DNA of 64,000 bases from NCBI RefSeq assembly GCF_021026335.1, contig NZ_JAJNCY010000005.1, forward strand, positions 62,001 to 126,000, given 5' to 3'. The position numbers and the translations under genes are program-made. Origin of the DNA: Rhizobium sp. C1. GTDB taxonomy: Bacteria; Pseudomonadota; Alphaproteobacteria; Rhizobiales; Rhizobiaceae. The notes under the pieces are model-generated. The model saw nothing but the letters and a program-made list of their open reading frames with translations. It did not search any database and was not told the origin of the DNA. Within the stretch, counting starts at the first letter, position 1, and each line of letters starts with the position of its first letter. Positions 1 to 64,000 of this stretch are shown here, in pieces.

Positions 1-935
1 AATGGGAAATCCTCGATGGCGTCATGGTTCTGGAGGAGCGTGAAAACATCGCCCCCGGCTTCACCCAGAACCTGACGGCAACGCTGGAACCCGGCAACTA
101 CCAGATCACCTGCGGCCTGTTGTCGAACCCGCGCGGCACCCTGCATGTCACGGCGGCTGCCGCCGGAACGCAAACCACGGCCCAGCCCTCGATGAAGGCC
201 TTTATCGGCGCCATGGCCGAGTACAAGGTCTATCTCGCGGGCGAGACGGACGGCTTCGTCACCGCGACGAATGATCTGGCTGCTGCCATCAAGGCCGGCG
301 ATCTTGCCAAGGCCCGCGCGCTTTATGAGCCAGCGCGCATCGCCTATGCCCACCTGCTGCCGATTGCCGGCCAGATTTCCGATCTCGACAGCGCCATCGA
401 TGCCCGCGCCGATTATTTCGAGAAGAAGGAGCAGGATCCGGCTTTTGGCGGCCTGCATCGCATCGAATATGGGCTGTTTGCTGAAAACAGTCTCGAAGGA
501 CTGGCGCCTGTCGCCGACAAGCTCACCGCCAATGCCCAGACGCTTGCCGATCGCATCCACGATCTGCGCATCACGCCGGCGCAGATGATCAGCGGCGCGG
601 CGGCCGCGATGGATCGTTTTGCCTCCGCCGGCGCGGGGCTTGATGAAGACCGCTATGCCCATACCGATCTCGCCTCTTTCGACGCATCGCTTGCCGGCGT
701 GCAGAAGGTCACCGATCTGATTGCGCCCGTCGCCGCCAAGACCCATTCCGCCCTGATCGAACGGATCGGCGACGATCTTGTGGTGTTGCAGAAAACGCTC
801 GGCAAATATCACCGCGCCGATGGCTATGTTCCCTATTCAACCCTGACCGAAGACGACAAGTCCGACCTGAAGAAACAGGCCGCAGCACTTGCCGCCGATC
901 TTGGCAAGCTTCTTGAAACCTTGAGGTTAAGCTGA
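1..935 (+). CDS. efeO: EfeO-type iron uptake protein, 5' truncated by window edge
   Basis: The frame is open from base 3, so the gene starts outside the window; about 310 residues remain. The N-terminal part seen (WEILDGV then ENIAPGF) matches the end of the EfeO cupredoxin domain. The rest is an imelysin (peptidase M75-like) domain with the HxxE metal motif (HRIE near base 450). EfeO is the periplasmic component of the EfeUOB iron transporter; the upstream efeU is presumably just outside. The stop codon overlaps the efeB start (TGATG), showing translational coupling. Confidence 0.9.
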   Translation, partial: WEILDGVMVLEERENIAPGFTQNLTATLEPGNYQITCGLLSNPRGTLHVTAAAAGTQTTAQPSMKAFIGAMAEYKVYLAGETDGFVTATNDLAAAIKAGDLAKARALYEPARIAYAHLLPIAGQISDLDSAIDARADYFEKKEQDPAFGGLHRIEYGLFAENSLEGLAPVADKLTANAQTLADRIHDLRITPAQMISGAAAAMDRFASAGAGLDEDRYAHTDLASFDASLAGVQKVTDLIAPVAAKTHSALIERIGDDLVVLQKTLGKYHRADGYVPYSTLTEDDKSDLKKQAAALAADLGKLLETLRLS

Positions 936-2257
936 TGACCAGCCTGAAAGACACGATGGACAAGGACAGTCTCGTTTCGCCGGCACGCCGCCGCCTGCTG
1001 ATCGGCGCGAGCATGGGGGCTGCGGGCGTGATCGCCGGCGCAACCAGCGCTGCCGCCTCCGAAACCATGATCACGAGCGATGTCACCAATGCGCCGGAAA
1101 GCGACAAGCTGGACGAACGCCAGCCGTTTTACGGTCTGCATCAGTCCGGCATCGTTACGCCGCGCCCGGCAACGGGCCTTGCCGTCGCCTTCGACGTGCT
1201 GGCGCAGAACCGCGGCGATCTGGAGCGACTGTTCCGGACGCTGACCGAACGCGCCGCCTTTCTCACGAAGGGGGGGCCTGTTCCGCAGCTCGACCCCAAA
1301 TTCCCGCCGGCCGATTCCGGCATTCTCGGCCCGGTGGTCACGCCGGACAATCTGACGATCACCGTTTCCATCGGCGAAACGCTCTTTGACGACCGCTTCG
1401 GCCTGAAGAGCGCCAAGCCGAAGCGCCTTCAGAGGATGAAGGATTTTCCGAACGACGCCTTGCAGCATGAGCTTTGCCACGGCGACATCCTGATCCAGAT
1501 CTGCTCCAACACGCAGGATACCAATGTTCACGCCCTGCGCGACATCATCAAGAATACGCCGGATCTGATGATGGTGCGATGGAAGCAGGAAGGCAGTGTG
1601 CCCGTGCAGCCGCCGCATTCGGAAAAGGCGAAGGAAAGTGCACGCAACTTCCTTGGTTTCCGCGATGGCAGCGCCAATCCGAACTCCGCCGATCCTGCCC
1701 TCATGGACAGGATCGTCTGGGTGCAGCCGGAGAGCGACGAGCCCGCCTGGGCCGCCCATGGCAGCTATCAGGCCGTGCGCATCATCCGCAATTTCGTCGA
1801 GCGTTGGGACCGCACGCCCTTGCAGGAGCAACAGACGATCTTCGGCCGGCAGAAGGCCAGCGGCGCACCAATGGACGGCAAGGTCGAAACCGACGTGCCT
1901 GATTATGCCGCCGATCCGGACGGCAAGGTCACGCCGCTGACCTCGCATATCCGGCTTGCCAATCCACGCGACAAGGAGGCGGAGGCCCATCTCATCCTGC
2001 GCCGGCCGTTCAACTATTCCAACGGTGTCAACAAGGCGGGCCAGCTGGAGATGGGCCTGCTGTTCATCGCCTATCAGGCCGATCTCGAAAAGGGATTCAT
2101 TCACGTCCAGAACAGGCTGAATGGCGAGCCACTGGAAGAATATCTCAAGCCGATCGGTGGCGGTTATTTCTTCGCCCTGCCGGGCGTCAAGGATGAACAG
2201 GATTTCCTCGGGCGCGGTCTTCTTGAGGCAACCGGACCGGTGAATGTCCGTGGCTGA
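935..2257 (+). CDS. efeB: EfeB, Dyp-type heme peroxidase / deferrochelatase, Tat-exported
   Basis: 440 residues. The N-terminus has a twin-arginine signal (ARRRLLIGA at residues 18-26, then a hydrophobic Ala/Gly-rich stretch). The DyP hallmark GFRDGSANP lies around residue 240, and a conserved C-terminal NPRD segment and heme-region residues follow. The family oxidises ferrous iron and/or extracts iron from heme in the periplasm. The start overlaps the efeO stop by one base, and another imelysin gene follows 63 bases later, so this is an EfeOBM operon. Confidence 0.93.
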   Translation: MTSLKDTMDKDSLVSPARRRLLIGASMGAAGVIAGATSAAASETMITSDVTNAPESDKLDERQPFYGLHQSGIVTPRPATGLAVAFDVLAQNRGDLERLFRTLTERAAFLTKGGPVPQLDPKFPPADSGILGPVVTPDNLTITVSIGETLFDDRFGLKSAKPKRLQRMKDFPNDALQHELCHGDILIQICSNTQDTNVHALRDIIKNTPDLMMVRWKQEGSVPVQPPHSEKAKESARNFLGFRDGSANPNSADPALMDRIVWVQPESDEPAWAAHGSYQAVRIIRNFVERWDRTPLQEQQTIFGRQKASGAPMDGKVETDVPDYAADPDGKVTPLTSHIRLANPRDKEAEAHLILRRPFNYSNGVNKAGQLEMGLLFIAYQADLEKGFIHVQNRLNGEPLEEYLKPIGGGYFFALPGVKDEQDFLGRGLLEATGPVNVRG

Positions 2258-2320
2258 AGCAGATTCCGAAACGCCCCACTGTCTTCAACCCTCACGCTAT
2301 GCAAGCAAGGAACAAGCTTT

Positions 2321-3148
2321 ATGATACGTCGCACTTCGCTTCTGTCCGCAGTCTCCGCAGTGGTTCTCATGGCCGGCACGGGTTTCGCCCAGGCCAAGGT
2401 CGCCCCGGAAGACCTCGTCCAGCCGATCGCCGACTACAAGATCTATGTGGAGAAGAACCTCGATACGCTGGTCAAGGACACCAAGGTCTTTACCGATGCG
2501 GTCAAGGCCGGCGATCTGGAAAAGGCCAAAAAGCTCTACGCGCCGACGCGCGTGACCTATGAAAAGATCGAGCCGGTTGCCGAACTCTTCTCCGACCTCG
2601 ACGCCGCGATCGACTCCCGCGCCGACGACCACGAGCAGAAGGAAAAGTCGGCCGACTTTGTCGGTTTCCACCGCATAGAATACAGCCTGTTCCAGGAAAA
2701 CTCCGCCAAGGATCTCGGCCCGCTTGCCGACAAGCTCTATGCCGATGTCACCGAATTGCAGAAGCGCGTGAAAGGCCTGACCTTCCCGCCGGAAAAGGTT
2801 GTGGGGGGTGCTGCCGCGCTGATCGAGGAAGTGGCGGCCACCAAGATCACCGGCGAGGAAGATCGTTACAGCCATACGGATCTCTTCGATTTCCAGGGCA
2901 ATGTCGACGGTGCCAAGAAAATCGTCGACCTGCTGACGCCGCAGATCAAGAAGGAAGACCCGGCGCTTCTGAAGAAGATCGACGAGAATTTCGCGACCGT
3001 TGATGGCATCCTTGCCAAATACAAGACCAAGGACGGTTTCGAGACCTATGACAAACTGACGGATGGCGACCGCAAGGCCCTTGCGGGACCGATCACCACG
3101 CTGGCCGAAGACCTCTCCAAGCTTCGTGGCACCCTGGGGCTGAACTGA
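2321..3148 (+). CDS. efeM: EfeM-type periplasmic imelysin-domain protein
   Basis: 275 residues. It has a Sec signal peptide (RRTSLLSA to the likely cleavage after FAQA, residue ~25) and then a single imelysin domain with the HxxE motif ([10 protein letters not shown] around residue 125). It lacks the cupredoxin domain of EfeO, which is the EfeM architecture. Sequence similarity to the imelysin part of the preceding efeO is obvious by eye (for example HRIEYxLFxENS and EDRYxHTDLxxF), so the two are paralogous. It is the last gene before a strong terminator. Confidence 0.88.
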
Positions 3149-3169
3149 TCGGCATCTGAGTGAAATGCG

Positions 3170-3213
3170 CCGGGGCTCGACATCGCAGGACGGTCTCGAG
3201 CCCCGGATTTTTT
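3170..3213 (+). terminator. Rho-independent terminator after efeM
   Basis: A perfect 11-bp stem: CCGGGGCTCGA at 3170-3180 pairs with TCGAGCCCCGG at 3196-3206. It is followed by A and six T. It lies 21 bases after the efeM stop and closes the iron operon. Confidence 0.9.
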
Positions 3214-3509
3214 GAAGATGCGTCGCACCCGTCGGCGCGCCGAATTCGTACATTCGGAACGGGCCGTTCAGAATTTCGGTTACACTCAGCTGTTCTGATC
3301 TCAATGAGAGACCAAGCCAGCGCGGAGCTTCTATCGAGGCAATCATTTCCGCGACGCAGTGCGCACAAAGGGTTGAAACACCACGCATGACGGACACCGG
3401 TACGTGGGGGGAGGGGCAAAACCGAAACGCCGTTCTCGTCGCTCACTCTCACCCGCGCCGCAAGCCAAGGGCCGAAGTGAAACCTGCCGCACAAACATTC
3501 GCGTACAGA
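3214..3509. other. Gene-free stretch between the iron operon and the GMC oxidoreductase
   Basis: With the terminator this makes a 361-base gap. Several short open frames cross it on both strands, but none has a convincing ribosome binding site or a recognisable product. I see no repeat or clear regulatory signal. Confidence 0.5.
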
Positions 3510-5120
3510 TCAAGCTTTCGCGTCGTTGAGAATCATGTCCGCGGCATAGAGACCGGCCGCCATGGTGGGAGCATTTGTGTTCCCGGATGGAATTTCGGGG
3601 AAAATCGAGCAATCGACAACGCGAAGGCCGGAAACGCCGCGGACTCTCAGTCGAGGGTCTAGAACAGCCTGTGGTTCAGCGCCCATCGCAGCCGTGCCGA
3701 CAGCATGATATCCGGACTGTCCGAGACCACGGGTCATGTCCAGAATCTCATCATCGCTATGGGCCTGGCTGGTCAGACTGGTTTCTCCTGTGACAAAGGT
3801 CTGGAAAACGCTCTGGCTCATGATCTTTCGGATCATGCGGGTGCCAGCGATCGTGCCGGCGCGGTCTTCTTCGTGGTCAAGCCAGTTCGGCTCGACGACA
3901 AGTGCTGCGCTCGGGTCGCTCGACCTCACCAACACACTGCCCTGGCTTTTTGGGCGCAAATAGTAGGAATAGAGCTGCATTCCCGGCTCCGTTTCGAAGC
4001 CGATCCCTTTGGGGCCCAGAATGTAGGAATAGGGATTGTACATGATCTGCGTGTCGGCGCGCGGGGCGTTTGGCAGTGCCTTTACAAAGGCGATCGCTTC
4101 CGCCGCTCCTATGGACAGGGGTCCCTTGCCGGTTGCAAAATATCTGCAGGCATTGGCGAGGAGACGCCAGCCGCCGAAGTCCCGGTTCTGACTGTCCTGC
4201 CAATGCCGGAGCCGGAAATTGATCGGCAGCGTCAGATGCTCACGCATCTTCCGGCCAACATTGGGGCTGTGGACGCGGATCGCAATCCCGGCTGCCTTCA
4301 GCACGTCTGCGTCGCCGATGCCGGACAATTGCAGGATACGCGGGCTGGCCAATGCGCCCGCGCAAAGAATGACTTCCCGCCCGGCCGAATAGGTGACTTT
4401 CCCGCCGTTCGAAATGCCTGACACGCCAGTGACCTTGTTGCCGGTCAACTCCACGGTATCGACACGCATGCCCGTCACGATCGTGAGATTGGTCCGCTTC
4501 CTTGCGGGATCGAGAAAGGCGCGGGCGGCGCTTACGCGTTTGCCACTGCGGTCGATATTCCACTGGGCGTAGCCCACACCCTCCAGCGTCGGCCCGTTCT
4601 GATCGTTCTTGACATGCAGCCCTATTGCGCGCCCCGCTTGGACGAAGGCATCCGCAAGCCGCGTCGGATTGGGGTTCGTGTTGATCTCGACCGGCCCGCC
4701 CGCACCGCGAAACTCGTTTGAGCCCAGCTGATGGTCCTCGAGCTGACGTAAATAGGGCAGCTGCGTCTGCCAGTTCCAGCCTTCGAGCCCCATCTGATCA
4801 AGAGTTTCATAGTCCTCGCGGCCAGCGCGGATCCAAACCATTCCGTTGATAGCGCTCGAACCGCCGATCATCTTGCCGCGGATCCAGGTCTTGTCCGGCC
4901 CCCACGGATCTTTTTCGACCGGATAGAAATAGGCGTGTTTCGGATCGGAGATGAGCTTGCCGTAGCCCTTGGGTAGCAGGCTGAGCCAACCGGCCTGGCC
5001 GCCTTCTTCCAGCAACAGGACCGTGTATTTGCCGCTTTCGCTGAGTTTGGCGGCCAGCGTCGACCCGGCGCTCCCCGATCCAACGACGATGAAGTCAAAC
5101 TTTGATGCGGCTGCGGACAT
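3510..5120 (-). CDS. GMC-family FAD-dependent oxidoreductase (choline dehydrogenase-like)
   Basis: 536 residues. The N-terminus carries the FAD dinucleotide fold (VVGSGSAGSTLAAKLSE, then the acidic LLLEEGG end). GMC signature regions follow: GKMIGGSSAINGM near residue 85 and, at the C-terminus, SGYHAVGTAAMG with the catalytic His and SGNTNAPTMAAG with the Asn partner. The family oxidises alcohols or polyols; the substrate cannot be read from sequence. I chose the ATG at 5120 because GGAGAG precedes it closely; upstream ATGs at 5132 and 5159 would put the candidate operator inside the coding region. It is transcribed divergently from a TetR gene, the likely regulator. Confidence 0.85.
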   Translation of the reverse strand: MSAAASKFDFIVVGSGSAGSTLAAKLSESGKYTVLLLEEGGQAGWLSLLPKGYGKLISDPKHAYFYPVEKDPWGPDKTWIRGKMIGGSSAINGMVWIRAGREDYETLDQMGLEGWNWQTQLPYLRQLEDHQLGSNEFRGAGGPVEINTNPNPTRLADAFVQAGRAIGLHVKNDQNGPTLEGVGYAQWNIDRSGKRVSAARAFLDPARKRTNLTIVTGMRVDTVELTGNKVTGVSGISNGGKVTYSAGREVILCAGALASPRILQLSGIGDADVLKAAGIAIRVHSPNVGRKMREHLTLPINFRLRHWQDSQNRDFGGWRLLANACRYFATGKGPLSIGAAEAIAFVKALPNAPRADTQIMYNPYSYILGPKGIGFETEPGMQLYSYYLRPKSQGSVLVRSSDPSAALVVEPNWLDHEEDRAGTIAGTRMIRKIMSQSVFQTFVTGETSLTSQAHSDDEILDMTRGLGQSGYHAVGTAAMGAEPQAVLDPRLRVRGVSGLRVVDCSIFPEIPSGNTNAPTMAAGLYAADMILNDAKA

Positions 5121-5134
5121 CACACTCTCCATTT

Positions 5135-5163
5135 TAGAATTTATTTCTAGATAAACCATCTAG
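5135..5163. promoter_or_regulatory. Overlapping inverted repeats, candidate TetR operator
   Basis: Two perfect inverted repeats overlap: TAGAA-5-TTCTA (5135-5149) and CTAGAT-5-ATCTAG (5147-5163). They sit between the divergent GMC oxidoreductase and TetR genes, where a shared operator is expected. Binding by this TetR protein is inferred. Confidence 0.5.
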
Positions 5164-5206
5164 TTTTTGTTGTCCACTGTTTCAGCACCGGCAAGCTTTG
5201 CTCGCG

Positions 5207-5851
5207 ATGGGCTTGCGTGTAGAGCTTAGGGAAACTGGAATTGGCATCAGCGTGAACGAGCTTCGAACACCAAGGCAGAGCCGCGGCGTGAGCCGAAGGG
5301 ACAGAATACTCGACGCAGCGGCGGAACTCATTTGTTCTGCCGGCCCTGATGCCGTGAGCATGCAGTCGGTTGCGCAAAAGGCAGGCGCATCGACGGGGTC
5401 CATGTATCACTTCTTCGCGGATCGCGACCAGTTGCTGCTGGGTCTTGCCGTTCGCCATACTGATGCCCTGTCGAAGCTGCTTCGAACGACCTTTTCGGCA
5501 AAGGATGCTTACTGGCAGGGTTTGTCGGCCGGCGGTGTGATCGAGACGCTGTTCGGCCGCTTCATCGCCTACTACGCCATCCGCCGGGATGCCTTGGCGA
5601 CAATCAAACTCGCTCAGCGGGAGCGCGTGGAACAATTCGAGCATCTGGTAGACCGGGTCATGCGCCTTCGCCTGGGCAACGAGCGGGGACCACAAGCCGC
5701 CAAGGTGCTGTTTGCGATCTCGACCGGTACGCTACATTTCATGCACGATGCGAGCGGCGAAGATATCGAAAGGATTTGCGCAGGTCTTCCCGATGTCTTG
5801 ACGGCCTACCTGATCTCCCTGGAAGCAGGCCAAACCAGCCGAGCGGGCTGA
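5207..5851 (+). CDS. TetR/AcrR-family transcriptional regulator
   Basis: About 214 residues. The N-terminal helix-turn-helix region is typical (RRDRILDAAAELI, then MQSVAQKAGASTGSMYHFF and a following DRDQLL). The C-terminal ligand domain is divergent, as usual. The start is uncertain: TTG 5198, ATG 5207 and GTG 5252 are in frame and none has a strong ribosome binding site; the DNA-binding domain begins only around base 5290. It probably controls itself and the divergent GMC oxidoreductase. Confidence 0.8.
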   Translation: MGLRVELRETGIGISVNELRTPRQSRGVSRRDRILDAAAELICSAGPDAVSMQSVAQKAGASTGSMYHFFADRDQLLLGLAVRHTDALSKLLRTTFSAKDAYWQGLSAGGVIETLFGRFIAYYAIRRDALATIKLAQRERVEQFEHLVDRVMRLRLGNERGPQAAKVLFAISTGTLHFMHDASGEDIERICAGLPDVLTAYLISLEAGQTSRAG

Positions 5852-6022
5852 AATGACCTTTCTTCAAATGCTATTCGAACGGGGAGCAATGGAGATCTGG
5901 TTCGTCTTAGCGGCGCCCAGCGTGGCTGCAACAATTTCACCGTCGCACCTGGGCTAGCGCGTCCACCACACTTCAAAAGTCGCACTTCTGTATAGCGCGT
6001 ACCCCCACGTACAACAATCAGT

Positions 6023-6592
6023 TCAATAAGATATGTTATGGAACCCGAATATGTGCGTGATTAAAGCTTCGGCCAATTGTTTCAAAAAATAGATGGCCGT
6101 GCCGATCAGCGGGCCCTCTAGGGTTCCTGCACCACCAACGATCACGATGAAGAGAATGCGGATCTGCCAGTCGAGATCGAAGGCTCCGGCAGGTTCGACA
6201 TAGAGGACCGAGGTGTAATAGATCACGCCGGCCACCCCGCAGATGACGGCAGAGGTGACGAAGGCGATGATCCGCGAACGGCCCGGCGCGATGCCGACAC
6301 TGGCCGCCGCCGTCTCGTTGTCACGGATCGCCATCAGCCCCAGGCCGAACCGGGTCCGCAGCAGTCCGAAGATGCCGAATTGCGTCACGAGGACGAGCGC
6401 GAGCGCCGCCCAGAAGACTGCATCCCCGAAGGTCGCGGGATCGATATCCGGCGCGTTGAGCACCATGCCTTGTGCCGATACGTCTCGATCAGATATTCGG
6501 AGCGACGGGCCAAGACCGACATCGAGCCTTCCGTCAGAAGTGTCGGCGGCTCTGACGACAATGCACCCGCCGAGACGATCAATTTCAGGCAT
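6023..6592 (-). pseudogene. Fragment of a branched-chain amino acid ABC permease (LivM-type)
   Basis: The readable part contains LivM family landmarks in order: QGM near the start, SRFGLAL-like TRFGLGLMAIRDNE, a Gly/Ala-rich membrane segment, and VGGAGTLEGPLIGT near the end. A complete LivM has about 330-420 residues. Here the N-terminal membrane helices are missing and the frame stops (FHNISY) before the usual C-terminal helix and APRGLWG-like tail. No other liv genes lie nearby. It is read as a decayed remnant directly behind the alcohol dehydrogenase gene. Confidence 0.7.
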
Positions 6593-6607
6593 GCAGCCCG
6601 GACAACA

Positions 6608-7732
6608 TCAGAACACCACGACCTGGCGGATTGCCTCACCGGTCGCGAGGCGTTCGAAACCTTCATTGATCTCGTCGAGCGTGATCCGGTGCGTCATCAG
6701 CTTCTCGATCGGCAGCTTGCCGGCCTGCATCATGGCGGCGAAGCGCGGGATGTCGCGCACGGGCACACATGAGCCGACATAGGAGCCTTTGAGCGTCTGT
6801 TCGCCGACCGTGAGAGAGACAGCGGGAATGGTGAACTCGGCCTTCGGATTGGGCAGCCCCCCGGTGACGGTCGTGCCGCCGCGCCGGGTGATCTCGTAGG
6901 CGAATTTCAGCGCGGGCGCTGCGCCTGCCAGCTCCACGGCGAGATCCACACCGCCGCTTGTCAGTGCCTTGACCTCAGCGACAGCACTCTCTTTCGTCGG
7001 ATCGATGGCATGCGTGGCGCCGAGCTCCAGCGCCAGCGCCCGCTTGTGTTCGGCCATGTCGACCGCCACGATCGTCTCGGCGCCTGCCGCGACCGCACCC
7101 AGAAGTCCGGCAAGCCCCACGCCTCCGAGGCCGACGATGGCACAGCTCTGCCCCATCTTCAGCTCACCCGAGTTCAGCACCGCGCCGACGCCCGTGAGCA
7201 CCGCGCAGCCGAGCAGGGCAGCACGATCCAGCGGCACCGACTTGTCGATCTTGATACAGGAATTTTCCGACATGACCGCATGGGTCGAAAATGCGGAGAC
7301 ACCGAGATGGTGGTTCAGCGCCTCACCCTTGTAGCGCAGCCGCCGCTCGCCGCCGAGCAGCGTGCCCTTGCCTGCCGCCACGGCGCCGGGTTCGCACAGC
7401 GCCGGCCGGCCGGAAGCACATGGCACGCAATGGCCACAGGAGGGCACGAAGACGAGAACGACATGGTCTCCCGGCTCGAAACGCGTGACGCCCGGCCCCA
7501 CCGCCTCGATGATACCCGAGGCTTCATGGCCGAGCGCGACCGGCATGTCACGCGGCCGGTCGCCGTTGATCACAGAAAGGTCGGAGTGACAAAGGCCGGC
7601 CGCCGCCATCTTCACCAGCACCTCGCCGAAGCCCGGCTCCTCCAAGTCCGCCTCGACGATCTCGAGCGGCCTCGTGTCCTGATAGGGACGTGCCGTCCCC
7701 ATCGTTCTCAACAGCGCGATTCTGGCTTTCAT
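6608..7732 (-). CDS. Zinc-dependent alcohol dehydrogenase (MDR superfamily)
   Basis: 374 residues. Catalytic zinc ligands lie in LCHSDLS and GHEASG. The structural zinc site C-x2-C-x2-C-x7-C (CGHCVPC...LC) is complete, and the nucleotide-binding turn GLGGVGLAGL is present. It resembles the class III / NAD-linked long-chain alcohol dehydrogenases. The start at 7732 is preferred over 7759 because GGGAAGAG lies just upstream of it. It is the last intact gene of the long minus-strand run, 28 bases after the symporter gene, so it may oxidise an alcohol released from the imported substrate. Confidence 0.88.
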   Translation of the reverse strand: MKARIALLRTMGTARPYQDTRPLEIVEADLEEPGFGEVLVKMAAAGLCHSDLSVINGDRPRDMPVALGHEASGIIEAVGPGVTRFEPGDHVVLVFVPSCGHCVPCASGRPALCEPGAVAAGKGTLLGGERRLRYKGEALNHHLGVSAFSTHAVMSENSCIKIDKSVPLDRAALLGCAVLTGVGAVLNSGELKMGQSCAIVGLGGVGLAGLLGAVAAGAETIVAVDMAEHKRALALELGATHAIDPTKESAVAEVKALTSGGVDLAVELAGAAPALKFAYEITRRGGTTVTGGLPNPKAEFTIPAVSLTVGEQTLKGSYVGSCVPVRDIPRFAAMMQAGKLPIEKLMTHRITLDEINEGFERLATGEAIRQVVVF

Positions 7733-7760
7733 CTCACTCTTCCCTTGATTGTCCTGCATT

Positions 7761-9677
7761 CTAACGATGGCCGAAAGCGAGCGCAGTCACGACGACCAGG
7801 CTCACTGCAACGGCAATGACAATGATGGCGGCGCGGCGGCGGCGCATTTCGGCTTCCGCTTGCCCTCCTCGCAGGCGCGGCCTTGGCACATAGGCCGGGA
7901 CATGAACCAGAGAGGGGCTCGCCAGCTCCATCTTGTAGGCGAGAAACCACACCAATCCCAGACCCGCGACCCACATGGCCAGCGACCAGCCCCAGAGCGA
8001 GGGCATGCCGAGCACCCAGTGGCCATCCGTGCCCAGAAAGGCGTAATTGCCGAAGACGAGGCCCGGGCCAATGGCGAGGAAAACCCAGGCCAGCGTCGCC
8101 GACCATGCTGTCGACCGGAGAGCCCTCACGCGCGCACTTCCTGCAAGCTGGGTGAACAGAAAGCGGCGCGCCTCATCCCCTTCCTCACCAAATCCGCGCT
8201 TCTGCGTGAAGGCCGAGATCAGCAGGGTCACCGCGATATTGGCGGCCATCCCCCAAGCCGCAGAATGAATGGTCCAGGGATTGCGGCCCCACGGCAAATC
8301 GAGCCCGAAGAAGGAGAGGACCGAAATCCCGAAAGGCTCCGTCAGCAGCACACCGGCAATGCCGAAGCCGACGCCTGTCACGGCAGCCGGCCGGGTGATC
8401 CAGCGCAGCCACGTCATCCCCAGCAGCGGCGTAGAGAGCTGGAAGGCAAGTGGCAGGGCAAGGGAGGCCAGCAGCGTCAGCGCGACAGGTGTCAGCAGCT
8501 GCATCAAGACGCTGCCAAGCACAAGAAACCCGATTACGACGCGCGTGAGCGTCACGGTATCGCGCCGGGACAGGCTCGAATGGAAAAACGGCTTATAGAG
8601 ATGGCGCACCAGCGTCTCGCCGGCCGCAAGAAGGGCGACTGCCGCCATGACCTGTACGCCCGCGACAAGCCCAATGAAGATCCAGGCCGCAAACCAGGGC
8701 GAGACGCCGGCCAGTAATCCGGGCAGAGTGCGCGCGGGATCGACCAGCGCGCCGGCACCGACGAGCGCAACACAGAAAACCACGAGAGCACCGGCAACGC
8801 CTGCCACGACCCAGGTCTGCCCTGCCGCAAAGCCACGCGGGCTCGATGTCGAAAGCACCACCTTCATGATCATCGGGCTAGCCTGCAGGCCCATCAGCGC
8901 CATGGCGAAGGAGAGGCTGGCGAGCGCTGTTCCCTCATGGCCCGCCGCCGCCTCCTTGCCGAGGCCGGCAGTGAATTGCACGACGCCTGCCACAATGAAG
9001 CGCGTCGCCGTTGCAGGGTCCTCGGCCAGCTTGGCAAGCCCGGCATTCAACGCAGCAAATCCGCCCGCGGCAATCAGCGCGAAGCCGGCCAGCACAACAA
9101 TCGAGGCCCCAGCCATCACCGACTGGATCGCACCGAGAAAGGCCGCTGCGCGCATGCCGCCGATGACGACATAGGCAAAGAGAATGAGACCGAGCAGCAC
9201 GGACGCCATTTCCATCGAAACCAGGCCGCCGCCCAGTTCTGCGGCGAGCCGCGACAGCGCATGAAGCTGCAGACCAGCGAAGGCCACGGCAAAGAGCACG
9301 GCGACAACGGCCGAAAAGGCGGTCAGGAATTCCGAGCCCCAATAGGCACGCAGCAATTCGGTGAGCGAAGAAACACTGAGCCGCTGGCCGAGCAGCCAGA
9401 CGCGCTTGAAGAAGACGACGCCCGGCAGCGCCAGCGCCACGCCGGCCTGAAGGCTGGCCGCAAGACCAAAGCCATGACGGGCGATTTCATCCGTTCCTGC
9501 CAAAATGGCCCAGCCGGACAGGCTCGCACCGGCGATGACCAGCGCGGAAATCCAAGGTGACAGCCCATGCGCAGCGGAAAAGAAGGTCTGGTAATCGCCA
9601 TTCGCCTGCGCGCTGAGGCGCGCCCAGTAGAGAACGGCGACGGCATAGACGAGCGCGAAAAGCGAAAGCCACATCAT
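7761..9677 (-). CDS. Sodium:solute symporter (SSS family), long form
   Basis: 638 residues and many hydrophobic segments. The SSS hallmark is VVIGGMRAAAFLGAIQSVM in the first third; RRDTVTLTRVV and a later LLTPVALTLLA stretch also match the family fold. The C-terminus adds two extra membrane helices and a basic tail (MRRRRAA then a last helix). The start ATG 9677 overlaps the preceding gene stop (ATGA) and has GGAGGA just upstream, so the longer frame reaching 9995 is spurious. Tight coupling with the small membrane protein suggests the two form one transport unit. The substrate is not recognisable. Confidence 0.85.
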   Translation of the reverse strand: MMWLSLFALVYAVAVLYWARLSAQANGDYQTFFSAAHGLSPWISALVIAGASLSGWAILAGTDEIARHGFGLAASLQAGVALALPGVVFFKRVWLLGQRLSVSSLTELLRAYWGSEFLTAFSAVVAVLFAVAFAGLQLHALSRLAAELGGGLVSMEMASVLLGLILFAYVVIGGMRAAAFLGAIQSVMAGASIVVLAGFALIAAGGFAALNAGLAKLAEDPATATRFIVAGVVQFTAGLGKEAAAGHEGTALASLSFAMALMGLQASPMIMKVVLSTSSPRGFAAGQTWVVAGVAGALVVFCVALVGAGALVDPARTLPGLLAGVSPWFAAWIFIGLVAGVQVMAAVALLAAGETLVRHLYKPFFHSSLSRRDTVTLTRVVIGFLVLGSVLMQLLTPVALTLLASLALPLAFQLSTPLLGMTWLRWITRPAAVTGVGFGIAGVLLTEPFGISVLSFFGLDLPWGRNPWTIHSAAWGMAANIAVTLLISAFTQKRGFGEEGDEARRFLFTQLAGSARVRALRSTAWSATLAWVFLAIGPGLVFGNYAFLGTDGHWVLGMPSLWGWSLAMWVAGLGLVWFLAYKMELASPSLVHVPAYVPRPRLRGGQAEAEMRRRRAAIIVIAVAVSLVVVTALAFGHR

Positions 9678-10102
9678 GCATGCTCCTCCGACCCGTCGCC
9701 CGGTTTGATATGGAAGCGCGAGAAGGCGCCGCGCAGGCCGTGCCGCGTGAACAGATAGGCGAGAAAACCGGCGGCCAGCACCCCGAAGAGCGTGAGGCCG
9801 GAATAGTAGTCGGCCATGGTCATGTCGCCACCGACAGCGGACACCACGAAAATGAGCCCGAGCACTCCATAGGCGCCAATCCCGAGCGCCGCCTCGCCCT
9901 GCGTGAAGCCGGTGTCGAAGATGCCGTTGACGACAATATGCGCGACGAAAGCCAGCACGATCGACAGCACGCCGGCGGCGGAGAGCGCCCACCAATCCGC
10001 CTTCAAGCCCTCCAGGAAAACGCAGAGCCCGAAAAGCCCGAGCACGGCCCAGATCGCGAAGATCAGTATGGAGCGTTCAGTACGGGCGTCAGTCTGGCTC
10101 AT
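9674..10102 (-). CDS. Small four-helix membrane protein coupled to the symporter
   Basis: 142 residues with about four hydrophobic segments (residues ~11-30, 36-58, 68-92, 98-118) and charged termini. I do not recognise a family. Its stop overlaps the symporter start (ATGA), and it follows the flotillin gene by 69 bases, so it may be an accessory subunit of the symporter or a partner of the flotillin. That role is inferred from position only. Confidence 0.75.
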   Translation of the reverse strand: MSQTDARTERSILIFAIWAVLGLFGLCVFLEGLKADWWALSAAGVLSIVLAFVAHIVVNGIFDTGFTQGEAALGIGAYGVLGLIFVVSAVGGDMTMADYYSGLTLFGVLAAGFLAYLFTRHGLRGAFSRFHIKPGDGSEEHA

Positions 10103-10138
10103 GGAAGGGTTCCTGCATCGTCACGCGGGCGCAAATGG

Positions 10139-10161
10139 CCGGCCGGGCTATCCCCGGCCGG
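10139..10161 (-). terminator. Intergenic hairpin between flotillin and symporter genes
   Basis: A perfect 9-bp stem: CCGGCCGGG (10139-10147) and CCCGGCCGG (10153-10161) with a 5-base loop. There is no T-run on the minus strand, so it may only slow transcription or protect the upstream mRNA rather than end it. Confidence 0.5.
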
Positions 10162-10171
10162 TCGTCGCGGT

Positions 10172-11842
10172 TCAGTTCGGCCGGCTCTTGTCCTTGGTCG
10201 CGGATGTCGGAGCGGCGGGCTCGGTATAGACGACCTTGGAAAGGTCGCTCAGCGTATGCGGCCGGTGGATCGTCTCGGCCGTCAGGCCGATCTCGCCCAG
10301 CAGCGTGTCGACAAAGGGTGCCTGTGTGCGATAGCGCAGCGCTGAGCTGACCACCTGTTCTGCCAGGTTCCCGTCGCGCGGCGCACCCGCCTCGTCGCCG
10401 GCAACCAGCTGGCCGGATCCGCCGCCGGAAAGGCCCGGAAGCCCTTCCACATGAAGGATCTTGATGCCCTCGATCTTCTCCATCGGCTTGACGCTTTCGC
10501 GGATGATGGCCGGCAGGTTCTCGACCAGCGAGCGGTGCAGCGCGGAGCGGCGGCTGGCATCGGAGCGCATGTTCTCTGCCGCATTGAGCCGTTCCTTGCC
10601 GGCGGCCTCGACCTTCATGCGCTCTTCGAGCGCAGCCACCGCGATCCGGTCGGCATCGGCGCGGTCCTTGGCAGCGGCCTTTTCGGCTTCGGCCAGAATG
10701 CGGATGCGGGCGGCCTCGGCTTCGGCAGCACGTTCGGCCTCGATGCGTTCGATGAGCTTCTGGCGGTTGGCGATCTCGGTATCGCGGATCGTCATCACCT
10801 TCTCCTGCGCCTCGATCATCGCGGCGCGCGCCTTCTCGGCCTCGGCCTGCGCCTCCGAGCGCTCCTTGGACTTCAGCGAGACGGCGATTTCGCGCGCCTG
10901 TTCCTCGATCTGGATCGTTTCGCGGCGACGGATTTCCAGGCGCTCGACTTCGCGTTCCATGTCGATGCGGCTGCGCTCGACGGCTTCGCGTTCCTTGAGC
11001 TTCACGGCTTCGATCTCGCGTTCGCGCTGGGCGTTCTCGGCGGCAATCTCGGATTTCTTGGAGGCGCGCTCGATGGCGACCTGAGCCTCGTGCGAAAGCC
11101 GTGCATATTCGCTGTCGCGTTCGATCTCGAGGCTGCGCTTTTCGGCTTCGAGGTTCTTGGCGCGGATGGCGATCGCCGTATCCTTCTCGATATCGTTGCG
11201 CTTCTTCTTGCGGCTCTCGATCTGCTCGGTCAGGTGTGTCAGGCCTTCGGCGTCGAACGTGTTCGAGGGATCGAAGAGCTTGATGTCGGTCTGGTCGAGC
11301 GAGGTGAGCGACACGGATTCCAGTTCGAGACCGTCGAGCGCGAGGCTTTCGGCCACTTCCTGCTTCACTTCCCTGACGAAGGCCTGACGGTTTTCGTGGA
11401 TGAATTCGAGCGTCATCTTGGCCGCAGCGCCACCCATGGCGTCGACGAAGCGACCCTGGATCAGGTCCTTGAGCTGCTCGGCATTCATGGTGCGGTTGCC
11501 GAGGCTGCGGGCGGCGGTTGCCACCGCATCCGTATTCGGCGCAACGCGGACATAGAACTCGACGGTGAGTTCGACGCGCATGCGATCCTTGGTGATCAGC
11601 GACTTTTCCCGTGCGCGGGTCACCTCCAGACGCAGCGTATTCATGTTGACCTCGGTGAGGTCATGCAGGATCGGCAGCACCAGCGCGCCGCCGCCCATGA
11701 CGACCTTCTCGCCGCCGAAGCCGGTCCGCACGAAGCTGACGTCTTTGGTGGAGCGGCGATAGAGCCAGTGCAGAAGATAGGCGGCGACAGCAATGACGAT
11801 AGCCGCCAGGATGATAATGGCAATGACGTCTGCACCCTTCAT
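10172..11842 (-). CDS. Flotillin / SPFH-domain membrane scaffold protein (YqiK-like)
   Basis: 556 residues. A single N-terminal membrane segment (residues ~5-25) is followed by an SPFH/band-7 domain (VRTGFGGEKVVMGGGALVLP through about residue 200). A long Glu/Arg/Ala-rich coiled coil runs from about residue 215 to 430, then a Gly/Ser-containing C-terminal region. This is the flotillin architecture: such proteins oligomerise under the membrane and organise lipid-rich microdomains. It lies 48 bases after the rhodopsin-like gene, in the same transcription direction. It probably recruits or clusters the neighbouring membrane proteins; that partner role is inferred. Confidence 0.9.
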   Translation of the reverse strand: MKGADVIAIIILAAIVIAVAAYLLHWLYRRSTKDVSFVRTGFGGEKVVMGGGALVLPILHDLTEVNMNTLRLEVTRAREKSLITKDRMRVELTVEFYVRVAPNTDAVATAARSLGNRTMNAEQLKDLIQGRFVDAMGGAAAKMTLEFIHENRQAFVREVKQEVAESLALDGLELESVSLTSLDQTDIKLFDPSNTFDAEGLTHLTEQIESRKKKRNDIEKDTAIAIRAKNLEAEKRSLEIERDSEYARLSHEAQVAIERASKKSEIAAENAQREREIEAVKLKEREAVERSRIDMEREVERLEIRRRETIQIEEQAREIAVSLKSKERSEAQAEAEKARAAMIEAQEKVMTIRDTEIANRQKLIERIEAERAAEAEAARIRILAEAEKAAAKDRADADRIAVAALEERMKVEAAGKERLNAAENMRSDASRRSALHRSLVENLPAIIRESVKPMEKIEGIKILHVEGLPGLSGGGSGQLVAGDEAGAPRDGNLAEQVVSSALRYRTQAPFVDTLLGEIGLTAETIHRPHTLSDLSKVVYTEPAAPTSATKDKSRPN

Positions 11843-11890
11843 GGACGTATTCCTTCTGAATGAGCAGGGGTTTCAGGCAAATGATGGAAT

Positions 11891-12598
11891 TCAGGCACCG
11901 GCCTTCTCCTCCGAAGCAAGGATGGCGGTCGAAAGAACGGCGATGCCGAAGGCCATGCGGTTGAGGATATCGGCGACGTTATAGGCAACCGAGAGGCTGC
12001 CATCGTCGGTCATGCCGGCAAAGGCAGTGAGGAAATTGCCGAGCGGATAGATCGCCCAGCCGATGGTGACGATCAGCCGGAGCCAGAAATAGCCGCGCCG
12101 AAGCGTATCGCCGGTGGAGGCGCGCACCACATCGTCCATGCGGCCGAAATAGAACTCGCCGAGCAGATAGAGCCAGAAGACGAGGCCGATGAGGAAGGCG
12201 AGTGTGGGATGCATGAAGGCTGCTTCGCCGAGATAGCGCACGAAGACCATCAGCACCGAGACGACGATCAGTCGCCAGAATAGGCCAGCCGACAGCTTGC
12301 CCGCCGTGCCGGCAAGGAAAAAGAGTGCCATCACCTGCAGCGGCATGGACACGGCCCAGCCGACATAGTGATAGACGACGGGCACGCCCTGCCCGGCGAA
12401 CCAGGCCTCGCGCGCCTCGTGAACCGAACCCACGCCGACCAGCGCCGCAATGGCACAAAGGGCGACGGGAAGCCGCCATGACCGGCTGACCCAGGCCGTC
12501 CCGATCAGGAGAAGCACCGTGGTTGCGGCAAGGCCGAACAGGTCGGCGGAAAAGCTCGCAGCAGTGAGGTCGGTTGTCTGATAGACCGCCATTGTCAT
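11891..12598 (-). CDS. Proteorhodopsin-fold protein lacking the retinal-binding lysine
   Basis: 235 residues with seven hydrophobic helices. Helix F has GWAIYPLGNF (proteorhodopsin GWAIYPVGYF), and helix G has YNVADILNRMAFG (proteorhodopsin YNLADFVNKILFG). At the Schiff-base lysine position there is Arg214, codon CGC at 11957-11959. Helix C reads YHYVGWAVSMPLQVMALFF: by alignment the counterion Asp is Gly80, the Thr is Ser84 and the proton-donor Glu is Ala91. The helix B His (His60) and helix G Asp (Asp210) are kept. The frame is intact, so the protein is probably made but cannot hold retinal by the usual bond. An AAGGAGG site precedes ATG 12598; ATG 12592 is an alternative with better spacing. 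It sits between ABC permease and flotillin genes. No retinal or carotenoid gene is in the window. Role unknown. Confidence 0.85.
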   Translation of the reverse strand: MTMAVYQTTDLTAASFSADLFGLAATTVLLLIGTAWVSRSWRLPVALCAIAALVGVGSVHEAREAWFAGQGVPVVYHYVGWAVSMPLQVMALFFLAGTAGKLSAGLFWRLIVVSVLMVFVRYLGEAAFMHPTLAFLIGLVFWLYLLGEFYFGRMDDVVRASTGDTLRRGYFWLRLIVTIGWAIYPLGNFLTAFAGMTDDGSLSVAYNVADILNRMAFGIAVLSTAILASEEKAGA

Positions 12599-12640
12599 TG
12601 TCCTCCTTGAAGGAAAAGGTCGTGTCGCATTGCGTTCACC

Positions 12641-14002
12641 TCAGATCTGCGTGCGGATATGCGGCGAGCGTGCATAGAGCGCCACCATGGGAAGGATGAG
12701 CAGGCCAAAGATGAACTGCTGCCATTTGAAATCGAGGCCGATGCCGACCAGGAAGCTCGAGAGAACCTGAAGCACGAGCACGCCGATGACCGTGAAGCCA
12801 TAGCCGCCCGCGCCGCCGAGGAGCGACGTGCCGCCCACGACCACCGCCGCCAGCGTCAGGAAGAGATATTGATCGCCGACCCCGATGAAGCCGCCGCCGG
12901 ACCAGCCGAGCAGCAGGCCGCCGGTCAGCGCGGCAAAGAAGCCCGAGAGCGCATACATGATGACCCAGTAGCGCATCTCGGAAATCATCACGCGGCTCGC
13001 CGAAGTGCGGTTGACGCCGAGCGCATAGAGGTAGCGACCATAGACCGTGGTGCGCAGCCCGACGATCAGGATCAGCGCGATCAACGCCCAGACGAGGATG
13101 ACCGGCGGGAATGGCAGGCCAAAGGTCGTGCCGTTCATGGCCGAGATATTGGCAAGCCACGGCGGCACGGTGCCGAACACGTTGCCGGAATAGGCCGAAC
13201 CGATGGAGGTGACGATCTGAACGCCGCCCGAGATGGCAAAGCCCGTGCCGAGTGTCACGATCAGCGCCTGCCCCTGCAGGCGATAGCTGAGCAACCCGTT
13301 GATGACGCCGAAGATCGTGCCGATCAGCAGCACGATGATCGTGGCGAGCCATGGGGGAACGCCGAGGCCGATCAGGTAGAGCAGGCCGACATTCGCCCCG
13401 CCGATGATGAAGGGGATGGAGAGATCGAGCCCACCCAGCAGCGCCACCAGCGTCTGGCCGATGGAGGCAATGCCGAGGAAGGAGGCGAAAAGCAGCATGG
13501 ACTTGATGTTGTTGCCCGAGGCAAAGCCCTCGATATTCATCGAGCCGACGGAGAAGAGGCCAGCCAGAACCATGATGCCGATGAAGGCGGAGCGGTTCTG
13601 CTGGAACTGCCGTCCGAGCGTGCGCGTCAGTACGAGAATGGCGAGCAGAATGATAAGCGAGAGCACATTCCAGATATTGAAGAAGCGGGGGATCGTCAGC
13701 GACAGCAAGAGGAAAGCCGCCAGCACCAGCGCCAGCCCGATCAGCGGCCAGCGATATTGCAACCACGCCAGGCGCAGCGGGCTTGGCCCGTCGGCGACGA
13801 TTGTCTCCGTCTCCACGAACTGGCCGATGACATAGCGCCAGGCCCAGACGGTGAGCGCCAGCGTTGCGATGGCCGACAGGATGACGACCTGCACCGCCAT
13901 GCCTTGCGCGAAGCCGAAGCCTGCGCCGAGACCCGCGAGCAGAATGGCGATGACGAGGCCGAGAATGCGGGCCGGAAGGCCGATCTGTGGCAGCTTTTCC
14001 AT
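12641..14002 (-). CDS. ABC transporter permease, ribose/sugar type (second permease)
   Basis: 453 residues, a BPD_transp_2-type permease. Family landmarks include LLGGLDLSIPFIIGGAN, VTLGTGFAISGG and GGTSLLGGAGGYGFTVIG. It is longer than the usual 320-350 residues because of an N-terminal part with about three extra hydrophobic segments. ATG 14002 shares one base with the upstream permease stop (TGATG), so the 17 extra upstream codons are rejected. It forms the membrane channel with the other permease. The rhodopsin-like gene follows after 42 bases. Confidence 0.88.
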   Translation of the reverse strand: MEKLPQIGLPARILGLVIAILLAGLGAGFGFAQGMAVQVVILSAIATLALTVWAWRYVIGQFVETETIVADGPSPLRLAWLQYRWPLIGLALVLAAFLLLSLTIPRFFNIWNVLSLIILLAILVLTRTLGRQFQQNRSAFIGIMVLAGLFSVGSMNIEGFASGNNIKSMLLFASFLGIASIGQTLVALLGGLDLSIPFIIGGANVGLLYLIGLGVPPWLATIIVLLIGTIFGVINGLLSYRLQGQALIVTLGTGFAISGGVQIVTSIGSAYSGNVFGTVPPWLANISAMNGTTFGLPFPPVILVWALIALILIVGLRTTVYGRYLYALGVNRTSASRVMISEMRYWVIMYALSGFFAALTGGLLLGWSGGGFIGVGDQYLFLTLAAVVVGGTSLLGGAGGYGFTVIGVLVLQVLSSFLVGIGLDFKWQQFIFGLLILPMVALYARSPHIRTQI

Positions 14003-15405
14003 CAGCGAACGACCTCCGTCGCGGGCGCGATGCCGCCTTCGTGCATGACCCATGCGCCACCGAGAACGAGTGCCGTCACCACCACCGCCACTGCCGGGCC
14101 CAAGCTGCGCCGGCTCGCCTGCGCGAAGGCCAGCCGCAGGAAGACGGCAAGGACCGCGAGAAGGATGGTGAAGAAGACGAAGGGCATGGCCTCAGCCCTG
14201 AGCGCCAGCGTCTCAGGCGTCAGAGTTGCGATCTCCAGCGGCTTCGTCAGCGCAGCCTGGATGTCCATCGGGCCTGGCATATAGGCGGGCGCCTCGCCGA
14301 GGCTCGTGTAGTCGAACGTGGCATGCAGCGCGATGCCGAAGACGACGACGCCCAGCGACACGAAGTAGAGCAGCGGCGAGAAGTTGCGGATATGGCGCTG
14401 GATGACCGGGATGAGCAGTGTCAGCAGCAGCGAAATGACAAGGATCGCGCCATAGGCCAGGTTCGTCACGAAGCTCTGCACCGAGCCGAAGTTGAAGCTC
14501 GAGAGGACGAAGGTGATCATGTAGAGGTTGAGCGCGCCGAGCGCCGAGCCGAAGACGCCGCCCCGGCCACCAGCGAGCGACGCGCCGCCGAGCACCAGCG
14601 CCGTCACCGCGATCAGCGTGTAGGTCGTGCCCTGCGACGGGTCGCCCGAGGAAATGAGTGCCGTGAAGCAGATCGAGGCAAGCCCGGCAAAGCAGCCGGA
14701 AATCAGATGCGCACCGATGCGCACGATAGTGATCGGAACGCCGGATGTGTAGGCCGCGCGCTCGTCCGAGCCCATCAGACGCAGATGGGTGTAAAAGGCC
14801 GTCGCCGTAAACAGCAGCCAGGCGACCGTCGCCAGAACCAGAATGATCAGCACCGGCGAAAAGATCGACGTGCCGTACCCCCATTCGGCCATGAAGGGCG
14901 GAGCAACCCCGCCGGGGCGTGGCAGAATGACGAGATTGATGCCCGACAGCGCCAGATAGCCGGAGAGTGACACGATGATCGGCTGCACGCGCACATAGAT
15001 GACGATCAACGCGAAAATGAACTGATAGGCCGCGCCCACCGCCATGCAATAGAGAAAGACGGGGATCGGGTTTTCCAGCGCGCCGGCCGCATGAAGCTGG
15101 ATCATGGTCACGTTGATGAAGCCGATTAGTGGCCCCACGGAGAGATCGACCGTACCGCGGCCGGCGATGGTCGAAGCCATCAGCGTATAGGTCGCAAGGA
15201 TCAGCGGCGTGACGACGATGATCGCTGCGCCAATGCCCGAAGCGGTCATGAGGCTCGGTGTGCGCAGCACCGCGATCGAGAGCAGCGCGAAGAACAGCGT
15301 GATCGGCATCAGCAGGAACGGATTGGAGCGCCCGCCCTGCTCGGCCACCTTCGCGGCGACCGGCTCGGAACCCGAGGTCTCCCGAGGCATAACCGGAAGG
15401 CTCAT
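14002..15405 (-). CDS. ABC transporter permease, ribose/sugar type (first permease)
   Basis: 467 residues, same superfamily as the next gene. Landmarks are IAGRGTVDLSVGPLIGFIN, VRVQPIIVSLSGYLALSG and GGASLAGGRGGVFGSALGA. Extra C-terminal hydrophobic segments make it unusually long. The start at 15405 overlaps the ATPase stop (ATGA). Two non-identical permeases imply a heterodimeric channel, unlike the homodimer typical of ribose importers. Confidence 0.88.
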   Translation of the reverse strand: MSLPVMPRETSGSEPVAAKVAEQGGRSNPFLLMPITLFFALLSIAVLRTPSLMTASGIGAAIIVVTPLILATYTLMASTIAGRGTVDLSVGPLIGFINVTMIQLHAAGALENPIPVFLYCMAVGAAYQFIFALIVIYVRVQPIIVSLSGYLALSGINLVILPRPGGVAPPFMAEWGYGTSIFSPVLIILVLATVAWLLFTATAFYTHLRLMGSDERAAYTSGVPITIVRIGAHLISGCFAGLASICFTALISSGDPSQGTTYTLIAVTALVLGGASLAGGRGGVFGSALGALNLYMITFVLSSFNFGSVQSFVTNLAYGAILVISLLLTLLIPVIQRHIRNFSPLLYFVSLGVVVFGIALHATFDYTSLGEAPAYMPGPMDIQAALTKPLEIATLTPETLALRAEAMPFVFFTILLAVLAVFLRLAFAQASRRSLGPAVAVVVTALVLGGAWVMHEGGIAPATEVVR

Positions 15406-17261
15406 GGCTGCCCTCCTTCGATGCGCGCACCGTTTTCGCCGAATTCGACGATGCGGATAGGCTTGACCGTCGGCGTGGCTTTCGGACGCGAAGTCGGCAG
15501 ATCTGCAGCAAACCGCTCCGCCGGAACCAGATGCGCGCTCCCGGCATCGACAGGCGCGGGAGAGGCAGGTTTGGGCTTGACTGCGGCGGGAACCTCGACG
15601 CGCACCCGCGGGCCGTCGCTTTGCACAGCGAAGGCTCCGGCGGATGCGCCAGCGGCGTTCGGTGCGCCGGGACGCAGTCCGTAAGCCGCCGTCAGACCTT
15701 CGCCACCCGTCTGGCCGAACATAGCTTCCAGCACACGCTTCGGCTCCAGGCTGCGTCCGTCGAAGGCATCGAAGGGCGCGCCGTCGCGGAAGACGATCAC
15801 GCGGGTGGCAAAGCCCAGGAATTCCTCGATTTCGGAAGAGAGATAGATCACCGCCCTGCCCTCTTCGGCATAGGCGCGCAAATGCCGGTAAAGCTCGGTC
15901 TTGGCGCCGACATCGATGCCGCGGGCCGGATCGTTGAGGATGATCACGTCGGGGCGCATGGCAAAGCCGCGTCCGATCAGCACCTTCTGCTGGTTCCCGC
16001 CGGAGAGCGACGTGATGCGGTCTTCCTTGACGCCGAACTTGATCAGCAGGTTCTCCGCCTCGCGCTTGAACAGCGTCGAAAGCGTGCCCCGATCGATGAA
16101 GCCGAGAATGCCGCCGCGCTTCTTCTCGCGATAAAGTGGCATGACCATGTTTTCGAAGATGGAGAGCGAGGCGAAGATGCCCTCGCGCTTGCGGTCGCCG
16201 GAGACATAGGCCACCTTGTTCGCCACGGCCTCCGGCAGGTTGCGCACGGGCTGCCAACTTCCGTCGCGGGAAGCGACCTGCACAAGTCCCTGCGATGCGC
16301 CCATGACGCCAGCCAGAACGCGCACGAAGGCGTCCTGCCCCTGCCCGTCCAGGCCTGCAATGCCGACAACTTCGCCCCGGCGCAGATCGAAATCGAATGG
16401 CTTCGAATTCGGCCAGACGGCAAGCTTCCTCGCCTTCATCGCCCGCTCGGGCGTCTTAGGCTGCGGAGCTTCGGCATTTGAATGGCCAGCCGAGCGGTCC
16501 TCACCGGTCATAAGGCGCAGAAGGTTCTTTTCGGTGATATCTTCCTTTTCCAGGACACCCACATCGCGGCCGTCGCGGAAGACCGTCGCACGGTCGGAAA
16601 TGCGTACCAGTTCGGCGATACGATGCGTGACGATCAGGATCGTCGTGCCGCGATCGCGCAGCGCTCGCATCCGGGCAAACAGCCGCTCGGTGGAGTCGAA
16701 ATCGAGCGCGGCGGAGCTTTCATCGAGGATCAGAATGCGTGGCTCGGAGAGGAGCGCGCGGGCAATTGTGATCCACTGCTTCAGGCCCAGTGGCAGCGTA
16801 CCGACCAGCGCATGCGGATCGACGGGCTCGCCGGAAAGTTCCTCCATCAGCTCGGCGGCGCGCGCCACCTTGCGATCCTGCGACAGCGTCTTGGAAAAGA
16901 GCCGGTCCGAGCCCATGAAGATGTTGTCGACGACTGAGCTTTCGTCGGCCACAAGCACTTCCTGATAGACGGTGGAAATACCGAGCGCCCGGCTTTCGGC
17001 CGGCGTGGAGGGGGTTTCGCCGAGAATGGAAACCGTACCGCTATCGACCGGCAGGACACCGGAGACCACCTTCGCCATCGTCGACTTGCCGCAGCCGTTG
17101 CCGCCGACAATGGCGTGGATCTCGCCCGCCCGTGCCGAAAAGGATGCCCCGTCGAGCGCCCGGGTTGGCCCGAAATACTTTTTCACACCACGCACCAGGA
17201 TTGTCTCCCGGCCGGCAGGCTGTGCGATCTCTGGAGCTGTGGACGACATGAGACTACCCAT
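15402..17261 (-). CDS. Sugar-type ABC transporter ATPase with two nucleotide-binding domains and a C-terminal extension
   Basis: 619 residues. Domain 1 has Walker A GGNGCGKST and Walker B ILILDESSAALD with a weak signature (LGLKQ). Domain 2 has the degenerate Walker A usual for this family (GIAGLDGQGQD), a canonical LSGGNQQK signature and VIILNDPARGIDVG. From about residue 515 there is an unusual Pro/Ala-rich extension of roughly 104 residues, ending in a motif (IRIVEFGENGARIE, residues ~602-615) that resembles the first residues of the lactonase-like protein encoded upstream. An alternative start is ATG 17249. It energises the importer formed with the two following permeases. Confidence 0.9.
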   Translation of the reverse strand: MGSLMSSTAPEIAQPAGRETILVRGVKKYFGPTRALDGASFSARAGEIHAIVGGNGCGKSTMAKVVSGVLPVDSGTVSILGETPSTPAESRALGISTVYQEVLVADESSVVDNIFMGSDRLFSKTLSQDRKVARAAELMEELSGEPVDPHALVGTLPLGLKQWITIARALLSEPRILILDESSAALDFDSTERLFARMRALRDRGTTILIVTHRIAELVRISDRATVFRDGRDVGVLEKEDITEKNLLRLMTGEDRSAGHSNAEAPQPKTPERAMKARKLAVWPNSKPFDFDLRRGEVVGIAGLDGQGQDAFVRVLAGVMGASQGLVQVASRDGSWQPVRNLPEAVANKVAYVSGDRKREGIFASLSIFENMVMPLYREKKRGGILGFIDRGTLSTLFKREAENLLIKFGVKEDRITSLSGGNQQKVLIGRGFAMRPDVIILNDPARGIDVGAKTELYRHLRAYAEEGRAVIYLSSEIEEFLGFATRVIVFRDGAPFDAFDGRSLEPKRVLEAMFGQTGGEGLTAAYGLRPGAPNAAGASAGAFAVQSDGPRVRVEVPAAVKPKPASPAPVDAGSAHLVPAERFAADLPTSRPKATPTVKPIRIVEFGENGARIEGGQP

Positions 17262-17319
17262 CTGGTCGCGGCACGACCGATGAAACGAAGAAACGGCGGT
17301 TGAAACGATGGTCGAGGCT

Positions 17320-17346
17320 GGCCGCGCCGCAGAACGGGGCGCGGCC
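17320..17346 (-). other. Hairpin downstream of the sugar-type binding protein gene
   Basis: A perfect 9-bp stem, GGCCGCGCC (17320-17328) and GGCGCGGCC (17338-17346), lies in the 98-base gap between the binding protein gene and the ATPase gene. No T-run follows. Such structures often protect the binding-protein part of the mRNA so that it is made in excess. Confidence 0.5.
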
Positions 17347-17359
17347 GTCCTTCACACGA

Positions 17360-18529
17360 TTACTTCTTCTTGAAGGCGCGCGGATCGGCCGGGCGCAGGA
17401 AGAAGTTGTCGAGATAGGCCGAGTTGTAACCCCAACGGTCGGCACCGACCTTCAGCCATTCGGCGCTGTTGAGGTTGCAGTTCTCGTCCATGACCTTGGT
17501 CAGATCATCATAGGTGAGCTTCACCGGATCGACGAGGATCGACTGGATCTTCGGGCCCTGGCCTTCCAGCGTGCGCATCATGATGTGCCACATCAGCTCG
17601 ATATCGTCGGCCGGCGGCCAGAGCTGATAGGAGGCGTTGATGTATTTGGGGTTCTTGCGCCAGTAGCAGAGCGCACCCAGCTCACCGCCGATGGCAACCG
17701 GGATTTCGCCGCGGCCTGCCTGCTGGACGGCGCGCAACACGCCCATTTCGGCCGCCGACTGCACGACGATGCCGTCGAGCTTGCCCGGATTGGTGGCAAG
17801 CCACTTCTGCACTTCGCCCTGAGCGACCTGGTCGGTCCACATGCCGGCGACAGAGCCGACAACCTTGATATCCGGCGCGGACTTGAGACCTGCGAGAACC
17901 CCGCGGTTCTGGCTGTCGGAGCCGGACGTACCGGGAATGCCTTCGACGACGAGGACATTGCCCTTGCCGCCAAGCTGGTCGGCCATGGCCTTGCCGATCT
18001 CATAGCCGCCGACCTGATAGTTGACCGACGAGTTGATGGCATATTCCGAGGTCAGGTAACCGGTCATCGAGAAGACCGGAACGCCCTTGTCGGCCGCGTA
18101 TTTCACCGATGCGTTGAGCGCGGTGGGGTTGGAGCAGCAGAGAATGATCGCGTCCGCGCCCTGGTCGACGAGCTGGCGGATCTGCTGGATCTGGGTGGAA
18201 TCATTGAGGTTCGACTGGGTAACAACGACGTCGGAAATCAGACCGAGTTTCTTCCATTCCGGCACGATGACCTTCTGCAGCTCGTCCATCGCGGCGGCGC
18301 GCCAGGTGTTGCCGGCGTAGGACGAGGCATAGCCGATCTTCCACGGCGGGCCCTTCTTCGGCTTGAAGTCACGCCACTTGCTCGGCCCGATCGGCTGCAT
18401 CGGATCGAGCATGTCCTTGTTGTAAAGGCGTTTAGCGACGTCCGGGTTGATCTCGTCCACGCCGGCGGCGAAGACGGCGCTTGCGGAGACGGCCACGAAG
18501 GCCGCTGCGCATACCAATTTGCGTAACAT
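17360..18529 (-). CDS. Periplasmic sugar-type substrate-binding protein (type 1 fold)
   Basis: 389 residues. It has a Sec signal peptide (RKLVCAAAFVAVSASAVFAA, cleavage near residue 22). The body is a periplasmic-binding-protein type 1 fold: KIGYASSYAGNTWR, then QLVDQGADAIILCCSNP, GGYEIGKAMADQLGGKG and GVLAGL. It is the capture component for the importer that follows. The family includes ribose, xylose and autoinducer-2 binders, but the pocket residues do not tell me the ligand. It is followed by an mRNA-protecting hairpin. Confidence 0.9.
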   Translation of the reverse strand: MLRKLVCAAAFVAVSASAVFAAGVDEINPDVAKRLYNKDMLDPMQPIGPSKWRDFKPKKGPPWKIGYASSYAGNTWRAAAMDELQKVIVPEWKKLGLISDVVVTQSNLNDSTQIQQIRQLVDQGADAIILCCSNPTALNASVKYAADKGVPVFSMTGYLTSEYAINSSVNYQVGGYEIGKAMADQLGGKGNVLVVEGIPGTSGSDSQNRGVLAGLKSAPDIKVVGSVAGMWTDQVAQGEVQKWLATNPGKLDGIVVQSAAEMGVLRAVQQAGRGEIPVAIGGELGALCYWRKNPKYINASYQLWPPADDIELMWHIMMRTLEGQGPKIQSILVDPVKLTYDDLTKVMDENCNLNSAEWLKVGADRWGYNSAYLDNFFLRPADPRAFKKK

Positions 18530-18573
18530 TCCAACTCTCCTCCTAGTTGCGGACCGGTCATCCGGTCCAGCGA

Positions 18574-19509
18574 TCAGTCATAAAAATCCTGCGGGGATTT
18601 GCGGAAGCTCGGCCATGTGACCGGGTCATGGCCTGTGACGACCATCGCATTCGTGTCCTTCGCGATGCGCCTGAGCTTGGTGACGGAATCGGCCGCCTGC
18701 ATCGAAGACGTGACAAGACCGGGTAGCGCCCGGTTTTCCCAGTGATCGACCGTATAAGCGGCATCGATCGTCAACAGGATCGGCCCGCTCTCGGGCAGCG
18801 TGATCAGGAAGGATTGATGTCCGGGCGAATGGCCAGGCGTGAAGATCATCCGCACTGTACCGTCGCCGAACAGATCGAAATTGTCGGTGAACTCGCCGCC
18901 GAGGAACTTCCAGTTGAGACCCGGACGGTCGAAATCGGCGCGGATATAAGCGCCGGCGGAAAACCAGTGCGGCTTGAAGGCATATTCATATTCGCTGCGC
19001 TGAACGATATGCTGCGCCTTGGGAAACCGCCCGATGGCGCCGGTATGGTCGAGATGCAGGTGCGACTGCACGACATAGCGCACATCCTGCGCGCTCACGC
19101 CGACCATCTTCAGCTGATCGACGCAGTTTTCCGAGACCGGCATGACCGGGTCGTAGGCGTCCACGACCGCGCCCCAATGACCGCGCTTGTCGATAGCCGC
19201 CTCGACCGCGTTGCCGCCATCGATGACGACATTGCCTTGCGGATGCTTGATCAGGAACCACGGCACGGGGATTTCGAAATCCCCCTCGCCTTGGTTCATC
19301 TTGATATATTTCGTCTTCGTCCTCAGCGTTCCGGTCTGGAACATATGCAATTCGATCCCCGAAGACTTGCGCCTCGTGCGCGGCGCGTCCTTCGGGGCCG
19401 GGGAGTAATTCGGGCGCGGGGCCAGCGAAGACGCGTTGCCGGATCGTGCAGGCGCGTTCGCGTCGCTCTCGATACGCCGGCCCTTGTCGTCGAATTCAAT
19501 GATCTTCAT
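18574..19509 (-). CDS. Metallo-beta-lactamase-fold hydrolase, N-acyl homoserine lactonase-like
   Basis: 311 residues. The dinuclear zinc motif HxHxDH is intact (SHLHLDHTG; H150, H152, D154, H155). Further ligands appear in TPGHSPGH, LTIDAAYT and VTGHDPVTW, the arrangement of the AiiA/AttM lactonase group. The reaction is probably opening of a lactone or ester ring. An N-terminal extension of about 50 residues precedes the domain and is Pro/Ser/Ala-rich; it begins with KIIEFDDKGRRIE, which resembles the C-terminal motif of the ATPase encoded downstream. It lies 44 bases before the binding protein gene in the same direction. Confidence 0.85.
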   Translation of the reverse strand: MKIIEFDDKGRRIESDANAPARSGNASSLAPRPNYSPAPKDAPRTRRKSSGIELHMFQTGTLRTKTKYIKMNQGEGDFEIPVPWFLIKHPQGNVVIDGGNAVEAAIDKRGHWGAVVDAYDPVMPVSENCVDQLKMVGVSAQDVRYVVQSHLHLDHTGAIGRFPKAQHIVQRSEYEYAFKPHWFSAGAYIRADFDRPGLNWKFLGGEFTDNFDLFGDGTVRMIFTPGHSPGHQSFLITLPESGPILLTIDAAYTVDHWENRALPGLVTSSMQAADSVTKLRRIAKDTNAMVVTGHDPVTWPSFRKSPQDFYD

Positions 19510-19532
19510 GGCTCGTCATCCGCTCTACGATT

Positions 19533-20381
19533 TCAGGTCCGCGCTTCGATCAGGCGAAGCGCTTCTTTCAGATAGACCGCGAACAGCGGGTAGTTCTCCG
19601 ACATCGGGAAATGCCCGATATCCTCCATCTCGATATAGATGCCACCGGGGATCTGGCGTGCCGTGTTCTCGGTGGCCTCGGGCGGCGTCAGATAGTCGTA
19701 AGTGCCGGTCATCATGATCACCGGGCAGCGGCGTGTATCGATATTGCCGAGCTTGCCGCGCAGGTCGTGATCAATCGAGTAGAAGAACAGGTCGCCCTTG
19801 AAGGCTTCGGAGCCTTGCGTGTAGTAGTGCCAGGTCAGCCAGCGATCCATGTCGGGGCTTTGCGGAGCCATGAGGTCCCACACGCCGCTCGCGCAGACCT
19901 GCGCCGCATTGGCATGCGGGTGACGCCACCAGTCGAGATAGAAGCCCGGCGCATGTTCCGCCGCCTCGACGGGGATGACGGCCCGGAACTTGTCGGGATG
20001 ATGCAAAGCCAGCTGCAGCGCGACATTGCCGCCGAAACTCGACCCCATGAAGATCGGTCGGTCGAGTTCCAGTGCGTCGCACAGCGTGACGATGAAGTTC
20101 ATGTAGTGCTGGGCCGTCAGCACATATTCTTCCTTCCACCACTCCTTGTTGAGCGGTGGGTCGGACTTGCCGTGGCGCGCCAGGTCATAGGCGATCACAT
20201 CATAACGCTGCGTGATGGTTTCGTCTTCGAGCAGCCCGCGCCACTGGTGGTTGTGGCAGCCTGCCGTGTGCTGGCAGACCAGCGGAATGCCGCTGCCGTT
20301 GCGCAGGTAGAAGACCTTGTATTCGAAGCCGTCCACCTCGATGGTGACGTAGCGTCCGATAACGGGAGAGTGCTTGGCCAT
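19533..20381 (-). CDS. Alpha/beta hydrolase
   Basis: 282 residues. The nucleophile elbow is GSSFGG (about residue 116), the oxyanion region is QHTAGCHNHQWRG, the acid lies near TGTYDYLTPP and the catalytic His is in DIGHFPMSE. Esterase, lactonase and C-C hydrolase activities are all possible. It lies 23 bases before the lactonase-like gene, suggesting successive hydrolytic steps on one compound. No signal peptide is seen, so it is cytoplasmic. Confidence 0.85.
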   Translation of the reverse strand: MAKHSPVIGRYVTIEVDGFEYKVFYLRNGSGIPLVCQHTAGCHNHQWRGLLEDETITQRYDVIAYDLARHGKSDPPLNKEWWKEEYVLTAQHYMNFIVTLCDALELDRPIFMGSSFGGNVALQLALHHPDKFRAVIPVEAAEHAPGFYLDWWRHPHANAAQVCASGVWDLMAPQSPDMDRWLTWHYYTQGSEAFKGDLFFYSIDHDLRGKLGNIDTRRCPVIMMTGTYDYLTPPEATENTARQIPGGIYIEMEDIGHFPMSENYPLFAVYLKEALRLIEART

Positions 20382-20413
20382 TCCTGTTGATCCTGTGGGC
20401 TTTAGGTGACGTC

Positions 20414-20803
20414 TCAGACCGGCACGCCGACCTTGCGAAGCAGCTCGAACTGGACTGTGAAATTGCGCAGGTTCTGCATCATGACGAGGATATTGCCCTC
20501 GATCTTGAGATCGCGCCGGAAGCTGGCCGACCAGATGCCGTGATACATCGGCTCCGGCACAGGCTTGGCGAATTCACGCCATGTCGCGGCGCTCGCCCGA
20601 AGCGCGAAGTCATAAGGGTCAAGTGGCTGCGGATCCGTGTTGATGCTGTGAACGCGCCCGTCGCGCATTTCCACGATGACTTTGGCCGGCCCCATGTCCC
20701 AGAGATAGCGGCAGGTGAAATAGCGGGCCATGGCCCCGATCGTCGGGTCACGGTCCGAGGCCTCGCCGAAACGAACAGCCCAGTCGCGCACGCTCATGAC
20801 CAT
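20414..20803 (-). CDS. Small protein, possibly SCP2-like lipid-binding
   Basis: 129 residues, no signal peptide or membrane segment. The pattern resembles a sterol-carrier-protein-2 fold: an N-terminal strand pair ending in VEMRDGRVHSINTD, a middle helix with ATWREFAKP, then a strand LKIEGNILVMMQNLRNF and a last helix. This is a weak fold-level guess. It is the first gene of the long minus-strand run, divergent from the IclR regulator, and precedes the hydrolase by 32 bases. Confidence 0.6.
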   Translation of the reverse strand: MVMSVRDWAVRFGEASDRDPTIGAMARYFTCRYLWDMGPAKVIVEMRDGRVHSINTDPQPLDPYDFALRASAATWREFAKPVPEPMYHGIWSASFRRDLKIEGNILVMMQNLRNFTVQFELLRKVGVPV

Positions 20804-20869
20804 CCCTGAAACCTCCCAAACTTACTTTTCCGCGATTTTAGCCTGACGGCATCCACCATTTCGATTTTC

Positions 20870-20885
20870 GTTCAATATGCTGAAC
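20870..20885. promoter_or_regulatory. Inverted repeat, candidate IclR operator
   Basis: GTTCA-6-TGAAC at 20870-20885 lies in the 162-base divergent region between the 20803 minus gene and the IclR gene at 20966. Short inverted repeats of this size are common IclR targets. Binding is inferred. Confidence 0.4.
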
Positions 20886-20965
20886 AATATTCTCTGGACG
20901 GAACAAATGTCAATAGGCTATACCAGAGGCAGAAGAGGGTTGTTCATCGAAGGTGCGAGCGTTTC

Positions 20966-21772
20966 ATGAACGTGAGGGAATCCAAGACGCAGCAGTCGCC
21001 GGCGCTGGAGCGCGGCGCTCGCATTCTCGATGTTGTCGCGCGCTCGAAGACGTTCCTGAGCCTGTCCGATCTGTCGCGGGAGTTGAAGATCGCCCGCTCC
21101 AGCATCCACTCTCTTTGCCAAACGCTCGTCAATCTAGAGCTTCTAATCCGGCGTAACGATCAGACCTTCCAGCTGGGTCCGCATGTCATGCGCTGGTCGA
21201 ACGCCTTCACGCTCCAGTCCGATGTCGCGACCGAGTTCGCGGCCATATGGGATCAGGAGACCGGCCTTCCCGGCGCGACGATCACGCTGACCGTTCAGGA
21301 CGGGGCAGAGGTTGTTTACATTGCCGCGCGTAACGCCGCCCTTAGCCGCTCGGCGCTGGAGTTCCGCGTCGGCATGCGGCTGCCGGCCGCCTTCACCGCC
21401 ACCGGCAAGGCGTTTCTGAGCCACATGCACGACCATGAAATCCGCCGGCTCTACGCACACGGCCTGCCGGAGGCACGCACCAGCCGCAGCGTTCGCTCGC
21501 TGGACGATCTTCTGGCGGAGCTCAGGGCCATCAGGCTCCAGGGCTACAGCTGCGATGAGGAGCAGGTGGCCGAAGGCATGGTGTGCTTCGGAGCGACGGT
21601 GCTCGATGCCCAGAACCATCCCATCGCCGGCGTGGCCGTGAGTCTGACACTGGACGCAGAAGCCATGAACAACCGCGACACCGTCATCGGCAACGTAAAG
21701 CAGATGGCCGCCCGCCTCTCTCACCGCATGGGTGCAGACATTCCGCAAGGCAGCCGGATGCGCGGTGCCTGA
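20966..21772 (+). CDS. IclR-family transcriptional regulator
   Basis: 268 residues. The N-terminal winged helix is typical (ALERGARILDVVA, then LSDLSRELKIARSSIHSLCQTL). The effector domain follows (MRLPAAFTATGKAFLSHM and FGATVLDAQNHPIAGVAVSLTLD). Being divergent from the minus-strand transport and hydrolase run, it is the best candidate for its regulator. It is closely related to the second IclR protein encoded at 22785-23555. Confidence 0.9.
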   Translation: MNVRESKTQQSPALERGARILDVVARSKTFLSLSDLSRELKIARSSIHSLCQTLVNLELLIRRNDQTFQLGPHVMRWSNAFTLQSDVATEFAAIWDQETGLPGATITLTVQDGAEVVYIAARNAALSRSALEFRVGMRLPAAFTATGKAFLSHMHDHEIRRLYAHGLPEARTSRSVRSLDDLLAELRAIRLQGYSCDEEQVAEGMVCFGATVLDAQNHPIAGVAVSLTLDAEAMNNRDTVIGNVKQMAARLSHRMGADIPQGSRMRGA

Positions 21773-21924
21773 CGAGCCTTCCACATGAAAAAATGAGATT
21801 TTTAGGCAAGTTCCAGAGGAGCGTCAGGCTTACGGGAGTAGACGGATGATGTCATGATCGGAAGCGTTCGGTATCGAAAATGGCGACAAGCCTGCGGCGC
21901 GAACGTCAGCCTTGGGAGGGGCGT

Positions 21925-22770
21925 ATGCTTCATTTCACACAGGACGAGAGTTCCAAGAGCGCACGTGTCGTCAGGATGACGCCCTGGCGACGCCAGATCG
22001 TCGAGACCGACGCCGGCGAGATCGAAACGCTGGACATTGGCGCAGGGCAAAACCGGGCCATTCTCCTCTTGACCCATGGTCTCGGCTCGGTCCATTCGCT
22101 GGAAGAGATCGCCGAAGGCATCAACGCACGTTTTCCGGGACGCCGCATCGTCGCCTATTCGCGGCCCGGTCGTGGCGCAAGCCCCGAGCCTCAAGGCGGA
22201 GCCTCCACGAATATTCTGTCGTATGAGGCGCATGCAGTCCTGCCCGCCCTGATGCGCGCGCTGACCCTCACCGACGTGGACATCGTCGCCCATAGCGACG
22301 GCGCGGCGGTTGCCATACTGTTTGCCTGCGTGCATCCGTGGATGGTCGGGCGCATGGTGGCGATATGCCCGCAGGTTCATGCTGGTGAAGTCGTACACGA
22401 GACTGACGGCCTCGGCGAAATCGAAAAACTCGGTGCGGAACACGCCGACATGCAGACCGCGATGCGCTGCCGGGCCGCACAGCGCGAAGCCGTATCCGCC
22501 GATCCCGGCGTGATCCTCGACCGGGTCGGCGCGCTGACCGCGCCGCTGCTGCTCATTCAGGGCCTGAAGGACGACCATGATGCGCAGCGCCAGATGGAAG
22601 TGCTATCCGATCGGGTTCCGGGACCGATGAAATGGGTCATGCTGCGCCACGACGGTCACTTTCCGCAGCATGACAATCCGGATGTGGTGATCGACATGAT
22701 CTGCCGCCACCTCGAAGAGACTGGTCCGGAAATGACAGGCAAGCGTCGACAGCGGGGCGGGACGATCTGA
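21925..22770 (+). CDS. Alpha/beta hydrolase
   Basis: 281 residues from the chosen start. The fold shows LLLTHGLGSVHS (oxyanion region), a nucleophile elbow VAHSDGAA (AHSDG rather than the common GxSxG), LIQGLKDDHD for the acid region and RHDGHFPQHDN for the catalytic His. ATG 21925 is preferred over 21880 because GGGAGGGG lies just upstream. It lies between two IclR genes; the first reads toward it and the second converges on it. Substrate unknown. Confidence 0.82.
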   Translation: MLHFTQDESSKSARVVRMTPWRRQIVETDAGEIETLDIGAGQNRAILLLTHGLGSVHSLEEIAEGINARFPGRRIVAYSRPGRGASPEPQGGASTNILSYEAHAVLPALMRALTLTDVDIVAHSDGAAVAILFACVHPWMVGRMVAICPQVHAGEVVHETDGLGEIEKLGAEHADMQTAMRCRAAQREAVSADPGVILDRVGALTAPLLLIQGLKDDHDAQRQMEVLSDRVPGPMKWVMLRHDGHFPQHDNPDVVIDMICRHLEETGPEMTGKRRQRGGTI

Positions 22771-22784
22771 TGGCGGTCATCCGC

Positions 22785-23555
22785 TCACGGACCGGCTTCC
22801 GCTCCAAGCCTGCGGGAAAGCCGGTTTGCAAGAGCCGAGGCGTACGCGGCAAGATCCCGCATCACGGACTGCGGCACATCCTCGACGTCGATACTGATCA
22901 GCACGGCCGCCACGGTCCGGTTCAGCGAATTCAACACCGGCGCGCCGAAATTCGTCACGCCCCGATGACATTGGCCGATCTCGACCGCCACGCCGTCCGA
23001 ACGGATCTGGCGAATCTCTTCCAGAAGAGCTCCGAGATCGCGCACCGAGCGCTCCGTCAGCGGCACGGGAAAGGACCTGAAAGCCCGCTCTATGTCGTGA
23101 TCGGGCCAGCGCGCCAGGATCGCCTTCCCGGCTGCGCAGAAGGCGGCGGGCAGGCGCATACCCGGTCTGACGGCAAAGCGCTCCAGCGCGCTTCGCTGTC
23201 GCGCCGCGATGAAGACGACATCCAGATCATCGAGAATGCAGAGCGAAACGATTGCCTTATCGACGATGGGGGACTGGTCCCAAAGCGCGGCGAATTCTGC
23301 CGCGATATCCGTCTGACGATCAAAGGCGTTGGACCATTTGAGCAGGTGCGGTCCCAGCACATAGGTCTGGTCGGATCGGCGCATCAGCAGGCCAAGATGC
23401 GTGAGGGTGGTGCAGAGACCATGGACCGTGCTCTTCGGCAAGCCGGTTTCGCGCGCCATATCGGAAACGGTCGGATAACGCTTGGCCTCGGCCACAAGGT
23501 CGAGGATGACCGAGGCGCGTTCGACGGCAGGCACCAGTTTCTGCCGAAGGGTCAC
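22785..23555 (-). CDS. IclR-family transcriptional regulator (paralogue of the 20966 gene)
   Basis: 256 residues from GTG 23555, chosen because GGAGGA precedes it by five bases; an upstream TTG at 23567 is possible. The winged helix (AVERASVILDLVAEA, GLPKSTVHGLCTTL) and effector domain (MRLPAAFCAAGKAILARW) are complete. It shares long identical patches with the first IclR protein, for instance RRxDQTxxLGPH and KWSNAF/RWSNAF followed by AAEFAALWDQ. It converges on the hydrolase gene and diverges from an AraC gene. Confidence 0.88.
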   Translation of the reverse strand: MTLRQKLVPAVERASVILDLVAEAKRYPTVSDMARETGLPKSTVHGLCTTLTHLGLLMRRSDQTYVLGPHLLKWSNAFDRQTDIAAEFAALWDQSPIVDKAIVSLCILDDLDVVFIAARQRSALERFAVRPGMRLPAAFCAAGKAILARWPDHDIERAFRSFPVPLTERSVRDLGALLEEIRQIRSDGVAVEIGQCHRGVTNFGAPVLNSLNRTVAAVLISIDVEDVPQSVMRDLAAYASALANRLSRRLGAEAGP

Positions 23556-23672
23556 GTCTTCCTCCAACTGGCTGCTCCTCTCGATTCCGCACCGTTGGGT
23601 ATCGTATTGCGTCCCGCTCCAGGCAAGTCAATTCCAGACTTGCAAGGCCAGCTTCGTTCTGCTCTCTTTAAA

Positions 23673-23690
23673 TATAGGAACACTTCTATA
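23673..23690. promoter_or_regulatory. Inverted repeat before the AraC gene
   Basis: TATAG-8-CTATA lies immediately upstream of the AraC start codon in an AT-rich part of the divergent region with IclR. It could be an operator or overlap a -10 element; nothing more can be said. Confidence 0.3.
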
Positions 23691-23698
23691 GTGAGGCC

Positions 23699-24532
23699 AT
23701 GACGACAGGTGTACGGGTCATGTTGGGGGCGTTCGGCCGGGTCGCGCAAGTCGAGCTGGAACATTGCCTCGTGCGCCATGCGCATCCTTATTGCCACATG
23801 CTCTTCAAGGTCGGCGGTGCCGATTCCAGCTTTATCGTCGACGACAAGCACGTGCCGCTGACGGACGACTGCGCGGTTCTCGTGGATGCCTGGCGTCCGC
23901 ATGAATTCGTTTTCCGCCCGGGACAACCGCCGACGCAGATCATCGCGCTTTATATCGATTCCGACTGGCTGGCGACGCTCAGCGCCGACCTCGGTGAATT
24001 CAACCCGCTCGACTTCTTCAAGGCAAGCGCCGGCCATGTGTCCAGGGATACCTATCGGGTTCTGATGGATGTGCTCGATTGCCTCAATGGCGCCTCCCCT
24101 TCCAGTGCGGATATGGAGTTCCTGCTCAGCAGGCTTGTTCTCTCCACAATCCTGACCAGCTCCAGCGATCTTCAACGGCGATCGCGCCCGCAATTCGTTG
24201 ATTGGCGGATCAGGCGTGCGGTCAAATACCTGCAGCAGAACGACGGCGAATTCGATCTCATCGATGATATCGTCGCAGATATCGGCATGAGCCGCGCCAA
24301 CTTCTTTCGGCAATTCAAGGCTTGTACGGGCATGTCGCCCGGCCTGTTTCAGAATGTCGTGCGCCTCGAACACGCGATCCGCCTGACCGTCGTTTCCGAA
24401 GAGTCCCTCAGTGCGGCAGCGAGCCGGCTGGGATTCTCCGACATTGCCCATTTCAGCCGCTTCTTCCGGAACCACACCGCCGTTTCGCCGCGGCTTTATC
24501 GACAGGGCGCCCACAATCTCCTGACCCGTTGA
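23699..24532 (+). CDS. AraC-family transcriptional regulator
   Basis: 277 residues. The N-terminal half is a cupin-type sensor domain (HPYCHMLFKVGG). The C-terminal half has two helix-turn-helix motifs (IVADIGMSRANFFRQFKA and AASRLGFSDIAHFSRFFR) with the family PRLYR ending. It may regulate the ABC importer that follows after 360 bases, or the neighbouring hydrolase locus; position does not decide. Confidence 0.85.
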   Translation: MTTGVRVMLGAFGRVAQVELEHCLVRHAHPYCHMLFKVGGADSSFIVDDKHVPLTDDCAVLVDAWRPHEFVFRPGQPPTQIIALYIDSDWLATLSADLGEFNPLDFFKASAGHVSRDTYRVLMDVLDCLNGASPSSADMEFLLSRLVLSTILTSSSDLQRRSRPQFVDWRIRRAVKYLQQNDGEFDLIDDIVADIGMSRANFFRQFKACTGMSPGLFQNVVRLEHAIRLTVVSEESLSAAASRLGFSDIAHFSRFFRNHTAVSPRLYRQGAHNLLTR

Positions 24533-24770
24533 ACGGGGCAGATGATCCGGAAGCTCCACGCAACCGCGCGCTGCCCTGGTGCTGACGGCGATGGGCAATG
24601 TCCACTCAGCGCTTCGACGCGGGGCTTCAAGCCTGAGCGGCCGACGCTTGAAGGTATCAGCGGTGCGGCCTTTCTCCACGTCAGTACGCCTGCCATGCCG
24701 TCCGCCAGAGCGCGCACGGCACCGCCTCCACGGACCTCTCGCAATCCCAATGAGGTTGCGAAAAGGGCCC
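24533..24770. other. Gene-free stretch before the amino-acid-type ABC operon
   Basis: This 238-base stretch and the promoter after it make a 360-base gap. Two overlapping short frames (to 24785 and 24790) lack a convincing ribosome binding site and family resemblance and are not called. I see no terminator or repeat. Confidence 0.4.
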
Positions 24771-24799
24771 TTGACGCCTTTATGAACTAACTGGTACAA
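24771..24799 (+). promoter_or_regulatory. Promoter with embedded TetR-operator-like site
   Basis: A -35-like TTGACG (24771-24776) is 17 bases from GTACAA (24794-24799). Between and over them lies AACTAACTGGTACA (24785-24798), which matches 12 of 14 bases of the palindromic site at 29572-29585. Placement over the promoter suggests repression of the ABC operon by the TetR protein encoded at 28830-29525. Confidence 0.5.
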
Positions 24800-24892
24800 A
24801 CATTTATCAGGGCGAGGGAGGATGTTGCGATTTCGGTGCATGGGCTTGAGCCATGCATACGCCGAACGCGACTGAATTGCCCGGGAGGAATA

Positions 24893-25561
24893 ATGTCTTA
24901 CAGTCTGGACTTTTCAGTCGTCATCGAGAGATTGCCCGAGCTTTTGATTGCGTGCCTGGCGACGATCGGGCTTGCGATTGCCGGAATGGCGCTGGCGACC
25001 GTGATCGGCGTGCTGGGCGTCATTGCCAGACGCTCGAGGTTTTCCGCCGTGCGCGCGCTCGTGATCGGCTTTGTCGAGATCATCCGAAACACGCCCTTCC
25101 TGGTGCAGATCTTCTTCATCTTCTTCGCGCTTCCCCAGCTTGGCATCCGTCTCAATCCGACGGTGACGGCGATCATCGCGCTGGCGCTGAATGGCGGCGC
25201 CTATGCGATCGAGATCATCCGCGGCGGGGTGGATGCCATTCCGAAAGGGCAGATTGAAGCCGGACTGGCGCTGGGCCTGCACAAGGCGCAGATCTTCCGT
25301 TTCATAGTCCTGAAGCCGGCTCTGCGCGCCGTCTACCCTTCGCTCACCAGCCAGTTCATCATGCTGACCCTGACGACCTCCGTCTGTACGTCGATTGCGG
25401 CTTACGAACTGACATCGGTGGCACAGAAGATAGAAGCCGACACCTTCCGCTCTTTTGAGGTCTATTTCTCGATTACGATCCTCTATCTCATCATTTCGTC
25501 TCTGATGATGGGCGTCTTCGCCCTCATTTCCCGCATTTCCTTCAGCTACCCGGTCAAGTGA
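24893..25561 (+). CDS. Polar amino acid-type ABC transporter permease
   Basis: 222 residues, HisM/GlnP type. It has the family EIIRNTPFLVQIFF segment and the EAA loop ALNGGAYAIEIIRGGVDAIP with GQIEAGLALGL. ATG 24893 is preceded by GGGAGGA, so the 19 extra upstream codons are rejected. It is the first gene of a four-gene importer (permease, permease, binding protein, ATPase). Confidence 0.9.
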   Translation: MSYSLDFSVVIERLPELLIACLATIGLAIAGMALATVIGVLGVIARRSRFSAVRALVIGFVEIIRNTPFLVQIFFIFFALPQLGIRLNPTVTAIIALALNGGAYAIEIIRGGVDAIPKGQIEAGLALGLHKAQIFRFIVLKPALRAVYPSLTSQFIMLTLTTSVCTSIAAYELTSVAQKIEADTFRSFEVYFSITILYLIISSLMMGVFALISRISFSYPVK

Positions 25562-25571
25562 GGCGCGCGAA

Positions 25572-26222
25572 ATGGCAACGATCGGCTTCAACGAAATCTA
25601 CTTCCTGCTCCAGGGTCTGAAATGGACCATTGCGCTGACCATCATCGGCTTCATAGGAGGCGGCATTTTCGGTCTTCTCGTCGCGCTGGCCCGTACGGCG
25701 GAAAGCAAGCTGCTGCGAAGGGCGACGACCGGCTATATCGCGGTCTTTCAGGGCACACCGCTGCTCATGCAGCTCTTCGTCGTCTATTACGGTGTCGCGC
25801 TGGTGGGTCTGAATGTCGATGCCTGGCTTGCCGTTGCAATTGCCTTCACGCTGCATGCCAGCGCCTATCTCGGAGAGATCTGGCGCGGTGGTATCCAGGC
25901 GGTGCCGAAGGGCCAGACCGAAGCCGCAAAGGCGCTTGGCCTGCACTATGTCTCGCGCATCAAGGATGTGATCCTGCCGCAGGCGCTGAAAATTTCGTTG
26001 CCGGCGACGATCGGCTTCCTCGTGCAGCTGATCAAGGGCACGTCGCTTGCCGCGATTGTCGGCTTTGTCGAATTGTCGCGCGCCGGCCAGATCGTCTCCA
26101 ACCAGACGTTCCGCCCGCTGACCGTCTTCGCCATTGTCGGCCTCATGTATTTCCTGATCTGCTGGCCCCTGTCTCTCTGGGGCGCCCGCACCGAGCGGCG
26201 CCTTCAAACCGCAGCACGATAA
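25572..26222 (+). CDS. Polar amino acid-type ABC transporter permease
   Basis: 216 residues, same family as the previous gene, starting 10 bases after it. The EAA loop is AYLGEIWRGGIQAVPKGQ then TEAAKALGL, and the conserved FQGTPLLMQLF segment is present. It forms a heterodimeric channel with its neighbour. Confidence 0.9.
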   Translation: MATIGFNEIYFLLQGLKWTIALTIIGFIGGGIFGLLVALARTAESKLLRRATTGYIAVFQGTPLLMQLFVVYYGVALVGLNVDAWLAVAIAFTLHASAYLGEIWRGGIQAVPKGQTEAAKALGLHYVSRIKDVILPQALKISLPATIGFLVQLIKGTSLAAIVGFVELSRAGQIVSNQTFRPLTVFAIVGLMYFLICWPLSLWGARTERRLQTAAR

Positions 26223-26268
26223 GATCCAACTTGCCCATTTCATCAGCTTTTTAAGGAGGAGCAAAAAG

Positions 26269-27105
26269 ATGAACCCACTGAAAACCATCAAGCGCAGGAG
26301 CCTTCTGGCAATTGCCGCCGCAGCCATCGCCGTCTTCCCGGCGCTTCACGCAAGCGAGGCCTTTGCAGGCACGCTTGCCGACGCCAAGAAAGCGGGCAAG
26401 GTCGTCATCGGCATTCAGGGCGACAACGCACCCTGGGGTTTTGTCAATTCCAGCGGCGTGCAGGACGGCCTTGACGCGGATATCGGTAAGGCCTTTGCCG
26501 AATATCTCGGCCTCAAGCCGGAATTCGTACCGCTGGCCGTCGCCAACCGCATTCCTGCGCTGATGACCGGCAAGGTCGATGTGCTCTTCGCCACGATGGG
26601 CATGACGCCTGAGCGCGCAAAGACCATCCAGTACTCCAAGCCCTATGCCGGCAACGTTCTGTCGGTCTACGGTCCGAAGGACAGGAAGATCGCCGGCTAT
26701 GACGATCTCAAGGGCATGAATGTCGGCGTTCCGAAGTCGAGCGCCATGGACACGTCGCTGACGGCCGGCGCGAAGACCGCCAACATTCTCCGTTTCGACG
26801 ACGATGCCGCCAACATCCAGGCGCTCCTTGCCGGTCAGGTCGAAGCCATCGGCGGCAACCAGTTCTATGGCGATCGTCTGAATGCCGCAGCTCCGGGCAA
26901 GTACGAATCGAAGTTCGACCTCACGACGCTTTATAATGGCGCCGGCACCCGTCCGGGCGAAAAGGACTGGAACGAAGCCATCAACAGCTTCATCGACAAG
27001 ATCAAGTCCGATGGCACCCTGGCCAAGATCTACGCCAAGTGGATGAAGCGCGACGTTCCGGCTTTCCCGGAATCGATGCCTGACGTCCCGTTCACGGTGA
27101 AGTAA
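26269..27105 (+). CDS. Periplasmic substrate-binding protein, amino acid ABC family (SBP 3)
   Basis: 278 residues. A signal peptide with a basic start and a hydrophobic core is cleaved near SEAFA (residue ~27). The solute-binding protein family 3 fold is clear: [32 protein letters not shown] and [20 protein letters not shown]. The ribosome binding site AAGGAGGAG is strong. Family members mostly bind polar amino acids. The adjacent shikimate/quinate genes suggest a small hydroxylated carboxylic acid instead, which is inference. Confidence 0.88.
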
Positions 27106-27119
27106 AGGGGAAGGCTTCC

Positions 27120-27881
27120 ATGCCACAGACCAACGCAAGCCAGACGCCACTCATCGCCATGGAAGGCGTTGGCAAGTGGTATGGAGCTTACCACGCCCTC
27201 AGAAACGTCAACCTGACGGTGGCAAAGGGCGAGAAGATCGTCCTTTGCGGCCCGTCCGGATCGGGAAAATCGACTCTCATCCGCTGCATCAATCATCTGG
27301 AGGAAATCCAGGAAGGCAAGATCACGGTGGAAGGCACGCTGCTGACCGATTCCGGCGGCACGGTGGATGCCGTGCGCCGCGAGGTCGGCATGGTGTTCCA
27401 GAGCTTCAATCTCTTCCCGCATATGACCATTCTGGAAAATTGCACCCTCGCCCCGATGCGGGTGAAGAAGGTCTCCAAGGCGGAAGCTGAGGCGACGGCG
27501 CGCAAGTATCTGGAGCGCGTGCGCATCGTCGATCAGGCCGACAAATATCCGGCCCAGCTCTCCGGGGGCCAGCAGCAGCGCGCGGCGATTGCCCGCGCGC
27601 TCTGCATGGAGCCGAAGGCAATGCTGTTCGACGAGCCGACCTCGGCGCTCGATCCGGAAATGGTCAAGGAAGTGCTGGACACCATGATCGGTCTGGCGCG
27701 TGACGGGATGACGATGATCTGCGTCACGCATGAAATGGGTTTTGCCCGTCAGGTCGCCGATCGCGTCATCTTCATGGCCTCCGGCGAGATTATCGAAGAA
27801 GGGTCGCCTGAAGACTTCTTCAGCAACCCTCAGCATCAGCGGACACGCGCCTTCCTCGGCGAAATCCTCGCCCATCATTGA
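27120..27881 (+). CDS. Amino acid-type ABC transporter ATPase
   Basis: 253 residues with Walker [11 protein letters not shown]-loop [11 protein letters not shown], signature LSGGQQQR, Walker [16 protein letters not shown] and the switch His in CVTHEMGFA. It lies 14 bases after the binding-protein gene and completes the importer begun at 24893. Confidence 0.93.
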
Positions 27882-27933
27882 TGATGCTTGGACGACGCTT
27901 TCAATTTCCATCCGCCATACACGGGTTTGGACT

Positions 27934-28803
27934 ATGACATCGCAAACGACTTATCGCGTCGGCCTGATCGGCGCAGGGATACAGCTTTCCAAATCGCCGG
28001 CGCTTCACATGCATGAAGGCGCGGCGCACGGCCTCGATTATGTCTACGAGCTGGTCGATATCACCGCTCGCAACCTTCCGGAAAGCGCCCTGCCGGAGCT
28101 TGTCGCCGAGCTTCAGGCGCGCGGCTTTGCCGGCACGAACATCACGCACCCCTTCAAGCAGGCCGTGATCCCGCTGCTTGATGAACTCTCGGAAGATGCG
28201 CGCATGCTGGGCGCAGTCAACACGGTCGTCTTCAAGGACGGCAAGCGGGTCGGTCACAATACGGACTGGTACGGCTTCCACGAAAACTTTGCTCAGGGCC
28301 TGCCCACCGTCAGCCGCGCACGCACTCTTCTGGCGGGCGCCGGCGGGGCCGGCGTTGCCGTGGCGCATGCGCTTCTGAAGCTTGGCATTCAGCATCTCGA
28401 CATTCTCGATCAGGATCCGGCCCGCGCGAAGCGCCTCGCCGACGCCCTGAACACCCGTTTCGGGATGGAGCGCGCCTTTGCCGTCACCGATGCCGCAGCC
28501 TCGCTGCCGCTGGCCGATGGCTTCGTCAACGCGACGCCGGTCGGCATGCTCGCGCATCCAGGCATTCCGGTCGATCCGGTGCTGCTGGAAGCCCGGCACT
28601 GGGTCGCCGATATCGTCTATGTTCCGCTGGAAACGCAGTTGCTGGCCACCGCCAAGTCGAAAGGCTGCCGGGTGCTGCCGGGTGGCGGCATGACGGTCTA
28701 TCAGGCCGTCGGCGCGTTTCGTCTTTTCTGTGGCCGCGAGCCCGACGCAGCGCGCATGACCGCCGATTTCCTCAAGCTCTGTGCCGCCGACAAGGTAACC
28801 TGA
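27934..28803 (+). CDS. Shikimate/quinate dehydrogenase-like enzyme
   Basis: 289 residues. Substrate-side motifs are LSKSPALHMHEG, NITHPFKQ (catalytic Lys) and VGHNTDWYGF (catalytic Asp). The nucleotide turn is AGAGGAGVAVAHAL. The substrate loop SPALHMHEG and the local context resemble catabolic quinate/shikimate dehydrogenases (QsuD/YdiB group) more than biosynthetic AroE. Expected reaction: quinate or shikimate to the 3-dehydro compound with NAD(P). It follows the importer operon and precedes the regulator and dehydratase genes of the same pathway. Confidence 0.82.
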   Translation: MTSQTTYRVGLIGAGIQLSKSPALHMHEGAAHGLDYVYELVDITARNLPESALPELVAELQARGFAGTNITHPFKQAVIPLLDELSEDARMLGAVNTVVFKDGKRVGHNTDWYGFHENFAQGLPTVSRARTLLAGAGGAGVAVAHALLKLGIQHLDILDQDPARAKRLADALNTRFGMERAFAVTDAAASLPLADGFVNATPVGMLAHPGIPVDPVLLEARHWVADIVYVPLETQLLATAKSKGCRVLPGGGMTVYQAVGAFRLFCGREPDAARMTADFLKLCAADKVT

Positions 28804-28829
28804 GTGGTGCGCCACCGGCATTGAAGGGT

Positions 28830-29525
28830 TCAGGCACGTTCCGTTGGAAGAGAGCCGAGATGATCAGGGCGAAGGACATAACGCAGAACCATTTCGGCCA
28901 CATGGCCGGAAAGCCTCTGCTGGCCCTCATCCGTGAACAGGTCGCCGCCGAAAATCAGCGAGAAGGTTGCGCTGTTCGACACGTTGAAGAAGGACAGCGC
29001 GCTGATCTGCCAGTGCAGCTCGAGCGGGGTGATGCCTTGGCGGAAAATGCCTGCCGCCTGGCCGCGCCGAAGCACGTTTTCAAGCTCCTCGATGGCCGGC
29101 TGGTTCAGGTCCCGGATCGTCTTAGACATCTGCATGTGCCGGCCATGGTGGATGTTCTCCACCATGACCATGCGAATGAAGGCCGGATTGGCGCGATGAT
29201 GGTCAAAGGTGAAACGACAGAGCTTTTCCAGTGCGGCGACCGGGTCGAGCCGGTCAAGCTCCAGATCGTGTTCGCCGCCACGCACCTTGCCATAGGCTTC
29301 TTCCAGAACACGCTGGTAAAGCCCTTCCTTGTCGCCGAAATAGTAATAGATCATGCGCTTGGAGGTCTTCGTGCGCGCCGCGATCTCATCGATGCGCGCG
29401 CCGGAAAGACCGTTCTGCGAAAACTCCTCCATCGCAACCGTCAGGATATCGCGCCGCACGCCTTCAGGATCGCGGACAGCGGTTTTCGCGTCCCTCGACT
29501 TTACCAAGTCGGTCGCTTGCTTCAT
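28830..29525 (-). CDS. TetR-family regulator, candidate repressor of the shikimate/quinate genes
   Basis: 231 residues. The N-terminal helix-turn-helix is standard (RRDILTVAMEEFSQNGLSG, then IDEIAARTKTSKRMIYYYF). ATG 29525 with GGGAGGA upstream is preferred over 29546. It is divergent from the dehydratase gene and convergent with the dehydrogenase gene. A perfect 10-bp palindrome lies in its own promoter region and a near copy in the importer promoter, supporting control of both ends of the unit. Confidence 0.87.
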   Translation of the reverse strand: MKQATDLVKSRDAKTAVRDPEGVRRDILTVAMEEFSQNGLSGARIDEIAARTKTSKRMIYYYFGDKEGLYQRVLEEAYGKVRGGEHDLELDRLDPVAALEKLCRFTFDHHRANPAFIRMVMVENIHHGRHMQMSKTIRDLNQPAIEELENVLRRGQAAGIFRQGITPLELHWQISALSFFNVSNSATFSLIFGGDLFTDEGQQRLSGHVAEMVLRYVLRPDHLGSLPTERA

Positions 29526-29571
29526 GAGTTCCTCCCTCGAAGCCATGCAAACGCCGCTTCGGCCTCCAATT

Positions 29572-29585
29572 AACTAATTAGTACA
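29572..29585. promoter_or_regulatory. Palindromic operator between TetR and dehydratase genes
   Basis: AACTAATTAGTACA contains the perfect palindrome ACTAATTAGT (29573-29582), placed between two divergent starts. A 12 of 14 match, AACTAACTGGTACA, occurs at 24785-24798. Assignment to the TetR protein is inferred. Confidence 0.6.
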
Positions 29586-29607
29586 TAACGCTGGAAAGGA
29601 TGGCAAT

Positions 29608-31539
29608 ATGGGATATCGCGACACCCGCCGGGAGCCGGTTCAATTGCAGACATCGATTGCCACCGTGTCGATCAGCGGCGAGTTTCCGGAAAAGCTGGCG
29701 GCGATCGCAAAAGCGGGCTTTACCGGTGTCGAAATTTTCGAAAACGACTTCCTGACCTATGACGCTTCGCCCCGCGAGGTGGCGGAAATGGTCAAGGATC
29801 ACGGTCTTTCGATAACCCTCTTCCAGCCTTTCCGCGATTTCGAGGGAATGCCCGAGCCACAGCGCAAACGTACATTCGAACGGGCCGAGCGCAAGTTCGA
29901 GATCATGGGCGAGCTTGGCACCGACCTGATGCTGATCTGCTCGAATGTCTCGCCGATTTCGCTGGGCGGCATCGACCGGGCGGCTGATGACTTCCATGAA
30001 CTCGGCGAGCTCGCCGCCCGACATGGCGTTCGCGTCGGTTATGAGGCGCTGGCCTGGGGACGCCATATCAACGACCATCGCGATGCCTGGGAGATCGTTC
30101 GTCGCGCCGACCACAAGAATATCGGCCTTATCCTCGACAGTTTCCACACGCTGTCGCGCAAGATCGATCCGAACTCGATCCGCGCGATCCCCGGCGACAA
30201 GATCTTTATCGTGCAGCTGGCCGATGCGCCGCTGTTCGATATGGACCTGCTCTACTGGAGCCGGCATTTCCGCAACATGCCGGGCGAAGGCGACCTGCCG
30301 GTCGTCGACTTCATGCGCGCAGTGGCCGCAACGGGCTATAACGGCCCGCTGTCGCTGGAAATCTTCAACGACCAGTTCCGGGGCGGCTCTGCCAAGGCAC
30401 TGGCGGAAGACGGCCACCGCTCGCTGGTCAACCTGATGGATCGGGTTCGCCGGCTGGAGCCGGACATCGCCATCGACGTTCCGGTCATGCCCGACCGGGT
30501 AACGGCGCAAAGCGTGGAATTCGTGGAATTTGCCACCTCCGAAGACGAGAAGGACAATCTCGCCGCTCTGCTGTCCACGCTCGGTTTCGTCAGATCGGCC
30601 CGGCACCGCAACCGTGCGGTGGAGCTCTATACGCAGGGCAATATCCGCATCGTCATCAACACCGACAAGTCGGGCGACACGTTCGCCGATGCATCCTACA
30701 CCGTCCACGGGACCAATGCCTATGCCTTCGGCGTGAAGGTGGACAACGCCCGCGAGGCGCTTGCGCGTGCGACCGCGCTCGGTGCGCCTGCCTTCTCAGA
30801 AGAACGCCAGTCCGGCGAAGTCTCTGTCCCGGCCGTGCAGGGCGTCGGCAATGGCGTCATCTATTTCCTCGATGAGACGCCGGAACTTTCCGGCATCTGG
30901 GAACGCGAGTTCTCAGCACTGCCTGTCGAGGCCAGCGACGCCAACCTGACGCGCATCGATCATCTTGCGCAGACGACCCAGTATCAGGAGATGCTTACCT
31001 GGCTGCTGTTCTATCAATCCATCTTCGCCGTGCGCCGCACACCCATGGTCGATGTGGTCGATCCCGGCGGGCTGGTGCGAAGCCAGGCGATCGAGGGCGA
31101 TCCGCAGCCGCATTTCCGCGTCACCATGAATGGTGCCGACAACCGCAAGACCTTTGCCGGCAAGTTTCTGGCCGAAAGCTTCGGCACCAGCATCCAGCAT
31201 ATTGCCTTCGCGACCGACGATATCTTTGCGACTGCCGCACGGCTCAACGAACTCGGGTTCCAGGCGCTGCCGATCTCGCGCAATTACTATGACGATCTCG
31301 AAGCCCGTTTCGGCCTTGAACCGGACTTTGCCGATGCGCTGCGCGCCGCCAGCATTCTCTACGATCGCGACGAGAAGGGCGAGTATTTCCAGATATATAG
31401 CCGTACCTTCGGTGAGGGCTTCTTCTTCGAAATCGTCGAGCGGCGCGGCGATTATGCGGGCTATGGCGCAATGAACGCTCCCTTCCGCATCGCCGCCCAG
31501 CGGCGTCTCGCAAGACCTGCGGGCATGCCAAAGCGGTAA
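29608..31539 (+). CDS. quiC: 3-dehydroshikimate dehydratase fused to a 4-hydroxyphenylpyruvate dioxygenase-like domain
   Basis: 643 residues. The N-terminal half (to about 290) is a xylose-isomerase-type TIM barrel with IATVSISGEFPEKL, GVEIFENDF, YEALAWGRHINDH, LDSFHTLSRK and SLEIFNDQF, as in QuiC1/QsuB dehydratases. The C-terminal half is a two-module vicinal-oxygen-chelate domain with HPPD-type metal ligands apparently kept (RIDHLAQ, IQHIAFATDD, FFFEIVERRG). The length fits the fused family of about 620-640 residues. It converts 3-dehydroshikimate to protocatechuate, completing quinate/shikimate catabolism with the dehydrogenase upstream. The function of the HPPD-like half is not established by sequence. 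Confidence 0.88.
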   Translation: MGYRDTRREPVQLQTSIATVSISGEFPEKLAAIAKAGFTGVEIFENDFLTYDASPREVAEMVKDHGLSITLFQPFRDFEGMPEPQRKRTFERAERKFEIMGELGTDLMLICSNVSPISLGGIDRAADDFHELGELAARHGVRVGYEALAWGRHINDHRDAWEIVRRADHKNIGLILDSFHTLSRKIDPNSIRAIPGDKIFIVQLADAPLFDMDLLYWSRHFRNMPGEGDLPVVDFMRAVAATGYNGPLSLEIFNDQFRGGSAKALAEDGHRSLVNLMDRVRRLEPDIAIDVPVMPDRVTAQSVEFVEFATSEDEKDNLAALLSTLGFVRSARHRNRAVELYTQGNIRIVINTDKSGDTFADASYTVHGTNAYAFGVKVDNAREALARATALGAPAFSEERQSGEVSVPAVQGVGNGVIYFLDETPELSGIWEREFSALPVEASDANLTRIDHLAQTTQYQEMLTWLLFYQSIFAVRRTPMVDVVDPGGLVRSQAIEGDPQPHFRVTMNGADNRKTFAGKFLAESFGTSIQHIAFATDDIFATAARLNELGFQALPISRNYYDDLEARFGLEPDFADALRAASILYDRDEKGEYFQIYSRTFGEGFFFEIVERRGDYAGYGAMNAPFRIAAQRRLARPAGMPKR

Positions 31540-31772
31540 GCTGTCCCCTCTTCCGGCCTCCGTCGAGCGTGGCCGCAGAGCGGCGGCGGCGTCTCTACCC
31601 GGCGAAACTCCTGCTGCATTGCAGCAATTCCAGGCGAAATCTTCTGCAACTTTGCCACTTCATGCCGCTCAGCGATCAACTTTCCGTCGTTCCAAAGTGC
31701 AGCACTCTTGACTCTCGTCAGCAATCGTTATTAATGATTTATTATAGTTATTTTTTATTGGAGCGTAAGATA

Positions 31773-32024
31773 GTGTTTCGATATTCGGCACTTACGGCTA
31801 TTGCAGCCATCGCTATCTTCACATTGCCAGCGCAGGCAAGCGTCAACTCTGTCTTTGCGAGCTGCTCCGGCGGCGGCAATTGCGTTGCACTCGTTCAGGC
31901 AGAAATTGCCGGCCTGACCGATACCGCAGCGCACAAGAATCGCCTAATCGCCAATACGATCAGCAGCGGTGCTTCGCAGACCGCAACGGCCGCGATTTCC
32001 GGCCAGCAGGGCAGCGCCAACTGA
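31773..32024 (+). CDS. Small secreted protein of unknown function
   Basis: 83 residues from GTG 31773, with GGAG nine bases upstream. The N-terminus is a clear signal peptide (YSALTAIAAIAIFTLPAQA). The mature part of about 60 residues has two cysteines in CSGGGNC and an Ala/Ser/Gln-rich tail ending GQQGSAN. An in-frame GTG at 31569 exists, but using it would bury the signal peptide. The surrounding DNA is visibly more AT-rich than its neighbours. I recognise no family. Confidence 0.65.
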   Translation: MFRYSALTAIAAIAIFTLPAQASVNSVFASCSGGGNCVALVQAEIAGLTDTAAHKNRLIANTISSGASQTATAAISGQQGSAN

Positions 32025-32354
32025 TATCGGGGATATCGCCGCTTCGAACACTATCGGTAGAGGCGGCGCATCGCATTTCGTGCTTGATGACGGACCTTAG
32101 CACCTCCGGATTTGAGAGAGTGTATCGTGGCTCCGTTTGATTTTGGCTGATTGGATTTTTCCGCTGATCAGTCGACAGGAACCGCGAGTTTCACGCGGCT
32201 ACGTCCGTGTGTTGCGGATAGCGGACCCGCTTCGGCGGGTTCCCATGCTTATGAATGCCGGAGGCGATGGGGCGCCTTCTGTCTATTTTTTATAATAAAA
32301 ACAATTGCTCGCACGATATTTCAACGCCCGATGAATGTTTTTCAGGAGCGCGAA
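32025..32354. other. 330-base intergenic region with two hairpins
   Basis: Two stem-loops are seen: CCGCG-7-CGCGG (32182-32198) and CCCGC-TTCG-GCGGG (32226-32239), the latter with a stable UUCG-type loop. Neither has a T-run. A frame beginning at 32151 runs through into the sugar transferase but has no transferase-like residues before about 32450. Otherwise nothing is recognised. Confidence 0.4.
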
Positions 32355-33083
32355 GTGACTTTTCAAAATGGATTTGACGATGTCATGCGTTCGGATCTGA
32401 CGCAAAGCATGTTAAGCCGATCTTTCGGGCCCCTGGATGAGCCTTCTCTATTACTGGAGGGTACGCGAGACGATCGCCGGATCCACTTCGCGATCAAGCG
32501 CGCGATGGATGTGGCGCTCTCGCTCGTTGCACTGCTGGCGCTTTCTCCGCTTCTGATCGGTGTGGCGCTGATGGTTCGGGTCACAAGCCGCGGCCCGGCT
32601 TTCTTCTCACAGCTGCGATGGGGAAAGGATGGCCGGACAATTAGGGTATACAAGTTCCGTTCGATGTATGTCGACCGGTGCGACATCACGGGCGTCAGCC
32701 AGACGACGGAAAATGATCCACGGGTCACGCCCCTGGGCAGAATTCTGCGGCGCACCAGCATTGACGAACTGCCCCAGCTTTTCAATGTGCTTCGCGGGGA
32801 TATGTCGCTGGTTGGCCCACGCTGCCACGCGATTGGGATGAAAGCCGCCGGCATGCTTTACGAAGAGCTTGTGCCCCACTACCACCTCCGACACACCGTG
32901 CGTCCTGGAATTACCGGTCTCGCCCAGGTTCGCGGTTTTAGAGGACCGACGGATGTTGCCTCCGTTTCCCGCGCCCGGATCGCCTACGATCTGCAATATA
33001 TCCGGGCGTTTTCCATCTGGCTCGATGTCAAGATCATTGCTCTGACAGTCTGGACCGAACTTCGTGGTGGCAAGGGCTTCTGA
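32355..33083 (+). CDS. ExoY/WcaJ-type undecaprenyl-phosphate sugar phosphotransferase
   Basis: 242 residues from GTG 32355 (CAGGAG just upstream); ATG 32331 is possible. It begins with KRAMDVALSLVALLALSPLL, the single membrane hairpin of the short bacterial sugar transferase family. It then has VYKFRSM, the DPRVTPLGRILRRTSIDELPQ region and GDMSLVGPRCH, ending RPGITGLAQVRG. This is the short ExoY-like form without the large N-terminal sensor. It would transfer the first hexose phosphate onto the lipid carrier for exopolysaccharide. No other polysaccharide genes lie in the window, so it stands alone. Confidence 0.88.
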   Translation: MTFQNGFDDVMRSDLTQSMLSRSFGPLDEPSLLLEGTRDDRRIHFAIKRAMDVALSLVALLALSPLLIGVALMVRVTSRGPAFFSQLRWGKDGRTIRVYKFRSMYVDRCDITGVSQTTENDPRVTPLGRILRRTSIDELPQLFNVLRGDMSLVGPRCHAIGMKAAGMLYEELVPHYHLRHTVRPGITGLAQVRGFRGPTDVASVSRARIAYDLQYIRAFSIWLDVKIIALTVWTELRGGKGF

Positions 33084-33244
33084 AGACCGCGGCTTCTGCG
33101 CTCTATCCGGCAACTGCTCGTTTGTGGCGGCAGGCTGCCATCGTGTCCGGATACGGTAGCCTGCGGGTTCAAGAAGACGTCTAAAGACGTTTCGAGATTG
33201 ACGCACGGAAGCAAACGATGCGCTTGTCTTCATGACGAACAGGA

Positions 33245-34603
33245 TCATCCGGGAATGAAGACCCGGAACTCCGCCCCACCTTCGGACCGGTTTACCGCCT
33301 CAATGCGGCCGCCATGGTCCTCGATGATCGTGAAGCTGATCCAGAGGCCGAGGCCCGTTCCCTCGCCGATGGTCTTGGTCGTGAAGAAGGGCTCGAAGAT
33401 CTTGCCCAGATTTTCGGTCGCGATACCCGGCCCGTTATCGCGGATCGTCACCTGCGCGCCTGACTTATCCCTGCCCAACGCAATTTCGACCCTTGGATCG
33501 GGACGGCCGGAGACCGCATCCAGCGCATTGTCGATCAGGTTGACAAAGACCTGGTGCAATTGCCCTTCATCCGCATTGGATAGCGTGACCGGCACCGTAT
33601 CGAAGACGATCTGCGCCGAGGCATTCTTCGATTTCGCCGCAAGCTGGACGGAGTTGCGCAAGAGCCGGTCGAGATCGACGGGCTGGCGCTCGCCGGCGCG
33701 GGTGAAGGAGAGACGGCGCAGGTTCTTGACGATATCGCTGACGCGGCTCGCACCTTCGATCGTGCCATCCAGCAGCGGGTCGATATCGGCGAGAATGGCG
33801 TCAATCTTCAGCTCGCGCCGGAGCTTCCCCGCCTCGCCCTCCTCCGCGCCGCCATGCAGCGCATCGAGATAGCGCACGAGGTTCTTCCGGTAGCGGTCAA
33901 GCGTGTAGATATTGGCATAGACGAAGCTGATCGGGTTGTTCAGCTCATGCGCCACGCCGGCGACGAGGCGGCCAAGGCTCGCCATCTTCTCCTGCTCGAT
34001 CAGCCGGCGCTGTGCGGTTTGCAATTCGCGATGCGCCTCATGCAGCGCCTGATAGGCGCGCCGGAGCTCACTGATCGGGCGGCCCGTCAGCACCGCGCCG
34101 AACTGGCGCGACGACCCGTCGGCGAGCTTGGTTGAACGCAGCGCCAGGCATTCCTCGCTGCCATCGGGCCTCAGAAAGCAGATATCAGCCTCGACGACCC
34201 GCCCGCCCTGCCCCGCGCCGACGATGCGCCGCGCTTCAGCCTGATCGTCCGGCTTCACATAGTCGAAGACGCTGGAGCCGATGACGGCACTTTCTGTCCT
34301 GCCGACGAGATTGAGAAAGGCGGGGTTCACCTTCTTTATGGTGCCGCTGCTGGAGCAGACGATGAGGATATCCGACACCGACGCAAAGACGCTGGAAATG
34401 AAGGACTGTGCCTCTTCGAGATCGGCATTCTTGCGCTCGAGATCGGCTTCGTTGCGCAGCAGTTCTGCATAGACCTCGTCCATGCGGTGGATGACATCCA
34501 CCCAGAGCGATTCCCCTGCATCGTCGAGCGACGGGATCGCCGGCACGCTGACCTTGCTGATCAGCGCCATATCCTCGGGATGTCCTTCAATCGGTCTCGT
34601 CAT
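33245..34603 (-). CDS. hupT: HupT/HoxJ sensor histidine kinase with PAS domain
   Basis: 452 residues, no membrane segment. A PAS domain covers about residues 66-175. The dimerisation helix with VAHELNNP puts the phospho-accepting His at 219. N (NLIDNALDA), G1 (DNGPGIA), F (FEPFFTTK) and G2 (GEGTGLGLWIS) boxes of the ATPase domain are intact. The QEKMASLGRLVAGVAHELNNPIS region is typical of HupT/HoxJ, which relays H2 sensing by the regulatory hydrogenase to HoxA. The start overlaps the hoxA end by 17 bases; ATG 34570 is an alternative start without overlap. Confidence 0.85.
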   Translation of the reverse strand: MTRPIEGHPEDMALISKVSVPAIPSLDDAGESLWVDVIHRMDEVYAELLRNEADLERKNADLEEAQSFISSVFASVSDILIVCSSSGTIKKVNPAFLNLVGRTESAVIGSSVFDYVKPDDQAEARRIVGAGQGGRVVEADICFLRPDGSEECLALRSTKLADGSSRQFGAVLTGRPISELRRAYQALHEAHRELQTAQRRLIEQEKMASLGRLVAGVAHELNNPISFVYANIYTLDRYRKNLVRYLDALHGGAEEGEAGKLRRELKIDAILADIDPLLDGTIEGASRVSDIVKNLRRLSFTRAGERQPVDLDRLLRNSVQLAAKSKNASAQIVFDTVPVTLSNADEGQLHQVFVNLIDNALDAVSGRPDPRVEIALGRDKSGAQVTIRDNGPGIATENLGKIFEPFFTTKTIGEGTGLGLWISFTIIEDHGGRIEAVNRSEGGAEFRVFIPG

Positions 34604-36044
34604 CCGTGTCGCGCCGCAGATCGTATCGATCCATCTTGGCCCTCAGCCCGACACGAGACAAGCCCAATTCGTCCGCCGTCCGGCTGATATTGCCGGCATG
34701 GCGGGCAAGGCTCGCCTCGATGGCCGCCTTTTCGACCACGGCGACGATATCCTTCAATTGTTGGCCGGCCTGCGGCATCTCGGTCGATGGGCCAGCCGCC
34801 GCGCCGTTGCGGATTGCCGGTGACAGCAGCCGGTCGGCCAAGGGTTCGTTGCCCGGTGACAGCACGACCATGCGCTGGATCTCATTATGCAGCTCGCGCA
34901 CATTGCCGGGCCAGCCATAGGCCGACATCAGCTCCAGCGTGCGGGGATGAAAGCCGGAGATTTCCCGCCCGAAGGCCTGGTTGATCTGCGTGAGCGTATG
35001 GCCGGCAATCGCCATGATGTCACGTGAGCGATCCTTCAGCGCCGGCATGTGGATCGGGAAGGCGGCGACGCGGTAATAGAGGTCGCGGCGGAAGCGTCCG
35101 GCGGCCACCTCGGCCAGAAGATCGCGGTTTGTCGCGGCAATCACCCGGACATTGACCTTGCGGGTGCGCTGCGCGCCGAGCGGCCGGATCTCGCCCTCCT
35201 GCAGCACGCGCAAGAGCTTCACCTGAAAGGCCGGCGAGGTCTCGCCGATCTCGTCCAGAAAGATCGTGCCGCTGTCGGCCAGTTCAAAGAGGCCGATCCG
35301 GTCCTGGTAAGCGCCGGTGAACGCACCCTTCTTGCAGCCGAATAGTTCGCTCTCCAGCAGATCGTCCGGCAGCGCGCCGCAGTTTTCGATGACGAAGGGC
35401 TTGTCGGCGCGGGCGGACTGGTGGTGGATCGCCCTTGCCAGCAGCTCCTTGCCTGTGCCGGAAGCTCCCGTGATCAGCACCGAGACATCGTAATCGGCGG
35501 CGCGTTTGGCGAGCGAAATCGCCTCCGCCACCGGGCTTCCATCGACATGGATGAGCCGATCGAAGCCGTATTTTCTGCGCTCCACCCGCCGCTTGTCGGA
35601 GACGGCCTTCTGCAGCAGGTCGCTCTGCGGCTTGGCTTCGACGCTCACCTCGCCGGCCTGATGCTGCAGCCGCCAGAGGTCCGCGCATTCGCGCATGCAG
35701 GCGACAAGCTCGTCCGGGTTCCACGGCTTGGTGATGTAGCGATAGATGCCGGCCTTGTTGACGCCGTCGATAATGTCGTCGCTGTCGGTATAGCCGGAAA
35801 TGATCAGGCGGATGGTTTCCGGCCAGCGCTCGCGGGCGCGTTTGAGAAACGTGACGCCGGATTCGCCGGGCATGCGCTGGTCGCAGAGGAGGATCTGCAC
35901 CAGCTCGCCCTCCAGCACGGCTTCGGCTTCCGTGGCATTCTTGGCGCAGATGACCTCGAACTCGTCCGACAGCACGCGCCGGATCGCCTCCAGCGAACGC
36001 GGTTCGTCATCGACCACCAGAACCGTCGTGCTGGCATTGCTCAC
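34587..36044 (-). CDS. hoxA: HoxA, sigma-54-dependent hydrogenase response regulator
   Basis: 485 residues. The receiver domain has phospho-acceptor Asp55 (LLCDQRMPG). The central AAA+ domain has Walker A GASGTGKE, the sigma-54 contact loop GAFTGA and Walker [13 protein letters not shown]-terminal Fis-type helix-turn-helix follows ([20 protein letters not shown]). HoxA activates hydrogenase operons at -24/-12 promoters, two of which are found in this window (before hupS and hupG). In Ralstonia the unphosphorylated form is the active one; whether that holds here is unknown. Confidence 0.9.
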
Positions 36045-36077
36045 GTCAATCTGCTCCCCGCCGGAATTTCATGACAC

Positions 36078-36283
36078 AGTACACGACACTTCGCCTTTTC
36101 GCCTTTGGCGCCCCCTCACCCCGCCTCCGCTCACGCTCGGCGGACCTCTCCCCGATGGGGCGAGGCGGCGGAGACGCTGCGGCAAATTCCCGCTTCTCCC
36201 CAGCGGGGAGAAGGTGGCCCGAAGGGTCGGATGAGGGGGTGGGCCAAACTCAAAGACGCCGAAAGATGATTGTGCCGTGTACT
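36078..36283. repeat. Nested palindromic intergenic element upstream of hoxA
   Basis: About 206 bases in the 365-base hoxA-hypE gap. The ends are near-identical inverted repeats, AGTACACGACAC (36078-36089) and GTGCCGTGTACT (36272-36283), 11 of 12 matching. Inside are further dyads: CCCCCTCACC/GGATGAGGGGG near 36111 and 36230, CTCCCCGATGGGG and TCTCCCCAGCGGGGAGA. The inner part looks like the rhizobial RIME-type mosaic repeats. No target duplication is evident. Confidence 0.7.
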
Positions 36284-36409
36284 ATGCCTGCAAGATCCAA
36301 TCTTAATCTAACTCTCTGTTTTCATGCAGTTTCGGACGAAAAATCGGTTTCCACTGTCGCTGGAAATGCTCTGAAACCGTAGAAGCTCTTCGTCATCCCC
36401 GCAAGCCAA

Positions 36410-37465
36410 TCAGCAGATACGCGGCAATTGTTCGCCCGACAACCAGTCGACAATCCGCCCGCCGCCGAAGGAGGTCTCCATCTGCACGAAACAATGCGGG
36501 TCCTCAACGACATGCCCGATCAGCGCCGCCTCTTGGCCCAGCGGGTGCGCGAGCATGGCCGCGAACACGGCGTCCGCCACTTCCGGCGCGACGATCGCCA
36601 CGAGCTTGCCCTCGTTGGCAACGTTCAGCGGATCGAGGCCGAGAAACTCGCAGGCTGCCGCGACTTCGGGTTTGAGAGGAATTTTTTCCTCATCAATGCG
36701 GAAGCCAACTGCGGACTGATGGGCGATCTCGTTCAGTGTCGCGGCAATGCCGCCGCGCGTCGGGTCGCGCATCAGGCGGATGGACGGCCCGCCGACCGCC
36801 ACCATCGCAGCCGTTAGCGTATGAAGGGACGCCGTATCGGAGAGGATATCCGTGTCGAATTCCAGGTTCTCGCGCTTCGACATCACAGCAACGCCGTGAT
36901 CGCCGATCGAACCGGACACGATGACGCAATCGCCCGGCCGTGCCGCGTTCGAGCGCATATCGATGCCCTCGGGCAGGATGCCGACGCCGGCCGTGGAGAT
37001 GAAGACGCCATCCGCCTTGCCGCGCTCGACCACCTTGGTGTCACCGGTGATGATCGGCACGCCCGCCTCGCGCGAGGCCGCCCCCATCGTGTCGGCGATC
37101 TTGGCGAGGTCCGCGAGCGGAAAGCCCTCCTCGATGATGAAGCTGGCCGACAGATAGAGCGGCTTTGCCCCCGACATGGCGACATCGTTGATCGTGCCGT
37201 GGACTGCGAGCGAGCCGATATTGCCGCCGGGGAAGAAGAGCGGCGAGACGACATAACCATCCGTCGTCATCACCATGCGCCCCGCCGGCACGGCAAAGGC
37301 CGACTGGTCATTGCCGGCGCGCAGCCAGTCATTGTCAAAGGCGGTGTGGAAAATATCCTCGATCAGCTGCCCCATGGCACGCCCGCCTGCGCCATGCGAG
37401 AGGTCGACGCGGCCATTGCGGAGATCGAGCTTGCGCCTTGTCGGCTTCACGACGGCGATGTTCAT
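36410..37465 (-). CDS. hypE: HypE, carbamoyl dehydratase for hydrogenase CN ligand synthesis
   Basis: 351 residues. It has the ATP-binding PurM-like fold (LSHGAGG, GNDQSAF, TDGYVVSPLFFPGG, SGSIGDHG) and ends in the essential PRIC tail, whose Cys carries the thiocyanate for transfer to iron. ATG 37465 overlaps the hypD stop (ATGA). It is the last gene of the hyp operon. Confidence 0.95.
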   Translation of the reverse strand: MNIAVVKPTRRKLDLRNGRVDLSHGAGGRAMGQLIEDIFHTAFDNDWLRAGNDQSAFAVPAGRMVMTTDGYVVSPLFFPGGNIGSLAVHGTINDVAMSGAKPLYLSASFIIEEGFPLADLAKIADTMGAASREAGVPIITGDTKVVERGKADGVFISTAGVGILPEGIDMRSNAARPGDCVIVSGSIGDHGVAVMSKRENLEFDTDILSDTASLHTLTAAMVAVGGPSIRLMRDPTRGGIAATLNEIAHQSAVGFRIDEEKIPLKPEVAAACEFLGLDPLNVANEGKLVAIVAPEVADAVFAAMLAHPLGQEAALIGHVVEDPHCFVQMETSFGGGRIVDWLSGEQLPRIC

Positions 37466-38619
37466 GCCACGCTCCTCTCGATTTCCTTGGTCTTCGCATG
37501 TTCGCGGAAACGGCCATAGGTCCAGTGCGCGGCGCAGGCGCCTTCGGACGAGACCATGCAGGAGCCCATGGGCGTATCGGGCGTGCAGGCCGTGCCGAAG
37601 AGCTTGCAGTCGGTCGGCCGCTTGACGCCGCGCAGGATCGCGCCGCAATCGCAGGCCGGATTGTCCTTCGACGCCGGCGTCACGAGGCCGAAGCGCTTCT
37701 CGGCATCATAGTGGCTATATGCCTCGCGAAGCCGCAGCGCGCCTTGCGGCACGTCGCCCAGCCCGCGCCACTCGAAGCTCTCGCGCTGCTCGAAGAATTC
37801 CGCGACTTCCGCCTGCGCCTTGCGGTTTCCGCCGGGTTTGACGGCGCGGATATACTGGTTCTCGACCACATAGCGCCCCTCGTTGATCTGGCGCACCAGC
37901 ATGAGGATCGCCTGGATGACATCGAGCGGCTCGAAACCGGCGACGACGACGGGCTTGCGGAAATTCTCGGCAAATGCGTCATAGGGTTCAGTGCCGATGA
38001 CGGTGGAGACATGGGCCGGGCCGATGAAACCATCGACCTTGACCGTGCCGAGCTTAGCCACTTCCGGGCTCGCCAGAATGGTCTGGATCGCCGCCGGCGT
38101 CAGCACGTGGTTGCAATAGATGGAGAAGTTCTCAAGCCCCTTGTCGATCGCGGCGCGCAGGGCCAACGCGGTCGGCGGGGTCGTGGTCTCGAAGCCGATG
38201 GCGAAGAAGACGACCTCGCGATGCGGCTCGGCCTCGGCGATGCGCAGCGCATCGAGCGTCGAATAGACCATGCGGATATCGGCGCCCGCCGCCTTGGCCT
38301 TCAGCAGGCTCGACCCGTTGGAGCCGGGAACGCGCATCAGGTCGCCATAGGTGCAAAGCGTCACTTCCGGCCGCTGCGCAAGCGCAATTGCCGCGTCGAG
38401 CCGCCCGATGGGCAGAACGCAGACGGGACAGCCCGGCCCGTGGATCATCCGCACATTGTCCGGCAACAGGTCCTCCAGCCCGTAGCGGGAAATGGCATGC
38501 GTGTGGCCGCCGCAGAATTCCATGAAGTGGTAATTCACATCGGGGCGGACCTCCTCCGAAATCTGCCGGGCGATGTCCTTGGCCAGCCGGCCATCGCGAT
38601 ATTCGTCGATATATTTCAT
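37462..38619 (-). CDS. hypD: HypD, hydrogenase Fe(CN)2CO assembly protein
   Basis: 385 residues with FCGGHTHAISRYG, GPGCPVCVLP and ETTTPPTAL, plus C-terminal Cys residues for a 4Fe-4S cluster (ACDCGAILRG, and others at GTACTPD and GSCMVSSEGAC). It forms the scaffold with HypC. Start and stop overlap the neighbours by four bases. Confidence 0.95.
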   Translation of the reverse strand: MKYIDEYRDGRLAKDIARQISEEVRPDVNYHFMEFCGGHTHAISRYGLEDLLPDNVRMIHGPGCPVCVLPIGRLDAAIALAQRPEVTLCTYGDLMRVPGSNGSSLLKAKAAGADIRMVYSTLDALRIAEAEPHREVVFFAIGFETTTPPTALALRAAIDKGLENFSIYCNHVLTPAAIQTILASPEVAKLGTVKVDGFIGPAHVSTVIGTEPYDAFAENFRKPVVVAGFEPLDVIQAILMLVRQINEGRYVVENQYIRAVKPGGNRKAQAEVAEFFEQRESFEWRGLGDVPQGALRLREAYSHYDAEKRFGLVTPASKDNPACDCGAILRGVKRPTDCKLFGTACTPDTPMGSCMVSSEGACAAHWTYGRFREHAKTKEIERSVA

Positions 38620-38843
38620 GCCACCTCTCCCAATGCGGCTTCACGGATCAGTTCCAGCGTGCGCTCCGCCTCCTCCGGGTCGATCTTGGCCAGCGCATAA
38701 CCGACATGCAGCACCAGATAGTCCCCCACCTGCACGTCATCGACGAGCGCGGTGGAAACGATCTTGGATACGCCATCCAGCGTCACCTTGGCCATATTGT
38801 CGGGCAGCACTTCCTTCACCTGGACGGGAATGGCTAGGCACAT
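38616..38843 (-). CDS. hypC: HypC, hydrogenase maturation chaperone
   Basis: 75 residues starting MCLAIPVQV; Cys2 and the downstream His of HVGYAL are the functional residues. It works with HypD. The start lies inside the hypF end (10-base overlap) and the stop overlaps hypD. Similar to, but distinct from, hupF in this window. Confidence 0.94.
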   Translation of the reverse strand: MCLAIPVQVKEVLPDNMAKVTLDGVSKIVSTALVDDVQVGDYLVLHVGYALAKIDPEEAERTLELIREAALGEVA

Positions 38844-41113
38844 GTCTCGATCTCCTCCGAATGCACATTTTCGTTTTGTAAGGCGTGGCGCGCGAACGCG
38901 ACTTGTCCCAGCGCAATTCCACCGTCATTGGCGGGGGCCAGGCGGGGCAGGAACACGATGAGGCCTTGGGCCTCGAGCCGGTTTACTAGGCCTTCGGTCA
39001 GCACACGGTTCAGGATGCAGCCGCCGGAAATCACGACGCGGCCCTGATCCTGCGGGCTCCGCGTCGCTGCAATCCAGTCGGCAAGGCCGGCCATCAGCGT
39101 GCCGTGAAAGAGGTTTGCGGCGTCCTTTCCCGTCAGGCGGTTTTCAGCCAGATGCACCAGCAGCGGCATGAAATCGAGCTGACCACCTTCAATCCCATAG
39201 CCACCGACCAATACTTCCGGCGCGCTGACCATCGACTCGAATTCCATCGCCGCCTGTCCCTCGTAATGCTGGATGAGGCGCACGCCCGCAATCGCCGCTG
39301 CGGCATCGAAGAGGCGGCCCATGCTGGAGGTGAGCCCGACGCGCATGCCAAGGCCGAAGAGGGAAATCAGCTTCTCCGCCATGGGATGGCGCGCGAAGAG
39401 CGCGCGGGCGAGGTCCTCGCGGCCCCCCTGATACAGCGCGCCGACGCCCATGCGCCACGGCTCGCGCGCCGCCTTGTCGCCCCCGGCGAGCGACAGCGGG
39501 CGTAGTCCGCCTTTGTGTGCCCATTGAGCACCATTGAGATCGATCCGCTCACCACCCCAGATCGCGCCGCCGGGACCGTAACCATGCCCGTCGAGCGCCA
39601 GCCCGGTCACCGGACCGGCAAGATGATGTTCGGCGGCGACGGCGGCGATATGCGCGACATGGTGCTGAACGTGGATCAGTGGCAGGTCGAGCGTCTCGGC
39701 CAGTCGAACCGAGCGGAAATCTGGGTGGAGGTCGCAGGCCGCGTAGTCCGGGGTGACATCGAGGATGGAACACAGATGCGCGACCGTCTCGCGCTGGAAG
39801 CGGATCGCCTCGGCGTTGTCGAGCCCGCCAATGTGCTGCGACAGAAAGGCCTCGCGCCCGCGCGTCACGCAGATCGTGTTCTTCAGATCGCTGCCGAGCG
39901 CAATGATCGACGGACCGTCCGAACCAAGATTGACCGGCTCCGGGACGTATCCACGGGCGCGACGCAGATAGGCGGGCGCGCCCGCGACAATCTGCATGAC
40001 GCTGTCATCGGCGCGGACCACGATAGCGCGGTCATGCGTAACAACGAGATCGGCTATGCTGGACAGCCGGCGCTGCGCGTCCTCGTTCGACGCGACCAAC
40101 GGCTCGCCGCCCGGATTGGCGCTGGTGGCGACGAGGACCGGGACCTTCCCTCCCTCCTCCAGCGCCGCCAGCAGGAGATGATGCACGGGCGCGTAAGCCA
40201 GCATGACGCCGAGCCGTGTCAGCCCCGGCGCGATGCCCTGCGGCAGGTTCCCTCGGCTTGTCGCAAGCACGATCGGATGGGCTGGGCTTTCGAGCAGCGC
40301 CGCTTCCGCATCCGTCAGATCGGCAAAGTGGCGGGCGGCGGCAATGTGGCGGAGCATGACGGCAAACGGCTTTTCGTCCCGCGCCTTGCGCTGCCGCAGC
40401 GTCGCGATGGCGCTAGCGTTTTCCGCATCGCAGAGCAGATGAAATCCGCCAATCCCTTTCAGCGCGACGATCTTTCCGGCGCGGATCGTCTGGGTGATTT
40501 CAGCAACCGAATGGCTCAGCATCGGTCCGCAGGCGGGACAGGCGACGGGCTCGGCATGGAAGCGGCGGTTCAGCGGGTTTTCGTAATCGGCGCGGCAGGC
40601 GGGGCACATCGCAAAGCTTGCCATGGAGGTCTGCGCGCGATCGTATGGCAGGCGCTGCGTGATGGTCAGGCGCGGGCCGCAATGGGTGCAATTGACGAAG
40701 GGATAGTGAAAGAAACGGCTTCCCGGATCGAAAAGCTCTTCGAGACATTGCCGGCAGGTCGCGGCATCCGCGCCGATGCGCGTGGCGCTCTTGCCGGCGA
40801 CACTTTCGCGGATTTCGAAGCCGGTCAGACCGTTCGCGTCGATCTCCTCCGCCTCGATCGTATCAATCCGCGCCAGCGGCGGCGGATCGGCCTCGACCAC
40901 GCGGGCGAACCCGTCCGCTCCCTCGCCTTCAACCTCGATCAGCACGCCGGCATTGTCGTTCAGCACGAAGCCGGACAGCCCCATCTGCCGGGCGAGCGCG
41001 AAGGCGAAGGGCCGGAACCCGACGCCCTGCACCACGCCCCGGACGCGCAGGCGGAAGCGGCGGATCGTCCCCTCCCCGGCCTCGGCGTCAATGATGGTGA
41101 CCCGGTTCGCCAT
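38834..41113 (-). CDS. hypF: HypF, carbamoyltransferase for hydrogenase maturation
   Basis: 759 residues, full length. Domains in order: acylphosphatase (RVRGVVQGVGFRPF, residues ~20-110), two zinc fingers with CRQC/CTHC and CPAC/CPAC pairs (~115-205), a YrdC-like domain, and a Kae1/carbamoyltransferase-like domain with VQHHVAHIAAV and LALDGHGYGPGGAIWGGE. It makes the S-carbamoyl precursor on HypE. It starts 3 bases after hypB. Confidence 0.95.
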   Translation of the reverse strand: MANRVTIIDAEAGEGTIRRFRLRVRGVVQGVGFRPFAFALARQMGLSGFVLNDNAGVLIEVEGEGADGFARVVEADPPPLARIDTIEAEEIDANGLTGFEIRESVAGKSATRIGADAATCRQCLEELFDPGSRFFHYPFVNCTHCGPRLTITQRLPYDRAQTSMASFAMCPACRADYENPLNRRFHAEPVACPACGPMLSHSVAEITQTIRAGKIVALKGIGGFHLLCDAENASAIATLRQRKARDEKPFAVMLRHIAAARHFADLTDAEAALLESPAHPIVLATSRGNLPQGIAPGLTRLGVMLAYAPVHHLLLAALEEGGKVPVLVATSANPGGEPLVASNEDAQRRLSSIADLVVTHDRAIVVRADDSVMQIVAGAPAYLRRARGYVPEPVNLGSDGPSIIALGSDLKNTICVTRGREAFLSQHIGGLDNAEAIRFQRETVAHLCSILDVTPDYAACDLHPDFRSVRLAETLDLPLIHVQHHVAHIAAVAAEHHLAGPVTGLALDGHGYGPGGAIWGGERIDLNGAQWAHKGGLRPLSLAGGDKAAREPWRMGVGALYQGGREDLARALFARHPMAEKLISLFGLGMRVGLTSSMGRLFDAAAAIAGVRLIQHYEGQAAMEFESMVSAPEVLVGGYGIEGGQLDFMPLLVHLAENRLTGKDAANLFHGTLMAGLADWIAATRSPQDQGRVVISGGCILNRVLTEGLVNRLEAQGLIVFLPRLAPANDGGIALGQVAFARHALQNENVHSEEIETCA

Positions 41114-41116
41114 GGT

Positions 41117-42043
41117 TCAGGCGACCTTTGCGGCAGCGGCCCGGCGCGCAGCGGAGGCTTCGAGCCAGGCATAAAGCGCTTCCATGCCCTCACCCGTGCG
41201 GGCCGAGACGATGAAGGTCTGGAGCTTGGGATTGACCCGCATGGCATTGGCGATGCAGAGCCCGGTGTTGAAATCGAGATGCGGCAGAAGATCGGACTTG
41301 TTCAACACCATGATATCGGCGGCGGCGAACATGTCGGGATATTTCAGCGGCTTGTCCTCGCCCTCGGTGACGGAGAGAACCACCACCTTGTGGGCCTCGC
41401 CGAGATCGAAGGCGGCGGGACAGACGAGATTTCCAACATTCTCTATGAAGAGAACGGAGTTTTCCGCCGGCTCCAGTGTTTCAATCGCATGGCCCACCAT
41501 GTGCGCGTCGAGGTGGCAGCCCTTGCCGGTATTGATCTGCACCGCGCGCGCGCCGGCCTCGCGAATGCGCATCGCATCGTTGGAGGTCTGCTGGTCACCC
41601 TCGATGACCGTAATTTCCATCCGCTCCTTCAGCTCGCGGATCATGCGGGCGAGAAGCGTGGTCTTGCCGGAACCGGGGCTGGAGACGAAGTTGAGGGCGA
41701 AAATGCCGCGCTGCGCGAGATGCGCGCGATTGGCGGCGGCCAGCCGGTCGTTTTTCGAGAGAATGTCGCGCTCGACCTGGATGATCTTCTCCTGGCTCAT
41801 GCCGGGAACATGCACGCCCGCAATGCCCTTGCCGTAATGCGTTGCGCCATCCTCGTGATGCACATGATCGTGGTCGTGGTGATCATGATGGTCGCCGTGG
41901 TCATGATCGTGCCCATGCTCATGCTCATGCTCATGCTCATGCTCATGATCATGGTGGTGATGGTCATGCTTATGACCGCCCGCACCGTTTTCCGTTCCGT
42001 CATCGATCACGGGATCGGTCCCGCATCCGCAAACCGTACACAT
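41117..42043 (-). CDS. hypB: HypB, nickel-binding GTPase with long histidine-rich tract
   Basis: 308 residues. The N-terminus MCTVCGCG has the CxxCGC nickel site. Residues ~24-63 are extraordinarily His-rich (23 His in 40), then comes the GTPase domain with P-loop [17 protein letters not shown] and NKSDLL. Histidine-rich HypB proteins both store nickel and insert it into the hydrogenase. ATG 42043 shares one base with the hypA stop. Confidence 0.95.
41914..41943 (+). repeat. Hexamer tandem repeat inside hypB
   Basis: Five perfect copies of CATGCT are followed by a degenerate sixth. On the coding strand this encodes alternating His-Glu. In-frame slippage here could lengthen or shorten the nickel-binding tract without a frameshift. 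Confidence 0.85.
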
Positions 42044-42384
42044 CAGATCACCTCCAAATCCCTGATCTTCAATTCGTCGCCCGCCGTCATCTGGACGCGC
42101 GAGCGGCCGCATTCCGGGCAGGCCCCGAAACGCTCCTCCAAAGGCACCGTCTTTTCGCAATCGAGGCACCAGCCTTCACCGGCGATGCGGTTGATTTCGA
42201 GTGCAGCCTCTTCCGCAAGGCTTCCCCGCCGGATGGCATCATAGCAGAACAGAAGCGCGTCCGGATCGGCATGGCTCAAACGGCCGACATCCAGCCGGAT
42301 CACGCGAATGCCCTTCGCGCCATGGCTCACGGCGGTTTCGCAGGCGATCTCCACGACGCTTTCCATCAGCGACATTTCATGCAT
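42043..42384 (-). CDS. hypA: HypA, nickel metallochaperone
   Basis: 113 residues beginning MHEMSLMES, with the nickel ligand His2. The zinc site is formed by CLDC and CPEC. It delivers nickel with HypB. It overlaps hupK by eight bases and hypB by one. Confidence 0.95.
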
Positions 42385-43489
42385 GGGCGATCTCCTTCAC
42401 CGTGATGTCGAATGCGACGCAGGGGTCGAAGAGCGCGGCCAGCTTGGCGATGCGCAGGCGGGCCATGTCTCCCGCGCCTATTCTTGACGAAAGCAGCGTT
42501 TCGACGAAAGGCCCGGCGGGGTGAAAATTCCATTCGGTCGGCGCAAGGATGCGATATTGCGCGATCCGGCCCTCGGCGTCGAGCCGGGCGGCATGATAAA
42601 GCCGCCCCCGCGCGCATTCGACCGCCCCATAACCGTTGCCACTGGCAACACCGTCGCGCATCAGCGCCTCAAGCGCAACGGCGCGGCCCTCCGTGATGGC
42701 ATCGAGTTCAAGGAGCGAGACGGACATGTCCGCAAGGCGTGCCTTGAAGCGCGCAAGGAGCGCCTTGGCTGTATCGCCGGCCAGCCTGTCATGAAAGCGG
42801 CTGTAAGCCCCCGTTTCCACGACCCGGCCGGGCAGCGACGGGCGCTGGGCGTAAGCCTCCGTTTTCACAAGCAGGTCGACAACATCGGCATCGTCTTCCG
42901 CCTCAAGCGCTTCGACGGCGCGGCGCGGGAACACATCGTCGCGCGCCAGATCAAGGGCGATCGCCTCCAGCAGGCTGCACTTTGCCGGCTCCGCACCTGT
43001 TGCCGGAACGCCCAAGGCAGACGCCGCCTGACGCAGGGCGTCGCGTGCATCGGCCAGCGCGCGGGGGCTCTCCCATCCGCTTTCGGCGATGCTGACGATG
43101 GCGCGGGAGGCCTTCAAGGCTTCCCGCAGATGCGTGCCGGCAGCGGCTTGGGCGGCGGCGGGGAGCTTGCCCGGCCATTGCATGACCAGCGAACGCAGCG
43201 TCTCGAATATGCGCTCGGCCAGCAGGCCTGCGGCGGCAAAGGTGCGATCCTGACGGCTGATGCTTTTGCCTTCCGCCTGCGCCAGCGCGAGCCGCGAGGC
43301 CGTCGACTGGGCAAAGCCGCAGAGCGAGAAAATCTGTCCGGCCAGTCGCGGCGCTTCCGAGGGGGCCCGCCCCTCGAAGAGACGCGCCAGCGCTGGCGGG
43401 CGGGCGCTTTTCACCTCGACGGCGCAGACAGCATCACGCGCCAGGCTGACGGAAATGGCAACGGAGCCTGCGGCAAGCGGCGCGTTCAT
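42377..43489 (-). CDS. hupK: HupK/HoxV-type hydrogenase assembly protein
   Basis: 370 residues. It resembles a degenerate large subunit: an N-terminal region with FSLCGFAQS in place of the RxCGxC pair, [14 protein letters not shown], and FDPCVAFD near the end where a large subunit has DPCxxCxxH. Related proteins act as scaffolds for the iron centre during assembly of the large subunit. Overlaps hupJ (ATGA) and hypA. Confidence 0.88.
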
Positions 43490-44016
43490 GGTTCCACCAT
43501 CTCAGGTCTCGCCGCAAGCTTGCCGCGCAGCAGATCGCGCCGGCTTGGCCGCGCGGGCGGGGGAGGTGGTGGCGGTGGCGGCTCAAGCGCGCTGATGTCG
43601 AAGAAGGTGCGGACGATTTCGGCGGCGACCTCGTTTGCCTCTTCCATGCTGGCGAACTCGAAAACCGGCGAGAAGAGCGAGCAGGAATCGACGCGGCCGA
43701 TGCCCTCCAGTTCGCCGACGATGAATTCGACTTCGCCCGCCGGCAGGTTCAGCCTGACGCTCTTGCCCGCCGCGACCGGCTCGATCTCCGTTCCCGACAG
43801 GGGAATGGCGATGAGGTTCATGAACCAGGGCGTCGTGACGACCCCCACGGCCCGTCCACCCCAGGGGCGAAAGCCGGTGGCGGCAACTTCAAGCGCCGGA
43901 TTGCAGATCGGCACGTCGGCCATCGCGGTCTCCGCGATGTGCCGATAGCGCGCTTCGAGCGCTGCAGCAATGTCCGCTGCCATCCCGTCCTGCATGTCCG
44001 GGGCGGTTTGCATCAC
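43486..44016 (-). CDS. hupJ: HupJ (HybE-family) hydrogenase chaperone
   Basis: 176 residues. The core ([39 protein letters not shown]) is the HybE/HupJ chaperone family, thought to act on the small or large subunit before Tat export. After about residue 145 there is a run of nine prolines and then a basic tail. Overlaps hupI and hupK by four bases each. Confidence 0.88.
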
Positions 44017-44234
44017 GCGTTCTCCGCACCCAGCGCCATGAATTTCGACTGGAGCGCATCGCAGTTCGGACAGCGCCAGTCTTCCGGCAGCTCGGCGAAG
44101 GGTGTGCCGGGCTCGATCTGCCAGACGGGATCGCCTTCTGCCGGATCATAGACATGCCAGCAGATGCCGCATTCCATCTTGCCGTCAATGCCGGCCTCTT
44201 CCCGCTTGCCGAAATTTTCGAAACCGCCGCTCAT
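44013..44234 (-). CDS. hupI: HupI rubredoxin
   Basis: 73 residues with the rubredoxin iron site from CGIC and CPNC, and the conserved WHVYDP and LPEDWRC regions. In hup systems it protects the small subunit during assembly in the presence of oxygen. Overlaps both neighbours by four bases. Confidence 0.94.
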
Positions 44235-45079
44235 TTGAAATAGGCCTCCTCGATTTCGCGGATGCGCACGGCGCTGTCCTGGAAGTCTTCCTCCGCCGCA
44301 ATCGCCACTGCCGGGATGGTGCAGATCTCCAGCGTGTCGAGAATGATCGTGTCCATGGCGTTATAGAACTGCACGGACCAGACATTGCGCGCGCCTGTTG
44401 CCAGCACACGACAGGTGCCATAGCCGCGCGAGGTGAGCTGCACGGGGCCGGCGCCCAGCGTCTCCTGCAGGAAATCCATGTCTTCCGGGCTCATCGGCAG
44501 CAGCGAGAACGTGATCGTGTGCGCCTCGTCGTCCGGCTTGTGCGCCGCCATCTTGCCCGAGATTTCGTGCAGGACCGGCATGACATTCATGGCGCCTGCC
44601 GGCGGCTGACCGTAAGCAAGTTCTGACGGAAGTGCTGCGCAGGCCTCAGCGACAACGGCGGGGATCGAGGCGACCTCGACATAGTCGGCGACGAGCCGGT
44701 CGGCAGCGTCAGTGAAGCGGATGCGCCAGACGCCGGCCATCAGCGCTTCCTGGATCTGCGCCGTGATCCCGTTCGACAGAACAGCAACGCCCGAAACCTC
44801 GCCCTCACCCAGCGTCTCGGTGATGAGCATGCGGTCGTCTTCGGAATAGTCGGTTATGTCGTAGAGCTGGCCCGGCGCGCCCTCCTTCTGCCGCTCCAGC
44901 GCATCGGCGATCTTCGGCAGCAGGGCCGCCGTGTCACGACAGCGATGGATCATTTCTTCCGCCGTGGCTGTGGCGAGGAAGCTGAGCTTGCGCGCGGCGA
45001 CCGGCACTTCCGTGTCGATCGGCATGATGCTCATGGCACTTTCTTCGCCCTCGGGGGCAACCCAGAAACCGGCCTTCAT
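44231..45079 (-). CDS. hupH: HupH hydrogenase expression protein
   Basis: 282 residues, no signal peptide. The HupH family pattern includes LPKIADALE, ITETLGEGEVSGV, a middle AGVWRIRF strand and YNAMDTIILDTLEICTIPAV near the end. It is needed for small-subunit processing in oxygen-tolerant systems; the mechanism is not settled. Overlaps hupG and hupI. Confidence 0.9.
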   Translation of the reverse strand: MKAGFWVAPEGEESAMSIMPIDTEVPVAARKLSFLATATAEEMIHRCRDTAALLPKIADALERQKEGAPGQLYDITDYSEDDRMLITETLGEGEVSGVAVLSNGITAQIQEALMAGVWRIRFTDAADRLVADYVEVASIPAVVAEACAALPSELAYGQPPAGAMNVMPVLHEISGKMAAHKPDDEAHTITFSLLPMSPEDMDFLQETLGAGPVQLTSRGYGTCRVLATGARNVWSVQFYNAMDTIILDTLEICTIPAVAIAAEEDFQDSAVRIREIEEAYFK

Positions 45080-45525
45080 GCGTCGATCCTCACGCCACCA
45101 TGTCTAATCTCGACCCGCTGCGGCGCGGGCGTCTTCATCGGCTCGGCGCCCGGCTCCAGCCAGTCGCCGATACTGTCCATATATTCCGACCAGTCGCGGA
45201 CCTTGGGCAGGATGCCCATGATGTCGCTGCGACGGGTGACGACGAGGCTCGGCATGATGACGACATGGAAGCGCGCCTTCAGCCTGTCTTCGTGCCCGCG
45301 CCGCACCACGCCACCGCGCAACCGGCCCTGGAATGTCTGGAGAATTTCCGGAAGCACGACGGCCACGTCATTCGTTTCGCTGCGCTGCTTCGGATCGCCG
45401 GTGAAGAAGATGATCGTGTGATCGACCTCCTCCGCCGTGGGCGCCAGAAAGGCGTCGATATTGGTTTCGTCGAGAAGCGGCAAATTCATGCGCTCGCTGA
45501 GCGCACGGACAAGTGCTGACGGCAT
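45076..45525 (-). CDS. hupG: HupG (HyaE-like) thioredoxin-fold hydrogenase protein
   Basis: 149 residues. ATG 45525 follows AGGGGAGGA, which excludes an in-frame extension to 45699. The pattern HTIIFFTGDPKQRSETNDVAVVLPEI followed by FHVVIMPSLVV is typical of the HyaE/HupG thioredoxin-like family, which chaperones the Tat-exported small subunit. A sigma-54-type promoter lies 46 bases upstream, so it begins its own operon (hupGHIJK-hypABFCDE). Confidence 0.9.
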   Translation of the reverse strand: MPSALVRALSERMNLPLLDETNIDAFLAPTAEEVDHTIIFFTGDPKQRSETNDVAVVLPEILQTFQGRLRGGVVRRGHEDRLKARFHVVIMPSLVVTRRSDIMGILPKVRDWSEYMDSIGDWLEPGAEPMKTPAPQRVEIRHGGVRIDA

Positions 45526-45570
45526 GGGCTTCCTCCCCTGAAGGCCAGTATTTTTCCTTGGAAAGGACTT

Positions 45571-45586
45571 TGCAAAGGCCGTGCCA
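45571..45586 (-). promoter_or_regulatory. Sigma-54 (-24/-12) promoter of hupG
   Basis: On the minus strand the sequence is TGGCACGGCCTTTGCA, an exact fit to TGGCACG-N4-TTGCW. The predicted transcription start is about base 45560, 35 bases before the hupG ATG. The activator would be HoxA, encoded in this window. Confidence 0.88.
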
Positions 45587-45657
45587 GTTTGGGGGAAGCG
45601 AAGATTACACTGAAATGTAAAGAGAATTTGCAGCGGCTCAAATTTGCCGTTGATCAA

Positions 45658-45680
45658 GACTGGAAAGAAGGTTTCCAGTC
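45658..45680. terminator. Perfect hairpin after hupF
   Basis: GACTGGAAA (45658-45666) and TTTCCAGTC (45672-45680) form a 9-bp stem with a 5-base loop, 16 bases after the hupF stop on the minus strand. No T-run follows, so termination may be partial. It also lies about 70 bases upstream of the hupG promoter. Confidence 0.5.
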
Positions 45681-45695
45681 TTGGGAACTCGCTTT

Positions 45696-45992
45696 TCACA
45701 TATCGCGCAGATGCGCCGGCAGTTCGGGCTCGCGATTGATCAGATCGGCAAACAGCGCATCGAAACTCCGGCCTTCCACGGCCTCTGACAGCCCCGTCAG
45801 CGCATCATCAATGGTCCGCGCTTCCGCCTCATCCAGCACGCGGATGGCTGAGCCGAGATGCGACAGGACCCAGGTGCCGACAGGCTGCTCGCCGATCAGC
45901 ATCATCGACAGCGTATGCGTCTGCCCATGCCGTTCGCAGACGGCCTCGAAGGGGCCGGAGATGACGACCTGCATGGGAATGCCGATGCACAT
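45696..45992 (-). CDS. hupF: HupF, HypC-like chaperone specific to the uptake hydrogenase
   Basis: 98 residues beginning MCIGIPMQV, with the HypC-type Cys2, and a longer C-terminal part than HypC. In rhizobial systems HupF assists hypC and stabilises the large subunit under oxygen. It is separated from hupD by a hairpin and from hupG by another hairpin and a promoter. Confidence 0.9.
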   Translation of the reverse strand: MCIGIPMQVVISGPFEAVCERHGQTHTLSMMLIGEQPVGTWVLSHLGSAIRVLDEAEARTIDDALTGLSEAVEGRSFDALFADLINREPELPAHLRDM

Positions 45993-46022
45993 GGGACTTT
46001 CCTTGTTTTATCAATAGAAAAT

Positions 46023-46046
46023 GCCCGGCGATGCGGTTCGCCGGGC
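46023..46046 (-). terminator. Hairpin between hupD and hupF
   Basis: GCCCGGCG (46023-46030) and CGCCGGGC (46039-46046) form a perfect 8-bp stem. On the minus strand it is followed by ATTTTCT. It lies 7 bases after the hupD stop, so it can limit transcription from hupSLCD into hupF. Confidence 0.65.
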
Positions 46047-46052
46047 TTTGTC

Positions 46053-46640
46053 TCAGGCGGAAAGGCTGGCGCTCTCGGCGCGCCGCTCGTAACGTTCGAA
46101 ATCGATATCGTTTTCGAGCAACGGCGGAACCGCTTCACCGGGCGCGCGCGGCTCGACACCGATGCCCCATTCGCGCAGGACATCGACAGCAACAGTCAGC
46201 GCCTGCGGGATCACCGCCCGCACCGGCTCTGTCACCGGCCCGCCCCAATCTTCGAGATCGACCGGCTGGCAGCCGATCAGCGCGAGACGCTCGGGATAGC
46301 CGCCCATCAGGTCGGCGGCGCTCAGCACCTCCTGGAACCCGGTCTGGTGCAGGCTCATCTTCTTCGCCCCGGTGAATTTCGGCACCTCGTCATCGCGCAC
46401 CAGCTTCAGCGTGCCCGGCACCAGACCGTAGTCGATGGCGTCGAAGACGATCAGATAATCGGCCTCGGTCACGTAATGGACGAGATAGAGCCCCTGCGTG
46501 CCGCCGTCGAGAATGGTGACATTGTCGGCCACCTTGTAGGCCTGGTGGAAGGCCTCGACGGCGCGTACGCCGAAGCCCTCGTCCGCCCAGAGGATATTGC
46601 CGATGCCGAGGACGAGAACCTTTGGCTTTCGCTCCGCCAT
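46053..46640 (-). CDS. hupD: HupD, hydrogenase maturation endopeptidase
   Basis: 195 residues. The nickel-sensing residues are in LGIGNILWADEGFG (Glu), FDAIDYG (Asp) and the later His region LHQTGF. It removes the C-terminal tail of HupL after nickel insertion. Starts one base after the hupC stop. Confidence 0.94.
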   Translation of the reverse strand: MAERKPKVLVLGIGNILWADEGFGVRAVEAFHQAYKVADNVTILDGGTQGLYLVHYVTEADYLIVFDAIDYGLVPGTLKLVRDDEVPKFTGAKKMSLHQTGFQEVLSAADLMGGYPERLALIGCQPVDLEDWGGPVTEPVRAVIPQALTVAVDVLREWGIGVEPRAPGEAVPPLLENDIDFERYERRAESASLSA

Positions 46641-46641
46641 C

Positions 46642-47364
46642 TCAGTCGTCCTCCTCGTCCTTGAACAGGCGCTCGCCGGAGATCATCGAGGAGATGATGC
46701 TTTGCCGGCTCATGATGTCCTCGCGAACGGCCACATAGATATGGACCATGACGAAGGTGAGGATCACCCACATGCCCAGATGATGCAGCGTGTGGACGTC
46801 CTGGCTGTTCGGGAAGATCGAGAAGACCCAGCCGAAGAGCTTGTATTCCCAACTGTCGCGGCCCGTGCCTTCGCTGTAGAGCGCAAAGCCGGTGATCACC
46901 ATGAAGAACAGCGGCAGCGTCACCATGAAGAACATGGTGAACTGAGCCAGCGGGTTGTGGCCCACATATTTCTTCGGCTGCCGGGCGAGGAACGTATACC
47001 ACTTCACCTCATGCAGCCATTCGCTCCAGAAGCGCCCGCTCCAGAACGGCACGTAGAAGATCTGGCGCGCATGCTTGTTGCCGACGATGGCCCAATAGAC
47101 GCGCAGGATCAGAAAGATTGCCAGCACCTGCCCCGCCGCGAAATGCGTGAAGCGGATATAGCCCATCAGGAAGTTGGCGCTCGCTTCCCCCGGTTGCGAC
47201 GGGAGAGGTGAACCGATGAAATAGCCGGTCAGCGCCAGCGTCAGGATGGCGAGCGCATTGACCCAATGCCAGATGCGCACCGGCGCTTCATAGACATAGA
47301 CGCTCTTGCGGTCGATCGCCTGCTCGCCATGGGCGTCGGCGGCCTTGGTTTCGGAATATGACAT
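46642..47364 (-). CDS. hupC: HupC, cytochrome b subunit of uptake hydrogenase
   Basis: 240 residues with four membrane helices and the His residues expected for two b hemes (RIWHWVNA, RFTHFAAGQ, HHLGMWV and others). It anchors the hydrogenase on the periplasmic face and passes electrons to the quinone pool. It lies 15 bases after hupL. Confidence 0.94.
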   Translation of the reverse strand: MSYSETKAADAHGEQAIDRKSVYVYEAPVRIWHWVNALAILTLALTGYFIGSPLPSQPGEASANFLMGYIRFTHFAAGQVLAIFLILRVYWAIVGNKHARQIFYVPFWSGRFWSEWLHEVKWYTFLARQPKKYVGHNPLAQFTMFFMVTLPLFFMVITGFALYSEGTGRDSWEYKLFGWVFSIFPNSQDVHTLHHLGMWVILTFVMVHIYVAVREDIMSRQSIISSMISGERLFKDEEDD

Positions 47365-47379
47365 CCCCCCATCCTCCCC

Positions 47380-49170
<1,791 letters not shown>

Positions 49171-49192
49171 TGAAGTATCTCCCCCGGAAGTC

Positions 49193-50275
49193 TCAGGCGT
49201 CGGTCTTTTCGCGTTTCGTGGTGACGCGCTTCACCGCCGTGATGGCGGCATGCGCGACGATGCCGGCGCCGACGACGCCCGCGGCCGTGCGGCCGATCTG
49301 GTCGGCATTCGCCTCGATGCCGAACTGGTTGATGGTCGTGAGGCGGTCGTAGAAGGAGCCCTTGTCCCAGAAGCCGTCTTCCGAACAGCCGATGCAGCCA
49401 TGACCCGACTGGATGGGGAAGGAGACGCCGTTGTTCCAGCGCACAGTCGAGCAGGCATTGTAGGTGGTCGGACCCTTGCAGCCCATCTTGTAGAGACAGT
49501 AGCCCTTGCGCGCGCCTTCGTCGTCCCACTCCTCGACGAACTGGCCGGCATCGAAATGCGGGCGGCGATAGCACTTGTCGTGGATGCGCTGCGAATAGAA
49601 CATCTGCGGCCGGCCCTGCCGGTCCAGCTCTGGCAGACGGCCGAAGGTGGTGATGAAGGTCACGACGCCGGTCATCACCTCGGCGATCGGCGGACAGCCC
49701 GGAACCTTGATGATCGGCTTGTCCTTGATCACCTTGTCGATCGGGGTGGCCTGTGTCGGGTTCGGCTTGGCAGCCTGCACGCAGCCCCAGGAGGCGCAGG
49801 CGCCCCAGGCGATGATCGCCATGGCGTCTTCCGCCATCCATTTCAGCTTCTCGACGAAGGGCCGGCCGCCGTCGATGCAGAACATGCCGTCTTCATTGAG
49901 CGGCGGATTGCCTTCGACGGCCAGAATATACTTGCCCTTGTATTTCGCCTTGGTCTCTTCGAGGATGGCTTCCGCCTGCTTGCCGGCCGCCGCCATGATC
50001 GTGTCGTCATAGTCGAGCGAGATCATGGACAGGATCACATCCTTGACGAGCGGATGGGCCGAACGAATGAAGCTTTCCGAACAGCAGGTGCATTCGAGAC
50101 CATGCATCCAGATGACTGGAACGCGTTCCTTGGTTTCCAGCGCCTGTTCCATGGCCTTCGCGCCCGATGGGCCAAAGCCGAGGCTCGCTGCCGTCAGGCT
50201 GCAGAATTTCGTGAAGCTTCGCCGGGTGATCCCCTGACGGCGAATGACATCGTAAAAGGTTTCGGTTGCAGCCAT
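49193..50275 (-). CDS. hupS: HupS, small subunit of membrane-bound [NiFe] hydrogenase, Tat-exported
   Basis: 360 residues from ATG 50275 (GGAGGAGA upstream). A Tat signal is present ([19 protein letters not shown]). The iron-sulfur ligands include [10 protein letters not shown] near residue 60 and many later Cys/His ([29 protein letters not shown]). The pattern CTCC with extra Cys near the proximal cluster is of the oxygen-tolerant group 1d type. A C-terminal membrane anchor ([19 protein letters not shown]) closes the protein. Confidence 0.95.
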
Positions 50276-50343
50276 GCTCTCCTCCGGCATTTTCAAGTTT
50301 GTTCCGTCCCCGCCGACCCTGCGGTAGACATGATCAGAGGTTC

Positions 50344-50359
50344 AGCAAAAAGCGGACCA
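50344..50359 (-). promoter_or_regulatory. Sigma-54 (-24/-12) type promoter of hupSLCD
   Basis: Minus strand TGGTCCGCTTTTTGCT has the GG and GC doublets at -24 and -12 spacing (TGG...TTGC). The predicted transcription start is near 50332, about 57 bases before the hupS ATG. The 253-base hupS-hupV gap also has an AT-rich segment (50396-50445) suited to a bend for HoxA contact, and a GCGGACCAG direct repeat (50352, 50371). Confidence 0.7.
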
Positions 50360-50528
50360 GTTTCGCGCGCGCGGACCAGGCTCCCGGAAGAAGATTGAAT
50401 TTTAAGGATTTATTCTGACAGAAGATCAATTCTCGCATCGCGCGGGACAGGCGTGCGGCAGTCGAGATCACGACCGGCTGGAAAGCCGCTAACCGGGCCA
50501 TGGAAAGAGGATTGTCAGCGTCTGCAGC

Positions 50529-51968
50529 TCAATGCGCGGTGCAGACCATGCAGGGGTCGAAGGAGCGGATGACATGCTGAAGCGCGGCGGACTTCGCACC
50601 GAGCGCCCCGGTTTCGACACCTTCCAGCGCCTGTTCGAGAGGTCCGGCCAGGCCGGTGCGGTCGCGTGGCGAGAAGTTCCAGGTGGTGGGCGCGATGATC
50701 TGGTAACGCTCGATCTTGCCGTTGGTCAGCGTCACCCAATGACCGAGCGCGCCCCGCGCCGCCTCCACCAGACCTGCCGCGCGGGCATCGTCCGGCAGGG
50801 TGAAATGGGTGGAGAAGGCCTCCTTGAGACGCAGTTCCCTCAGCCAGCCTTGCATTGCGTGAACGAGGATCGCGGTCTCGATGAGGCGGGCGATGACACG
50901 GGTGCGCACCGAAGTTCCGCCATCGCGGGCAATCAGCGCCGTGATCAGCGGGTGGCCGGCGACGGTCAGTCGGGCTGCAGCTCCGGTTTCCATCGGCTTA
51001 CCGTCTATACGCGGGGCCTTGGCCCAGGAGTAAGCGCCGTCTTTCAGGGCATCCGGTCTCGTCTCAGCCTCGAAGGGCGTCTCTGCTGTGTCGCTGAACC
51101 AGGAGAAGGCAACGTCTTCCGAAATGCCACTGCCGTCGAACGGTGTCACGCCACCGAGGCCTGCGATGCCCGCCGGGAAGAGCGAGGTCTCCGCCTCATG
51201 GTAAGCGCCATATGACAGAAGCAGGCCCGGCCCGCGGCCCAGATGGCGCAGCGAGAGATCATCAGCAATGCCGAGAAAGGCGCTGAAATCGCCGCTGGCT
51301 TTTGCCCGGAACGCCTCCAGATCCTCTTCCGTCTGCATGGACAGGATATCATCCAGCGAGACGCCGAAGAGCGTCTGCTCGAGAAAGACCTGCGTGTCGG
51401 CGAGAATGGCAGCGAGCCGCACCCGTTCCCCGATATCGATCGCCTTCGTCACGCCGCCGGGCTGGAAGGCCAGCGAATGCGGCCACTTGCCGGCGATCAG
51501 CCCCATGATTTCCAGCAGGCGGCGGCGGGCGGGCAGATACTCGGCGGAGGCATTGCCGCTCACAGCCTTGAAGCGCTCGGCGGTCGGCTCGAACCATGCG
51601 CGCGCCGCATATTCGGCGCGGGCGAAATCCGGCATGAAGAAGAGATAGAAATGCGTCAGGTGGTCGGCGATGTTCTCCGCCGCATGCGCCAAATTGGCCG
51701 CCAAATATCCGTTCGGCGCAGCCCGCCCGCCAGCGAGATTGCGCAGGGCTGTGGCCGCCGCAATCGATTGCGACACCGAACAGATGCCGCAAATACGCGG
51801 CGCAATGACGAGCGCATCAGAGGGCGGCCGGCCTGACAGGATTGCCTCGAAGCCGCGATAGAGTGTCGTCGTGACTTCGGCGCGGGCGATCACGCCATCC
51901 TGAATGTCGAGCGCGACTTCCAGATCCCCCTCGACGCGATTGAACGGGCCTGCGATGACGCGTGTCAT
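50529..51968 (-). CDS. hupV: HupV/HoxC, large subunit of the regulatory (H2-sensing) hydrogenase
   Basis: 479 residues. It has the metal ligands RICGICSVSQS and ends exactly at DPCMVCTAH, without the cleavable tail found in HupL. The lack of a tail and the RICGICS signature are features of group 2b regulatory hydrogenases, which sense H2 in the cytoplasm and signal to HupT/HoxA. Overlaps hupU (ATGA). Confidence 0.95.
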   Translation of the reverse strand: MTRVIAGPFNRVEGDLEVALDIQDGVIARAEVTTTLYRGFEAILSGRPPSDALVIAPRICGICSVSQSIAAATALRNLAGGRAAPNGYLAANLAHAAENIADHLTHFYLFFMPDFARAEYAARAWFEPTAERFKAVSGNASAEYLPARRRLLEIMGLIAGKWPHSLAFQPGGVTKAIDIGERVRLAAILADTQVFLEQTLFGVSLDDILSMQTEEDLEAFRAKASGDFSAFLGIADDLSLRHLGRGPGLLLSYGAYHEAETSLFPAGIAGLGGVTPFDGSGISEDVAFSWFSDTAETPFEAETRPDALKDGAYSWAKAPRIDGKPMETGAAARLTVAGHPLITALIARDGGTSVRTRVIARLIETAILVHAMQGWLRELRLKEAFSTHFTLPDDARAAGLVEAARGALGHWVTLTNGKIERYQIIAPTTWNFSPRDRTGLAGPLEQALEGVETGALGAKSAALQHVIRSFDPCMVCTAH

Positions 51969-52987
51969 TCGCGGCCCGCCTTGCCCCGTTGCGGGTCTGT
52001 GGTCACCCGGTCGGAGGTCGCATTCTTGCGCACGCGCTCGGGCGTCGCGGATTTGGAAAGGGCCGCCAGCGCCACGAACCAGGCCTTGGGCATGTCAAGC
52101 GGCAGGCCGACCGGGATACCGGCCACCTTGGGCGTCTTGAGGAAGCCGTTGGCCGCCTCGAAACCGGGGGAGGTGCAGGCAATACAGGAAAAGCCGCCAT
52201 GGGTGCATGAGCCGCCGCCGTTCCAGGCGCGCTGATTGCAGTCGCCGACCGCCTGCGTCGCCTTGCAGCCGAGATGTTCCATCATGCAGCCGAGATCGGA
52301 GAGCTTTTCGGCGCTCGCCTTGAACTCGTAATATTCGTTGCGGTCGCAGCCGTGATGGGCAAGCGTCTTGGCGTAGAAGCGCGGGCGGCCCAGCTTGTCG
52401 AGATCGGTGGCGGCAAACTCGTCGAAGGCAATTGCGCCGAGCGTTTCCATGATCCAGCCCGGATGCGGCGCGCAGCCGGCGATGTTGATCACCGGCATGC
52501 CGGACAAGGACCTGAAATCCCGCCCCAGCGCCCCGCCCTCCAGCCCGTCGCCATATTGCAGCCCGCTGACATCCTCCGAAAAGGGCTGCGCTGCCGGTAT
52601 CCCGCCAAAGGCTGCACAGGTGCCGACCGCGACGCAATACCGGGCGCGCGGCGCAAGCCTGCGCACCCAGTCCAGCGTCGTCTTGCCGGTGCCCGCCATG
52701 CGGCTGTAGAGCCCTGTCCCGTCCGGCCCCATCATGATCGAGCCTTCGATGCAGAGAATGTCGAGCGGCCGCCGCCCTTCCGCGACATCCTCGAAAATCT
52801 CGATCGCTTCGCTGCCCGATTCCTCGCTCAGCGACGGATGCCACAGAAGGTCGATCCCGAAGGCCTGCAGCTCGCGCATGAACCCTTTCGCGCCCACTTC
52901 CAGCACGGACATGGTGCAGCCGCCGCAGCTTCCGGCCTGAAGCCAGAGCAATGTCTTTTTCGCGCGGGATGGAATGACAGCGTTCAT
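51965..52987 (-). CDS. hupU: HupU/HoxB, small subunit of the regulatory hydrogenase
   Basis: 340 residues from ATG 52987, giving the usual short N-terminus before LLWLQAGSCGGCTMS; in-frame starts up to 53074 would add 29 atypical residues. No Tat signal, so it stays in the cytoplasm. Cluster ligands are in AGCAPHPGWIMET, CDRNEYYEF, LGCKATQAVGDCNQR and CIACTSPGFE. Works with HupV as the H2 receptor. Confidence 0.93.
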   Translation of the reverse strand: MNAVIPSRAKKTLLWLQAGSCGGCTMSVLEVGAKGFMRELQAFGIDLLWHPSLSEESGSEAIEIFEDVAEGRRPLDILCIEGSIMMGPDGTGLYSRMAGTGKTTLDWVRRLAPRARYCVAVGTCAAFGGIPAAQPFSEDVSGLQYGDGLEGGALGRDFRSLSGMPVINIAGCAPHPGWIMETLGAIAFDEFAATDLDKLGRPRFYAKTLAHHGCDRNEYYEFKASAEKLSDLGCMMEHLGCKATQAVGDCNQRAWNGGGSCTHGGFSCIACTSPGFEAANGFLKTPKVAGIPVGLPLDMPKAWFVALAALSKSATPERVRKNATSDRVTTDPQRGKAGRE

Positions 52988-53110
52988 GTCATCTTTGTTG
53001 CACCGGGCCGGAACGCCGTCAACGGCCCGAGCGCTTCCGGCATCGTCGAACGCGTCCATCTTTGTCCAGCGCAATTGCGGACGCGAGACCGCTTGCGGTT
53101 CGAGCTTTCT

Positions 53111-53986
53111 CTAGTCGCCGACGGAGGCGTACATGCCCGAGGTGCGGAATTCGGTCGGGCTGACCCCGTAGGCCTTGCGGAAGACCTTGGAGAAATAGTT
53201 GTTTTCCACCATGCCGCAGCGCGCGGCGATCTCTTTGACGCTCATGTCGCGATTGGCGATCAGCAGGCGCGCGGCGCGGCGCATGCGCTGCTCTTGCACA
53301 TATTCCGCCGGCGGAAGTCCCGCCATGGTGGCAAAGCTGCGGGAGAAATGAGCGCGGCTCAGCCCCGCGACTTCTGCCAGCCGATCGACATTGAGGTCGC
53401 TGCTCAGATTCTCGGCGATGAACTGCAGCGTCCGGGTAATGGCGTTCTGCTCGCGCAATATCCGGTCGGACGGCCCGAAGACATCGTCATAGAGATGCAT
53501 CGCCGCTTCATACGCGATGGATGATGCAAGACCGGGGGACTCCCCCTCGCCCTTCATAAGCCGCAGGGTGCAATCGGCCAGCCGGTCGATCGTCTGCGGC
53601 TTGAGCTTCAACACAGGCCCCTGCGCATTCAGCACCATCTCGTGGATTCGCAGAGCATCGATCCCGTTCATCGAAATCCAGAAATATTCCCAGCGATCGC
53701 CCTTCTCAAGCCAGTAGCGATGATTGTGCGGGATGATGACAAGCAGCGTCTCGCCAGCATGAATCTTCATGTTGCGGTTTTCATAGCGCAGCGAGCCGCG
53801 CCCGGAGATCGTGTGCTGCAGCACCGTGAACGGCGTGTTGCCACGCAGACGCCCGTCCCAGGAATAGACTGTATTTTCACGGATTTCATAACCCGCGCTG
53901 GTCGGCATCGTATGCAGTGTGACACGCGAGCGTAAGAGCGACACCGTGCGCATTCCCAGCCCGTAGTCGATCAAGTCGGTGAGCAT
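53111..53986 (-). CDS. AraC-family transcriptional regulator
   Basis: 291 residues. An N-terminal cupin-like sensing domain (HTISGRGSLRYENR, LLVIIPHNHRYWLE) is followed by two helix-turn-helix motifs (LAEVAGLSRAHFSRSFATM and IAARCGMVENNYFSKVFRK) and the usual GVSPTEFR end. It lies 123 bases upstream of hupU in the same direction and is not a known part of hup systems; its targets are unknown. Confidence 0.87.
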   Translation of the reverse strand: MLTDLIDYGLGMRTVSLLRSRVTLHTMPTSAGYEIRENTVYSWDGRLRGNTPFTVLQHTISGRGSLRYENRNMKIHAGETLLVIIPHNHRYWLEKGDRWEYFWISMNGIDALRIHEMVLNAQGPVLKLKPQTIDRLADCTLRLMKGEGESPGLASSIAYEAAMHLYDDVFGPSDRILREQNAITRTLQFIAENLSSDLNVDRLAEVAGLSRAHFSRSFATMAGLPPAEYVQEQRMRRAARLLIANRDMSVKEIAARCGMVENNYFSKVFRKAYGVSPTEFRTSGMYASVGD

Positions 53987-54106
53987 GAAATTACCCTTCG
54001 GCGAAGTTTAGCCTTGAAGCTTCATGTCATTCTCCGCGCCGATGATCAATATCCGAATTTGGCGTCGCATCGCCTTGACGAGTCTGTGCGAGCATGTTTG
54101 GATAAG

Positions 54107-54122
54107 TGGATACAAAAATCCA
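54107..54122. promoter_or_regulatory. Inverted repeat before the GntR gene
   Basis: TGGAT-6-ATCCA lies just upstream of the GntR start, a possible autoregulatory operator. A second TTGGATAAG half lies immediately before it. Binding not shown. Confidence 0.35.
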
Positions 54123-54131
54123 GTGAGCCAG

Positions 54132-54806
54132 ATGATCACCAGTCTTTCCTCTTCATCGCCTGTTGCCTCCACGGCCGAGGAGGAAGCGTATCTCTACCTG
54201 CAGAGGTCTCTGCGGCTCGGACGCTACAAGGCCGGGGATCGCCTTATTCCGGAAGACATCGCTGCAGAGATCGGCATGAGCCGCATGCCCGTGCGCGAGG
54301 CCTTTCGCCGGCTTGCCGCCGACGGGCTGGTCACGCTTCGGCCCAATCGCGGCTGCGTGGTCGCAGGCCTGACACTGGATGAACTCAACGAAACCTTCGA
54401 AATCCGCTCCGTGCTCGAAGGGCTGGCGGTGCGCCTGGCCCTGCCGAAGATGACGGCAGAGCATTTCGAGGAACTGGACCGCCTGCTTCTGCGCATGGAG
54501 CGGGCGGGCGAGGCGGGCAGCAGCGATTGGGTGCTGCGGCACCAGGAGTTCCACGCGTATATCTATGGACTAAGCGCCCGGCCGAAGCTGATCCGCCAGA
54601 TCGCCGCCCTGCATGTGGCGATCGAGCCCTATATGCGGATCTGGTTAGACTATGCCGAGAAGCCGCTTTCCGCCCGCGAGGAACATCAGGCGCTCATCGA
54701 CGCGCTCCGGTCGGGAGACGTGGCACAGGCCGAGCGGGTGATGGAAGATCATGTTCTGGGAACGGCTTCGCTGCTGGCCGAGTTCGCAACTCCGGGCCGC
54801 CGCTGA
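54132..54806 (+). CDS. GntR-family regulator, FCD (FadR) subfamily
   Basis: 224 residues from ATG 54132; an upstream in-frame ATG at 54024 would add residues unlike the family. Winged helix: GRYKAGDRLIPEDIAAEIGMSRMPVREAFRRLAADGLV. The helical FCD domain has ligand-side residues (EIRSVLEGLAVRLAL, HQEFHAYIYG, EEHQALIDALRSGD). It probably regulates the ABC importer and gamma-glutamyltransferase genes that follow. A remnant of a second copy lies downstream. Confidence 0.87.
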   Translation: MITSLSSSSPVASTAEEEAYLYLQRSLRLGRYKAGDRLIPEDIAAEIGMSRMPVREAFRRLAADGLVTLRPNRGCVVAGLTLDELNETFEIRSVLEGLAVRLALPKMTAEHFEELDRLLLRMERAGEAGSSDWVLRHQEFHAYIYGLSARPKLIRQIAALHVAIEPYMRIWLDYAEKPLSAREEHQALIDALRSGDVAQAERVMEDHVLGTASLLAEFATPGRR

Positions 54807-54943
54807 GATGGAATACATGGCCAATACATGGGCAATCAACCGCTTTTGACTTCGGAATTGTCCGAACTAAAGCCGGTACGCTTTTGATTATGGTTGAAGT
54901 CACTCGTCGCCGTGAAGGCGGACGGAGGGCGCCAGATCAAATT

Positions 54944-54994
54944 TTCGGCACGCCATCGCTGGCGGCCGAATTCGCAAGTCCCGATCGGCGCTAA
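54944..54994 (+). pseudogene. 3' remnant of a second GntR gene
   Basis: The 16 codons before the stop at 54994 (FGTPSLAAEFASPDRR) match the C-terminal end of the intact GntR protein (LGTASLLAEFATPGRR), 12 of 16 identical. Just upstream of this piece no further homology is seen. It looks like the leftover of a tandem duplication or of a deleted paralogue. Confidence 0.65.
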
Positions 54995-55086
54995 AAGCCG
55001 GACGGTCAACAATGTCCGAAGCCGGCGGAACGTCCGGCAAGGACGGGGAACAGCCGCATAAGCGGCACAACAAAAAGGGAATAGCC

Positions 55087-55938
55087 ATGACATTTCGTCG
55101 TATGGCAGCGGTTGCTGCTGCTCTCATGACCCTCGCCGTCACGCAAGTGGCACGCGCCGAAGACGCGCCGAAGGAAATCAAGATTGCCACCGAAGGTGCC
55201 TATGCGCCGTGGAACTTCGTCAACGCCGACGGCAAGCTCGACGGTTTCGAAATCGACCTCGCTAACGATCTCTGCGCCCGCGCCAAGCTGAAATGCTCCA
55301 TCATCGCTCAGAACTGGGACGGCCTCATCCCCTCGCTGAAGGTCGGCAAGTTCGACGTGATCATGGCCGCCATGTTCATCACCCCGAAGCGCATGGAGAC
55401 GATCGACTTCACGCAGCCCTACGCGATCGACCCGACCAGCTTTGCCGTCGCCAAGAGCAGTGAACTCGGCAAGCAGGGTCTCTCCAAGGACAAGGTCAAG
55501 CTTGACGACGAGGCCGCCGCCCAGGCCGCCGTCGACAAGCTCAAGCCGCTTCTCAAGGGCAAGGTCATCGGCGTCCAGTCAGGTACGCAGATCCTGGCAT
55601 TCCTCAAGAAGTATTTCGGCGATGTCGTCGATATCCGCGAATACAAGACGACGGAACAGCATGACCTCGATCTGGCCGCAGGCCGTGTCGACGGCATCAT
55701 AGTTCAGCAGACGACAGCCACGGCAACGCTCGCCAAGCCGGAATTTGCCGATTACACGCTCGCTGGCCCTGGCTTTGTCGGCGGCATCTTGGGCATGGGC
55801 ACCGGTGCCGGGATCCGCAAGGAAGATACCGCCCTGAAGGCGACCTTCAACAAAGCCATCGGGGAAGCCATTGCTGACGGAACCGTCAAGCGCTTGTCTG
55901 AAAAGTGGTTCCACACCGACGTGACCCCAGTGAAGTAA
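55087..55938 (+). CDS. Periplasmic substrate-binding protein, amino acid ABC family (SBP 3)
   Basis: 283 residues from ATG 55087 (AAAGGGA upstream). Signal peptide FRRMAAVAAALMTLAVTQVA with cleavage after ARA. The HisJ/ArgT-like fold shows EIKIATEGAYAPWNFVNADG, GFEIDLANDLCARAKLKC and VGKFDVIMAAMFITPKRM. Likely ligands are basic or gamma-glutamyl amino acids, the latter suggested by the gamma-glutamyltransferase gene nearby. A hairpin follows the gene. Confidence 0.9.
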   Translation: MTFRRMAAVAAALMTLAVTQVARAEDAPKEIKIATEGAYAPWNFVNADGKLDGFEIDLANDLCARAKLKCSIIAQNWDGLIPSLKVGKFDVIMAAMFITPKRMETIDFTQPYAIDPTSFAVAKSSELGKQGLSKDKVKLDDEAAAQAAVDKLKPLLKGKVIGVQSGTQILAFLKKYFGDVVDIREYKTTEQHDLDLAAGRVDGIIVQQTTATATLAKPEFADYTLAGPGFVGGILGMGTGAGIRKEDTALKATFNKAIGEAIADGTVKRLSEKWFHTDVTPVK

Positions 55939-55953
55939 GACGAGGCGGGCCGG

Positions 55954-55986
55954 CGGGGATCGGGCATATCGTCCGGTCCCCGTTTT
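55954..55986 (+). terminator. Terminator-like hairpin after the binding-protein gene
   Basis: CGGGGATCGG (55954-55963) pairs with CCGGTCCCCG (55973-55982), with one G-T pair, followed by TTTT. It lies between the binding protein and the permease, so it can raise the ratio of binding protein to channel. Confidence 0.7.
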
Positions 55987-56058
55987 CCGCTCTTGCTCGT
56001 CACTGTTCATTGATTGCGAAACCGGACTGCTGCGCCGTCCGACAGGTTCTTGACCCCC

Positions 56059-56772
56059 ATGTTCGACAAACTTCATCTGCTCGGATTCGGCGCAGGCGGC
56101 TGGGGCGCGCTGCTTCTGGAAGCGGCCGGCGTCACGCTGCTGCTCTCCGTGCTCGGCTTCGCGCTCGGCGCCGTCTTCGGCGGCCTTGCAGCGGCCGGAC
56201 GGCTTTCCGGCTCCAGAGTTCCGCGGGGCGCTGCGCTCGCCTATGGCACCGTATTTCGCGGCGTGCCGGATCTCCTGAGCATATATCTCTTCTATTACGG
56301 CGGCAGCGTCGCGCTCACTTCGATTGCGCATCTGTTTGGCGCGACAGGTTTTGTCGGCCTGCCGACGATGGTGACCGGTGTCGTCACCATCGGCTTCATT
56401 TCCGGAGCCTACCAGTCCGAAGTCTATCGCGGCGCCTATCTCGCCATCGACAAGGGCCAGTTCGATGCCGCCAAGGCGCTGGCGCTGACACGCATCCAGA
56501 TGCTGCGGCTTGTCATAGTGCCGCAATTGCTGCGCCATGCCATACCCGGTCTCGGCAATGTCTGGCAGCTCGTACTGAAGGATTCCGCCCTGATTTCGGT
56601 CATCGGACTCGTCGAACTCATGCGCCAGGCCCAGATCGGCGCGGGCTCGACGCGCGAACCCTTCCTCTTCTATTTCGCCGCCGCCGCCCTCTATTTCGCC
56701 ATTGCCGGCGTGACGGACCTCTTCTTCAGCCGGGCGGAAGCCAATGCCTCGCGCGGGGTCGTGCACCGATGA
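56059..56772 (+). CDS. Amino acid-type ABC transporter permease
   Basis: 237 residues, HisQ-like. The EAA loop is YQSEVYRGAYLAIDKGQ followed by FDAAKALALT; the FRGVPDLLSIYLFYYG region is also typical. ATG 56059 has only a weak ribosome binding site. Its stop overlaps the next permease start (ATGA). Confidence 0.88.
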   Translation: MFDKLHLLGFGAGGWGALLLEAAGVTLLLSVLGFALGAVFGGLAAAGRLSGSRVPRGAALAYGTVFRGVPDLLSIYLFYYGGSVALTSIAHLFGATGFVGLPTMVTGVVTIGFISGAYQSEVYRGAYLAIDKGQFDAAKALALTRIQMLRLVIVPQLLRHAIPGLGNVWQLVLKDSALISVIGLVELMRQAQIGAGSTREPFLFYFAAAALYFAIAGVTDLFFSRAEANASRGVVHR

Positions 56773-57458
56773 TCGATCCCGGCTTCTTCCTCGAAATCAT
56801 TCCGAAGCTGCTCGCCGGCCTGCCGCTGACCTTGCAGCTCTGCACCCTGTCCGTGCTGTTCGGCTTCGTGCTGGCGCTGGCACTGGCCCTTGCCCAGCAG
56901 GGTAACAACCGCTTCGTGCTCTGGCCGATCCGCACCTTCGTCTCCGTCTTCCGCGGCACGCCGCTTCTGGTGCAGATCTTCCTGATCTATTACGGCCTCG
57001 GCCAGTTCAGGCCCAACCTGCAGGCCATCGGCCTCTGGTGGATGTTCCGCGAACCCTACTGGTGCGCCATTATTGCGCTGACGCTGAACACGGCGGCCTA
57101 TAGCAGCGAGATCCTGCGCGGCGCGATCCGCAACGTGCCGCGCGGACTTTCAGAAGCCTCGCTCGCGCTCGGGCTCACCCGTGTCCAGACCCTGCGGCTG
57201 GTCGTACTTCCGCTGGCGCTGCGCCAGGCGCTGCCGGCCTATAGCAACGAGATCATCCTGATTGTGAAGGGCACGTCGCTCGCCTCCATCATCACGCTCA
57301 CGGAAGTGACCGGCATCGCGCAGGACCTCATCGCCCAGACCTACCGCGCCATGGAAGTCTTCGTGGCCGCAGGCGCGATCTATCTTCTTCTCAACTTCCT
57401 CATCGTAAGGGCGCTGCAGTTGCTCGAGGTGAGGCTGACGCCCTACCGCAAACGCTAG
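56769..57458 (+). CDS. Amino acid-type ABC transporter permease
   Basis: 229 residues, HisM-like, with FRGTPLLVQIFLIYYGLG and the EAA loop YSSEILRGAIRNVPRGL. Pairs with the previous gene. No ATPase gene follows; the next gene, 8 bases downstream, is a gamma-glutamyltransferase. Confidence 0.9.
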   Translation: MIDPGFFLEIIPKLLAGLPLTLQLCTLSVLFGFVLALALALAQQGNNRFVLWPIRTFVSVFRGTPLLVQIFLIYYGLGQFRPNLQAIGLWWMFREPYWCAIIALTLNTAAYSSEILRGAIRNVPRGLSEASLALGLTRVQTLRLVVLPLALRQALPAYSNEIILIVKGTSLASIITLTEVTGIAQDLIAQTYRAMEVFVAAGAIYLLLNFLIVRALQLLEVRLTPYRKR

Positions 57459-57465
57459 GGTTCGC

Positions 57466-59091
57466 ATGACTGCATATCAGGGAGTTCAAAAGGCAATGCG
57501 CAATTTCGAAACGCCGACGCGTTCGGTCGCCGTCTCCGCCCAGGCGATGGCCGCGACCTCGCATCCGTCAGCAACGCTGGCCGCGATCAACATCCTGCAG
57601 GCCGGCGGCAACGCGATGGATGCGGCCATTGCCGCCTGCGCGGTCCAATGCGTCGTCGAGCCGGGCTCGACCGGCATCGGTGGTGACTGTTTCGCGCTTT
57701 ATGCGCCGAAGGGCGGCGATCAGGTGATTGCCTATAACGGCTCGGGGCGCACGCCCGCCGCACTCACCGTGGACTGGTTCGAAGAGCGCGGCCTGACGGA
57801 AGTTCCGCGCGCATCCCCTTCAGCCGTCACCATTCCCGGCGCCATCGATGCCTGGACGCGCCTGCATGCCGATCACGGCCGACTGCCGCTCGCCGATGTG
57901 CTGGCGCCTGCCATTGCCTTTGCCGAAAACGGCTATGCGATTTCGCCGCGCGTCCATCGCGACTGGGCGAAGGAAACACCACTTCTCGCCGCCGACGAGC
58001 ACGCCGCTCGCATCCTTCTCATCGACGGCCGCGCGCCGCGTATCGGTGAAATGCATCGCCAGCCGGAACTGGGCGCGACGCTGAGAAAGATCGCCGCCGA
58101 AGGCCGCGACGGCTTCTATCGCGGGGCGGTGGCGCAAGACATGGTGAACCGCCTGCGCGAACTTGGCGGGCTGCATACGCTGGAAGACTTTGCCGCCGCC
58201 AGGGGCGAATATGTCACGCCGGTCACGACCAATTTCCGCGGCTACACAATCCACGAATGCCCGCCGAACGGGCAAGGAATCATCGCGCTGATGATCCTCA
58301 ACATCCTCTCGCATTTCGAGGCGAAGGGCGCACCAGACGACGTCGACCGCATCCATATCGAACTGGAAGCCACGCGCCTGGCCTATGCGGCGCGCGACAC
58401 CTGGCTCGCCGATCCTTCCAAGGTAAATGTCCCGATCGAGGAAATGCTGTCGGGCGATCTGGCAAGGAAGCTTGCCGGGATGATCGACCTGAAGCGGGCG
58501 ATTGTCGACCTGCCCTCTTTCGAGCTGCCGCTGCATCCGGACACGGTCTATATCACCGTCGTCGATTCCGAGCGGAACGCGGTCAGCTTCATCAACTCCG
58601 TCTTCGACAGCTTCGGCACCGGCATCATGGCGCCGAAATCCGGCGTCATCCTCCACAATCGCGGGCAGAGCTTCTCGCTGAAGCGCGGGCATCTCAACGT
58701 GATCGCGCCGGAAAAGCGGCCGCTGCACACGATCATCCCCGGCATGGTGACGAAGGACGGACGCACAGACATGTCCTTCGGTGTCATGGGTGGCTATTAT
58801 CAGGCCATGGGCCATGCCCACCTGATCTCCAAGGTGCTGGACTACGGCATGGACATGCAGGACGCGATCGACCTGCCGCGTCTGGTCCCGGCGAGCGGTC
58901 TCAAGCCAAAGATCGAGGTGGAGCAGACCGTCCCGGCGGCCACCATCGCGGAACTGAAGGCGCGCGGCTTCGAGATCGTGCCAACCGAAGACCCGATCGG
59001 CGGCGCGCAGGTCATCCGCATCGACTGGGAAAACGGAACGCTGACCGGCGCCTCGGAATCCCGCAAGGACGGAATCGCGCTCGGTCTCTGA
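57466..59091 (+). CDS. ggt: Gamma-glutamyltransferase-family enzyme
   Basis: 541 residues. Family landmarks: ILQAGGNAMDAAIAACAVQCVVEPGSTGIGGDCF, RASPSAVTIPGAIDAW, ECPPNGQGIIALMIL, and the autocleavage site DTVYITVVD with nucleophile Thr360, then NSVFDSFGTGIM. No signal peptide is visible, unlike the periplasmic E. coli enzyme, suggesting a cytoplasmic role on imported gamma-glutamyl compounds or a gamma-glutamyl-polyamine-like substrate. An internal start at 57496 is possible. Belongs with the importer just upstream. Confidence 0.9.
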   Translation: MTAYQGVQKAMRNFETPTRSVAVSAQAMAATSHPSATLAAINILQAGGNAMDAAIAACAVQCVVEPGSTGIGGDCFALYAPKGGDQVIAYNGSGRTPAALTVDWFEERGLTEVPRASPSAVTIPGAIDAWTRLHADHGRLPLADVLAPAIAFAENGYAISPRVHRDWAKETPLLAADEHAARILLIDGRAPRIGEMHRQPELGATLRKIAAEGRDGFYRGAVAQDMVNRLRELGGLHTLEDFAAARGEYVTPVTTNFRGYTIHECPPNGQGIIALMILNILSHFEAKGAPDDVDRIHIELEATRLAYAARDTWLADPSKVNVPIEEMLSGDLARKLAGMIDLKRAIVDLPSFELPLHPDTVYITVVDSERNAVSFINSVFDSFGTGIMAPKSGVILHNRGQSFSLKRGHLNVIAPEKRPLHTIIPGMVTKDGRTDMSFGVMGGYYQAMGHAHLISKVLDYGMDMQDAIDLPRLVPASGLKPKIEVEQTVPAATIAELKARGFEIVPTEDPIGGAQVIRIDWENGTLTGASESRKDGIALGL

Positions 59092-59100
59092 GAGAGACAG

Positions 59101-59131
59101 GCGCCGCCGCATCCTCAGCGGCGGCGCTTTT
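59101..59131. terminator. Bidirectional terminator between convergent genes
   Basis: A perfect 10-bp stem, GCGCCGCCGC (59101-59110) and GCGGCGGCGC (59118-59127), is followed by TTTT on the plus strand. It lies between the gamma-glutamyltransferase stop and the end of the convergent hydrolase gene. Confidence 0.85.
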
Positions 59132-59133
59132 CA

Positions 59134-59682
59134 TCATCGTTGCAGCAGGTCTTCGGTCGAGGCGACCTCGGCATAGGCGAAGGCCAGCGCGGACATGAAT
59201 GCGGCATGCACGTCCGCCGCCGGAACGGTGCGGCCGGCGAAAGCCAATTCGCGCGTGGCAACCGCATCATGCGCCACCGTCACGCCATAGCCGAAGTCGG
59301 ATGCTGCGCGCACGAAGGCATCCACGCACATGTGGCTCATCGCGCCCACGACCGTGACATGGCGGATGCCGCGCGTGTCGAGCAGCGCTTTCAGGTCCGT
59401 GTCCAGAAAGGCATTGATGTTGGACTTCGTCACCACCGGCTCTCCGGCAGCAGGCGCAACCGACGTGCGGATCTCCGCACCTTCCGTCCCCGGCACGAAG
59501 AATGCCGCATCCTCTTCCGTCGAATGATGCCGGACATGGATGACCGGCCGCCCGGCCTTGCGGAAGCGGTCGACCAGCTTAGCCGCATTGGCAGCCGCCG
59601 CATCGGTCTTCTCCAGCGGAAACGCGCCGCCTTCGAAATAGTCGTTCTGGAAGTCGATCAGGATCAGGGCGTGTTCGGACAT
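59134..59682 (-). CDS. Isochorismatase-family cysteine hydrolase
   Basis: 182 residues with the Asp-Lys-Cys catalytic triad in LIDFQNDY, VVTKSNINAF and GAMSHMCVDA. The family includes nicotinamidases and N-carbamoyl-amino-acid hydrolases, as well as proteins without known substrate. It is divergent from the aldehyde dehydrogenase, sharing a control region with two palindromes. Confidence 0.88.
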   Translation of the reverse strand: MSEHALILIDFQNDYFEGGAFPLEKTDAAAANAAKLVDRFRKAGRPVIHVRHHSTEEDAAFFVPGTEGAEIRTSVAPAAGEPVVTKSNINAFLDTDLKALLDTRGIRHVTVVGAMSHMCVDAFVRAASDFGYGVTVAHDAVATRELAFAGRTVPAADVHAAFMSALAFAYAEVASTEDLLQR

Positions 59683-59739
59683 GGCAACTCCTTCGGGGGA
59701 TGAGATGCGGTTATGCGGGCGGGAGAGATTCCCTCCATA

Positions 59740-59773
59740 ATTTGATCAAATCGCATTGAATTATGATCAAATG
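59740..59773. promoter_or_regulatory. Two TTTGATCAAA-type palindromes, 21 bp apart
   Basis: ATTTGATCAAAT at 59740-59751 is a perfect 12-bp palindrome. A second site, TTATGATCAAATG at 59761-59773, shares the TGATCA core, and the centres are exactly 21 bp apart (two helical turns). Both lie between the divergent hydrolase and aldehyde dehydrogenase genes. The regulator is not known. Confidence 0.65.
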
Positions 59774-59828
59774 TTGAATATCGTCAATCGCTATAACGGC
59801 ATGTCAGCAGTTCTTGCAGGAGTTTCCG

Positions 59829-61265
59829 ATGAAGCAATACGGCCAGTTCTACATCAACGGTGCCTGGGTCGATCCGGTCGATCCGCAGGGCAAGCTCGAG
59901 GTCATCGATCCCTCCATCGAGGAAGCCTTTGCGGAGATTGCGCTGGGCGGCAAGGGCGATGTGGACCGCGCCGTGGCCGCAGCATCCGCCGCGTTCGACA
60001 GTTTCTACCTGACGACACCGGCGGAGCGGCTGGAGCTGCTGAAGTCCGTTCTCTCCGTCTACCAGAAGCGCGCGGAAGATCTTGCCTGGGCGATCTCGCA
60101 TGAAATGGGTGCGCCGAAGAAAATGGCGCTGGAAAACCAAGTTGGCAGTGGTGGTGCACATATCCGCACCATGATCGACGTGATGAAGGGCTACCGCTTC
60201 GAGCGGATGATCGGCAAGACGCTGGTCGCCAAGGAAGCGATCGGCGTTGTCGCGATGATCACCCCGTGGAATTGGCCGCTCAACCAGATCACCTGCAAGG
60301 TCGCCCCGGCGCTGGCCGCTGGCTGCACCATGATCCTGAAGCCTTCGGAAGTCGCGCCGATCAGCGGGCTCGTCTTTGCCGAAATCATGCATGAAGCGGG
60401 CGTTCCCGCCGGCGTGTTCAACCTTATCAACGGCGACGGCCCGACGGTTGGCGAGGCCATGGCATCGCATCCGGACGTCCACATGATCTCGATCACCGGC
60501 TCGAACCGCGCCGGCGTCGCCGTCGCCAAGGCCGCAGCGGCCACCGTCAAGCGCGTGCATCAGGAACTCGGCGGCAAGTCCGCCAACATCATCCTCCAGG
60601 ACGCGGAAGCCGATTTCAGGGCTGCCGTGCGTGAGGGGACGCTGGAATGTTTCGACAATACCGGGCAGTCCTGCAATGCGGCGACACGCATGCTGGTGCC
60701 GCAGGAGCGGATGGATCTGGCCGCATCGGTTGCTGCGGAAGCCGCCGGCTCCGTGACCGTCGGTCCGGCGGATCGCGATGGCGTCAAGCTCGGTCCGGTC
60801 GTCAGCCAGATGCAGTATGACAAGATCCAGGACCTCATCGCGTCAGGCATATCGGAAGGCGCGACGCTGGCAGCCGGCGGGCTTGGCCGCCCGGAAGGTT
60901 TGAACCGCGGTTACTTCGTCCGCCCCACCGTCTTCGCTGACGTCAAGCCGGGCATGCGGATCGAGCGCGAGGAAATCTTCGGGCCGGTCCTGTCCATCAT
61001 CGGCTACAAGGACGAGGAGGATGCCATCCGCATCGCCAATGACACAGTCTACGGCCTTGCCGCCTATGTCTCGTCGTCCGATCTCGATCGCGCCCGCCGC
61101 GTCGCCCGGCGGCTGCGGGCCGGCAATGTCCATATCAATTATCCCGCCTGGGACACCTATGCCCCGTTCGGCGGCATGAAACAGTCCGGCAACGGCCGCG
61201 AATATGGCGAATTCGGCCTCGACGACTTTCTCGAGATCAAGGGAATCATCGGCTACGCAGAGTAA
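59829..61265 (+). CDS. NAD(P)-dependent aldehyde dehydrogenase
   Basis: 478 residues from ATG 59829 (AGGAG upstream). It has the Rossmann region, the catalytic Glu in ELGGKSANI and the nucleophile Cys in NTGQSCNAATRM, plus PWNWPLNQ. The closest look is to the broad ALDH superfamily; the substrate is not readable. It is transcribed away from the cysteine hydrolase. Confidence 0.9.
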   Translation: MKQYGQFYINGAWVDPVDPQGKLEVIDPSIEEAFAEIALGGKGDVDRAVAAASAAFDSFYLTTPAERLELLKSVLSVYQKRAEDLAWAISHEMGAPKKMALENQVGSGGAHIRTMIDVMKGYRFERMIGKTLVAKEAIGVVAMITPWNWPLNQITCKVAPALAAGCTMILKPSEVAPISGLVFAEIMHEAGVPAGVFNLINGDGPTVGEAMASHPDVHMISITGSNRAGVAVAKAAAATVKRVHQELGGKSANIILQDAEADFRAAVREGTLECFDNTGQSCNAATRMLVPQERMDLAASVAAEAAGSVTVGPADRDGVKLGPVVSQMQYDKIQDLIASGISEGATLAAGGLGRPEGLNRGYFVRPTVFADVKPGMRIEREEIFGPVLSIIGYKDEEDAIRIANDTVYGLAAYVSSSDLDRARRVARRLRAGNVHINYPAWDTYAPFGGMKQSGNGREYGEFGLDDFLEIKGIIGYAE

Positions 61266-61371
61266 GCTATTCGCCCTCCTGCACACGCCTGGCGCCCCCG
61301 CCTGAAAGCACACGACCGCCGCCCCGGCCATGTGCTCCTCTCCTCGGCGTACATCGCAACGAAATTTTGCG

Positions 61372-61419
61372 AACGATCGTTTTTTTATACTTGAAATTAA
61401 AAACGAACGTTCGTAAATA
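61372..61419 (+). promoter_or_regulatory. Promoter with two palindromic operators upstream of the TetR-RND operon
   Basis: AACGATCGTT (61372-61381) and the perfect palindrome ACGAACGTTCGT (61403-61414) share the GAACG element. A promoter TTGAAA (61391-61396), 17 bases, TAAATA (61414-61419) is overlapped by the second palindrome. This fits repression by the TetR protein whose start is at 61443. Confidence 0.65.
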
Positions 61420-61442
61420 GCGATCACGTACAGGAGAGCGCC

Positions 61443-61997
61443 TTGGGCCGCATACGCAAGATCATGAAGGACGACATCCTCGACGCCGCCGAGCGGGTCG
61501 TTATGAAGCTCGGTGCGGCTGGGCTCTCGATAGATGCCGTGGCGCAGGAAGCCGGTGTGAGCAAATCGACGGTGGTCTATGATCACAAGTCGAAGAGTGC
61601 CCTTCTCTGTGCCCTGATCGACCGCCGGCTGACCGCGGAGATGGACAGCCAAGCCAAAGCCATTGCTGAAGCGAAGGACACGCTGCATCCGGAGCTGTTC
61701 GGACGCCTCAAGGCGGCCGAGCGCGAGATCGACGATGTTGATCGGGCGGTTGCGATGGCGATCAGCGCGTCGGTCTCACATGAAGAGGCTCTGCACAAGC
61801 AGATGCGCGAATGGACGCTGGCCGATCTCGAAGCCATGAAGGCCGGCCCGAAGCCCGAGGCTGCGCTGCTTGCTTATCTTGCACTCTCTGGTTTCCAATG
61901 CACTTCTTTCTTTGGCTTCCACCATTGGGATGAGCAGGAGCGAGCCCGGATCCTTGAAGGCATCCGGACATTGTATTCCGCCTATCCCGAAACCTGA
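61443..61997 (+). CDS. TetR-family regulator of the RND efflux operon
   Basis: 184 residues from TTG 61443 with CAGGAGAG just upstream. The helix-turn-helix region is clear (MKDDILDAAERVVMKLGAAGLS, then IDAVAQEAGVSKSTVVYDH). First gene of the efflux operon, 47 bases before the periplasmic adaptor gene, and probably a local repressor. Confidence 0.85.
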   Translation: MGRIRKIMKDDILDAAERVVMKLGAAGLSIDAVAQEAGVSKSTVVYDHKSKSALLCALIDRRLTAEMDSQAKAIAEAKDTLHPELFGRLKAAEREIDDVDRAVAMAISASVSHEEALHKQMREWTLADLEAMKAGPKPEAALLAYLALSGFQCTSFFGFHHWDEQERARILEGIRTLYSAYPET

Positions 61998-62044
61998 ACA
62001 TTCAGTCGCACGGCTGATCCGCATCGCAGTGAAGGAACGTCACG

Positions 62045-63253
62045 ATGTCCCGTAGCCAGTCCAAGAGACGTTTGCAGGCGTACCTGCTGGCGGTTTCCGT
62101 CTTCGCTTTCGCCACGTCCGCGAGCCGCGCGCAAGAGGCTCCGGCAATGCCGCCGCCGGCCGTTGGCGTCCTCGACCTCAAGGCTCATGCCGTTCCGGTC
62201 GTCAGCGAACTTCCAGGCCGTGTCGCCGCGACCCGCGTGTCCGAAGTTCGCCCCCGTGTGTCCGGCATCCTGCAGGAGAGAGTGTTCCAGCAGGGAACCA
62301 AGGTGAACCAGGGCGACGTGCTCTACCGCATCGATTCGCGGCTTTTCCGGGTCCGTGTCGAGAGCGCCGAAGCGTCGCTTCGCCGGGCAGAAGCCACGCG
62401 CGACAATGCCAAGGTGCAGTTCGAGCGGCAGAAGACGCTGCGCGAGCGCAACGTGGCAAGCGGCATCGACTTCGACAACGCCTCCGTCGCGCTGGCCCAG
62501 TCCGAAGCCGACGTTGCGCTGGCACAGGCGGCTCTGGACGAAGCCAAGATCAACCTCGACTACACGGAAGTCCGCGCGCCCATCTCCGGCATCATCGGAG
62601 GCGCGCTGGTGACGGAAGGCGCGCTGGTGACGGCTGACGGAACGGCAAATCTTGCGCTGATTCAGCAGATCGACCCTGTTTATGTCGACTTCACACAGTC
62701 GGCTCAGGACCTGATCGCCCTTCGCCGGGCCGTCAGCGAAGGCAAGCTCGAAAGCCCGAAGCCTGGCGAGGCCCGTGTTTCGCTTGTCTTCGACAACGGG
62801 ACGACCTATCCCGAAAAGGGCAAGCTGCTCTTCTCCAGCGCCAGTGTCGATCCAACGACCGGCCAAGTGACGCTGCGCGCCGAATTCCCCAATCCGCGGA
62901 CGGAGCTGCTGCCCGGCATGTATGTCCGCATTCGCATCGAGCAGGCTATCCAGCAGGGCGCCATCACGATTCCGCAACGGTCGGTTCTCAGAACGCAGGA
63001 TGGCAGACCGCAGGTCTATGTGGTGGCCGCTGATGGCACCGCCAAGCTGCGCGACGTCAAGCTCGGCCAGTCGCTCGATCAGGACTGGGTTGTCGAATCC
63101 GGTCTCAAGGAAGGCGAAAAGCTGATCGTTGATGGTGTTCAGAAGGTGCAGCCCGATGGCAAGGTCGTGCCGCAGCCGTGGGCGCCGGAAAAACCGAACC
63201 AGCCTCAGCCGCCGGCCGATGCCGGCAAGACCCCGACCGCTCAGGCCAAGTAG
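62045..63253 (+). CDS. RND efflux periplasmic adaptor (membrane fusion protein, AcrA/MexE-like)
   Basis: 402 residues. Signal peptide region (AYLLAVSVFAFATSASRA). The lipoyl halves (VRPRVSGILQERVFQQG and VRAPISGIIGG) flank an alpha-hairpin; barrel and membrane-proximal parts follow. No lipobox is seen, so it is not a lipoprotein. The Pro-rich tail is short. It links the inner membrane pump that follows to an outer membrane channel not found in the window. Confidence 0.92.
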   Translation: MSRSQSKRRLQAYLLAVSVFAFATSASRAQEAPAMPPPAVGVLDLKAHAVPVVSELPGRVAATRVSEVRPRVSGILQERVFQQGTKVNQGDVLYRIDSRLFRVRVESAEASLRRAEATRDNAKVQFERQKTLRERNVASGIDFDNASVALAQSEADVALAQAALDEAKINLDYTEVRAPISGIIGGALVTEGALVTADGTANLALIQQIDPVYVDFTQSAQDLIALRRAVSEGKLESPKPGEARVSLVFDNGTTYPEKGKLLFSSASVDPTTGQVTLRAEFPNPRTELLPGMYVRIRIEQAIQQGAITIPQRSVLRTQDGRPQVYVVAADGTAKLRDVKLGQSLDQDWVVESGLKEGEKLIVDGVQKVQPDGKVVPQPWAPEKPNQPQPPADAGKTPTAQAK

Positions 63254-63261
63254 GACGGATC

Positions 63262-64000
63262 ATGGCACAGATATTCATCAGCAGGCCGATCCTGGCCTGG
63301 GTCTTCGCGCTCTTCATTTCGATTGCCGGCCTGATCTCCCTGCCCTTCCTGCCGATCGCGCAGTATCCGCAGGTCGCGCCGCCGCAGCTTTCTATCTCCG
63401 CGACCTATCCCGGCGCATCGCCGCAGGAAATCTACCAGGGTGTGACCCGTCTCATTGAAGACGAACTGAACGGCGTCCAGGGGATCATGTATTTCGAGTC
63501 CACTTCGGACACGGCGGGTATGATCTCCATTAATACAACATTCCGCGCCGGAACCAACATCAACCAGGCTTCGGTCGATGTGCAGAATGCCATCCGTCGC
63601 GTGGAACCGCGCCTGCCCTCCGCCGTCGTGTCGCAGGGCATCAACGTCGAAGAGGCCGCCTCCGGCTTCCTGATGGTGGTGACGCTCACCTCTTCGGACG
63701 GCAGCATGGATGACGTGGCGCTCGGCGACTACCTGAACCGCAACGTGCTTGGCGAAATCCGCCGCATCCCCGGCGTCGGTCGCGCACAGCTCTTCGCCGC
63801 GCAACGCGCGCTGCGTATCTGGATCGATCCAGACAAGATGGTCGGTCTCAATCTGACGACCACCGATATCGGCAATGCCATCCGGGCCCAGAATGCCCAG
63901 GTCGCCGCCGGCCAGATCGGCGCAGCCCCGAACCCCGTGACGCAGGACCTGACGGCCTCCGTCATCGTCAAGGGTCAGCTGAGCGATCCGAAAGCCTTCG
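63262..64000 (+). CDS. RND efflux transporter (AcrB/MexF-like), 3' cut by window end
   Basis: 246 residues are readable before the edge. It begins MAQIFISRPILAWVFALF, the classic first helix of hydrophobe/amphiphile efflux pumps, then IAQYPQVAPPQLSISATYPGAS and the periplasmic porter subdomain. It starts 8 bases after the adaptor stop. The complete protein should have about 1040 residues. Confidence 0.93.
   Translation, partial: MAQIFISRPILAWVFALFISIAGLISLPFLPIAQYPQVAPPQLSISATYPGASPQEIYQGVTRLIEDELNGVQGIMYFESTSDTAGMISINTTFRAGTNINQASVDVQNAIRRVEPRLPSAVVSQGINVEEAASGFLMVVTLTSSDGSMDDVALGDYLNRNVLGEIRRIPGVGRAQLFAAQRALRIWIDPDKMVGLNLTTTDIGNAIRAQNAQVAAGQIGAAPNPVTQDLTASVIVKGQLSDPKAF

What the first reader, a model, noticed from the sequence alone, without database searches (positions are those of the whole stretch)
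11891..12598. Rhodopsin-fold protein without the retinal lysine, next to a flotillin
Seen directly: seven helices with clear proteorhodopsin signatures in helices F (GWAIYPLG) and G (YNVADILN), but Arg214 replaces the Schiff-base lysine. In helix C the counterion, Thr and donor Glu positions are Gly80, Ser84 and Ala91. The frame is intact and the fold residues are kept, so this looks like a maintained protein with a changed job, not decay. Known: flotillin-associated rhodopsins have been described from marine plankton as divergent proteorhodopsin relatives. Inference: this may be a blind, non-pumping member that works as a membrane sensor, ligand-binding or scaffold-partner protein in a soil bacterium.
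Basis: partly seen in the sequence, partly recalled or inferred. Interest (0 to 1): 0.92.

Follow-up and report, generated by a model that had tools for sequence, protein, structure and literature searches.

The report
Blind rhodopsin in an importer operon
A light-sensor-type membrane protein that has lost the site for holding its light-absorbing pigment is kept by many bacteria as part of a nutrient-uptake gene cluster, so it has probably been reused for a job that needs no light.

Summary
In detail: window 11891-12598 (-) encodes an intact rhodopsin-fold protein with Arg at the retinal-lysine site, beside a flotillin. It is a flotillin-associated rhodopsin (FAR), a family published in 2023; Lys-less freshwater members, Arg included, were already reported. 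Added here: (1) 51 distinct FARs form one clade; 44 form one Lys-less clade, so Lys was most simply lost once, the site becoming Arg, Leu, Gln or Glu. (2) All 44 carry Arg121 where proteorhodopsins have Gly, by position at the ring end of retinal: a second likely bar. (3) The 19 sampled Rhizobiaceae genomes with it show no other type-1 rhodopsin, no Blh and no full-length lycopene cyclase; 3 genomes with Lys rhodopsins have both enzymes. (4) Selection is purifying (dN/dS 0.02-0.16). (5) A ribose-type ABC importer is as constant a neighbour as flotillin: the order SBP-ATPase-permease-permease-FAR-flotillin holds in 46 of 51 loci; 3 are cut by contig ends, 2 have SBP/ATPase reversed. Its second permease has an N-terminal extension seen only with FAR in the genomes surveyed. 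Best reading: a retinal-independent subunit or chaperone of a flotillin-organised importer, often with lactone-type (BlcR/AttM-like) genes. Biochemistry untested; substrate unknown.

The parts
11891..12598 (-). FAR: Lys-less flotillin-associated rhodopsin, 235 aa; Arg214 codon at 11957-11959, Arg121 codon at 12236-12238
10172..11842 (-). FLOT: flotillin, 556 aa, N-terminal membrane segment, SPFH and Flot domains
   Evidence: beside FAR in 51 of 51 distinct loci, which were chosen by having it
12641..14002 (-). PERM1: CUT2 (ribose-type) permease with an N-terminal extension of about 126 aa; the ORF can start at 14053, orthologues start at the equivalent of 14002
   Evidence: BPD_transp_2; extension in FAR-linked copies only, in the genomes surveyed; hydropathy; weak model
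14002..15405 (-). PERM2: second CUT2 permease with a C-terminal extension of about 140 aa
   Evidence: BPD_transp_2 84-324 of 467 aa; hydropathy
15402..17261 (-). ABC: CUT2 sugar-type double-ATPase
17360..18529 (-). SBP: periplasmic binding protein, Peripla_BP_4
18574..19509 (-). AttM/BlcC-like metallo-lactonase with HLHLDH metal motif
   Evidence: NCBIfam NF045700 435.6 bits over cut-off 390; PDB 9kho E 7.2e-110; motif
19533..20381 (-). ABH: alpha/beta hydrolase with GSSFG motif, 80-83% identical in the 7 Lys-bearing FAR loci
20966..21772 (+). Divergent IclR regulator, BlcR-like
   Evidence: PDB 3mq0 (blcABC repressor) E 4.4e-52
9674..10102 (-). 4TM: small membrane protein, 142 aa, no family match above chance
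7761..9677 (-). SSF: sodium:solute symporter-like protein, 638 aa
   Evidence: a relative lies in 51 of 51 distinct loci, divergent and upstream in 5 of them
6608..7759 (-). Zn alcohol dehydrogenase at the operon end, only in a minority of loci
   Evidence: 8 of 43 other Lys-less loci

Best explanation
The gene encodes a retinal-independent flotillin-associated rhodopsin. Shown: it has the rhodopsin fold by homology and model; the Schiff-base Lys, counterion and donor are gone; an Arg replaces a Gly at a site that by position lies at the ring end of the pocket; the host shows no other type-1 rhodopsin and no retinal-forming enzymes; the gene is under purifying selection; it lies in an operon-like run with a CUT2-type ABC importer, a flotillin, a symporter-like protein and a hydrolase, conserved over several orders. 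Inferred: the seven-helix bundle serves as a membrane-embedded subunit, chaperone or anchor that holds the importer (perhaps through the extra N-terminal helices of PERM1) inside a flotillin domain, much as the retinal-less opsin-related proteins of yeast are said to serve the plasma-membrane H+-ATPase. The BlcR/AttM-like genes point to uptake and opening of lactone- or ester-like compounds. Likelihoods: blindness about 0.93; functional part of the importer system about 0.6; lactone-type substrate about 0.4.
For: Alignment and residue tables. One FAR clade 100/99, one Lys-less clade 100/100. One PF01036 match each in the 19 Rhizobiaceae genomes with a Lys-less FAR; Blh 0 of 19 against 3 of 3; full-length lycopene cyclase 0 of 19 against 3 of 3 at about 310 bits. 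Operon: FAR, FLOT, PERM1 and SSF in 51 of 51; PERM2 50, ABC 49, SBP 48, ABH 48, the gaps all in L043, L052, L053, which reach a contig end; the core order on one strand holds in 46 of 51. Long-form PERM1 in exactly the 19 FAR genomes of 297 and the 6 of 385 (extension of three checked). dN/dS 0.021-0.163. Regulator and lactonase likeness. PDB 9r23 is a double mutant of the FAR PsFAR at the two sites that align with window residues 85 and 121. Yeast precedent: PMC7714340, passages.
Against: No experiment shows contact between FAR and importer. Linkage, and the high distance correlation (FAR-PERM1 0.96), also follow from joint inheritance of an operon. FAR diverges faster than the importer: 36-43% against 55-62% for PERM1 between the window and the loci of the Leu subclade. 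The PERM1 surveys scored only the best 4-5 candidates per genome, so a long form without FAR could be missed. The PERM1 model is weak (pLDDT 68.3; no confident PDB match), so its extra helices rest mainly on hydropathy. AttM and IclR were not recognised in the Leu subclade, so the lactone hint does not cover all loci. In the two HIMB59-like loci SBP and ATPase point the other way. Three genomes keep Lys in FAR yet lack Blh, so Lys does not track the retinal pathway everywhere.
Confidence: 0.58

Rival explanations
1. Ligand receptor: the former retinal pocket now binds a non-covalent carboxylate or lipid, held by Arg214 near the kept Asp210, and this state regulates the importer or flotillin.
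For: Pocket residues are kept: Trp81, Trp181, Pro185 in 44 of 44, Tyr184 in 43, Asp210 in 42 with Glu in 2. Retinal-free proteoopsin binds decanoate, its carboxylate pairing with the retinal Lys (PMC11322631 section 8; PDB 8cnk is rank 3). The operon would make carboxylates if the lactonase acts as its family does.
Against: 14 of 44 Lys-less FARs have Leu at 214, and one each Gln and Glu, which could not pair with a carboxylate. Arg121 should shorten the pocket. No transducer or signalling gene was seen to be constant in the operon.
Confidence: 0.22
2. Light-related helper: FAR pairs with a proton-pumping proteorhodopsin and tunes it, as proposed for marine FARs.
For: Marine FAR genomes also carry a pump (PMC10308929); here the two HIMB59-like genomes G555 and G633 have two rhodopsins and Blh.
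Against: The window's genome and the 18 other Rhizobiaceae genomes with a Lys-less FAR show no second type-1 rhodopsin and no Blh; the same holds for three Lys-bearing FAR genomes. Heliorhodopsin was found in 0 of 27 genomes, but that search had no positive control.
Confidence: 0.04
3. Passenger: FAR is a useless relic carried along with a useful importer operon.
For: It has lost its only known chemistry, and it changes faster than importer and hydrolase.
Against: dN/dS 0.021-0.163, like its partners; an uninterrupted frame matching at least 217 of 235 residues in 51 of 51 distinct loci, spread over several orders; 44 of 44 Lys-less FARs share Arg121 and Trp172, which none of 15 proteorhodopsins compared has.
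Confidence: 0.06
4. General flotillin-raft organiser that has no specific business with the ABC importer.
For: Flotillin is next to it in all 51 loci (by selection), and flotillins organise membrane domains (established knowledge).
Against: The importer permease is as constant as the flotillin, and only FAR-linked PERM1 carried the extra N-terminal segment in the surveys. Most flotillin-bearing genomes have no such operon: Flot in 61 of 385 genomes (53 over the cut-off), long-form PERM1 in 6.
Confidence: 0.1

Closest known systems
Flotillin-associated rhodopsins (FArhodopsins), marine and freshwater (PMC10308929; PDB 9r21, 9r23)
   Same: Flotillin next door, best PDB hit, and one clade with HIMB59-like loci whose cluster has the published content (permease, symporter, alpha/beta hydrolase, LamB/YcsF, biotin carboxylase, DMFA2). 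Lys-less freshwater members with Gln, Thr, Leu or Arg were reported there.
   Different: Here in Rhizobiaceae and relatives including named isolates, with no second rhodopsin and no retinal enzymes found, Arg121 in all 44 Lys-less members, and an importer link that the paper mentions only as 'an inner membrane translocator'. The sequences of that paper itself were not compared.
Rh-noK rhodopsins beside proteorhodopsin (Yamauchi 2019, known here only through PMC10308929 and PMC7714340)
   Same: Microbial rhodopsin without the retinal Lys.
   Different: Some of those lie in tandem with a working rhodopsin and retinal genes; in this genome neither was found.
Yeast opsin-related proteins (ORPs; passages in PMC7714340; the names Hsp30, Mrh1, Yro2 are recalled)
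   Same: Retinal-less rhodopsin fold, said to regulate the plasma-membrane H+-ATPase or act as chaperone.
   Different: Fungal; no flotillin or ABC importer link known to me. Likeness of role is only proposed.
Agrobacterium blc (attKLM) lactone operon (operon make-up recalled)
   Same: BlcR-like IclR repressor and AttM/BlcC-like lactonase.
   Different: An ABC importer, flotillin and FAR are added; no aldehyde dehydrogenase was among the neighbouring genes scanned.

Membership tests
Flotillin-associated rhodopsin (FArhodopsin) | Type-1 rhodopsin fold and sequence | tested here: met
Flotillin-associated rhodopsin (FArhodopsin) | Clade of its own beside proteorhodopsins | tested here: met
   51 FARs one clade, 100/99; 15 proteorhodopsins and 4 other rhodopsins outside (which warns of long branches for L003 and L004)
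Flotillin-associated rhodopsin (FArhodopsin) | Flotillin gene adjacent on the same strand | tested here: met
   48 nt apart; flotillin domains
Flotillin-associated rhodopsin (FArhodopsin) | DTE motif changed | tested here: met
   Gly80, Ser84, Ala91
Flotillin-associated rhodopsin (FArhodopsin) | A bona fide proton-pumping rhodopsin elsewhere in the genome (stated for marine members only) | tested here: not met
   single PF01036 match in the genome
Flotillin-associated rhodopsin (FArhodopsin) | Retinal Lys present (marine members only; most freshwater ones lack it) | tested here: not met
   Arg214; same as part of the freshwater subgroup
Proton-pumping proteorhodopsin | Schiff-base Lys, Asp counterion, Glu donor | tested here: not met
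   R214, G80, A91; the 77 loci without a flotillin in the stretch fetched have K, D, E in 77 of 77
Rh-noK type | Tandem with a functional rhodopsin and retinal genes | tested here: not met
CUT2 ABC importer (operon, not FAR itself) | Binding protein, double ATPase, BPD_transp_2 permeases | tested here: met
Yeast ORP-like transporter chaperone (works like) | Physical or functional effect on a transport ATPase | not testable with these tools
   only gene linkage and the PERM1 extension were seen

The most novel reading that the evidence does not exclude
A rhodopsin fold has been captured as a dedicated accessory subunit of an ABC importer: Arg214 and Arg121 rebuilt the retinal pocket into a site for a carboxylate made or imported by the same operon, so that FAR senses substrate and switches the importer, docked through extra permease helices, inside a flotillin domain. 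This would be a chemically gated, light-independent bacterial rhodopsin.
Probability: 0.2. Interest if true: 0.88.

Novelty: new variant of a known kind. Interest (0 to 1): 0.62.

Why it matters
The role of flotillin-associated rhodopsins is open; the proposal favoured in PMC10308929 ties them to light and a partner pump. A clade in bacteria where neither a pump nor retinal enzymes are found separates the two ideas and shows that the family's constant company includes an ABC importer. It points to named isolates that carry close relatives (Rhizobium terricola, Pararhizobium antarcticum, Metarhizobium album) in which the question can be tested by ordinary gene deletion, and it adds a bacterial case to the retinal-free opsins with a suggested role.

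Tried and rejected
Decay or pseudogene: rejected by uninterrupted frames and dN/dS. Helper of a pump: rejected for this genome. Retinal from a cryptic pathway: Blh absent. Environmental retinal cannot be excluded by genomes, but Arg214 cannot form the Schiff base. Heliorhodopsin: 0 of 27, without a positive control, hence inconclusive. SSF as a sensor-kinase fusion: no kinase domain in P0004. PERM1 structure comparison gave nothing confident. Distance correlation between FAR and partners says nothing about contact, since operon genes share history. VIA-align was not available.

Literature searches (all 10 allowed): the FAR terms brought up only PMC10308929 and PMC10308909; rhodopsin + flotillin + lysine + Rhizobi gave 0 papers; PsFAR + rhodopsin gave 0; 3 of the 4 terms rhodopsin, blcABC, ABC transporter, flotillin gave only PMC10308909; one search gave 0. 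Only open-licence papers are held, so a paper behind PDB 9r21-9r23 may exist. Seen of papers: PMC10308929 abstract, whole Results and Discussion, and passages; PMC10308909 passages; PMC7714340 passages; PMC11322631 abstract, passages and section 8.

Rows dropped before counts: 57 flotillin-linked FAR loci became 51 distinct by leaving out 5 exact duplicates (L044, L049, L051, L061, L067) and L151, the short copy of L154. Flotillin linkage of the 51 is by selection. The check from the other side: 48 loci and 29 without flotillin in the fetched stretch are all canonical D80/E91/K214/G121 rhodopsins; many of these stretches are short (about 1.5 kb a side for the 29). Only 15 of these 77 went into the tree. 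One search kept the best 80 of 594 relatives, so rarer FAR types may be missing. Rhodopsin matches at G671:C1:303285, G315, G447 and the sub-cut-off one of G543 were not examined, nor the short-form PERM1 of G543. dN/dS used 5 orthologue pairs; SSF values use an over-long ORF start in some pairs. Three negative spacings (L031, L058, L070) also come from over-long ORF starts.

Full report
What is there. The window's minus strand holds a 235-aa ORF at 11891-12598. Pfam calls it Bac_rhodopsin at 8.1e-19. Its best solved relatives are 9r21 and 9r23, a flotillin-associated rhodopsin (E 1.7e-36 and 2.6e-36), ahead of proteorhodopsins. The printed alignments place Arg214 on the retinal Lys of 9r21, 9r22, 4jq6 and 2l6x, and Arg121 on Glu120 of 9r21, on Gly in 9r23 and on Gly in proteorhodopsin 2l6x. 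AlphaFold gives seven long helices at pLDDT 89.5 and Foldseek ranks 9r21 first with TM 0.92.

Family and evolution. The family survey found PF01036 in 22 of 297 genomes of the host's family. Of these, 15 genomes carry Arg and 4 Leu at the site, and 3 genomes carry 4 Lys rhodopsins of other kinds. A scan of named genomes kept the best 80 of 594 relatives: 32 with a flotillin neighbour, 48 without. With five loci from a class-wide survey (PF01036 in 36 of 385 genomes) there are 51 distinct flotillin-linked FARs. They form one clade with support 100/99 (the program warns of long branches for L003 and L004, which lie outside). Inside it, 44 without Lys form one clade at 100/100; the 7 that keep Lys (two HIMB59-like by motif, cluster content and second rhodopsin; five near Rhodospirillales records) group with weak support (87/29). 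The most economical reading is one loss, followed by change of the free position: Arg 28, Leu 14, Gln 1, Glu 1 of 44. The Tistlia copy (L058) still has Asp80 and Thr84 although its Lys is gone, so it may show an early stage.

Two locks against retinal. Residue 121 is Arg in 44 of 44 Lys-less FARs, Ala or Gly in 7 of 7 Lys FARs and Gly in 15 of 15 proteorhodopsins compared. By position (recalled bacteriorhodopsin numbering, Gly122) this lies at the ring end of retinal; PMC11322631 (passages) names L136 of proteorhodopsin, one helix turn away by my numbering offset, as flanking the ring. PDB 9r23 is titled the double mutant H84V/E120G of PsFAR: its two changed sites align with window residues 85 and 121. 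I found no paper on these structures, so the purpose of that mutant is not known to me. Kept pocket residues include Trp81, Trp181, Pro185 (44 of 44), Tyr184 (43) and Asp210 (42, Glu in 2), so the pocket is altered rather than erased. Coordinates of the model were not at hand, so no cavity was measured.

No light system in the host. The window's own genome (4.53 Mb, 99.69% complete) has this one type-1 rhodopsin only. In the 19 genomes of the family with a Lys-less FAR the Blh/Brp family is found in 0 of 19, against 3 of 3 genomes with Lys rhodopsins. Full-length lycopene cyclase shows the same split (the profile also gives weak background in all 22 genomes and in 10 of 14 controls). Three Lys-bearing FAR genomes also lack Blh and a second type-1 rhodopsin, while the two HIMB59-like ones have both. 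Blindness may therefore be older than the loss of Lys. Heliorhodopsin rang in 0 of 27 genomes, without a positive control.

The operon. On the minus strand the order is alpha/beta hydrolase, AttM-like lactonase, binding protein, double ATPase, PERM2, PERM1, FAR, flotillin, 4TM, symporter-like SSF, alcohol dehydrogenase, with a divergent IclR gene. Among the 51 distinct loci FAR, FLOT, PERM1 and SSF occur in 51, PERM2 in 50, ABC in 49, SBP in 48 and ABH in 48; every gap in these is in L043, L052 or L053, whose contigs end there. The core order SBP-ABC-PERM2-PERM1-FAR-FLOT on one strand holds in 46 of 51; of the other five, three are those cut by contig ends and two (L152, L153, HIMB59-like) have SBP and ATPase upstream but reversed. 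Hydrolase, lactonase, regulator and SSF move about: 24 loci have the window's arrangement from IclR to SSF, 13 have the hydrolase between ATPase and PERM2 without AttM or IclR recognised, and 5 have a divergent SSF upstream. 4TM was not recognised in 9 of 51, including all 7 Lys loci. The published marine description lists an 'inner membrane translocator', a sodium symporter and alpha/beta hydrolases and calls many genes membrane transporters, but does not single out an importer.

A structural mark in the importer. Ordinary relatives of PERM1 in the family survey align only from residue 144-159 onwards (14 of 14 matches, 42-60% identity), whereas the 19 FAR-linked copies align from residue 1-31. 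In 385 class-wide genomes the long form occurs in the 6 FAR genomes, with one short-form match elsewhere (in three of the six that search aligned from residue 97-99 only, and the extension was seen in the separate comparison). Both surveys scored only the best 4-5 candidates per genome and used strict E-value limits. Hydropathy shows about four extra membrane segments there, and a low-confidence model agrees. This segment is a candidate docking site for FAR, by inference only.

Selection. Pairwise dN/dS for FAR against five relatives is 0.021, 0.076, 0.163, 0.106 and 0.119, in the range of the other operon genes (0.015-0.216). A frame matching at least 217 of 235 residues without a stop is present in 51 of 51 distinct loci. 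G+C of FAR (0.63) is close to that of the window (0.622). Within the genus the operon is accessory: 3 of the 6 members listed carry a rhodopsin match.

What it probably does. Fact ends at: a conserved opsin without the retinal Lys in an importer-flotillin operon. The best inference is a light-independent membrane subunit, chaperone or anchor for the importer. Retinal-less opsins of yeast are reported to regulate the plasma-membrane H+-ATPase and to act as chaperone (PMC7714340, passages). The ligand-receptor rival rests on proteoopsin binding decanoate through the retinal Lys (PMC11322631 section 8) and on the retained positive charge in 28 of 44, but Leu, Gln or Glu in 16 of 44 speaks against it as a general rule. 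The IclR likeness to the blcABC repressor (E 4.4e-52) and the AttM-family lactonase (over its curated cut-off) suggest lactone-type substrates where these genes are present; the Pfam and NCBIfam scans do not name the importer's substrate.

Novelty. FARs, flotillin linkage and Lys loss with Arg among the variants are published. Not met in the papers and searches named above: FARs in Rhizobiaceae and other non-plankton hosts with named isolates, the absence of pump and retinal enzymes beside a FAR, Arg121 in all Lys-less members, the single Lys-less clade, the constant ABC importer with its special permease, and the BlcR/AttM context. The supplementary tables of PMC10308929 were not seen and may hold parts of this.

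Noticed in passing
window 19533-20381; L152:12187-13050: The operon's alpha/beta hydrolase is 80-83% identical between the window and all 7 Lys-FAR loci (two HIMB59-like), more than any other partner; no named family above its cut-off in the NCBIfam scan and only one PDB hit below 1e-10 (5egn, E 1.4e-13). Its substrate may be the key to the operon.
   Followed up: partly
L154-L156 (G481, G575, G653): FARs that keep the retinal Lys in genomes with no Blh and no other type-1 rhodopsin: a Lys without a detected retinal source.
   Followed up: partly
window 6023-6592: 189-aa ORF matching only the second half of a branched-chain-type permease (BPD_transp_2 positions 128-241); perhaps a leftover of a lost transporter.
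   Followed up: no
window 14002-15405; L152, L072, L154: PERM2 has a C-terminal extension; in Lys-FAR loci the PERM2 ORF is 757-801 aa, about twice the length of a normal permease.
   Followed up: partly
L060:15111-15500, L152:11772-12161 and same-size ORFs in L072, L086, L154: A 129-aa ORF just before the hydrolase gene, no Pfam match in the two tested; possibly the gene that PMC10308929 calls a sterol-carrier protein.
   Followed up: partly
window 24-3148: Genes that look like an EfeO/EfeB-type iron uptake set (from the translation, recalled likeness, not scanned).
   Followed up: no
window 3510-5159 and 5198-5851: GMC oxidoreductase with a divergent TetR regulator beyond the operon end.
   Followed up: no
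G671:C1:303285-303992 (class survey): A genome with two rhodopsins, the second one with a weaker score; not examined for flotillin.
   Followed up: no
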